IMG/VR virus record: IMGVR_UViG_3300048919_000398
Coordinates: 1-31,971 of that record
Reading direction: 5' to 3' (one strand)
From: a virus
DNA length: 31,971 nucleotides
Below, one piece after another: positions 1-31,971 of the stretch. The first letter of the stretch is position 1. Each line of letters opens with the position of its first letter. The notes under the pieces were generated by a model, which worked only from the letters and a program-made list of their open reading frames with translations, was not told the DNA's origin and ran no database searches. A program made the position numbers and the translations under genes.

Positions 1-144
1 CACAGAAACCTGCTGCGAGTTTACTGATGTCGGTGCGCGATAAGCGGTACTGATAATCCGATCCAGCACAGCTTCATCGACAGGTTGCTCAGTGAAACTA
101 CGTTCACTTTTATGACTTGTAAAAATATCAATCAGTTCGCTCAT
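1..144 (-). CDS. Nitroreductase family protein, C-terminus cut by window edge
   Basis: The first 48 codons of a minus-strand gene are visible; the rest lies left of the window. The reading begins MSELIDIF, followed by a helix containing RSFTEQPV and the run APTSVNSQQ. These match the N-terminal dimer and FMN-binding segment of NfsA/FRP-type nitroreductases, which use NAD(P)H and FMN to reduce nitro-aromatics or quinones. The ATG ends at 144 and has a strong ribosome site (GGGAGGAACC just upstream). Transcription runs away from the decayed SOS operon to its right. The family is fairly clear, but the exact member (NfsA, NfsB or another oxidoreductase) cannot be told from 48 residues. Confidence 0.7.
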   Translation of the reverse strand, partial: MSELIDIFTSHKSERSFTEQPVDEAVLDRIISTAYRAPTSVNSQQVSV

Positions 145-311
145 GGTTCCTCCCATATAAAGCGCAACTATAACAGTAGTGTATCCATACGCTTGGTAAT
201 AAGAGGGTTTTGTCGCAGGATTTTGTAACTGGCTTTTATTATGTACACGTCTATGTACATTTTTGAAATCTATGACGAAGTCATCAGATTTAGATTATAA
301 ACCTTAACGGA

Positions 312-610
312 TCATATGCCGCTCAAGCATGGAGTAACTTTTCCTAGCACTTTGTTACCCTCCAGCCCTTGCCCGTCGATAGCTTCACCGTCCTGCGTGA
401 TAATACCTGTTCTGAACAATCTGCCCAGCTGAAAATAATCGCCGAGCTAGAACGCCACTTTGTCGCCTGTTTTTCCCTGCAGCGTTCTGTCGATGATAGC
501 GAAGCCGACCGGTGTCTCATCATCAGCATGTGAGCCGGGTGAGGCATTAGAACTTTGTTGAGGTCTATGCGGCCTTCAACGTAGTCCGATGCGGGTGACG
601 GAAATCCCAT
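312..610 (-). pseudogene. umuD'-like pseudogene, frameshifted and with a stop
   Basis: The minus-strand reading starts MGFPSPASDYVEGRIDLNKV, which matches UmuD from Gly25 onward. After the run HMLMMR the homology moves to another frame (GFAIIDRTLQGKTGDKVAF, then a TAG stop, then DYFQLGRL), so the gene is broken twice. The start is convincing: GGAGG lies 8 bases before the ATG. The intact ancestor therefore began right at the position where RecA-stimulated cleavage exposes UmuD', like the intact copy at 10405-10782. The segment LGRL falls where Lys97 of UmuD sits, so the catalytic lysine seems absent here too. It follows the 79-aa pseudogene by one base, an operon order not seen elsewhere in the window. 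No umuC remains downstream; a nitroreductase gene takes its place. Confidence 0.7.
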
Positions 611-611
611 A

Positions 612-851
612 TCAGATTCCTCCGGTCGGGTTGAACTGCTTGTATGTCTTCGCCTAACCTTCCTGCGTCGATGCATCGCGGAACGTTACGGTCTTCGCCC
701 TGATCCACTGGTTAGCCTCCTGCAGGCTGAAGTGCCAGTTAAGCCGCTCCAAGGGGCGCACGAATTCCTAAGTCGTGACGATAACGCCCTGCCCGGATTC
801 TCGCCTCATGGCGTTCATAAATGCATGTTTGATTTCATAGTCGCGCGGCAT
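612..851 (-). pseudogene. Decayed copy of the SOS-linked 79-aa gene
   Basis: Translation of the minus strand gives MPRDYEIKHAF, then a diverged stretch and a stop, then RLNWHFSLQEANQWI, FRDAS, a second stop, and YKQFNPTGG. This aligns along its whole length with the intact 79-aa proteins at 5640-5879 and 29086-29325, with two in-frame stops. The ATG sits at the same distance from a LexA box as in the intact copies. It therefore marks a fourth, dead SOS operon, in which the 79-aa gene preceded umuD' rather than umuC directly. Confidence 0.75.
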
Positions 852-874
852 GATAGATCCTCCTCCCATAAAAA

Positions 875-916
875 CTGTATGGATAAACAGTAATATCGAT
901 CGGTGGATTTGATCAA
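875..916 (-). promoter_or_regulatory. LexA box and umuDC-type promoter of the decayed operon
   Basis: CTGTATGGATAAACAG at 875-890 keeps the CTG-N10-CAG frame of the LexA box. On the minus strand TTGATC (911-916) and TACTGT (887-892), 18 bases apart, form the same -35/-10 arrangement as the E. coli umuDC promoter, with the box over the -10. The promoter has outlived its genes. Confidence 0.75.
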
Positions 917-1061
917 GCTTTAAACTGGCTTTATTCTTCCGATAGCCTTTTCAGGATATAAAGATAATACACACAGCACGAGCCAAGCATGAGACTTAGC
1001 CGTATGACAATTCAGGGAAAGCTGCGCATTTGCAGAACACCAATTAAAATAGGATTTTCAA

Positions 1062-1976
1062 ATGGATAGATTCAATCCACCCACAAATGGTGAACAGCTA
1101 GATTTGAACTTAAGGGCTATTCGTGAAGTAGAAATAGATGGGATTCAGATGGGAGTTTTGTCTAACGGAACCCCCTATTTAACAATGCGCGGACTTGCCA
1201 TAATGTGCGGCGTTGCTCCCTCAGTAATCCAAGGCATTGCTGCAAATTGGCCAGCAGAAAGGCTGAAGCCTAGAGGTAGAAAAATCGACGCCTCGCTTAC
1301 AGCTCAAGGTTACAAATCAGATCAGCTCGTCATTAAAACAAAGGGGAATGGCGGTGAAGTACATGCTTACACCGATGCCGTTTGCATGTCGATTCTGGAA
1401 TACTATGCTCTAGATGCAAGCCAGCCTAATTCCGAAGTAGCTAGAAACAATTATAGAATTTTGGCTCGCGACTCATTCCGCAGGTTCATTTATCAGCGAA
1501 CTGGCTACAGCGAAGCGAGCACACTGGCTTCCTTGCAGGTATTTCAGCAAAGATTGCAACTTAATGACCAAATTCCTGCTAACTATTTCTCAATTTTCCG
1601 AGAAATGGCCGACCTAACATTTCATTTAGCAAACAGCAACTTCAAGCTGGATGCGCAATCTATACCAGACATAAGTGTTGGTATTCATTGGGGTAAATAT
1701 TGGTCTAAAAATTCCTTGGCTGATCAATATGGGGAAAGAGTGAAATTTCCACATAACTACCCTGAAAATTTCCCTCAAGCGCAGGGCAATCAGAAGGAAG
1801 CATGGATATACCCTATCCTATCGTTGGGTGTATTCCGTAACTGGCTTCAAAGCACTTATGTGCATACTCACCTTGCGCCTTATTTAGCAAAAAAGGTTGG
1901 AGAAGGCGCATTGCCAGCGCCAAAGGCAGAGCAAATCCTGATGGCCGTGCAGCGACCAGCATTGCCAGGGCGATAG
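1062..1976 (+). CDS. 304-aa KilA-N/BRO-like protein of unknown function
   Basis: A complete gene with AGGA seven bases before its ATG and a strong terminator directly after it. Residues about 25-120 have the feel of a phage KilA-N/BRO-type N-terminal domain: a short beta hairpin (GVLSNGTPYLTMRGLA), a helix with CGV and IQG, then basic PRGRKI and a YTDAVCMSILEYYA helix. The C-terminal half is rich in aromatic residues (WGKYW, FPHNYPENFPQ). Such proteins occur in prophages and plasmids as DNA-binding regulators, and phage-defence proteins of the BstA type also join a KilA-N domain to a C-terminal region at about this length. I cannot show a direct match to BstA, so function stays open. It stands alone and is transcribed away from the decayed SOS operon. 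Confidence 0.75.
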   Translation: MDRFNPPTNGEQLDLNLRAIREVEIDGIQMGVLSNGTPYLTMRGLAIMCGVAPSVIQGIAANWPAERLKPRGRKIDASLTAQGYKSDQLVIKTKGNGGEVHAYTDAVCMSILEYYALDASQPNSEVARNNYRILARDSFRRFIYQRTGYSEASTLASLQVFQQRLQLNDQIPANYFSIFREMADLTFHLANSNFKLDAQSIPDISVGIHWGKYWSKNSLADQYGERVKFPHNYPENFPQAQGNQKEAWIYPILSLGVFRNWLQSTYVHTHLAPYLAKKVGEGALPAPKAEQILMAVQRPALPGR

Positions 1977-1982
1977 ATCCTA

Positions 1983-2008
1983 AACCCGGCCACCGGGCCG
2001 GGTTTTTT
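1983..2008 (+). terminator. Rho-independent terminator after the 304-aa gene
   Basis: AACCCGGC (1983-1990) pairs with GCCGGGTT (1997-2004), with a short loop and a T-run. It lies six bases after the stop codon of the 304-aa gene. Confidence 0.9.
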
Positions 2009-2334
2009 GTGACGATCGCTACCAACTACTACCCTTTCCTGACTCACCGCACAGCCCGCTGAGATTAGTGTGGGATTAAGTCTGCCCCGTCGCCTGGGCT
2101 TTTTTTGTGATGCTGCACAGGTTTGCTAAGAGCCATGAGCGATAAATCTTACGATATCTGCTACCGAGAAAGATTTCGATTATCTTCGATGGAAAACCTG
2201 ATAATGTGGCAAATACCACTTTTAGCGATCACTTTTCTAACATGTATAAAATGAAATATGCTAAAAATTGATTTCAATGAAATAAGTTTATTAGATTTTT
2301 TAGGTGATGATTACTGTTTTTTTAAGGAAACTAA
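2009..2334 (+). other. Intergenic region with a weak terminator and a likely promoter
   Basis: No gene seen. GCCC (2084-2087) and GGGC (2096-2099) followed by seven T could be a second, weak terminator. Close to the next gene TTGATT, 17 bases, then TTAGAT forms a plausible sigma-70 promoter in very AT-rich sequence, about 50 bases upstream of the 472-aa gene. Confidence 0.4.
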
Positions 2335-3753
2335 ATGACATACGCATTGATTGATAATTCAACTCTAACTGCAGTCCAAAGAATCGAGGGGCATGTCAAA
2401 ACCAAGTCGAAGGACGCAGTGGATACAGATATAATCGCTTTAGAAAACTATATACAGTCAATATTGTTTTATGACCGTGTGATAGCGGTTGATGACTATA
2501 TTCCAAAGTATCGTGAAGGCAGGATTTCAAGCTTCAAAGAAGTATCTTTCCTTGATAAGAAACAGTATGGTTTGGATGCAATTGAAAGTGAAGCAAAAAA
2601 AATTTCCGATGCATTACAACCTAAAATTCGAGGCGGATCATTTGTTAATGACGATTTTAAAAAACTAATTGAACTTCTTCAGACGCATATTATATGTACA
2701 TGGGACATTAGTTCAAGTGTTTACCATCTAACATTGAAGAATCTCTCCGATGGAGGTAAGGAGTTTGAAAAATATGGTAATATAGCTGTCGCCATTTTTT
2801 CAGAATTAGGGGATGCTGCTGAGTCTGGTAATAGAACAAACGGCGATGTTGAACTTCTCGATCGATTTGGTAACCCTATTCGCAAGGGTTACAAAGTTCC
2901 CGGAGCAAAATGGGGGGATGGTACATCTGCAGGTGAAGCAGCAGATGCAATCAAGGCATTCGTTGCCTCGCTTGTATGGCTGGCTAATCGATCAGTATTT
3001 TACTCCCTCACAGCAAAGCACCTTCAAGCAGATACTTTTTTATACCCATTACGTCAGGCGTATCAACAAACATATATAAGCCAAAACTGCCAGTATGGTT
3101 TTGACTATGCTAAACATATCGTAGAACATTTTTCCAGTTCGCTAAGTCATGATTTAATTGATATTCAATCTGGTGGTAAAGCAGCAGCAACTGCAACCTC
3201 GCTTCCTTTATTTTCGGCATGGCTCGCAAAAGAAACTGGTGACCCCAGTTGTATTGTTGAAGCGGCTTATAACATAAGGAGCAATGAAGAATTTATTAGT
3301 GCACGTGAAAAAATGCGGGAAATAAGGCGCTTATTTGATGAGGATGAATTGCCTAAAGCTAATAAATCAATAAGTTCTTTACTTACTGAAATTTCAAAAG
3401 AATCAAATCATATGCGTATTAAGTATGGACTTAAGACTAGACAAGGTGTACCTGTAACTAAGCTTGTCCATGTTTACAATACTGTTGCAGCTCTTAATTC
3501 TCTTCCAAAACTACCAGCCTTTAACTTTAACGTCAAAGTTCCTGAGTTTTTATATGATCTTAAAAAACCCAGAGGCTTTCGTGCTCTCTATCGAAATTTA
3601 ACTAATGATCTTTCTACTGTGTGGTCGTTAGGAGAGGCTCGAGATATTCTTGGAAGTAAAGTTGTGATAGATGATAATGCAAGAACTTACAGTCCGAAGA
3701 ATGAACCACCACGTTTCAAGAATTCTCATTCCCAATTTAAGAGCCCAATGTAG
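2335..3753 (+). CDS. Unrecognised 472-aa protein
   Basis: A long, AT-rich, uninterrupted gene with AAGGA six bases before the ATG. I do not recognise the family. It appears soluble and largely helical, with no signal peptide or clear membrane segment. The middle has a glycine- and charge-rich stretch (RFGNPIRKGYKVPGAKWGDG, about 180-200), followed by a helix-rich region (GEAADAIKAFVASLVWLANR). The C-terminal 60 residues are proline- and basic-rich and probably extended. It stands alone, between a terminator and decayed repeats, among other orphan genes, which is the usual setting of a mobile defence or cargo gene. No catalytic motif is evident, so I give no function. Confidence 0.7.
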   Translation: MTYALIDNSTLTAVQRIEGHVKTKSKDAVDTDIIALENYIQSILFYDRVIAVDDYIPKYREGRISSFKEVSFLDKKQYGLDAIESEAKKISDALQPKIRGGSFVNDDFKKLIELLQTHIICTWDISSSVYHLTLKNLSDGGKEFEKYGNIAVAIFSELGDAAESGNRTNGDVELLDRFGNPIRKGYKVPGAKWGDGTSAGEAADAIKAFVASLVWLANRSVFYSLTAKHLQADTFLYPLRQAYQQTYISQNCQYGFDYAKHIVEHFSSSLSHDLIDIQSGGKAAATATSLPLFSAWLAKETGDPSCIVEAAYNIRSNEEFISAREKMREIRRLFDEDELPKANKSISSLLTEISKESNHMRIKYGLKTRQGVPVTKLVHVYNTVAALNSLPKLPAFNFNVKVPEFLYDLKKPRGFRALYRNLTNDLSTVWSLGEARDILGSKVVIDDNARTYSPKNEPPRFKNSHSQFKSPM

Positions 3754-3791
3754 CTTAAGAAAATAACGCACTTGCTTTGTGCCTTCGCATA

Positions 3792-3846
3792 TCCGTTTTT
3801 GGCACAAAGCAAACATTGATGGCTTTCAAGATTGGATCTGTATAGC
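3792..3846. repeat. Decayed dispersed repeat, copy 1
   Basis: This stretch aligns with 14713-14767: both read TCCG, then TTGGCACAAAGC or CTGGCACAAAGC, then ACATTGA and GCTTTCAAGATTGGA. Here the inverted repeat GTCCGCTT/AAGCGGAC of the other copy has lost its pairing by point changes. Confidence 0.65.
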
Positions 3847-3867
3847 CTGCCCGTCAATGGTGCCTTT

Positions 3868-3945
3868 TTACGCGTGTAAAAGCTCAGACAATGCAATCCT
3901 AGCAGCTAGGTCACCACTTCCTTCTGAGAGCATCAAATTCATTCT
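3868..3945 (-). pseudogene. 3' fragment of a small gene, paralogous to the one at 14781
   Basis: The minus strand reads MLSEGSGDLAARIALSELLHA then a stop. The decayed gene at 14781-14963 ends LSKRRPDLADSIALSVLLQA then a stop, and the copies share the flanking repeat on the same side. Both are therefore remnants of one gene plus its downstream repeat. The family may be AriR/YmgB-like, judged only from the better-kept copy. Confidence 0.5.
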
Positions 3946-4272
3946 GCATATGTTTTCCGGTGTCAATTAACCCCCTTAAATTAAAAATATTTCGCACTAC
4001 AAATATTTAGGCCAAAAATATCTCTTACCATCTAAATTAGCCTGTATTAAGTCATTACATAAACGTTTAAAATATTCATATCAAAAAAAAGCTCTGAAAC
4101 TTATAGGAATATGAATGCTGGATGCATCCTGAAAGGGAATAGATAATGTAGTACAACCTCAAGGTAAAGCATTAAATCCAGTATGATATTGATATTACTT
4201 AAAATCACTTTAATATTAATAACTTAAACCATCATCGTATGTACGCCAATACCCGCTAAACTACATTTTTCA

Positions 4273-4321
4273 TGCCCTTTTATTGCCCCTATTTCTTGAA
4301 TTTGCCCCTTTTCATGCCCCT
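4273..4321. repeat. Four TGCCC(C)T repeats 3' of umuC
   Basis: TGCCCT or TGCCCCT starts at 4273, 4284, 4303 and 4315 within AT-rich DNA. TTCATGCCC flanks the set on both sides. On the minus strand they read AGGGGCA in an A-rich setting, just downstream of umuC. The spacing (11, 19, 12) is not regular enough to call an iteron array. Confidence 0.5.
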
Positions 4322-4377
4322 AAAAGTGGAACATTTCTCCATCCGGCTGACCTTACCTGAAGAGGTGACTTAACTGA

Positions 4378-5640
4378 TCAACACACCACCGGCAGGTCGC
4401 AAAATCGTGTGGTATATGCCGGTGAAAGCATATCTCGCTTCATTGACCAGGATTTTTGAATACCCTGCCCTGCAAAAAATAAACTGGCCTTACCACTCTG
4501 GTTAAGTCCATCAATCACACGCATCAGGGCTTCGCTGTTCGCCTGCGGCTGATATTCATCAAACAGGTTAAGCTGGGCTACTCCCTGGCTGTAGAAGTCG
4601 CCTAGCATGACGCCTGCTTTCATGTACCTGTGTCCGTCTACCCATACCCTGTCAAGCGCGTCCATGGCAACCCGGATAATATCGCGAGTGTCGTTTGATG
4701 GGGTTAGCAGTTTGCCGGTTGCCTGATTACCGTAAAATACCTCTCCGTCTGCGTAAGGGCTGGTCCGAACAAAAACGGCTATCTGCCTGCAGTACTGCCT
4801 TTCTTTTCTCAGTTTTTCGGCAGCGCGTTCTGCAAAAGCACACACCGCTTGGCGCATATCCATGTAATCAGTGATGCGCGAACCGAACGAGCGAGAGCAG
4901 ACTATTTGCTGTTTAGTGGGTGCGAATTCTTCAAGTTCAAGACAGGACTCGCCGCGCAGTTCCCTCACGGTTCGCTCAAGCACGACGTTGAAATGTTTGC
5001 GGATGATCCAGATACTCTGTTCTGAGAGGTCTTTCGCAGTGGTGATACCCATGGAATTCAACTTCTTGCTTATGCGACGGCCGACACCCCAGACATCCTC
5101 AACCAGCACCAGCGCCATTAGTTTCTTTTGACGCTCAATATTAGACAGGTCAAGTACGCCGCCCGTCTTCGACCACTTTTTTGCAGCATGGTTGGCAAGT
5201 TTAGCCAGCGTTTTAATTGGTGCGATGCCAACACCTACGGTGAGATGCGTATTGCGTTTAATCGTCTCACGCACTTCCCGTCCGAAGTTTTCCAGTACCA
5301 TGCAGTTACGCACGCCGGTCAGGTCCAGAAACGCTTCATCAATCGAATAGACTTCCACGCTGGGTGCCATCTGTTCAAGCGTCGTCATTACCCGGTTACT
5401 CATATCAGCATAAAGCGCATAATTGCTGCTGAAGACGTGAATTTTATGCCGCCTGATTTCGTCTTTTAGCTTAAAGAATGGTGCGCCCATAGGTATGGCC
5501 AGCGCTTTAACTTCAGCGCTGCGGGCAATGACGCAACCGTCATTGTTACTTAAAACCAGCACTGGCTTGCCGCGCAGGTCGGGACGGAACACCGTCTCAC
5601 AGCTGGCATAGAACGAGTTGACATCCACCAGCGCAAACAT
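4378..5640 (-). CDS. umuC: UmuC-type Y-family DNA polymerase, copy 1
   Basis: Catalytic subunit of an SOS error-prone polymerase (Pol V type), closely resembling E. coli UmuC in length (about 420 aa) and sequence. Metal-binding residues are present: Asp6 in LVDVNSFYAS and Asp101-Glu102 in YSIDEAF. The helix-hairpin-helix region (VWGVGRRISKKL) and little-finger region follow, then QLNLF near 358, the beta-clamp motif, and the C-terminal DUF4113 segment (FAGQGI, MLSPAYTTR). I use the ATG at 5640; GTG three bases upstream is less likely. The ATG overlaps the stop of the 79-aa gene by one base (TGATG), so translation is coupled. There is no umuD beside it. The run GIAPIKTLAK departs from GIAQTKTLAK seen in E. 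coli and in copy 3, and the C-terminus (DLPVVC) is also diverged. Confidence 0.95.
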   Translation of the reverse strand: MFALVDVNSFYASCETVFRPDLRGKPVLVLSNNDGCVIARSAEVKALAIPMGAPFFKLKDEIRRHKIHVFSSNYALYADMSNRVMTTLEQMAPSVEVYSIDEAFLDLTGVRNCMVLENFGREVRETIKRNTHLTVGVGIAPIKTLAKLANHAAKKWSKTGGVLDLSNIERQKKLMALVLVEDVWGVGRRISKKLNSMGITTAKDLSEQSIWIIRKHFNVVLERTVRELRGESCLELEEFAPTKQQIVCSRSFGSRITDYMDMRQAVCAFAERAAEKLRKERQYCRQIAVFVRTSPYADGEVFYGNQATGKLLTPSNDTRDIIRVAMDALDRVWVDGHRYMKAGVMLGDFYSQGVAQLNLFDEYQPQANSEALMRVIDGLNQSGKASLFFAGQGIQKSWSMKRDMLSPAYTTRFCDLPVVC

Positions 5641-5879
5641 CACATACAGCCATTTGGGTTGAACACTTGATAGGTACGATCCTCACCTTCAGATCTTGAA
5701 ACATCCCGGAAATCTGATTTGTGCGCTTCTATCCATCTGTTTGCTTCCATGGCCGTGAAATGCCAGTTTAGCTGATGAAGTTCCCTAACAAAATCGAGTG
5801 TGCTGATTGTGTACCGGCCGCGTGTGTCGCGCTTGATGGCCAACCTAAAAGCGTCTTTGATATCATAGTCGCGTGGCAT
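5640..5879 (-). CDS. 79-aa protein coupled to UmuC under LexA control
   Basis: First gene of the SOS operon, in the place where umuD would normally be. It begins MPRDYDIKDAFRLAIKRD, a short helical segment, continues with TLDFVRELHQLNWHFT and EANRWIEAHKSDFRD, and ends FNPNG. It is small, soluble and probably helix-turn-helix-like in outline; I do not recognise the family. I choose the ATG at 5879 because GAGG lies nine bases upstream and because the same start is used by the other two copies; an ATG at 5885 is too close to that site. It does not look like UmuD and has no Ser/Lys dyad. Conserved coupling to umuC suggests a UmuC partner or regulator (inference). Confidence 0.85.
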   Translation of the reverse strand: MPRDYDIKDAFRLAIKRDTRGRYTISTLDFVRELHQLNWHFTAMEANRWIEAHKSDFRDVSRSEGEDRTYQVFNPNGCM

Positions 5880-5903
5880 GGTCATTTACCTCAATGACAA
5901 ATA

Positions 5904-5944
5904 CTGTATGCATAAACAGTAATGTCGACTACCCATTTGATCAA
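5904..5944 (-). promoter_or_regulatory. SOS promoter with LexA box, copy 1
   Basis: CTGTATGCATAAACAG (5904-5919) is a good LexA box. On the minus strand TTGATC (5939-5944), 17 bases, TACTGT (5916-5921) is the same -35/-10 arrangement as I recall for E. coli umuDC, with LexA covering the -10. Confidence 0.9.
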
Positions 5945-6169
5945 GGAGAAAAGTATAGAAAAATTGTAAAGCCGCTTGGCATGCTGAATTTATAGGCCAT
6001 CTGGATAATTTGCGGGCAACTTATCTCAAATTTTCCACCCCGCAATTTCCACCTGCCTTTACAGAGTGGTTGTTTGTAATGCTGTTCAGTTCCGACTAGA
6101 GCGAGGAACCGACCATTAAAAGGTATGTAAGTTAACTTAGCTTCGGAATTTAATAAGGATGTGGCTCTC

Positions 6170-6346
6170 ATGAATGTGAACAATTGCCATACTTGTGACC
6201 AGCCAATAAGCTTAGATCACAAATCATTGAATTTTGATTTTGGCGACGATTGTTTAAGTTGCATGGCTCGGCATGATGATCCAGATGTGATTAAAGCTGT
6301 AGAGGGGTTTACAGGCGAAAAGGTCAATGCTCTTGGGAGTTCATAA
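6170..6346 (+). CDS. Small double-CxxC protein
   Basis: A 58-aa protein with CHTC near its N-terminus and CLSC about 25 residues later, separated by a short acidic stretch (DFGDDC). This is a typical four-cysteine zinc-ribbon pattern. I choose the ATG at 6170, with AAGGA ten bases upstream, over a GTG nine bases earlier. Its target is unknown. It is transcribed divergently from the SOS operon and could share a transcript with the membrane protein gene 80 bases downstream. Confidence 0.6.
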   Translation: MNVNNCHTCDQPISLDHKSLNFDFGDDCLSCMARHDDPDVIKAVEGFTGEKVNALGSS

Positions 6347-6426
6347 CAGTCCTGCTGTATTACAGGTTAGTTATAAGGTAGTAGCGGACGGTTAAGTCGA
6401 TAAAAACAGAGACGGGAATACGTAAA

Positions 6427-7008
6427 ATGAATGAGGAATTTTCCAAGAGAAAGCTTTTTCAGGGAGTAATCTTCACATTATTGATAACTATTGCTACCGG
6501 GCTGGGTAACGTTTTCTCTGCATTCTTTATGCTTGACGTAAAAAAGCAGGAAACTGAGGACAATCTTAATGCGGATGCCAGACGGCGGGCGACTGAGTTG
6601 CACTGTACGAAGCTTGAAGAGAGTGCTTCTCTGGCAGCTGAGATTGTTTTCCGTGCTGACAGGGGATATCCGAACATCGTGACTCTTTCTGATATGATGC
6701 TTGGTGGAGACATGCCTGCAAAGAAAGTTTCCGATGATAAAATAAAAAAAGAACAGAGGGATATGGAACATAAAGTGTTTAGGTTGCTCCCTTATCTTCG
6801 TCCTGATGAAGCACAGATAATGGAAAAAGTAACTCTGCGGCATTTTATAGTTACTGAGATGCGTACAAGTAAGGTTCCTGTCGAACACCGGGCGTCTCCG
6901 TCGGAAGGCGGCTTTAATTTCAATAATGAAATGAATGAACTCCGTAGCGCTGGAGGGCTGATAGGCCAAATGTTCAGGGATAAATGCATGAGTATTAAGC
7001 AATTATGA
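6427..7008 (+). CDS. 193-aa single-span membrane protein
   Basis: Residues about 9-35 (LFQGVIFTLLITIATGLGNV) form one transmembrane helix close to the N-terminus, with positive residues before it, so the bulk is probably cytoplasmic or periplasmic-facing as a helical domain. Residues 38-70 are charged and may form a coiled coil. Nothing in the rest is diagnostic. The ribosome site is weak (GGGA nine or so bases upstream). Function unknown; the lone setting in an accessory region fits a cargo gene. Confidence 0.65.
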   Translation: MNEEFSKRKLFQGVIFTLLITIATGLGNVFSAFFMLDVKKQETEDNLNADARRRATELHCTKLEESASLAAEIVFRADRGYPNIVTLSDMMLGGDMPAKKVSDDKIKKEQRDMEHKVFRLLPYLRPDEAQIMEKVTLRHFIVTEMRTSKVPVEHRASPSEGGFNFNNEMNELRSAGGLIGQMFRDKCMSIKQL

Positions 7009-7062
7009 ATATCAAAAGCTTTGCTAACCATCATTAATTTTACTTTGGTTAGTGGCGTCGAC

Positions 7063-7086
7063 GTCCGCCTCTGGAGCAAATCGGAC
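7063..7086. repeat. Decayed copy of the GTCCGC inverted repeat
   Basis: GTCCG (7063-7067) and CGGAC (7082-7086) flank CTCTGGAGCAAAT, a diverged form of the unit at 14711-14734. A further GTCCGCTTT follows about 16 bases on. It sits downstream of the 193-aa gene. Confidence 0.45.
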
Positions 7087-7199
7087 ATGTCCATCATGTA
7101 ATGTCCGCTTTAGGTGAGAAACGGGTTTTAGATCTGCTTTCTAGTTCTTGCATTATTGCGGTCAAAGCACACCATTTATCAGTATATATTCTCTAGATA

Positions 7200-8000
7200 C
7201 TAATCAATGTTTCTATCAGGCGCATAACTTGTAAACGGCCCCATAGCCATAACTAATCTGTTTATAAAATGATATGTTGCTAAAGCATAGTCATGCGTCT
7301 TATAATCAATAAAACTCATCTTCTTACCAACATATTTTTCAAAACTAGGAAATTTACTAAGCTCATCATCAACTACATAAAGATGTTTTATTTTGTTATT
7401 AACAACCCTAATCTCATCAATCATAGAGTATGAAGGAAGTGTTTCTAGATTAACCCCATTCATAAGGGATATTTTTTTTAAGGCGTACCATTTAAAAGGC
7501 ATTTCTTCGACTTCTCCGGCCATGATTATTATAGCTCGCTTGACGAATTGTTCAATCGTTGCCCACAAATGAATAATTAAACCCTCATCAGCAATTTTCC
7601 TTGCTGACAAGATCTCACAAGCTATATTGAAGTTATGGAAGCCAATCCGAGCATTATCAATTCCCTCTTCATCATGCTTATTATAAAGGGAGCTAAACAT
7701 ACTATTATGCCGCTCATCATAATCTTTAAGTAAAGGGGAAATTTTTTCTGCATTGATATTGTATTGATGCAATGCATACCTATTAAGAATTATTATATCA
7801 TCAACTCTTTTATTGAAGCTATTCAAAAGAGATGATCTTTTTTTACTTTTTATTTCATCAATTTTACTCTGACATTCATCTGCCCCCGGAAAGTCGCAAA
7901 AATCATCAACTTTTCTCTTTATTGTAAGATCAGAGCTACTAATATGAGAATTAATATATTCACTTAGAGTTGGAATGAATTTAGCTATAGTTATTTCCAT
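7200..8000 (-). CDS. 266-aa protein, possible HEPN-type domain
   Basis: An AT-rich minus-strand gene. I choose the ATG at 8000 (MEITIAKFIP) because GAAAGG lies about eight bases upstream; an upstream start would add 23 unlikely residues. The protein is helical and soluble. Around residues 145-210 it has helices reading HLWATIEQFVKRAII and later RVVNNKIKHLYV. That resembles the two conserved helices of HEPN proteins, where Arg/Asn and His form an RNase or nucleotidyltransferase-substrate site, but the R-to-H spacing (seven residues) is outside the usual four to six. HEPN families are common in phage defence and toxin systems. No MNT nucleotidyltransferase partner gene is adjacent. Family assignment is therefore tentative. 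Confidence 0.65.
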   Translation of the reverse strand: MEITIAKFIPTLSEYINSHISSSDLTIKRKVDDFCDFPGADECQSKIDEIKSKKRSSLLNSFNKRVDDIIILNRYALHQYNINAEKISPLLKDYDERHNSMFSSLYNKHDEEGIDNARIGFHNFNIACEILSARKIADEGLIIHLWATIEQFVKRAIIIMAGEVEEMPFKWYALKKISLMNGVNLETLPSYSMIDEIRVVNNKIKHLYVVDDELSKFPSFEKYVGKKMSFIDYKTHDYALATYHFINRLVMAMGPFTSYAPDRNID

Positions 8001-8227
8001 GTCTATTACCTTTCTCTGATTAATGTTGGGCTCTTGACTTTTTTTGAGGCTTCCCCTGCCCCAATTCATTCTATAATAATTGTTAAGTAAATATAAAAAA
8101 CATGTAAAACCACCTGCATAGCAGGTTGCATCGATTGTTCAGATCCAGTGGAACGTACTTATTTAGTAGAAATAGGTGAATCAGATCAATTTAATTTTTA
8201 ACATTTATCATAATAAAGAAATGACAT

Positions 8228-8893
8228 CTATTCAATTACTGTTTCCCGTTGCACAACTTTCGGAGAGTGCTTTTTTTTATGTGTTTTCCCAAACTTAAAC
8301 ATCATGATACAGGAAAAAAAAGTTACAGCAAAGATAAACAAGTACGCAAATATTTTTAGCCACTGAGCCAAAACCAAAGGGAAAGAGCTTAATGAATTAT
8401 ATGTGGAAAATACCGTTAATAAAAACCAGATGATGACTATAAAAAAGCAGACCCACTGGTTAATTTTAGAAACAGACACACTCATTGGGCCAGTTATAAA
8501 TTTTTCGGCAAGATTTTGGTAGCCGGGTCTCTCAAGCAAAGTTTTGTATAGCGGACCAGTTATTTTGTCCTCTAGCAAGTCAAGATGATTCTCCCAATTC
8601 TCTTGCCAATACTTACTTCCTCGACTTGATAGAAACCATGCGAAAGTAAAAACAAAACCAATGCATGAAACCACAAACGACAGGAAGAACTTACTTGGTA
8701 TACTTTCTGATGATAGAATAGAGAAATATCCTGCAAATGCCACAGCTATCAATGCCCAGAAGTAAGTGGCTCTTTTCCAATAAAGTTCAATCTCAAACTT
8801 CCTAATGTCTGAAACTTGATTGAACGCTGCTTTAAGAGTGGCTGAGTCTTTATTGTTAGCTTCAAACTTTGAATTATAATCATCCTGATCCAT
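8228..8893 (-). CDS. RipA-like four-span membrane protein
   Basis: 221 residues with four hydrophobic helices at about 45-65, 72-92, 150-170 and 182-202, and a soluble loop of about 55 residues between the pairs. The start of the first pair (KFEIELYWKRATYFWALI) and the following SRGSKYWQENWENHLDLLE resemble proteins annotated as RipA-family octameric membrane proteins; this is a memory-based match, not a search. The tail is basic (KTHKKKHSPK). The ATG at 8893 is preceded by GGGG; a GTG 12 bases earlier is possible. It lies in the same direction as the 266-aa gene, with 230 bases between, so they may or may not be co-transcribed. Confidence 0.65.
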   Translation of the reverse strand: MDQDDYNSKFEANNKDSATLKAAFNQVSDIRKFEIELYWKRATYFWALIAVAFAGYFSILSSESIPSKFFLSFVVSCIGFVFTFAWFLSSRGSKYWQENWENHLDLLEDKITGPLYKTLLERPGYQNLAEKFITGPMSVSVSKINQWVCFFIVIIWFLLTVFSTYNSLSSFPLVLAQWLKIFAYLFIFAVTFFSCIMMFKFGKTHKKKHSPKVVQRETVIE

Positions 8894-9070
8894 TCTTAAC
8901 CCCACTTGCTGCTTTCAAATAATACACCAGTCTTCATTGCTCGGATAATACTATACGGTTTTATTATAACTCATTTCAACTAAAGAATTAACATTTGCTA
9001 CCAAAACCAAGACTTGTTACTTTTACCATACTATTCTTCAAGCAGTACAAGTCAGTTACTATGAGGCAGT

Positions 9071-9094
9071 ACGCTCTTGGCACAAAGCGGCCTC
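9071..9094. repeat. Fragment of the TTGGCACAAAGCGG repeat
   Basis: ACGCTCTTGGCACAAAGCGG matches the core of the repeat at 14711-14734, with the left arm changed so it no longer pairs. It lies 3' of the umuD'C operon. Confidence 0.45.
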
Positions 9095-9139
9095 CAAGCT
9101 AAAAGTATGACCTAATTATATTCTCTTTATTTTTTAAGG

Positions 9140-10402
9140 TTATCTTACTCTTGGAATATCTTTTATTCTCGTTGTGTAACGTGGCGACAGCATTTCACGC
9201 TTCATCTGCCATGAACTGTCGCGCTCTCCCTGCCCTGCAAACCAGATCTTACCTTTACCTGAGCGATTGATACCGTCCAGGGCTGCCATCAGTACATCTG
9301 CATTCGCATGCGGTTGCTGTTCACTGAACATGTCAAACTGCGTCACGCCTGACTGGTAAAAGTCACCTAGCATCACCCCTGCTTTGGCGTACCGAAAACC
9401 ATCACGCCAGATAGTGCTAAGACCGCGAAGAGCTGATTCGATGATGTCCCGCGTATCATTGGTCGGATAATCGATGATGCATGATGCAGTATTCGAATAT
9501 CGCGGCTCATCGCCGTGCCTGCCGGTAGCAACTGACACACTGATATGGCGGCAGCGCGAATTCTGCTCCCTGAGCTTCTCCGCCGCACGTGTGGCATAAA
9601 GCACGATAGCCTGCTGCATGTCTTCCAGTTTTGTGACTCTCTCGCCAAATGACCGCGAATTCAGTATGTGTTGCTTCGGCGGCGGCGCGTCCTCGAGCGC
9701 GATGCAGGACTCGCCATTCAGCTCACGCAAAATACGCTCAACAATAACGTCAAAATTTTTCCGTATCATGCTGATGTTGCTGTCTGCCAGCTGCAGAGCA
9801 GTCGTTATTCCCAGCTGGTTCAGCCGCTTACTGATGCGCTGACCAATTCCCCAGATATCGCTGACATCTGTAAGATGCAGGAGCTTTCGCTGCCGGCTTC
9901 TGTCAGACAAATCCACGACGCCGTTAGTCTGTGTCCACTTCTTGGCCGCGTGATTGGCAAGTTTGGCCAGCGCTTTAGTAGGCGCAAATCCCACACCGAT
10001 TATTAGCCCGGTTTCCTTCCGGATACGCTCACGCATCTGCTGCCCGAATGTCTCGAGCGGAATAATGTTGCTAATCCCGGTAACGTCCAGAAATGACTCA
10101 TCAATGGAGTAAACTTCCTGACCCGCAGCCATCTCACCCAGAATGGCCATCATGCGTGCTGACATGTCGCCGTACAGCTCGTAGTTGGAGCTGAATACGT
10201 GAACACCGTTCTCACGGAAGAAACGTACATTTTTAAACAGCGGCGCAGCCATTTTGATGCCCATTCGCTTTGCCTCTACTGAGCGCGCGATCACGCAGCC
10301 GTCGTTGTTCGATACGACGACAATGGGTTTACCGCGCAGATCGGGCCTGAATACAGTTTCGCAGGAGGCGTAAAAGTTGTTGGCATCGGCCAGCGCAAAC
10401 AT
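9140..10402 (-). CDS. umuC: UmuC-type Y-family DNA polymerase, copy 2 (divergent)
   Basis: A 420-aa UmuC homologue clearly different from copies 1 and 3. Asp6 sits in LADANNFYAS and the second metal motif is YSIDESF (Ala to Ser). The hairpin motif IWGIGQRISKRL, the SRSFGERVT segment and the DUF4113 tail (FAGQGERDSSW, MLSPRYTTR) are present, so the enzyme should be active. The beta-clamp motif is changed to TQFDMF, a weaker-looking form of QLNLF. It begins two bases after the stop of the umuD'-like gene and forms a normal umuD-umuC order. It would synthesise across DNA lesions with two UmuD' subunits. Confidence 0.95.
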   Translation of the reverse strand: MFALADANNFYASCETVFRPDLRGKPIVVVSNNDGCVIARSVEAKRMGIKMAAPLFKNVRFFRENGVHVFSSNYELYGDMSARMMAILGEMAAGQEVYSIDESFLDVTGISNIIPLETFGQQMRERIRKETGLIIGVGFAPTKALAKLANHAAKKWTQTNGVVDLSDRSRQRKLLHLTDVSDIWGIGQRISKRLNQLGITTALQLADSNISMIRKNFDVIVERILRELNGESCIALEDAPPPKQHILNSRSFGERVTKLEDMQQAIVLYATRAAEKLREQNSRCRHISVSVATGRHGDEPRYSNTASCIIDYPTNDTRDIIESALRGLSTIWRDGFRYAKAGVMLGDFYQSGVTQFDMFSEQQPHANADVLMAALDGINRSGKGKIWFAGQGERDSSWQMKREMLSPRYTTRIKDIPRVR

Positions 10403-10404
10403 AG

Positions 10405-10782
10405 TTAATCCCCTGCTGGTCCGTTGAATCCCACCCCGGCTACATCAGTGAGGGCATAGGCAACCACACCCCACACTGGAAGAGCCTGGCTTATATCAAG
10501 CAGCGTAACAGTCTCGTCCTCGTCAAGCGCCTGCAAAGCGGGAACAGGATTGAGAAGCAGCCGCCTCAGCGTAAGCTCCCCATCAAACTCAGCAACGATT
10601 AGCTGACCGTGCGCTGGTGTCAGCGCGCGATCAATGGCCAGCACGGATCCTTTGACAATCCCGGCACCGGGACAATCGCTTTCGCTACGCATTAGATAGG
10701 TTGAATAAGGTGAAAGATAGACCAGATCGCCCAAGTTCAGGCGCGTTTCAGTATAGTTCTGGGCGGGGCTCTGAAATGCCAT
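10405..10782 (-). CDS. umuD: UmuD'-like protein lacking the cleaved N-terminus and the protease dyad
   Basis: 125 residues matching UmuD from the cleavage site on. M1-A2-F3-Q4-S5-P6 lies opposite C24-G25-F26-P27-S28-P29 of E. coli UmuD. Removing Met would leave the UmuD' form directly. No in-frame ATG, GTG or TTG occurs before a TAA 27 bases upstream, and GGAG lies seven bases before this ATG, so the short form is the real product. The catalytic Ser60 position holds Cys37 (or Asp36, depending on a one-residue gap), and Lys97 is Arg73 (LTLRRL). Self-cleavage is thus neither needed nor likely. The fold is kept (VLAIDRALTPAHGQ). Phage P1 HumD is a known precedent for a gene-encoded UmuD' form. 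It should pair with the UmuC just downstream. Confidence 0.9.
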   Translation of the reverse strand: MAFQSPAQNYTETRLNLGDLVYLSPYSTYLMRSESDCPGAGIVKGSVLAIDRALTPAHGQLIVAEFDGELTLRRLLLNPVPALQALDEDETVTLLDISQALPVWGVVAYALTDVAGVGFNGPAGD

Positions 10783-10817
10783 TGCAATGCTCCATTCTAA
10801 CCAGCGTTATTCAACTC

Positions 10818-10856
10818 CTGATATGAGTATAAGACGCTACAGGCGGCAATGCTCAA
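10818..10856 (-). promoter_or_regulatory. Probable promoter with imperfect LexA box for umuD'C
   Basis: On the minus strand CTTATACTCATATCAG (10833 to 10818) differs from CTG-N10-CAG by one half-site base. TATACT or TTATAC within it could be the -10, with TTGAGC (10856 to 10851) 18-19 bases upstream as -35. This box is much weaker than the three perfect ones, so the operon may be partly derepressed. Confidence 0.45.
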
Positions 10857-11056
10857 ATGTGCAGACTAATGTAAGTGATGAGCAATCTCTGGACATTAAA
10901 AACATGATCATGGAATAGCTTTACACATTAAACATGACATACAAATTTCGCGTGACTCTTTCGGTCGTAAGTATTATGTTGAAAAAGGAGGTGTTTTCGC
11001 TCCAATTTCAAAGTTGCTGATGACGGCCTTGCACACAGTAAAATAAGGAAATAAAG

Positions 11057-11284
11057 ATGGCTTTAGTTTGTAATGACATTGATAAACTTAAGAAAGAAAT
11101 CGTAGAAAAATATAAGGTTACCAAGAGTGAAAAGCTAACAGGCACTGCATTTCTGTTTGCAGAGCCGGCATTCAATGGTTTCATTGTCAATGTTTTTAAC
11201 AACGGAACAGTGCAGTTTCAAGGCGGCTTCTGTGCGGAGCTCAAACAACAGATGGAAAACTTAGTCGGTTTTATCAACAGCTAA
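11057..11284 (+). CDS. Small 75-aa protein of unknown function
   Basis: Good ribosome site (AAGGA seven bases before the ATG) and a strong terminator just after. The protein starts with a lysine-rich helix (DIDKLKKEIVEKYKVTK), followed by a beta-rich part (GTAFLFAEPAFNGFIVNVFN, NGTVQFQGG) and a short final helix. No cysteine motif, signal or membrane segment is seen; there are two isolated cysteines. I do not recognise it. The clean signals on both sides indicate a real, singly transcribed gene. Confidence 0.65.
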   Translation: MALVCNDIDKLKKEIVEKYKVTKSEKLTGTAFLFAEPAFNGFIVNVFNNGTVQFQGGFCAELKQQMENLVGFINS

Positions 11285-11285
11285 G

Positions 11286-11573
11286 CTAAAGCCGCCCTAG
11301 AGGCGGCTTTTTTTGTATACAGAAAATTTTTTGTTTGTCGAAGCCTTGATGGAAGAACTGATAACGAAGTCCAATGGCACTGACGAGAAGAACCGGATCG
11401 CATGTTATCAGAACCTCAATATCGGACTCGGGATCTTCAGCAATAACCCTGCAATTTATGTTTAGCCTTTCCAGCTCCTGCTGAAGTGACTTGATAAACC
11501 TTTCGGTAAACGCGAAAGGAAAAAACCTTTTGCAGTGGTAATCGTACCAAGGTGGGGCTAGGACTGTGAACAA
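11286..11573 (-). CDS. Possible 95-aa protein, uncertain
   Basis: An open frame from a TTG codon at 11573. The reading is protein-like (RFIKSLQQELERLNINCRV, then DIEVLITCDPVLLVSAIG), with an alternating helix/strand pattern. Its last codons run through the terminator stem, which suggests either read-through into the stem or a shifted end. No good ribosome site precedes the TTG, and no ATG is in frame; an ATG 22 bases upstream lies in another frame, so a frameshifted gene start is possible. No family recognised. Confidence 0.35.
   Translation of the reverse strand: MFTVLAPPWYDYHCKRFFPFAFTERFIKSLQQELERLNINCRVIAEDPESDIEVLITCDPVLLVSAIGLRYQFFHQGFDKQKIFCIQKKPPLGRL
11288..11315. terminator. Rho-independent terminator
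   Basis: AAAGCCGCC (11288-11296) pairs perfectly with GGCGGCTTT (11302-11310) around a five-base loop, followed by more T. It ends the 75-aa gene. The A-run on the left could make it work in both directions. Confidence 0.9.
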
Positions 11574-11954
11574 CGTAGATAGCTTTTCCTGTCATAACTC
11601 GCCCTTTTATATTAGTTCATCTAACAATCAGTATTATGCAACCCTGGGAAGCTTCATGGGTGTCCCACGCGTGACAAAAGTAAGATACAGCCTCGCACAA
11701 TGTTGATGTAAGATGACCATATCGAGTTGATTGATATGCTGGCGTTATTCCTCGCTTTGATAAGTTCACGCGTTCAGATATAATCTGCAGGGCCATCTTC
11801 CAGCTTTCATGATGAAATTGAAGAGTCGATTAAACAGAGCATCGAGGCGGTGAACTGAAGCGACAAATCTTTCCGCACCGAAGAAATTAAACGGTAGTTA
11901 ATGGGTAAATCGTAGTGTGTTAACGGCAGAACTCCGCCGTTTATTGAGGTTATT
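11574..11954. other. Gene-free stretch before the membrane pair
   Basis: No intact gene. Around 11805-11900 the plus strand reads FHDEIEESIKQSIEAVN, stop, SDKSFRTEEIKR, stop, which could be the remains of a small gene such as a ribbon-helix-helix antitoxin; this is only a suspicion. TGAGG lies just before the next ATG. Confidence 0.3.
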
Positions 11955-12827
11955 ATGAAAAAGTCTAAAGCCCCTTCTAGTAAAAAAGCAATAACGTCAT
12001 TGGCTATATCAGCCGTAGTTGTTGGTATTATGATGATATTATTACCTGAAAAATTTCAAACTACACCTTTAGCTTTCGGTCTATGCGCAATTGTTGGATC
12101 TTTTTTTGCTTCTCTTTTTCAAAGATCATCAAACAAAAAAACAGAAAAGTTAAAGAGAGATGCTGAATTAGATATTGACATTCTTTACACCTCACACAAA
12201 GTTAAGAAAGGGCATAAAGTTATATTAATGAGCAAAGTTCAACGTGAACTCGAGAAAATTATTCATGATGAGATTCAAGGCAAAGAAGTAAATGAGGCCA
12301 GAAAGGAAGTGTTGTTCTCCCTTGTTCATAAATATAAGAGTCAAGGAATAGTAATTGATAATGAAGCTTTAGCTAAAATTACTAGTTACGAAAGGAATGA
12401 ACATTCAACCCCATCCGAGAAAGATGATTCTGTTAATGAACAACTAAAAAACCACACCGTTACTCAATTATTCTTAGTGTCTAAGAGACAAGATTTATTT
12501 TGGGCTAAAAATATTGCAATTCTAGCAACCACCGTCTCCGCAGGCATCGCTCACTTCTACTACCCAACACACCAACTGATAAGCTTGATACCTGCTTTTT
12601 TGTATCTCGCACTTTTGATAAAAGAAATGGTCTTAACACGTCGGGTAGAAATGGGTTACTTTGGTAAAAATAAGTTTGAAGCAATTCAGTTGCTGATTTT
12701 TATTGAAAAAAACAAAGATAATCTAGATCTCAACGGCCCTAGGGGCAGCAAGCGTAAAATATTCAAAGCTACAGTTATTGAGGGGCGCCGAGTTCCAGTG
12801 GGTGGTGTTGAGGGTGTTTATCAATGA
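11955..12827 (+). CDS. 290-aa multi-span membrane protein, first of a pair
   Basis: The N-terminus is basic, then two hydrophobic helices at about 12-30 and 36-55, a long charged cytoplasmic-type region (about 60-180, many Lys/Glu, likely coiled coil), and a second helix pair at about 185-230, followed by a basic tail (GPRGSKRKIFKATVIEG). Family unknown. AT-rich, with TGAGG before the ATG. Its last four bases overlap the next gene (ATGA), so the two proteins are translationally coupled and probably act together in the membrane. Such coupled membrane pairs in orphan islands are often cargo or defence genes, but nothing in the sequence proves this. Confidence 0.7.
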   Translation: MKKSKAPSSKKAITSLAISAVVVGIMMILLPEKFQTTPLAFGLCAIVGSFFASLFQRSSNKKTEKLKRDAELDIDILYTSHKVKKGHKVILMSKVQRELEKIIHDEIQGKEVNEARKEVLFSLVHKYKSQGIVIDNEALAKITSYERNEHSTPSEKDDSVNEQLKNHTVTQLFLVSKRQDLFWAKNIAILATTVSAGIAHFYYPTHQLISLIPAFLYLALLIKEMVLTRRVEMGYFGKNKFEAIQLLIFIEKNKDNLDLNGPRGSKRKIFKATVIEGRRVPVGGVEGVYQ

Positions 12828-13228
12828 ATCAGGATGAGTTAACAAAATCAGCTAATAGAGCGCTGGATATATTGTTCTTTAACTATCCGGTAAGATGTGC
12901 GATAGGTGTCGTATTTGGCATGATTATCTGGTTTGGATTTGATGCTTACCCTATTTTATTTGAGTTGCTAAGAGCAACAAACGGAAATGGAACGAAGTTC
13001 TTTTTCTCGCTGATCGCCTACTTGCTCGTGCATAGTAAAACTGTATATGAAGCTTTTACAGGAAAGATATTAAGCGAACAAATGATGCAAACTCTGAACT
13101 TCATCGAGAAAACTGAAGTCTCTAGGGCACAGAAGGATCTTTTGTATATTGAGGCTGTCAGCAAATACATAAAAGCTTTAGATAAGAATGATCTGGAAGC
13201 TAAAAATGAGGAAGTGACAGAAGAATAA
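12824..13228 (+). CDS. 134-aa membrane protein, second of a pair
   Basis: Two hydrophobic helices (about 22-42, VRCAIGVVFGMIIWFGFDAY, and about 57-75), then a charged helical C-terminus with many Lys and Glu (ALDKNDLEAKNEEVTEE). It starts inside the last codons of the previous gene (ATGA overlap), so it is produced in step with it. The layout, hairpin plus acidic tail, fits a small partner of the 290-aa protein. No family recognised and no terminator seen directly downstream. Confidence 0.7.
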   Translation: MNQDELTKSANRALDILFFNYPVRCAIGVVFGMIIWFGFDAYPILFELLRATNGNGTKFFFSLIAYLLVHSKTVYEAFTGKILSEQMMQTLNFIEKTEVSRAQKDLLYIEAVSKYIKALDKNDLEAKNEEVTEE

Positions 13229-13471
13229 ATTTGACCTGCTTCTGTATAAAATAATTAGATCAGCATATTAAATTTGCAGAAGCGGGTTTTAGAAAACAAT
13301 GCACGCCAGACTGTTAACACAAATATCAAGTTGAGCAACGCTGACAAAAGCTTTTAATACAGCAATGAAATCAACGGACATACAAAATTGACCTGTACCC
13401 TGTTGATTAACAATCCGCTATGTTAGTTATGTCCGCGTCTGTACCAGGGCTGCTGTTGCAGCCTTCATAAA

Positions 13472-13612
13472 TTAAACTTCAATCGACTCTGATATCTTCA
13501 GGGCATCATCGACCTCAATACCAAGGTAACATACGATGCTTTGAAGTGTTTGTGACCCAAGAGTAACTGAATCACTCGAAGATTGTTCGTATTTTGATAG
13601 ATCAGAAGTAGC
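13472..13612 (-). pseudogene. C-terminal fragment of a tyrosine recombinase, frameshifted
   Basis: The minus strand reads NLRVIQLLLGHKHF, then homology moves to the next frame as LQSIVCYLGIEVDDALKISE and ends at a TAA. Plasmid-borne phage-type integrases end in a very similar stretch (LLGHTKLESTVRYLGIEVDDALEI, split here only by memory). The LLGH box and the catalytic-tyrosine region are recognisable, with the tyrosine in CYLGIEV. Nothing of the N-terminal part remains. It shows that integron-like or plasmid integrase DNA once lay here. Confidence 0.65.
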
Positions 13613-13680
13613 AAATTAAACAAAACTTCACCAAAGTAACCAAATCTGGATAACTGATTAGTTCATAAGGACAACAAATA

Positions 13681-14562
13681 ATGTCATTTAATAATAAAAG
13701 CCTCTTTATTACCCTCTTATCCCTCTACACATTTCAGACTTATGCAGCACATTGCACTGCGCAAATCTTGGCTAAAAACAAACTGAACAACTTCATCCTT
13801 GTGAGCAAGCAGCCAGGAACTGGGATTCCAAAATCTGTATCAATCACTACTGATAGTCCTGATGGGTATCTCCGCACATCGGTTAAAAGTAACTTCAGTC
13901 AATGTGGTGAGCTAATTGGCGGCCGTATGGAAGAGGTCAAAACCTCCATAGGCCAGAAAACAGTTTTCACGGCAAACTCTGAAGTTCAGTTGAATAAAAC
14001 GGAATTTGGCTGGCGCATCAAGCTGAACTCAAACGGGATCATAGCCGATAAAAAAAGTCAGAAAACCACTCAGGTATATAGGCAGACTCTTGAGGGAGTG
14101 TATCAGCTTAACGATAAAGGAATTATAAGCCACGCGGTTAGTCATTCGATTATCGCGGCCACAAAACCGGAAGATAAAGACAAAACCGCAATAAGCACAG
14201 TCGAATATACCTTTAATTCATCAGGACTACTGGCAAGCGCGGCAAGTAAAGGAAGTATGGCGATAGATAATAATACGGTTGTATATAGTTATGATGTCAA
14301 TCATCGGCTAATCAAAACTCAATCACCCTCAACCATTGAAGAGTATGGCTATGATAACGAGGGACGTGAGTTGACCCTGAGCAAGACCCAGACATATTTC
14401 ACCATCGAAAAAAATCTGGCTACATGCTCGCAGTGGAACTCGCATGGAGAATGCACTCTTGCCAATATTAATATCACAATCACCCCTACTGATCTTACAG
14501 GTAAACAATATGTGGACAAACATAACGCCGTAATGACGGCGTTATATGAATATTGGAAATGA
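13681..14562 (+). CDS. Secreted 293-aa protein with YD-repeat-like segment
   Basis: A signal peptide is clear: basic start, hydrophobic core (SLFITLLSLYTFQT) and a probable cut after YAA before HCT. The mature protein is rich in Ser, Thr and Asn and probably beta-structured. Residues about 195-240 contain two short repeats (VVYSYDVNHRLIKTQS and IEEYGYDNEGRELTLSKTQ) like the YD repeats of Rhs-type proteins, but far too few to be a toxin shell. Three cysteine-containing spots could form periplasmic disulfides. Ribosome site AAGGA. The protein is likely periplasmic or surface-exposed; the function is unknown. Confidence 0.75.
   Translation: MSFNNKSLFITLLSLYTFQTYAAHCTAQILAKNKLNNFILVSKQPGTGIPKSVSITTDSPDGYLRTSVKSNFSQCGELIGGRMEEVKTSIGQKTVFTANSEVQLNKTEFGWRIKLNSNGIIADKKSQKTTQVYRQTLEGVYQLNDKGIISHAVSHSIIAATKPEDKDKTAISTVEYTFNSSGLLASAASKGSMAIDNNTVVYSYDVNHRLIKTQSPSTIEEYGYDNEGRELTLSKTQTYFTIEKNLATCSQWNSHGECTLANINITITPTDLTGKQYVDKHNAVMTALYEYWK
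14522..14545 (+). other. Perfect hairpin inside the 3' end of the secreted-protein gene
   Basis: ATAACGCCGT (14522-14531) pairs fully with ACGGCGTTAT (14536-14545) around AATG. It ends 17 bases before the stop and has no T-run. A second inverted repeat, ACCATTTCG/CGAAATGGT, lies just after the stop (14562-14596). Together they could protect the transcript's 3' end. Confidence 0.55.
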
Positions 14563-14710
14563 CCATTTCGCCTGCTACATCGGGAGTCGAAATGGTATTG
14601 GATCCGACTCTAGATTCTTTATTTCATCCAGATTCTGAACTGAACCACCCCAGCATAACTTGGTCGAATAGACTGCTCCCCTTTAATTAATCCGACATAA
14701 TTTCAGCAAC

Positions 14711-14767
14711 GTCCGCTTCTGGCACAAAGCGGACATTGAAAGCTTTCAAGATTGGACCGCATGCCCC
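14711..14767. repeat. Dispersed repeat, best-preserved copy with inverted repeat
   Basis: GTCCGCTT (14711-14718) pairs with AAGCGGAC (14727-14734) around CTGGCACA. The following ATTGAAAGCTTTCAAGATTGG extends the match to 3792-3846. Similar or decayed cores occur at 7063, 9071 and 29597. Confidence 0.7.
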
Positions 14768-14780
14768 GCCGCCGCTATTG

Positions 14781-14963
14781 TTAAGCTTGCAGTAACACTG
14801 ATAATGCAATGCTGTCAGCTAAATCAGGCCGTCGCTTTGATAGCCCTACTATCTTTCTGGCAACCGTTTCCTGCGTGACCAGTTCACCGCTGGCGACCAG
14901 CTGTCATACGGCCTTCCCCATTGCCATGCATGCTGTCTGACACACCTGTTCCTCAAATTCCCT
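14781..14963 (-). pseudogene. Decayed small gene, possibly AriR/YmgB-like
   Basis: The minus strand reads EQVCQTACMAMGKAV, a TGA stop, QLVASGELVTQETVARKIVG, LSKRRPDLADSIALSVLLQA and a stop. The pattern G-x-AV, SG-x-x-V, a helix, then two more helices resembles the E. coli AriR/YmgB regulator of biofilm and acid resistance, but identity is low and I rate it only as a possibility. The in-frame stop and missing start make it a pseudogene. The window's clear YcgZ/YmgA-type genes at 27.1-27.7 kb make this family link more plausible. Confidence 0.5.
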
Positions 14964-15349
14964 TTTTATGCTTCATCTCTTGCCTAAAGAAGCAGAATCT
15001 AAACCATTCAGCTGTACCTTAAATCCAGTGGTCTCGATTATGGAGCACGCCTTCCAGATTCCCGCTGTCTTTTCAGTGAAGAGCCTGGACGTTAGTCGAG
15101 CTACGAACAAAGCTGCCGTCGCTTCACTTAAAATCCATTCTACGACATCCCACGATGACCTGTATTACTACACTTAACCCACTTTTGCATGCTCCGCAAT
15201 TAACCCGGCAGCTCCGGCAAAATGAAGTGTAACAGTCTGAAAACGCATGCTTAATTTTCACTTTTCTGAATTGTACCTGACTGAAAATGGCCTCCTCTAA
15301 ACGGTTGTGCATGCCGAATCATGCATCCCACTTTTAAGCAGGAGTTCAG
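14964..15349. other. Non-coding stretch before the ail/lom gene
   Basis: I see no convincing gene. A 69-aa plus-strand frame exists but has no ribosome site and low-complexity content. AGGAG five bases before 15350 belongs to the next gene. Confidence 0.4.
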
Positions 15350-15955
15350 ATGTTATTCAGAAAAGCGTCCATGGCTTTGCTGGCCACCACAATTTTGTGT
15401 ACCAATGCGATGGCTGAGGATACGGATGTAAGGCCTACCATGTCTTTTGGTTACCAGCGTGGCCATATTAAAGATTTTGGTGAAATTCAGGGCGGAAACT
15501 TCAAGTTTCAGTATGAGACATCATCACCGTGGGGTTTCATGGGATCTGTATCGGTGATGAAGAAGAACTGGCAGGATGCTGATACTGAGTGCAGAAGGAG
15601 TAATGCACAATGCAAAGAGGATTATAATGCAAAACATCGGTTAGACAGACAGGCAGAATATTACTCTGCTCTGATCGGCCCGACCTATCGCATCTCAGAG
15701 AAACTCAGCGTCTTTGCCTTAGGGGGGATTTCGCATACGAAAGTAGATAATCCATTAATCTTCGATGATCATAACAACTCTCAGATGAAAAATGGTTCCA
15801 CTTCATCCAACCAGTTTGCATACAGCACAGGGCTGACATTTGATGCAACCGAAAATCTGGCACTAACTGTGGGCTTTGAAGGATCTCAGGCCGCGTTTGC
15901 ATCAAAAAAACATAAGATGACCAGTGTCTTTGTCAATGCGGGATATCGCTTTTAA
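15350..15955 (+). CDS. Ail/Lom-family outer-membrane beta-barrel protein
   Basis: 201 residues. A signal peptide with cut after AMA (ALLATTILCTNAMA) is followed by alternating strands typical of an eight-stranded barrel of the OmpX/Ail/Lom family. Barrel signatures include SFGYQRG, GGNFKFQYETSSPWGFMGSV, YYSALIGPTYRI, VFALGGISHTKV, and a C-terminal VFVNAGYRF whose final Phe is the assembly signal for the outer membrane. Long external loops differ between members; here one has a Cys pair (TECRRSNAQC). Family members protect against complement and mediate adhesion, and prophages often carry them as lysogenic-conversion genes at the tail end. It lies convergent to the tail fibre assembly gene, which supports that view. 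Strong ribosome site AGGAG. Confidence 0.85.
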   Translation: MLFRKASMALLATTILCTNAMAEDTDVRPTMSFGYQRGHIKDFGEIQGGNFKFQYETSSPWGFMGSVSVMKKNWQDADTECRRSNAQCKEDYNAKHRLDRQAEYYSALIGPTYRISEKLSVFALGGISHTKVDNPLIFDDHNNSQMKNGSTSSNQFAYSTGLTFDATENLALTVGFEGSQAAFASKKHKMTSVFVNAGYRF

Positions 15956-15965
15956 GTATTAATTC

Positions 15966-15994
15966 AGTGGCTCGTTCCGGACGAGCCACTTTCA
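15966..15994. terminator. Terminator between ail/lom and the tail operon
   Basis: AGTGGCTCGT (15966-15975) pairs perfectly with ACGAGCCACT (15981-15990), followed by TTTC. It lies between two convergent genes and can stop both, though the T-run is short. Confidence 0.7.
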
Positions 15995-16417
15995 ACTATT
16001 GCCTGGTGCTGCTGGCCAGTCTATTTTTTTCATTACACTTGCATTCAGCCTGTATACTTCAGCTAAATGTTTTTTCCAAGCGTCGAGTTTCTGTTTCTCT
16101 TCTTCATTTAGTCCGTATACATCCTGCACTACCGCCAGCATGCGTATTTCGGTATCGGCTTTTTCCAGCAGCGCATTCTTTATTGCCTGATTATCCTCAA
16201 TAGTGCTGTATTCCTGTTCAGGGATATCCGTCCAGACGGGCATTCCTTCCTTGCCAGACCCACGCTGTTTCCCTTCTGGGGGGGTACCGGTAAACTGTTG
16301 CCAGACTTCATCAGAAACAGGAATAATATCCTCCTGCCAGATACCGTTTCCTCTGTAAGCGGCCTCCTCATCCAGAAAATAAAAGGCATTACTTTTTGCA
16401 CTGAAACCCATCTGCAT
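15992..16417 (-). CDS. Tail fibre assembly protein (Tfa family)
   Basis: 141 residues typical of the Tfa chaperone that helps fold and attach tail fibres: an N-terminal FSAKSNAFYFLDE, GIWQEDIIPVSDEVWQQF, a low-complexity linker (GTPPEGKQRGSGKEG), then helical LEKADTEIRMLAVVQDVYGL and a tryptophan-rich end (DWPAAPG). I choose the ATG at 16417, four bases beyond the stop of the fibre gene; a TTG upstream is less likely. Tfa genes normally follow the fibre gene directly, as here. Last gene of the tail operon. Confidence 0.9.
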   Translation of the reverse strand: MQMGFSAKSNAFYFLDEEAAYRGNGIWQEDIIPVSDEVWQQFTGTPPEGKQRGSGKEGMPVWTDIPEQEYSTIEDNQAIKNALLEKADTEIRMLAVVQDVYGLNEEEKQKLDAWKKHLAEVYRLNASVMKKIDWPAAPGNS

Positions 16418-16419
16418 AA

Positions 16420-17850
16420 TCAATACCCCATAGCCAGCCAGTAGAATGCGGGTTCACCATTGCCGGCGTGCAGGGTAAAGTTTAATTGATTAACATCTGA
16501 TATAAATGAATTGTCTTTACTCATTTTATGTCTGCCACATTGCGTAATTAATACGAGGGAACAGTAGTTGGGAAAAGCTGCCGGGTAATTAATTTCGCCT
16601 TTGCTTGTTTCATGCAGTCCTCCCTGAATAACGAGCTTACTGACCGGATCTTTCCAGATGAAAGGGAAGCCTTTTGTCTTATGAACAAATGATGCTGAAC
16701 GGCCTGCCAGCCATGAATGCAGACTTCCGCCGCTCCATGCTTCTCCAGCAATATCGCCTTTAGTAGTGACTTCTGCTTTCCCAATCTTCAATGGCATGTC
16801 GGTGCTCAGTGAGCCTTCAACGTTTAACGGACCTTTTACTTCCCCGCCGCTTACGGGAATATAGCGGCGATCAAGATCACCCCAGTCAATATGCTGCTGG
16901 TTATTACACAGGACCCAGGCATTCAGGGTCGCATTCCACTCAACTTCATTTTGCTGGCAGCTGCTTAGGGTACCCTTCCTGAGTTCTCTGGCGTCATCGT
17001 TTAAGACTGGACAGGCCGGGAAATCACCGACACGGAGTTTGCATGCCCCTGCATTAGTCGCCTGTGTGCGAAAGAACAGACGCATGCCATCGGTGAGCTT
17101 TGTGACGGGTGGCTGGCAGATCAGATGAAAGTTATCACCCTCGCTTTTAACTTTGCCACTGTTAAGACGTCCCTGCTGCACAGCAGCAATGATGCCATCC
17201 TCAGGAAGAAAAGGCGCATGCTCAGCCATATGTATCGCTGAAGCATCAATGGATATTGCGCCGTTATCTACGGTAATTACCCATGCTGCCGTATAACCGG
17301 GATCCGGTGTCGGGGATATCTGTTCACCTTTTCGGGCGGCCATACCCGCTTTTAATGAGACATGACAGCCACCGGATCTTACCGTGTTTTGTGGTGCGCC
17401 GCTGTTATCTGGTCCGCTGAAAGCGATCGCCGGATCAGCAGCATTGTAATATGGCAGCACAGCGGGCCCCGTGTCGGTGTCGGCATAAGCCACCTGGATG
17501 AGGTAGTTGATGCTGTGACCCTGCATGGCGGGTGCATCAAGCCTGAAAAGGCAGGGTGCCAGACTCAGACCCTGCTTCAGAATAGTATTGATGTTATCGG
17601 CAGCCAGTGACGAGTAAGGCGTGCCATCAATATGCTGCAGGGAATAAATCTGCCCCTCCCCGACCTGAACAGTCATGGAAGCCGGTGCGGAAGGCTTACA
17701 TACCAGACCACATAGCCAGGTACTCTCACCCAGAAAGGCTGACGCCAGTTTCGCCAGCCCTGTCATGGCGAATTTATTGGTATTAAGCAGGTCGGTTTCG
17801 AGCGGAATAGCGCCCGGATAAACAATCTGACGATCCATAAAGTTACCCAT
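16420..17850 (-). CDS. Phage tail fibre protein
   Basis: 476 residues. The N-terminus (IVYPGAIPLETDLLNTNKFA, ALAKLASAFLGE region) is typical of the part of a contractile phage fibre that binds the baseplate. Repetitive beta segments follow, then a receptor-binding tip ending INYPAAFPNYC, and FYWLAMGY at the very end, which resembles tips of Mu/P2-type fibres. The middle portion (GWGDLDRRYIPVSGGEVKGP) is a shaft repeat. It sits directly before tfa. A strong terminator lies immediately upstream (17852-17876) with no good ribosome site, so the expression of this gene may be limited. Start may be the ATG at 17850 or the one at 17838; neither has a clear ribosome site. Confidence 0.85.
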   Translation of the reverse strand: MGNFMDRQIVYPGAIPLETDLLNTNKFAMTGLAKLASAFLGESTWLCGLVCKPSAPASMTVQVGEGQIYSLQHIDGTPYSSLAADNINTILKQGLSLAPCLFRLDAPAMQGHSINYLIQVAYADTDTGPAVLPYYNAADPAIAFSGPDNSGAPQNTVRSGGCHVSLKAGMAARKGEQISPTPDPGYTAAWVITVDNGAISIDASAIHMAEHAPFLPEDGIIAAVQQGRLNSGKVKSEGDNFHLICQPPVTKLTDGMRLFFRTQATNAGACKLRVGDFPACPVLNDDARELRKGTLSSCQQNEVEWNATLNAWVLCNNQQHIDWGDLDRRYIPVSGGEVKGPLNVEGSLSTDMPLKIGKAEVTTKGDIAGEAWSGGSLHSWLAGRSASFVHKTKGFPFIWKDPVSKLVIQGGLHETSKGEINYPAAFPNYCSLVLITQCGRHKMSKDNSFISDVNQLNFTLHAGNGEPAFYWLAMGY

Positions 17851-17851
17851 T

Positions 17852-17876
17852 AAAAAAGGCCACCTTCAGGGTGGCC
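17852..17876 (-). terminator. Rho-independent terminator just before the tail fibre gene
   Basis: Read on the minus strand, GGCCACC (17876-17870) pairs with GGTGGCC (17864-17858), and a run of six T ends at 17852, two bases before the fibre ATG. Confidence 0.85.
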
Positions 17877-17906
17877 ATTACGTGATTGTTAACGCAGGAA
17901 AAGAGA

Positions 17907-18569
17907 TTAATGAATTCTCACCCAGACCAGCGTGCCTTCCGGTTTGACGGCTTCGATAGCAGCATAAATCTGTGCATCCGTAACACTGCCCGTAACCATT
18001 TCCCGGGAGACATATTGGGCGCGCGAAGCACTGCCATAGCCCGCTGTTGAAATTCCGTAGCCTGCCACCTGGGGGATGCCCTGACCGCGCGGACGACTGA
18101 CGACCACAAATGCCTGGTAAGGCAGACAATGTGATCCATATCCACCCGCAGCACCATAACCGATTGCAGGTCCGCCATACGCACCTGTATCTGCAGGGCG
18201 TGACGGCTCGAACATGACTGGTGTGTTCCCGGTCAGCATCTCAATAATGCTGGTAACGGCCTGACGCGTACCCCGCTCGCGAAGCAGATTCGTTTTTATC
18301 TGGATCCGGAAGGGGTCATCAGACATACCTGCACGTCTGGTAAGGCTAGTGCCAAAGAAGTCATAGGCTGCAACGTCCAGCCAGCCATCGCTCGCCGTGG
18401 AGATGCGAGTCTGCTTACGTGCGTAGCGATACAGGGTGTCGCACCAGGATAACGCTGTGGCACAGGCTGAAAGCACACCTTCGAAAATCGGTGTGTCATC
18501 ACTGAACCAGCCTGGCGGCAGCAGCGCATGAAGCCGGTTGAGAAAGTCGTTCCTGTCACCTTTAGCCAT
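17907..18569 (-). CDS. Tail protein I-like baseplate protein
   Basis: 220 residues. The start LLPPGWFSDDTPIFEGVLSA and the following DTLYRYARKQTRISTAS plus DGWLDVAAYDFFGTSLTRR resemble P2 gpI-type baseplate proteins in myophages with a similar J/I order. The middle is unusually rich in Gly and Tyr (GAYGGPAIGYGAAGGYGS), likely a flexible part. It ends TLVWVRIH. It directly follows gp J (18570 start just before), so both belong to one operon and would bridge the baseplate wedge and tail fibre. The family is clear from context and pattern, but I could not align it in full. Confidence 0.75.
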   Translation of the reverse strand: MAKGDRNDFLNRLHALLPPGWFSDDTPIFEGVLSACATALSWCDTLYRYARKQTRISTASDGWLDVAAYDFFGTSLTRRAGMSDDPFRIQIKTNLLRERGTRQAVTSIIEMLTGNTPVMFEPSRPADTGAYGGPAIGYGAAGGYGSHCLPYQAFVVVSRPRGQGIPQVAGYGISTAGYGSASRAQYVSREMVTGSVTDAQIYAAIEAVKPEGTLVWVRIH

Positions 18570-19679
18570 TCAGCTCACCGTAATCTGACCTTTGCGAATA
18601 ACCTGTTTTGACGAGGCCGCAAGGTCAGCTTTACCGTCATTGAGGGTAAGGTATGTCACGTTCGTGACCAGTGGACTGGCCGCATAGGCCACTCTGATGA
18701 TCCGGGTGTAGGCCAGAAGCTGTCCGGGATGAAGGTCTGCAATGTATTGCGATACGGCCGCCTCAATCAGACCGGCCACCTTAGAGTGATCTGCTTCATT
18801 ATCTGTCGTAAATGAAAGTATGACCTTTGCATAGATGACCACCGGCCTGAAAACCCCAAAGGTGATGGTAAATCCGCGCACAGCGTCAATAGCCCTGAAT
18901 GCACGATCAAGCAATTCGCGTGGCGGCATACCGCTGCCATCATCAATAACGGCATAAAAATAGCCCGGCTGTGGTCTACCGTCCCAGGAGACATTCTCGG
19001 TCAGGGTATAGCTGACGCCGCGCTGAACATTGCTGAGCGCAAACGCAATCGCCGCTCTTGTGGCTTTTGATAATGAAGCGATCCACATTCTGAATCGCGC
19101 GCGGAAATCGTCGTCAGATTCAGCGTCCTGACCGCCCACAAACGCCGCTGGGTTAGTCACCTTATCGACATATAACACAGAACCCGTAATAAGGGTGACG
19201 GTACCCGGCTGCGCATTACCTGCAGCGCCTGCGGTATCTGCCCTCACCGGTACCTCCAGGGAAATGACACCCGCTGCGATGATATAGCCCGACTGTCCGG
19301 GCCGGTCGGCAATAACCGTGTAGCTCTGTGTGCCATCGAGGGTGGTTATCTTTGTTCCGACCGGGATAAGGGCCTGGCTCGCGGGGGTAAGACGGGAGAA
19401 CGTCACGTTACCGGCAGCCTGTACAGCAGAGCGACGGAAAAAACCAAAGTCTGCCATCCAGCTGTCCAGGTCTTCGCCGGAGCATGTCGCCGCGCGGGTT
19501 GTCACCAGCAGCTTTACAATCAGCTGCTGGAGCCACATGACCACACCGGCATTGGATTCAGCCAGTGAACGCAGAATGCTCCCGATGGAAAAATCCACCA
19601 GCTTTGCTGCCCGAGCCTGTATCGCTGTGACCTGTTCGCCGACGAGTTCAGTGAAGGATTTGACGTTGAGCGATGACAT
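18570..19679 (-). CDS. Baseplate J-like protein (gp47 family)
   Basis: 369 residues. It shows the usual order for baseplate wedge proteins: N-terminal helix (VDFSIGSILRSLAESNAG), DLDSWMADFGFFRRSAVQAAG, beta-rich PVGTKITTLDGTQSYTV, and the conserved VGGQDAESDDDFRARFRMW, which is a strong signature of gp J. The C-terminal part has two ferredoxin-like folds (SYTLTENVSWDGRPQPGYFY, RGFTITFGVF). The ATG at 19679 is chosen because GAGG lies seven bases upstream; an ATG at 19697 lies inside the preceding gene. It forms the baseplate wedge joining tail tube to fibres. Confidence 0.85.
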   Translation of the reverse strand: MSSLNVKSFTELVGEQVTAIQARAAKLVDFSIGSILRSLAESNAGVVMWLQQLIVKLLVTTRAATCSGEDLDSWMADFGFFRRSAVQAAGNVTFSRLTPASQALIPVGTKITTLDGTQSYTVIADRPGQSGYIIAAGVISLEVPVRADTAGAAGNAQPGTVTLITGSVLYVDKVTNPAAFVGGQDAESDDDFRARFRMWIASLSKATRAAIAFALSNVQRGVSYTLTENVSWDGRPQPGYFYAVIDDGSGMPPRELLDRAFRAIDAVRGFTITFGVFRPVVIYAKVILSFTTDNEADHSKVAGLIEAAVSQYIADLHPGQLLAYTRIIRVAYAASPLVTNVTYLTLNDGKADLAASSKQVIRKGQITVS

Positions 19680-19683
19680 CCGC

Positions 19684-19968
19684 TTACCTCGCGACATCGA
19701 AGTGGAGAGTTTCTGGCGTGCCGGTCAGGGCATCGGTGTAGACAATGGATACGCTGTCAGCCACGGCCGCTGCCGGAAAAGCATACATGTTCATGTACAT
19801 CACGTTGATAGCCATTTCCGGGCCAACCGCGACGGTCAGACGGGATTCCTGCACCGGATCAAGTTCAAGCAGGGTGATGACGCGTCCGCTGGCATCCCTG
19901 ATCTGGTTTGGCTTCACCGGTGATTCCGTCACAACGGGTGGCATTTCATGCACTCTTACCTGCACCAT
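19684..19968 (-). CDS. 94-aa phage protein between sheath and gp J
   Basis: A small, mostly beta protein (MVQVRVHEMPPVV, ASGRVITLLELDP, QESRLTVAVG, AINVMYMNMYAFPAAAVAD). It ends in TLHFDVAR. I do not recognise a family. Its position is downstream of the sheath remnant and upstream of J, 5-10 bases from each neighbour, so it may be a baseplate or tail-completion piece. The stop codon overlaps the ribosome site of gp J, suggesting coupling. Confidence 0.65.
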   Translation of the reverse strand: MVQVRVHEMPPVVTESPVKPNQIRDASGRVITLLELDPVQESRLTVAVGPEMAINVMYMNMYAFPAAAVADSVSIVYTDALTGTPETLHFDVAR

Positions 19969-19978
19969 GATTTGTTCC

Positions 19979-21036
19979 TCAGTTCACTTTTTTACGGCGG
20001 TTGGCTGTCCATGACAGGGTCTGGTTTACCGTCTTCTCGCCCTGCTTGTTACCGGCATCGGTAAGGTGAAACGACACACCCTCATAGCGATACACGCTGA
20101 CGGTGCCGTTTGCCTCGGTAATGGTTTCGGTGATGGTACCGCGGGGCTGATCGATGCCGTTGTAGTAGTTTTCTTCCCACTTAGCCCAGAAGTCGTCGAG
20201 TGTGGCATCCATACGTTCAGCCGTGATGGTGCCATTCCAGCCAACGGGGATCTCCATCCAGTAAGGCCAGTCACCCACAATCAGCTTGAGATGCCAGTCG
20301 TCCACGCCAGAGCTGTTGAGTGCTTCTGACACCGCCTTGCATCCTGCGGAGGCCGGGCCCTGGGCGATGGCATAGACACCTTCAGAGCGCGCAAATGCTG
20401 CCATGACGGGCCAGCACGCTTTATCGGTCACATCGGTAAGGTTGATGACCTGTGAATTCGTGCCACGCAGTGCGTACATGCCCTTACGGGGTGCATCAGT
20501 GCCATCCGTCCCCAGGAGCGTAGCATCCGTGATACCGGTCGCGCCGTCAGTGCCGCCGCTGAGTGTGACCTCGCTGACCGCAGCCTGTGCAGGCGCTTCA
20601 GTTTCAGTGACTTTCGCACGTACCAGCTGGCTGGGGCCACGGATATTCATCTGGCCGTGATTCACCGCCTCCGCCATGGCTCTCCACAGCGCCTCCCCCT
20701 CACCCTGCAGGTTATCGAAGACTTCCGCACTCACGCCCGGCAGACTGAGGGTCAGCTTTTTCGAGTTCACGGCGGTACCGCTGCCGATACCTGCAATTAT
20801 CTGGTTTCCCCGCGTACCGCTGTAGAGTGCGGTCAGCAGCAGGCCTGATTTACTGGCATTTTCACAGAGTCGGCCACTGGCCGCTTTATCCTGACCGTTT
20901 GTCACACGCACACAGTTCAGGTTTGCGGCGCCGAGCTGCAGTGAAATGGGAGCCGCCGTGGCCAGGTCATACTGGCGGTCTTTAGGCGTGCCCAGAAAGA
21001 AGGCCATGTCGTTATCAGAACGGATACAAAAGGCGC
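19979..21036 (-). pseudogene. Tail sheath protein, N-terminus lost by deletion
   Basis: The protein-like frame runs from about residue SAFCIRSDND to the C-terminus, with YDLATAAPISLQLGAANL and NCVRVTNG typical of the sheath handshake domain, and an end LSWTANRRKKV. Sheath proteins normally start about 60-70 residues earlier. Here that part is missing, and the frame runs upstream into the truncated terminase gene (the first in-frame ATG is at 21007). The sheath forms the contractile outer tail; without its N-terminal strand it probably cannot build the mesh. Downstream, no tube or tape-measure gene follows. Confidence 0.75.
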
Positions 21037-21972
21037 TGTCACCATCGCTTCGGTCCAGAGTGCACCGTCGGCATTAAACCGGCGGGGCCGCTGCATATAC
21101 TGTGCTTCGGCTGTGCGCCGGTGTGAAAACAGTGAGGTGCGATGCGATTCATTGTGCTTGTAGGGCCATAGCCAGCCGTCAGGCAGACCATGTTCAATGG
21201 GTATCGCGTGCGAGTTTTCCGGGTACAGTACTGAATACTGTTCGCTGTTATCAATCAGCACCGGCAGGTTCAGGTGGTGCCACTGTTCGCCACTGCCACC
21301 GCGCAGCAGATAGCCACTCAGATCGTGGTAGTGAATGCGCTGCATGATGACCACGATGGGCGTGGTCTCAATGGCCAGACGGGAACGGATGGTTTCGTTG
21401 AAGCGGGTGTTCACCCCGACGCGTATGGTTTCGCTATAGGCGTCGTCAGGTTTGACCGGGTCATCAATAATCAGACTCCCCTGCCAGCCCGACTCCATAT
21501 GCCCGGCACGAAAACCGGTAACCTGCCCTGCAGCGGACGAGGCATACACCCCGCCGCCGTATTCGGTCCACCACATGGCTTTACTGTCGGCGTCATCGCG
21601 TAGCGCCATCGGCCACATGGCCTGAAAGGCAGCAGACTTCACGATGCTGCGTGTGGTAGACGAGTTAAGTAATGCCAGGTTGTGGGAATAGGACAGGTGC
21701 ATGAAACGGGCACGGCGGTTCAGCGCCAGCCCGCGGCCCATCATATTGATGGTGGCCAGTTCCGTCTTGGTGTAGCCCGGAGGCACATTGATGATGAGTC
21801 GCCGGATATCACCATCAATCACCTGATCCAGCGTCCGCTGTATAACCTGATGATGTGGCGCGACAATCATTCGGCTGCCGGTGCGCTGCTTAAAGAAGTA
21901 GCGGGTAAAGTAGAGTCCGTCCTCTTCACACTCTATACGGCGTGCAGCGGTCTTGAAGTCAGCAGTCGTCAT
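20917..21972 (-). pseudogene. Large terminase, C-terminus lost by deletion
   Basis: The ATPase half of a terminase large subunit, which pumps DNA into the head. It shows VPPGYTKTE (about 63-71) in the Walker A place, LIIDDPVKP (about 167-174) as Walker B, ETTPIVVIMQR and HYHDLSGYLL as coupling motifs, and MQRPRRFNADGALWTEAM near 310. After that the family likeness stops: the nuclease domain is absent, and the frame reads on out of phase across the sheath gene until 20917. I use the ATG at 21972; GGAGG sits directly against it, so coupling to the small terminase gene is likely. The family join lies at about 21030-21045. Confidence 0.8.
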
Positions 21973-22513
21973 CCTCCAGCATTTCCCGGCGCGCCTGCCG
22001 GTATTCCTCGCGTGAAAGCAGCGCAACCTCAAGCGGGCCGCCGTCTTTGCCTGTCAGTGATGTCGTGGCCTGTTCACGGAATGCCTGCACGGAAATGTGT
22101 TTACCGAGCAGTTCGAGGTTTCTGACCTTATCCGGCCATTTAATTTTTTTCAGGAGGCCTGCTGCATCACTCGGCATTTCAATTAAATCCATGCCTGACA
22201 GGGTTGTACGCCACACTTTCGGCCAGTCTTTTATTGGCTTTAGAGCACCATTTGCGAGGAGGATATCGAGAACGTCCATTTCGTCTATCTCAGCAAGACG
22301 GCGAAGCACATAATCGGCATTTATTTCTATTCGACTATTGCGTTCATGCTTAAGTTCAGAGATTCTGTTTTGTATGTCAACTTTTGACATATTAATAGAT
22401 GCAGTTCGATTCGCTGACTTTTCTTTATAGCCAGCCCTGATAGCTGCCTGTGTTGCGTTCAAATCAACGAGGTACTCGCGACAAAACATCTCCTGTTTGT
22501 CAGTGAGCGCCAT
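21959..22513 (-). CDS. Terminase small subunit
   Basis: 184 residues. The helix-turn-helix start MALTDKQEMFCREYLVDLN followed by ATQAAIRAGYKEKSANRTA is the clear signature of the Terminase_2 family (DNA-recognition component that brings phage DNA to the large subunit). A helical middle and KGPL-type tail (TSLTGKDGGPLEVALLS) complete it. I choose the ATG at 22513, with GGAG six bases upstream, over a longer frame at 22573. The end overlaps the large terminase start. It appears intact, in contrast to its partner. Confidence 0.9.
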   Translation of the reverse strand: MALTDKQEMFCREYLVDLNATQAAIRAGYKEKSANRTASINMSKVDIQNRISELKHERNSRIEINADYVLRRLAEIDEMDVLDILLANGALKPIKDWPKVWRTTLSGMDLIEMPSDAAGLLKKIKWPDKVRNLELLGKHISVQAFREQATTSLTGKDGGPLEVALLSREEYRQARREMLEDDDC

Positions 22514-22525
22514 GGAGGTCTCCAA

Positions 22526-22999
22526 GTGACAGTGATTAAAACTGATAATGAAATTAAAACAGAGAAAACACAAGGTTCAATTAAATTTCCTGAGCCACCT
22601 GACTCATCTCTATCTTCATCTGAGGCAGCACTGAATAGTAAGAAAGAAAAATTAACTGAAAATAAAAACACTCAAATGGGAGTATCAACTCAGCCTAAGG
22701 CGGCAGTTAGCTCCCTAAAGGTAAAAAACCAAAAGTCAAAACCAACTGAGACTCCAAAAAACCATTATCCTTTGAAAATTTCATTGGTAATTGTTGCAAT
22801 CCTAGGATATGTGATTGCAACAGCATTTGCACCTGACGAAGTTTCATCTTATGCCTTAATGGCTGCAGTATATGCAACCATGAGTGCACTTATAGATCTT
22901 TTTGATTATCCATCTGGAACTGAGAGAAACAGAGTTCAAGGAATACTGAAAATAATCCCTGTCTTTTTAATAATCTACAAAGTATTTTTCTCTAATTAA
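22526..22999 (+). CDS. 157-aa membrane protein, plus-strand insert in the prophage
   Basis: The GTG start at 22526 has a perfect GGAGG seven bases upstream. The first 80 residues are polar, Ser/Lys/Pro-rich and probably disordered. They are followed by three hydrophobic helices at about 83-103, 108-126 and 140-155. It runs against the direction of the prophage genes, is AT-richer than them, and lies in the gap between lysis and packaging genes, a usual site for a moron (cargo) gene. The ribosome site GGAGGTCTCC is shared with the small terminase in the other direction. Function unknown. Confidence 0.6.
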   Translation: MTVIKTDNEIKTEKTQGSIKFPEPPDSSLSSSEAALNSKKEKLTENKNTQMGVSTQPKAAVSSLKVKNQKSKPTETPKNHYPLKISLVIVAILGYVIATAFAPDEVSSYALMAAVYATMSALIDLFDYPSGTERNRVQGILKIIPVFLIIYKVFFSN

Positions 23000-23094
23000 T
23001 TAACTCTTCAAACGATCCTTACAGGGTTCATACTTTGAGACTGGATTAATACCTACAGACTTATTCAAGAGCGAACGCAACGAAGTATCACGCG

Positions 23095-23361
23095 CTATGG
23101 CTTTGACGATTCTCCGTTTATGCGTTTTGCTCGGACCCGTTCAACTTCTCGTATACCCGCTTTGTCGTTATTACATCTCAGAAGTGCAGTTATCAGCTTA
23201 TCATTCAGCAATAAACTGTCTCTCCATGTAAACGGCTCAGGAATAATCGGCACTTCACAGTCAGCCAGCAGGCTTACCGGTATTTGTACTGGCGTAACCG
23301 GAATATATCTTGTCCCGGTGCGCACGCAGCTGGTCAGCAGCAGGACGAGGCACAGGTTCAT
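23095..23361 (-). CDS. Rz1-like outer-membrane spanin lipoprotein
   Basis: 88 residues. A lipoprotein signal (MNLCLVLLLTSC) with the lipid-attached Cys, then a proline-rich stretch (PVTPVQIPVSLLADCEVPIIP) and a helical end. It begins inside the Rz gene in another frame and extends about 170 bases past it, the nested arrangement typical of Rz/Rz1. Together the pair fuse the inner and outer membranes in the last step of lysis. The start I use is the ATG at 23361; the frame to 23493 upstream is only shadow. Confidence 0.85.
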   Translation of the reverse strand: MNLCLVLLLTSCVRTGTRYIPVTPVQIPVSLLADCEVPIIPEPFTWRDSLLLNDKLITALLRCNNDKAGIREVERVRAKRINGESSKP

Positions 23362-23662
23362 TGGCACAGCTATTGCCTTTGACCATTTTACGTATAACCA
23401 CCACACTGCGCTCGCTCTCTGCATTAATGACCTGATTCGCTTCGTGGGTTGCCCGGGCAATGTCGCTGAAGAGGGCTGCTGCCCTGATGACATTAGTCGC
23501 GAGCATCTCTGCTGAGGCTTTTTCCTGCGCCAGCTGCCTGTTCTGCTGAGTCATCACGACCTTAGATAAGGACTGAAGCTTCAGGGCTGCGCTTAGCGCG
23601 ATGACCAGCAAAAACAGACCCGTGATGGTAACGGAACTCCACTTAACCCTGCTAAAGATCAT
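23261..23662 (-). CDS. Rz-like inner-membrane spanin
   Basis: 133 residues with one N-terminal transmembrane helix (VTITGLFLLVIALSAALKL) and a long coiled-coil-like periplasmic part (VVMTQQNRQLAQEKASAEML, HEANQVINAESERS). The start ATG at 23662 overlaps the end of the lysozyme gene, as usual. The nested Rz1 gene begins in its last third. It acts as the inner-membrane half of the spanin complex. Confidence 0.85.
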   Translation of the reverse strand: MIFSRVKWSSVTITGLFLLVIALSAALKLQSLSKVVMTQQNRQLAQEKASAEMLATNVIRAAALFSDIARATHEANQVINAESERSVVVIRKMVKGNSCANEPVPRPAADQLRAHRDKIYSGYASTNTGKPAG

Positions 23663-24155
23663 CACTGGTTTCCGCCAGGCAAAGTGCACGCTCGGTTTGG
23701 CGGCGGTTCATCAGCCCTTTCCACTTCCTGCCGCCCGCAAAAACCCAGCGGCGCAATTCACTGCACGCACCTGTCGTGTCGCCTGCGTTGAGTTTTTTCA
23801 GAAGTGAAGATCGGGAAAAAGCGTCAGTACCGGTGTTATAGACAAAGCTGTAGAGTGCGGCGCGCTGGTAATCGCTAAGAGTAACCGTGACGAGGCTGTT
23901 TACGTCTGACTGAACAGGTTTCAGGTCAGCGCGCAGCAGAACGTCGCATTCCTGGTCGGTATAATTTTTGTTTCTGACAATATCCGGGCCTGTATGACCA
24001 TCACAGACGGTGAGCACACCGGCGACATCCCGATAGGGAACATAACGACGCCCTTCTAAACCATCCGGACCACCCAGCAGCGTCATTGCCAGAGTCAGGG
24101 CACCCGCACCGGCTGCAGCCAGAAGTCTGTTACGCAGCGCAGCGGAAACAACCAT
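23652..24155 (-). CDS. SAR endolysin (GH24 lysozyme)
   Basis: 167 residues. A weakly hydrophobic, Gly/Ala-rich N-terminal segment (LLAAAGAGALTLAMTLLGG) acts as a signal-anchor-release sequence. The GH24 catalytic triad is E34-x8-D43-x5-T49 (EGRRYVPYRDVAGVLT). The rest is typical: TDQECDVLLRADL, SFVYNTGTDAF and RWVFAGGRKWKGLMNRR. The enzyme cuts peptidoglycan once released to the periplasm when the pinholin depolarises the membrane. The ATG is four bases after the holin stop, so translation is coupled. Order holin-lysozyme-Rz-Rz1 matches phage 21. Confidence 0.9.
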   Translation of the reverse strand: MVVSAALRNRLLAAAGAGALTLAMTLLGGPDGLEGRRYVPYRDVAGVLTVCDGHTGPDIVRNKNYTDQECDVLLRADLKPVQSDVNSLVTVTLSDYQRAALYSFVYNTGTDAFSRSSLLKKLNAGDTTGACSELRRWVFAGGRKWKGLMNRRQTERALCLAETSDDL

Positions 24156-24158
24156 GAT

Positions 24159-24380
24159 TCATTGCGGCTTGTTCTGGCATTTACAGCGCAGTGCTCTGAT
24201 TTCTGCCAGTGTCGCCTTGCGCCGGTAATACCCGTTGATGATGCAGGTTACGGTCGCAAGACTGATACCGGCCAGAACGCCGACGGCGCTCCACTCTTCC
24301 GGACTGAAAAAGGTCAGGATGCCGTGGACGATTTCGCCCGCGGAGACGCTGTAAGCGACACCGGTTGTGAGTTTGCTCAT
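24159..24380 (-). CDS. S21-type pinholin
   Basis: 73 residues starting MSKLTTGVAYSVSAGEIVHG. It is similar to phage 21 S21 (KISTGIAYGTSAGS...), with two hydrophobic helices (about 8-27 and 34-54) and a basic tail (YYRRKATLAEIR). It makes small holes that collapse the membrane potential and trigger the SAR lysozyme. Only one Met is present here, unlike S21, whose dual start also gives an antiholin; any antiholin would have to come from another mechanism. No strong ribosome site is visible. Longer frames upstream pass through the terminator and are shadow. Confidence 0.85.
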   Translation of the reverse strand: MSKLTTGVAYSVSAGEIVHGILTFFSPEEWSAVGVLAGISLATVTCIINGYYRRKATLAEIRALRCKCQNKPQ

Positions 24381-24458
24381 CAGGATTTGCCGCGCAGAAC
24401 AGGAAAAAGGTAGCCGGAGCCGGTGGATGAGCAGGATACAGTGACGGCATCCGGTCAT

Positions 24459-24488
24459 AAAAAAAGCCCTGACAAAAATGCCAGGGCT
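24459..24488 (-). terminator. Terminator upstream of the holin (probable tR'-type target of Q)
   Basis: On the minus strand AGCCCTG (24488-24482) pairs with CAGGGCT (24471-24465), with extra pairing inside, followed by seven T ending at 24459. It stands between Q and the holin, exactly where lambdoid phages place tR'. Confidence 0.85.
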
Positions 24489-24530
24489 GAATAGAAATCT
24501 CTCGAGGGTCATTTACCCATCGTTGGAACC

Positions 24531-24558
24531 AATCTAACACAAAAAATGGAAAAGTAAA
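24531..24558 (-). promoter_or_regulatory. Candidate late promoter (pR'-type)
   Basis: On the minus strand TTTACT (24558-24553), 16 bases, TAGATT (24536-24531) with TG one base before gives an extended -10. It lies about 40-70 bases upstream of the terminator, and just downstream of the Q gene. Predicted only from position and weak boxes. Confidence 0.45.
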
Positions 24559-24595
24559 TAGTGAGCTATAACATCGTTACATGAATTATCGCTCG

Positions 24596-25297
24596 CTATT
24601 TAGTAATGCGCGATAACGCCTTCTCTGCCCAGGCCTCTTCCCGGTGCAGCTCGGCGACCAGAAACTCCAGTAGCTGCTTAACGCTTTTGTTCCACGTATC
24701 AAGAGTAAGAGCCTGCGTGACCTGACACACCGCCCTGAACACAACAGCGGAAGGGATACGTTCAAAGCCGCGCCCGGAACACCGCTTACAGGGCTGATAA
24801 ACCGGCACACCCTGAAATCGTGTCATCACACGGTTAACGGATTCCCCTCGCCCTTTGCAGTCCTTGCAGGCAGCCCGCACGACACCTTTTCCGTTACATT
24901 TGCTGCAGCACTTTCCGTTGCACAGGCCTGTGCCGTCACAGGCATGGCATGGCGATTCGGTATCCGGGCTTCGCGCATAATCGAGAAAGGCATAGCCCGC
25001 AATGATCGTGATGACGGCCATGCGCTCTTCTTCGGAAAGTTTTGTGAGCGCAGGATAACGTGAGGATGCCTGCAGGCCTGTCATCGCCAGCAACCGTATG
25101 GCGCGCGCTCTGTCCTGACCGGAGACATTCATTTTTCCAAAAAAGGCAGAGTACCCGAGCGGAGCACGTTTCTGTGTCATGCCCAGCGCAGCCATTACAT
25201 CGCTGCCGGACATGGCATCAGGTGACAGGGATGACTGATGGACGATTGGGGTAACGGAACGCGGGGAATGGTACTTAACAACACTTTCAAGTTTCAT
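24596..25297 (-). CDS. Q-type late antitermination protein (phage 82/21 family)
   Basis: 233 residues. The N-terminal part (MKLESVVKYHSPRSV, DAMSGSDVMAALGM) and the DnaJ-like zinc region are typical of the phage 82-type Q protein. The zinc region runs C117-x2-C120, C126, C130/131-x2-C134, C144-x2-C147 and C170-x2-C173, with GxG turns. The protein binds paused RNA polymerase near the late promoter and lets it read through terminators. Its own targets are right next to it: the candidate promoter at 24531-24558 and terminator at 24459-24488, followed by the lysis genes. A perfect inverted repeat precedes the gene. Confidence 0.9.
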   Translation of the reverse strand: MKLESVVKYHSPRSVTPIVHQSSLSPDAMSGSDVMAALGMTQKRAPLGYSAFFGKMNVSGQDRARAIRLLAMTGLQASSRYPALTKLSEEERMAVITIIAGYAFLDYARSPDTESPCHACDGTGLCNGKCCSKCNGKGVVRAACKDCKGRGESVNRVMTRFQGVPVYQPCKRCSGRGFERIPSAVVFRAVCQVTQALTLDTWNKSVKQLLEFLVAELHREEAWAEKALSRITK

Positions 25298-25309
25298 GGT
25301 AAAGACTCT

Positions 25310-25334
25310 GTGCCGGTAAGAATGTCACCGGCAC
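25310..25334. promoter_or_regulatory. Perfect inverted repeat in the Q leader
   Basis: GTGCCGGT (25310-25317) and ACCGGCAC (25327-25334) with a nine-base spacer, 12 bases before the Q ATG. It has no T-run, so it may be an operator or an RNA hairpin that hides the start of Q. Confidence 0.5.
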
Positions 25335-25351
25335 TATGAGTCGTGTCAGAT

Positions 25352-25636
25352 TCATTTTTCTGAATGCCTGCAGGCACGTTCTGACGAATGAAAAATGAAT
25401 TTCTGCACAAATTTTTCTCTGGGCAGCTGATGCCTGCCCTTCTCCGTCACCCGGCACCACAGTTCAATTAGCGCTTCGCCAGAATGGTGACGGGGGCTGG
25501 CCCCTTTCTTCCACCCGATTAGTGTGGAGGCAACCACATCCAGTTCATCTGCGATGTCCTGAAGGGAGTAACCGGAACGGCTCAGGTCTGTGAGGATCCG
25601 GAACCAGTCGATTTTATGAATATTGATGACGGGCAC
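25352..25636 (-). CDS. Small HTH DNA-binding protein
   Basis: 94 residues from a GTG at 25636; AGGGG lies seven bases before it and just after the stop of the LuxR-type gene. The helix-turn-helix is clear: DWFRILTDLSRSGYSLQDIA, DELDVVASTLIGWKKG. It is followed by LIELWCRVTEK and a basic end. It resembles the small regulators often found next to Q in lambdoid prophages. Longer upstream frames are shadow because they run into the LuxR-type gene. Confidence 0.75.
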   Translation of the reverse strand: MPVINIHKIDWFRILTDLSRSGYSLQDIADELDVVASTLIGWKKGASPRHHSGEALIELWCRVTEKGRHQLPREKFVQKFIFHSSERACRHSEK

Positions 25637-25652
25637 GCGACTTCCCCTGCTG

Positions 25653-26249
25653 TTACAGCCTGAGTAAATCTTTGAGATTTCTGACGCCCAGCTTATTAGC
25701 ACAGTTTTTCCGGTGCTGGTAAAGCGTTCTGGTTTGTATACCCAGTGCTGAGCAATGATGACTGACATCTGTGCCGTTAAGAAAGCCATCAATGACGGCA
25801 TGCTCACGCAGCGTTATTCTGCAGTTTTCTCTGTCTGAAGGTTTCCTGTCCAGATAGCGTTTGAGAACGAATGAGATGCAGGAAACAGGCATGGACACAT
25901 CCAGAACATATTCCATATCGCTTACCCTGTTCAGAAGGTTTCTTTTCCGGCTGTCCAGAAGAGCCTGACTGTCTGAAAAAACCAGCACGTTACCGTTTGT
26001 TTTACGCACCAGCGTGAGAAATAAGCTAAACCAGTCAGGAAAGAAGTCATCGTACCCCAGGCAGATAACGGCGAGATGATAGCGACCCGGATATCTGTTC
26101 GCTGCATGACTGCTGAATTTCAGGCCGTTTCCGCACGATAATACTGTCAGATTTCTTTTTCTGCATGCGGTGTGTATAAGACTAAATAGTCCATAATGTA
26201 AAACATTGTTGTCTCCGATGACGACAATACAGCATTCTTTGCTTTTCAT
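25653..26249 (-). CDS. LuxR-type HTH transcription regulator
   Basis: 198 residues. A weak receiver-like N-terminal part (CCIVVIGDNNVLHYGLFSLI, YHLAVICLGYDD) lacks the usual aspartate pocket in the conserved order, so phosphorylation is unlikely. A C-terminal LuxR-type HTH follows (LREHAVIDGFLNGTDVSHHC, SALGIQTRTLYQHRKNCANK, LGVRNLKDLL). This is the form of enterobacterial fimbria/biofilm regulators. GAAGG lies upstream of the ATG. It heads an operon with the small HTH gene and perhaps Q, an unusual setting for such a regulator. The neighbouring ycgZ/ymgA-like pair suggests a link with biofilm control (inference). Confidence 0.8.
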   Translation of the reverse strand: MKSKECCIVVIGDNNVLHYGLFSLIHTACRKRNLTVLSCGNGLKFSSHAANRYPGRYHLAVICLGYDDFFPDWFSLFLTLVRKTNGNVLVFSDSQALLDSRKRNLLNRVSDMEYVLDVSMPVSCISFVLKRYLDRKPSDRENCRITLREHAVIDGFLNGTDVSHHCSALGIQTRTLYQHRKNCANKLGVRNLKDLLRL

Positions 26250-26302
26250 ATCCTGCCTTCCGTATTAAGCATTTCATCCCAAAAGAATTAACATCTACCC
26301 TC

Positions 26303-26548
26303 CTAATGACGCGTATTATTACTACTCATATCCTGCAGGACATTCAATGCAATCGTTTGCCCGACAGAAATGCCAAACAAAATTACCCCCTTAACCTGTT
26401 GATTAAAATAAGTTAAAGTCACACCAGGAAAAGTATTAGGATTAACTTTCAGACTCCTGTTAGCACCCATTCCTACCCAAAATGAATTCTGACGAGCCTG
26501 AATAATAGAAGGCGGATTTGTACTTTCATACAGACACTCACATATCGG
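26303..26548 (-). pseudogene. Open frame of about 81 codons without a start, possible gene remnant
   Basis: The minus strand reads ESTNPPSIIQARQNSFWVGMG, ANRSLKVNPNTFPGVTLTYF, NQQVKGVILFGISVGQTIAL and NVLQDM with no stop, ending at 26303. The composition looks protein-like and mostly beta. No ATG, GTG or TTG with a ribosome site begins it, so it is probably the 3' end of a lost gene. No family recognised. Confidence 0.3.
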
Positions 26549-26551
26549 TTA

Positions 26552-27084
26552 AATTCACATCGTGAAAATCACCTTTCAGTCATGAAAAAATAGGGAAGAT
26601 AATGAGAGGAGTGCTGTTTTTCCACTCTCAGAAAGGAAGTATTACATGATGCTACGGGGTATCTCTAAAACCATCCTGAGACAAATTGAAAAAGAAAGCG
26701 CATATTACTTCAGATGAAATGGCTGGCATGACCGAGGGTGCCGACGCGGAACAATACTGAAACAGCTGACACCATTACGCGTGCAATTCAGTGACTGCGT
26801 GAAAGCACCATTGACAGTATAGCCTGCTCCAATTGTCTTAAATTAATTAAACAGCAGATGAAATGAAGTCTGGCGACCGCCGGAAGCCGATCAGGATGAT
26901 CCCGTTGCGTCGTTGAGGCCCATTAGCATTTCCATACCGCAGCGCAGCGCGCCAGGACTGAGAAGATCAATACACATCTCCCTTTAAGTCATCAGAGAGA
27001 ACATGCCCCCTGTCGTGAGACCTCTGCAGACACCGCACGCAGGGCATTGTACTGTCATCAGCAAAAAGGGATATCAAATGACGA
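26552..27084. other. Gene-poor stretch between prophage and ymgA-like gene
   Basis: No convincing gene. Near 26640 the plus strand has AAGGAAGT before MMLRGISKTILRQIEKESAY and a stop, then a second short frame (KKAHITSDEMAGMTEGADA), which may be a frameshifted small gene. TGAGAGGAGTG and CACTCTCA around 26602-26630 form an imperfect hairpin just upstream. I assign nothing. Confidence 0.3.
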
Positions 27085-27363
27085 TCAATGCCAGGTCAGG
27101 TCATCGTAACTGTCGGTTGAGTTCATGGTGAATTCTCCCATGGCACTTCTCTGTAGTGCATCGCGCCTTTTGATTTCGTCGCTGACATCATTGATTGCCA
27201 GTTTCAGGGCATCAATCCTGTGTATATCACTCTCTGTTTTGAGAAAACTGTTCAGCTTGTTCAGTATGCCCGGCCATGAGACACGTGTGTTGTCATTGAG
27301 TATGGCGAGAGTCGCTTCCCCGATGAGCACATCACGCAGCAATTGCATATCCTGTTCTGTCAT
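27085..27363 (-). CDS. YmgA-like small regulator
   Basis: 92 residues, similar in outline to E. coli YmgA: GEATLAILNDNTRVSWPGIL, a leucine-rich helix LNKLNSFLKTE, and IDALKLAINDVSDEIKRR. It lies 57 bases after the ycgZ-like gene and in the same direction. In E. coli ycgZ-ymgA-ariR-ymgC form an operon that is repressed by BluR and that works through the Rcs system to curb biofilm and capsule. The similarity is modest, so this call leans on the neighbour. Start may be the ATG at 27363 or six codons later, where AGGA is closer. Confidence 0.55.
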   Translation of the reverse strand: MTEQDMQLLRDVLIGEATLAILNDNTRVSWPGILNKLNSFLKTESDIHRIDALKLAINDVSDEIKRRDALQRSAMGEFTMNSTDSYDDLTWH

Positions 27364-27419
27364 GACTGCAGCTGGTCTCCTGTCTCACGACACCGAAAAG
27401 GTGGGCAGTAAAATCACAC

Positions 27420-27659
27420 TCATTTGCTGAACAAAAGCTCAATCAGCGCATGCAACTGCTGTTCTTCTGCATCAGATGAAGCCTTATCAAGACGTACAAT
27501 CAGCCTTAAGCAGATAGCTTTGCGATTCAGTGTCTGACCTGAACGGAGGATCTCAGCAACAACTGAACCAAGCGTTTCCTGCTGCGAGAGCAGATTTGCA
27601 CGGCTGAAATAGTCAGCGATATCGCTGTTGGAACCTGTGCTGCTCAGATTCAGTTGCAT
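27420..27659 (-). CDS. ycgZ: YcgZ-like regulator
   Basis: 79 residues starting MQLNLSSTGSNSDIADYFSR; I chose the ATG at 27659 because GGAG lies six bases upstream. It aligns well with E. coli YcgZ in the run ANLLSQQETLGSVVAEILRS, GQTLNRKAICLRLIVRLDKA and LHALIELLF. YcgZ is a small connector protein of the BluR-controlled Rcs/biofilm branch, without a DNA-binding motif of its own. The ymgA-like gene follows. In E. coli this pair is chromosomal beside prophage e14; here it borders a lambdoid-type prophage end. Confidence 0.7.
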   Translation of the reverse strand: MQLNLSSTGSNSDIADYFSRANLLSQQETLGSVVAEILRSGQTLNRKAICLRLIVRLDKASSDAEEQQLHALIELLFSK

Positions 27660-27703
27660 GACTGACTCCACTGTATGATTCGAAAATGACGTGTTTTGCG
27701 TAA

Positions 27704-27709
27704 ATTATA
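27704..27709 (-). promoter_or_regulatory. Likely -10 of the ycgZ-like operon
   Basis: A perfect TATAAT on the minus strand lies 45 bases upstream of the ycgZ-like ATG. The -35 position is poor, so an activator or an operator protein probably shapes activity. Confidence 0.5.
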
Positions 27710-27823
27710 CAAAATATGTAAATCTGTACAGGTATATCCGCTTCGCTTACAATAATTACTGGCCAGGACAGATGCCGGAGAGTATCCATCCGGATGGTGT
27801 ACTGCTACAGCCTGATTTGAGCC

Positions 27824-29086
27824 CTATCTGGCCCATGGCAAATCAGACACACGGGTTGTGTAGGCAGGCGACAGCATATCCCGCTTCATTGACCAGGTTT
27901 TCTGGATACCCTGCCCCGCAAAAAACAGACTGGCTTTACCGCTCTGATTAAGCCCGTCAACTACCCGCATGAGAGCCTCACTGTTCGCCTGCGGCCGGTA
28001 TTCGTCAAACAAGCTGAGCTGAGCCACACCCTGGCTGAAGAAATCGCCCAGCATGACGCCTGCTTTCATGTACCGGTGTCCGTCTACCCATATCCTGTCG
28101 AGCGCATCCATGGCGACGCGAATAATATCGCGGGTATCGTTAGATGGGGTCAGCAGCTTGCCGGTTGCCTGGTTACCGTAAAACACCTCCCCGTCGGCAT
28201 GCGGGCTGGTCCGGATAAAAACCGCTATCTGCCTGCAGTACTGCCTTTCTTTTCTCAGTTTCTCAGCGGCACGCTCGGCAAACGCGCACACCGCCTGACG
28301 CATATCCGTGTACTCAGTGATACGTGAACCGAACGAGCGTGAGCAGACAATCTGCTGTTTGGTGGGGGCAAATTCCTCAAGCGCCAGACATGACTCGCCG
28401 CGAAGTTCTCTGACGGTGCGCTCAAGCACGACGTTGAAATGTTTGCGGATGATCCAGGTGCTCTGTTCCGCGAGGTCTTTGGCCGTGGTGATGCCCATTG
28501 CATTGAGCTTTTTACTGATACGACGCCCTACTCCCCATATATCCTCAACAGGCACAAGCGCCATCAGCTTTCGCTGCCGGTCGATATTCGACAGGTCGAC
28601 GACTCCGCCAGTCTGCTTCCACTTCTTGGCGGCGTGGTTTGCCAGCTTAGCCAGCGTTTTGGTCTGGGCGATGCCAACCCCCACGGTCAGGTGCGTGTTG
28701 CGTTTGATCGTCTCACGCACTTCGCGCCCGAAGTTTTCCAGCACCATGCAGTTGCGTACACCGGTCAGGTCCAGGAACGCTTCATCAATTGAATAGACTT
28801 CTACGCTGGGTGCCATCTGCTCGAGCGTCGTCATTACCCGGTTACTCATGTCAGCATAAAGCGCATAGTTGCTGCTGAAGACGTGAATCTTATGCCGTCT
28901 GATTTCGTCTCTGAGTTTGAAATACGGTGCGACCATAGGGATATTCAGTGCCTTTACTTCAGCACTTCGGGCGATGACACAGCCGTCATTGTTGCTCAGA
29001 ACTAACACTGGTTTGCCGCGCAGGTCAGGCCGGAATACTGTCTCGCAACTGGCATAGAACGAGTTCACATCTACCAGCGCAAACAT
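27824..29086 (-). CDS. umuC: UmuC-type Y-family DNA polymerase, copy 3
   Basis: Near-duplicate of copy 1 (421 aa counting a GTG three bases upstream; I use the ATG at 29086). Metal residues Asp6 and Asp101-Glu102 (SIDEAF), the helix-hairpin-helix (IWGVGRRISKKL), GIAQTKTLAK and the clamp motif QLSLF are all present, and the DUF4113 end (FAGQGIQKTWSMKRDMLSPA) is intact. It differs from copy 1 at scattered sites, e.g. PMVAPYF versus PMGAPFF. Start and stop are coupled to the 79-aa gene by a one-base overlap. No umuD is present. By its closer match to canonical UmuC, this copy may be the less diverged of the two. Confidence 0.95.
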   Translation of the reverse strand: MFALVDVNSFYASCETVFRPDLRGKPVLVLSNNDGCVIARSAEVKALNIPMVAPYFKLRDEIRRHKIHVFSSNYALYADMSNRVMTTLEQMAPSVEVYSIDEAFLDLTGVRNCMVLENFGREVRETIKRNTHLTVGVGIAQTKTLAKLANHAAKKWKQTGGVVDLSNIDRQRKLMALVPVEDIWGVGRRISKKLNAMGITTAKDLAEQSTWIIRKHFNVVLERTVRELRGESCLALEEFAPTKQQIVCSRSFGSRITEYTDMRQAVCAFAERAAEKLRKERQYCRQIAVFIRTSPHADGEVFYGNQATGKLLTPSNDTRDIIRVAMDALDRIWVDGHRYMKAGVMLGDFFSQGVAQLSLFDEYRPQANSEALMRVVDGLNQSGKASLFFAGQGIQKTWSMKRDMLSPAYTTRVSDLPWAR

Positions 29087-29325
29087 CACATAGCGCCATT
29101 CGGGTTGAAGACCTGGAAGATGCGATCCTCACCTTCGGATGCTGAGATATCCCGGAAATCTGACTTGTGCGCTTCTATCCACCTGTTCGCTTCCCTGGCG
29201 GTAAACTGCCAGTTCAGCTGCTGGAGTTCGTGAACAAAGTCGAGTGTGCTCACGGTGTAACGTCCGCGCGCGTCCCGCTTAATGGCCAGCCGGAAAGCGT
29301 CTTTGATTTCATAATCGCGTGGCAT
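29086..29325 (-). CDS. 79-aa SOS protein, second intact copy
   Basis: Near-identical to the 5640-5879 protein: MPRDYEIKDAFRLAIKRDAR, TLDFVHELQQLNWQFT, EANRWIEAHKSDFRDISASE, then FNPNG. AAGGG lies eight bases before the ATG at 29325. The stop codon shares its A with the umuC start (TGATG). Retention of both the sequence and the coupling in two operons, and of the same order in the dead copy at 612-851, means selection for joint expression with UmuC. It probably acts on UmuC or on the LexA/RecA response, but this is inference. Confidence 0.85.
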   Translation of the reverse strand: MPRDYEIKDAFRLAIKRDARGRYTVSTLDFVHELQQLNWQFTAREANRWIEAHKSDFRDISASEGEDRIFQVFNPNGAM

Positions 29326-29347
29326 GATCACTGCCCTTTCAGAAATA

Positions 29348-29389
29348 CTGTATATATAAACAGTAACTGCAGTTAGAGGTTTTAAGCAA
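29348..29389 (-). promoter_or_regulatory. SOS promoter with near-perfect LexA box, copy 3
   Basis: CTGTATATATAAACAG (29348-29363) is the closest to the E. coli consensus of the four. TACTGT (29360-29365) acts as -10, with TTGCTT (29384-29389) as a poorer -35, 18 bases apart. Confidence 0.9.
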
Positions 29390-29765
29390 ATTTCTAGGGT
29401 GCGAAATTTTGTAAAGGCAGCGTGAAATGTCTCATTGCGATTAAGTTAGATTTTTATCCCGCAAGAAATACGATGGTAAATTATTCTGCTATCCAGTGTT
29501 AATACATCAACCACAAACTCCATCACAGAAGGATAGCGGCACTTATCTCAGTCGTATGAGCGGTGTACCTGCCACATGTCATAGAATGCGGGAAAAGTCC
29601 GCTTTCGAAACAAAGCGGACAATCCATCCCATGACCTTATCGGTCAGCATAAGTCATACATGACGTGAAGATACAATGAAATAGCCAATTTGCTCAGCGC
29701 TTTGCATAAAGATAATCGCCATTGGCCTCATCTAAAAATTTGATTTTTGAGAGTAATTAAAAAAT
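29390..29765. other. Intergenic stretch with one repeat
   Basis: No gene seen. It holds the GTCCGCTTT/AAAGCGGAC inverted repeat (29597-29620), and is otherwise AT-rich to the end of the ATP-grasp gene. Confidence 0.4.
29597..29620. repeat. Inverted repeat of the GTCCGC family
   Basis: GTCCGCTTT (29597-29605) and AAAGCGGAC (29612-29620) pair perfectly around a six-base loop. The core matches the unit at 14711-14734, but the flanking sequence does not. Confidence 0.6.
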
Positions 29766-31016
29766 TTAAATGATGGTTACCAGCACACCGGAAGATTCCA
29801 TTTCAGTAATTTTCTCAGCATCCGCTGCCAATTGCTCCCTGTCAGAGTTAACCAACACAACCCTTCCATAAGAAGTGACCAGGTCGACAGTTTTATTGAT
29901 GTAATCGCCAGGTTTATATTTACAAACAGTAAATCCATAGCTCTTTAGCAGGCTGCACTTCGATTCAATATTAACCTCCTTAAGATAGCCTACATCAGGT
30001 GAATTGAGGAAAAACTCCAGTGCGTATCTTTTCAATAAAGGGCTCACAGAGGTCTTATCAGTAAATTCTCTTGGTGAGATACGGGCCATAAGACTCAGAT
30101 CGATGAGTGAATGAGTATTACAGTCTTCAACAAGGCGCGGTCCAAGTCCGCCATGCATACGCGCACCAGATTCGACCAGTACGGGACCGGTGGCAGACAT
30201 AATAATCTCATTATGGGACGTACCATTACGAATGCCGAGTGAAGTAAGTACCGACTTGATATAACTGATAAGAACTGGATGTTCCTCCAGCGGTTCTGTG
30301 ATCATCTGACGATAGATCGGCACACCATTAATTTCCTGTTTTACATATCTGAAAATGTTCACTACGAAGTGCTGACCAAAACTACTGACAGCATCGACAA
30401 CATACTCTGTACCAATAATTTTCTGTTCGATAAGCAGCTCGGCGTTTTTACTACCCGAATAATCAAATGTATTGATCAATTTACCAAAGGCACTTTCAAC
30501 TTCTGATACATCTTTGCAGAAAAAAACACCTTCTGTACCAAATGAACTGACCGGCTTAATCACATATTCATCAAACTGGTTTTTTGTGCACCATTGCAGG
30601 ATATCATCAAGATTTCCGGATTTATAATGCGGTATGTATTTAATGTCATCCTTCTTCAACTGATGCTGCATAAGATATTTGTCACGCCGCGCATGGCTTA
30701 GTTCAAACACATTAGGTAATAGCTGCCAGTGCTCACATAACTGATCAAAAACCAGTACGCCGGGTTCTGAGCCACAAACAATAAAATCAGGTTGTTTTCC
30801 AAGAGCAGATTCAATCTGTTGAACTGTTTCAAGATGAGAATGATAGTTGAAAACCATTGAGTAATCTTCCTCAACAAATGTGGCAAGGATCGCCTGAGGA
30901 AGATTTGGATTAGTTATTAGAGCAACAACATCATAACCATAAAGCGATTTAATTCTGCTTGCGAAAACAGAACCGCTAGAAAAGGGATCTACAATTAAAA
31001 CAAATTTATTTTCCAT
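29766..31016 (-). CDS. ATP-grasp ligase
   Basis: 416 residues. An N-terminal Rossmann-like part (FVLIVDPFSSGSVFASRIKS) is followed by the ATP-binding core: FDEYVIKPVSSFGTEGVFFC, with the Lys of the grasp, and later HNEIIMSATGPVLVESGARM, the metal-binding strand-turn. This is the arrangement of amino-acid or peptide ligases (BacD/DdaF-type) that couple a carboxylate to an amine through an acyl phosphate. The ribosome site is AAGGA seven bases before the ATG. It follows a ferredoxin reductase gene by 22 bases, so both belong to one operon, very likely a small natural-product cluster that continues right of the window. The product cannot be predicted; DdaF of Pantoea dapdiamide synthesis is only a possible relative. 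Confidence 0.85.
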   Translation of the reverse strand: MENKFVLIVDPFSSGSVFASRIKSLYGYDVVALITNPNLPQAILATFVEEDYSMVFNYHSHLETVQQIESALGKQPDFIVCGSEPGVLVFDQLCEHWQLLPNVFELSHARRDKYLMQHQLKKDDIKYIPHYKSGNLDDILQWCTKNQFDEYVIKPVSSFGTEGVFFCKDVSEVESAFGKLINTFDYSGSKNAELLIEQKIIGTEYVVDAVSSFGQHFVVNIFRYVKQEINGVPIYRQMITEPLEEHPVLISYIKSVLTSLGIRNGTSHNEIIMSATGPVLVESGARMHGGLGPRLVEDCNTHSLIDLSLMARISPREFTDKTSVSPLLKRYALEFFLNSPDVGYLKEVNIESKCSLLKSYGFTVCKYKPGDYINKTVDLVTSYGRVVLVNSDREQLAADAEKITEMESSGVLVTII

Positions 31017-31038
31017 TTTTTCATCCTTAAATTTTGAT

Positions 31039-31971
31039 TCAGATTATGTCAATCACTGCGTTTTCAGAAGGATATGAACAACAAGCAAGGTAAACTTTTT
31101 CAGCCTTATCTTTATCAGAAAGGCAGAAATCTGGTTCGCTTCTTATATCTCCGCTATGAAGCCTGAACTTGCAACTCCCGCAGATACCTGACCGACACAT
31201 ATTTCTTATTGAAACGTTGTGGCTGATGAGATTATCCAAAACAGTTAAACCAGGATCTACAGAGATGACTCTATTCAAAGTTTTCAAAGTAATCTCTGTT
31301 TTATGAGTTTCTGATTTCATGATGTAATCAAATGATCTGCCTGAACTAAACGCCTCTACAGCAACAGAAGTTTGTGGGAATTTTGTATTTATAGCAGTAA
31401 CCATTGACTGTGCAAAATCAGCACCGCCACATACTATTGCCGATTCAGGCACCGCTTTAATATAGTCAAAAGCTAAATCAATCCTTCCTGCTCTGACAAT
31501 GTCACTGAATTTTGCGAGTTTGACCCGAGTTACGTGAATGCGCATCGAAAACCAGTCACATCGTGTGTGCAAATCCATTAATTCATTCAGGCAAGGCACA
31601 GACCCCAGATCGTGACAACTTAGTACCAATTGCACAACGACCCCGGGAGCACTGTACCCATAAGATTTAAAACATTCTCTTATCAAAGCCATAGGAAGTG
31701 TTATTCCAACGCCGCCTGCTATCAGAAGCACATTCTTTCTACTCCGGACTGAATTAAAGGTTATTTCGCCCCCTCGCCCCAAGATATTTACTTCTTTTCT
31801 TTCTTGTAATAGCCGGCTGATGACATTTGATGCACTTCCTTCGCCTCTGTCTTCAATTATAAATTCATAAAACTTTCCATGCTCAGTAGATACCAGTGTA
31901 TAGCAACGCTGGAGAGAATTATTACCCTCATCATCGAAGCTAAAAACAAAATACTCACCCGGCATGGTATC
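31039..31971 (-). CDS. Oxidoreductase with FAD/NAD domains and C-terminal 2Fe-2S ferredoxin, 5' end cut
   Basis: About 310 visible residues. The FAD-binding barrel is partly present (PGEYFVFSFD, RCYTLVST), then an NAD-binding domain (LLIAGGVGITLPMALIRECF, CGGADFAQSM) and a C-terminal plant-type ferredoxin: C-x4-C-x2-C (CRSGICGSC) and LACC about 30 residues on. Such proteins (HCR, VanB type) pass electrons from NAD(P)H to a mono- or dioxygenase. Their usual partner oxygenase is not in view and may be the next gene upstream. The visible frame runs to the window edge and begins inside the FAD domain, so the gene continues beyond it. Together with the ATP-grasp gene it suggests oxidative tailoring of a small amino-acid-derived compound. 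Confidence 0.85.
   Translation of the reverse strand, partial: DTMPGEYFVFSFDDEGNNSLQRCYTLVSTEHGKFYEFIIEDRGEGSASNVISRLLQERKEVNILGRGGEITFNSVRSRKNVLLIAGGVGITLPMALIRECFKSYGYSAPGVVVQLVLSCHDLGSVPCLNELMDLHTRCDWFSMRIHVTRVKLAKFSDIVRAGRIDLAFDYIKAVPESAIVCGGADFAQSMVTAINTKFPQTSVAVEAFSSGRSFDYIMKSETHKTEITLKTLNRVISVDPGLTVLDNLISHNVSIRNMCRSGICGSCKFRLHSGDIRSEPDFCLSDKDKAEKVYLACCSYPSENAVIDII

Follow-up and report, generated by a model that had tools for sequence, protein, structure and literature searches.

The umuD'-umuC operon on the minus strand of the viral DNA analysed here (IMG/VR record IMGVR_UViG_3300048919_000398, positions 1 to 31,971; this whole stretch of 31,971 nucleotides is referred to as the window) is probably a naturally pre-processed Pol V operon (UmuD'2C) of phage UmuD' descent, uncoupled from both LexA and UmuD cleavage. 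The features of the two genes are:

10405..10782, minus strand: umuD'-form gene, 125 aa (MAFQSPAQNY...), with a predicted UmuD' fold and without the Ser/Lys dyad
10790..10793, minus strand: GGAG ribosome-binding site, 7 nt 5' of the ATG, as read in the sequence
10807..10809, minus strand: in-frame TAA, 8 codons 5' of the umuD' ATG, with no intervening start codon
10660..10686, minus strand: codons of residues 33-41 (SESDCPGAG), the former Ser60 loop, in which positions 35-37 hold no conserved nucleophile
10564..10566, minus strand: Arg73 codon, at the Lys97 position
9140..10402, minus strand: partner umuC, 420 aa, with a QFDMF clamp-type motif and DUF4113

The 125-aa open reading frame is real, running from the ATG at 10782 to the stop at 10405, and encodes MAFQSPAQNYTETRLNLGDLVYLSPYSTYLMRSESDCPGAGIVKGSVLAIDRALTPAHGQLIVAEFDGELTLRRLLLNPVPALQALDEDETVTLLDISQALPVWGVVAYALTDVAGVGFNGPAGD. 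Its M-A-F-Q-S-P aligns over C24-G25-F-P-S-P of UmuD, as expected from the preliminary description, which had placed the start of the gene at the UmuD cleavage position, and this start is conserved along with the loop and the Arg across 46 unique family proteins. Two further points of that description, the absence of an upstream in-frame start and the presence of a good ribosome site, were also borne out, with no alternative start in the window between the TAA and the ATG and with a site of the GGAG or GGA type in almost every relative. Upstream ATG, GTG and TTG codons considered as possible starts were scattered among few relatives and were not conserved. Direct encoding of UmuD' by this gene is supported at the level of sequence.

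In a phmmer search of the PDB the best match was UmuD' (1i4v, E 2e-16), the chain of which starts at residue 25. The Pfam model Peptidase_S24 was matched at 27 bits, over its cut-off, the NCBIfam HumD model at 87.2 bits against an equivalog cut-off of 120, indicating a relative rather than the same equivalog, and the NCBIfam UmuD model at 75 bits, below its cut-off of 110. The AlphaFold model of the window protein (pLDDT 82) gave 1umu, 1ay9 and 8gmt as its top PDB matches, with E-values to 2e-8. The window protein, at only ~30% identity to E. coli UmuD', is therefore UmuD' in form and fold and, by sequence and predicted fold, a member of the UmuD/UmuD' accessory subunits (S24 fold); the database names 'S24 family peptidase' and 'phage repressor protein' are misleading for this UmuD'-form family. 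Purifying selection was apparent in both genes, with a dN/dS of 0.073 for umuD' (median 0.06-0.07) and 0.049 for umuC. On these comparisons the umuD' reading frame is not a product of chance, both genes are under strong selection, and umuD' appears functional by every sequence test.

The peptidase dyad of UmuD has been lost. The Ser60 loop reads TYLMRSE-SDCPGAGI in the window protein and TYFVKASGDSMIDGGI in E. coli, where Ser60 lies in G-D-S-M, and the window loop is one residue shorter; Asp36 or Cys37 falls at the place of Ser60, while Arg73 aligns with Lys97. As the gap allows more than one register, residues were counted in the 46 unique family proteins. Position 35 was Ser in 39, Thr in 3, Ile in 2 and Cys and Asn in 1 each; position 36 was Asp in 32, Ser in 9, Asn in 3 and Thr and Ala in 1 each; position 37 was Cys in 29, Tyr in 10, Phe in 6 and Ser in 1; and position 73 was Arg in all 46. 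Given this variation at positions 35, 36 and 37, there is no conserved nucleophile whichever residue is aligned to Ser60, and the earlier proposal that Ser60 is replaced by Cys37 or Asp36 and Lys97 by Arg73, with the dyad gone, is supported. The sole invariant Ser of the loop, Ser33, lies over A56/S57 and is Ala in P1 HumD. The protein does not belong to the self-cleaving UmuD peptidases, as it has neither the Ser of G-x-S-M nor Lys97, and neither the ~24-aa N-terminal arm nor the Cys24-Gly25 cut site. Self-processing by other chemistry, with Cys37 as the nucleophile, is extremely improbable: the Cys found at this position in 29 of the 46 proteins gives way to Tyr, Phe or Ser in the remainder, so that it was rejected as an alternative nucleophile for want of conservation, Arg replaces the general-base Lys throughout, and no N-terminal arm is available for cutting.

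The fate of arm and peptidase was followed across 175 unique UmuD-like reading frames, all taken from loci gathered with UmuD and UmuD' queries, so the sample is not random. G-x-S-M (S-M at 60-61) was kept in all 75 arm-bearing proteins, 74 of which also have Lys97, and was lost, together with one residue of loop length, from all 100 UmuD'-form proteins, phage P1 HumD included; the latter set includes seven proteins with GTG starts or with starts 0-3 residues further out, the N-termini of which are armless. Lys97 was lost as well in the Pantoea family, to which the window gene belongs, and in Hafnia and Aeromonas phage proteins. The survey gives a simple rule, that within this sample the arm and the G-x-S-M site vanish together, which suggests that removal of the arm is the sole reason for retaining the peptidase.

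The partner umuC is intact and begins 2 bp after the umuD' stop. It scored 628 bits with the NCBIfam UmuC model against a cut-off of 431 and keeps the Asp6, Tyr11 and Asp101-Glu102 positions (LADANNFYAS, YSIDESFLD), which presumably have the roles assigned to them in E. coli UmuC. The gene pair accordingly has, as in Pol V, an adjacent full-length UmuC with catalytic residues and a DUF4113 tail. An own umuC was adjacent in 38 of the 46 unique family members; of the other eight, two lie at a contig end, two have a complete umuC ~1 kb downstream, one has a umuC cut after codon 76 and three have none. UmuD' and UmuC distances were strongly correlated (Mantel r 0.88, p 0.0005, n=23), and UmuD' and the partner UmuC each formed a single clade, in the case of UmuC in trees from a short search only, which points to coupling and co-evolution of the two proteins.

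Interruption of the Pantoea family's umuC after codon 76 was seen in locus L011 (2001-14628) and also in L022, L025, L042 and L049. The insert in L011, which carries two tyrosine recombinases, crcB, eno, phosphoglycerate mutase, UspA and a transporter, is a fluoride-type island at a rulB-like hotspot (cf. PMC4542609, PMC4458695). Both rulB (PMC4542609) and the umuC of Pantoea ICEPan (PMC4458695) have been reported as island targets, and the family resembles these rulAB/umuDC hotspots in that recombinase-borne islands enter its umuC after codon 76. The likeness differs in its bearing, concerning the fate of the partner umuC and not the working of UmuD'.

Control of the operon was assessed with a single LexA matrix applied to all genes, at least 15 bits being counted as a box. 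The sites concerned are:

10814..10831, minus strand: conserved element TATACT[CG]ATATCAGGAGT, a candidate operator or promoter core and not a LexA box
11305..11324, minus strand: weak LexA-like site, the next best of the window (score 13.3), in a T-run and outside the operon
5902..5921, minus strand: true LexA box of a neighbouring operon (79-aa ORF, then umuC 4378-5643, no umuD)
29346..29365, minus strand: true LexA box of a second such operon (umuC 27824-29089, no umuD)

The best score within 300 bp upstream of umuD' was 1.4, as against 23-30 for the true LexA boxes of the window at 873, 5902 and 29346, and so the operon does not carry the weakest of four LexA boxes, as had been supposed, but has no box at its promoter. 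The site then taken for one was probably that at 11305-11324, which lies >500 bp upstream of umuD', past a divergent 75-aa ORF (11057-11284, plus strand). To be boxless is the rule in the family: LexA boxes were found upstream of 73 of 75 full-length UmuD genes and 54 of 54 solo phage UmuD' genes, and of only 2 of 46 members of the Pantoea/Erwinia/Mixta family, with median scores of 26.8, 25.4 and 3.4, respectively. The umuD'-umuC promoter is not part of the SOS (LexA) regulon on this measure.

Independence from LexA need not mean constitutive expression, since a repressor could act on the conserved upstream element. In TATACT[CG]ATATCAGGAGT a -10-like hexamer, TATACT, overlaps CTSATATCAG. With up to four mismatches allowed, the element was present in 29 of 48 upstream regions of relatives as compared with 2 of 960 shuffles, at two preferred distances before the ATG, 31-32 or 82-85 nt. 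It was unique to the umuD'-umuC operon in the genomes searched, and a wider regulon was rejected, as the pattern occurs at only four places in 61 Pantoea-genus genomes. A non-LexA regulator, such as a plasmid or phage repressor binding this element, might tightly repress the operon and make it an inducible pre-processed Pol V, a possibility that is less likely than not and that differs from the preferred reading in the switch only. The recurrence, spacing and rarity of the element speak for such a regulator, but roughly one family member in three lacks it, the Mixta/P. septica branch in particular, much of it resembles a -10 region, and it has no conserved linked regulator gene.

The window contains further umu copies. 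Two direct repeats of ~1.5 kb (4378-5921 and 27824-29365; 83.7% identical) each comprise a LexA box, a 79-aa ORF (MPRDYE...) and an intact umuC without a umuD, an arrangement also seen on the complete plasmid NZ_CP134734 (L091), and the UmuC of both repeats is nearest to the Pantoea-type UmuC of full-length umuDC operons. The segment 344-892 has a LexA box, a 79-aa-type ORF broken by a TAG in frame, and the remains of a frameshifted umuD (344-676); it is a decayed copy of this operon type in which umuD is still present. The 79-aa ORF, which directly precedes umuC at ~5644-5880 and ~29090-29325, matched no Pfam family and occurs in 1077 plasmid records across Enterobacterales as a conserved SOS-linked small protein. 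Between the two repeats lie myovirus-type prophage genes (15992-25807; baseplate J-like, tail fibre, terminase, lysozyme and Rz-like), whose identity to a block carried by 613-kb Pantoea agglomerans plasmids reaches 94%.

Among plasmids, close relatives of the umuD' gene were found in 31 records, every one from Pantoea. Others occurred in Pantoea, Mixta and Erwinia oleae genomes and in a single genome record that bears the name Enterobacter cancerogenus, as well as on IMG/VR contigs, which measure 12-119 kb and are often close to 90 kb. A family member was present in 19 of 61 Pantoea-genus genomes. The wider-family draw of 198 genomes contained one at comparable score (G001, Pantoea), the next matches falling to 1e-24, and the operon occurred in 0 of 5426 E. 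coli genomes. In a UmuD tree built without trait columns, all UmuD'-form proteins fell on one side of a single branch (support 93/93), and the plasmid family was nested beside a phage-type gene on viral contig L057 (100/97). This gene carries a LexA box but is not next to a umuC, is 45% identical and is the nearest tree row outside the plasmid family. The simplest history suggested by the tree is that a phage UmuD' gene was joined to a umuC and that the LexA box was lost.

This distribution bears on whether the gene is merely an ordinary umuDC in decay, a pseudogene in the making that has lost its 5' end and its control. In favour, the window itself contains the frameshifted umuD remnant and the two umuC operons without umuD, and the family's umuC is interrupted in some plasmids, but the start and loop are common to 46 unique proteins, dN/dS is ~0.07 and descent is from phage UmuD' genes of the same form. 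These observations therefore argue for an old, maintained state rather than a fresh truncation, which is ruled out by dN/dS, tree and distribution; decay in general is very unlikely.

The nearest known systems are the HumD-type phage genes. P1 HumD, N15 gp26, phiKO2 gp23 and the HK639 UmuD-like gene likewise start at M-G/A-F, have lost G-x-S-M, have a loop one residue shorter and a ~10-aa C-terminal extension, and the window gene stands on their side of the UmuD tree. The start at the cleavage position and the shared ancestry with phage UmuD' are thus in common with this type, whereas a HumD-type gene stands alone, has a LexA box close to its start and retains Lys97, and the window gene has its own adjacent umuC and Arg at 97 and is without a LexA box. 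P1 HumD keeps Lys97 together with a Ser alignable to Ser60 (A-D-S-H-H), so that loss of the dyad may be incomplete there. The contrast drawn earlier with HumD, that loss of both catalytic residues sets the window gene apart, stands as regards Lys97, which P1-type genes keep, and the alignable Ser of HumD itself, but not as regards G-x-S-M and the loop residue, which have gone there too. HumD, the closest studied relative, complements UmuD' according to a feature note in the P1 record, and has reportedly been found to do so in published work (McLenigan 1999). The UmuD-like genes of Hafnia and Aeromonas phages (L014, L017) and L057 share both the UmuD' form and Arg at Lys97, but are solo, and most have a strong LexA box (in L057 25 bits, 37 nt before the ATG).

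In common with E. coli Pol V, the window operon has the UmuD' fold, the umuD-umuC order and a full UmuC with catalytic residues, but it is without the arm, the dyad and the LexA box, and UmuD' is made directly. The product, a pre-cleaved accessory subunit with a polymerase, is that of the engineered umuD'C, mucA'B and rumA'B constructs; the window form differs in being natural, old and selected, and in having also lost the dyad, which the constructs never required. The Acinetobacter UmuDAb/truncated umuC locus is likewise outside LexA control but, as described (PMC7273328, PMC11332147), involves an enlarged UmuD with a repressor role and no UmuD'-form start. No published description of a umuD'C operon of the window type was found in the open-access literature, and the combination of a natural UmuD', a dedicated UmuC, full dyad loss and no LexA box appears new, while akin to HumD and UmuD'C.

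Under the preferred reading, umuD' would produce constitutive UmuD', with no arm to cut and no peptidase to cut it with, which would dimerise and bind UmuC, the product of the adjoining gene, forming UmuD'2C straight away. Two controls on Pol V, LexA repression and RecA*-stimulated self-cleavage of UmuD, are absent by construction, and given the UmuD'-form start without a cut site and the boxless promoter, these two safety catches look to have been removed in evolution. In E. coli, UmuC with uncleaved UmuD is membrane-held and unstable, and UmuD' releases and stabilises it (PMC4552617). E. coli UmuD'2C is in turn nearly inactive until a RecA subunit derived from RecA*, and ATP, have joined it (PMC4374754, PMC4001326), so the third control, activation by a RecA subunit and ATP from the RecA* filament, probably remains for catalysis by the window UmuD'C, by analogy. 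The suggestion that activity would be set by transcription alone was for this reason too strong.

The UmuD' might otherwise act mainly as a decoy or modulator, by forming heterodimers with full-length host UmuD and so altering its cleavage, ClpXP turnover or the supply of UmuC. The E. coli UmuD/UmuD' heterodimer is the favoured form and directs UmuD' to ClpXP. Other UmuD genes, of full length, are present in each of the 13 hosts searched, which would allow mixed dimers to form, and the two umuC operons of the window without their own umuD make subunit sharing conceivable. Identity to host UmuD is only ~30-35%, however, and the gene is tied to, and co-evolving with, one dedicated and itself strongly selected umuC, of which a pure decoy would have no need; this role is accordingly unlikely. 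An unusual accumulation of umuDC-type operons on plasmids and prophages was observed in the Pantoea group (G001, G006, G008, G009 and others), with up to 7-11 UmuD-like matches each, some of these being LexA.

A pre-processed Pol V would be a translesion polymerase able to act once ssDNA and RecA* exist, before any SOS induction, which would suit a plasmid or phage-plasmid newly in the cell, or one whose PsiB dampens SOS. On the conjugative plasmid NZ_CP143413 (L229), a full-length umuDC and an SRAP gene (order umuC-umuD-SRAP) occupy one strand, and umuD'-umuC, a methyltransferase, ArdA, ParB, PsiB and PsiA are encoded on the opposite strand. The layout is partly shared by L004, L005 and L008, which agree with it in the methyltransferase/ArdA genes that they have. 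According to a survey of leading regions, 90.3% of the umu genes located there lack the orientation for early T-strand transcription, and their role is unclear (PMC11541004); as a lead, umuD'C, which reads in the direction of psiB and ardA, would belong to the minority. Other copies are on large non-mobilizable plasmids or near terminase and integrase genes, and that of the window neighbours prophage genes rather than lying in any recognisable leading region. The RecA* that the polymerase needs would moreover be lowered by PsiB, which tells against the reading. When the 150 nt upstream were folded as DNA in seven members, no consistent hairpin of an ssDNA (Frpo-like) promoter was seen (z -2.0 to +0.5), so early expression at entry is without direct support. 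That a family of Erwiniaceae plasmid and phage-plasmid operons encodes a Pol V evolutionarily freed of LexA and of RecA-driven UmuD processing, and employed in gap filling or translesion synthesis as DNA enters a recipient in which SOS is uninduced or kept down by PsiB, is put forward as a doubtful if conceivable extension of the preferred reading.

If true, a Pol V active at entry would provide plasmid umu genes with a role. Pol V is the standard multi-lock mutagenic enzyme, restrained by LexA, UmuD cleavage, proteolysis with membrane sequestration, and RecA* activation, and at least two of these locks appear to be missing in a conserved natural operon, which allows tests of which Pol V controls matter and of what plasmids and phages may gain from a pre-activated polymerase.
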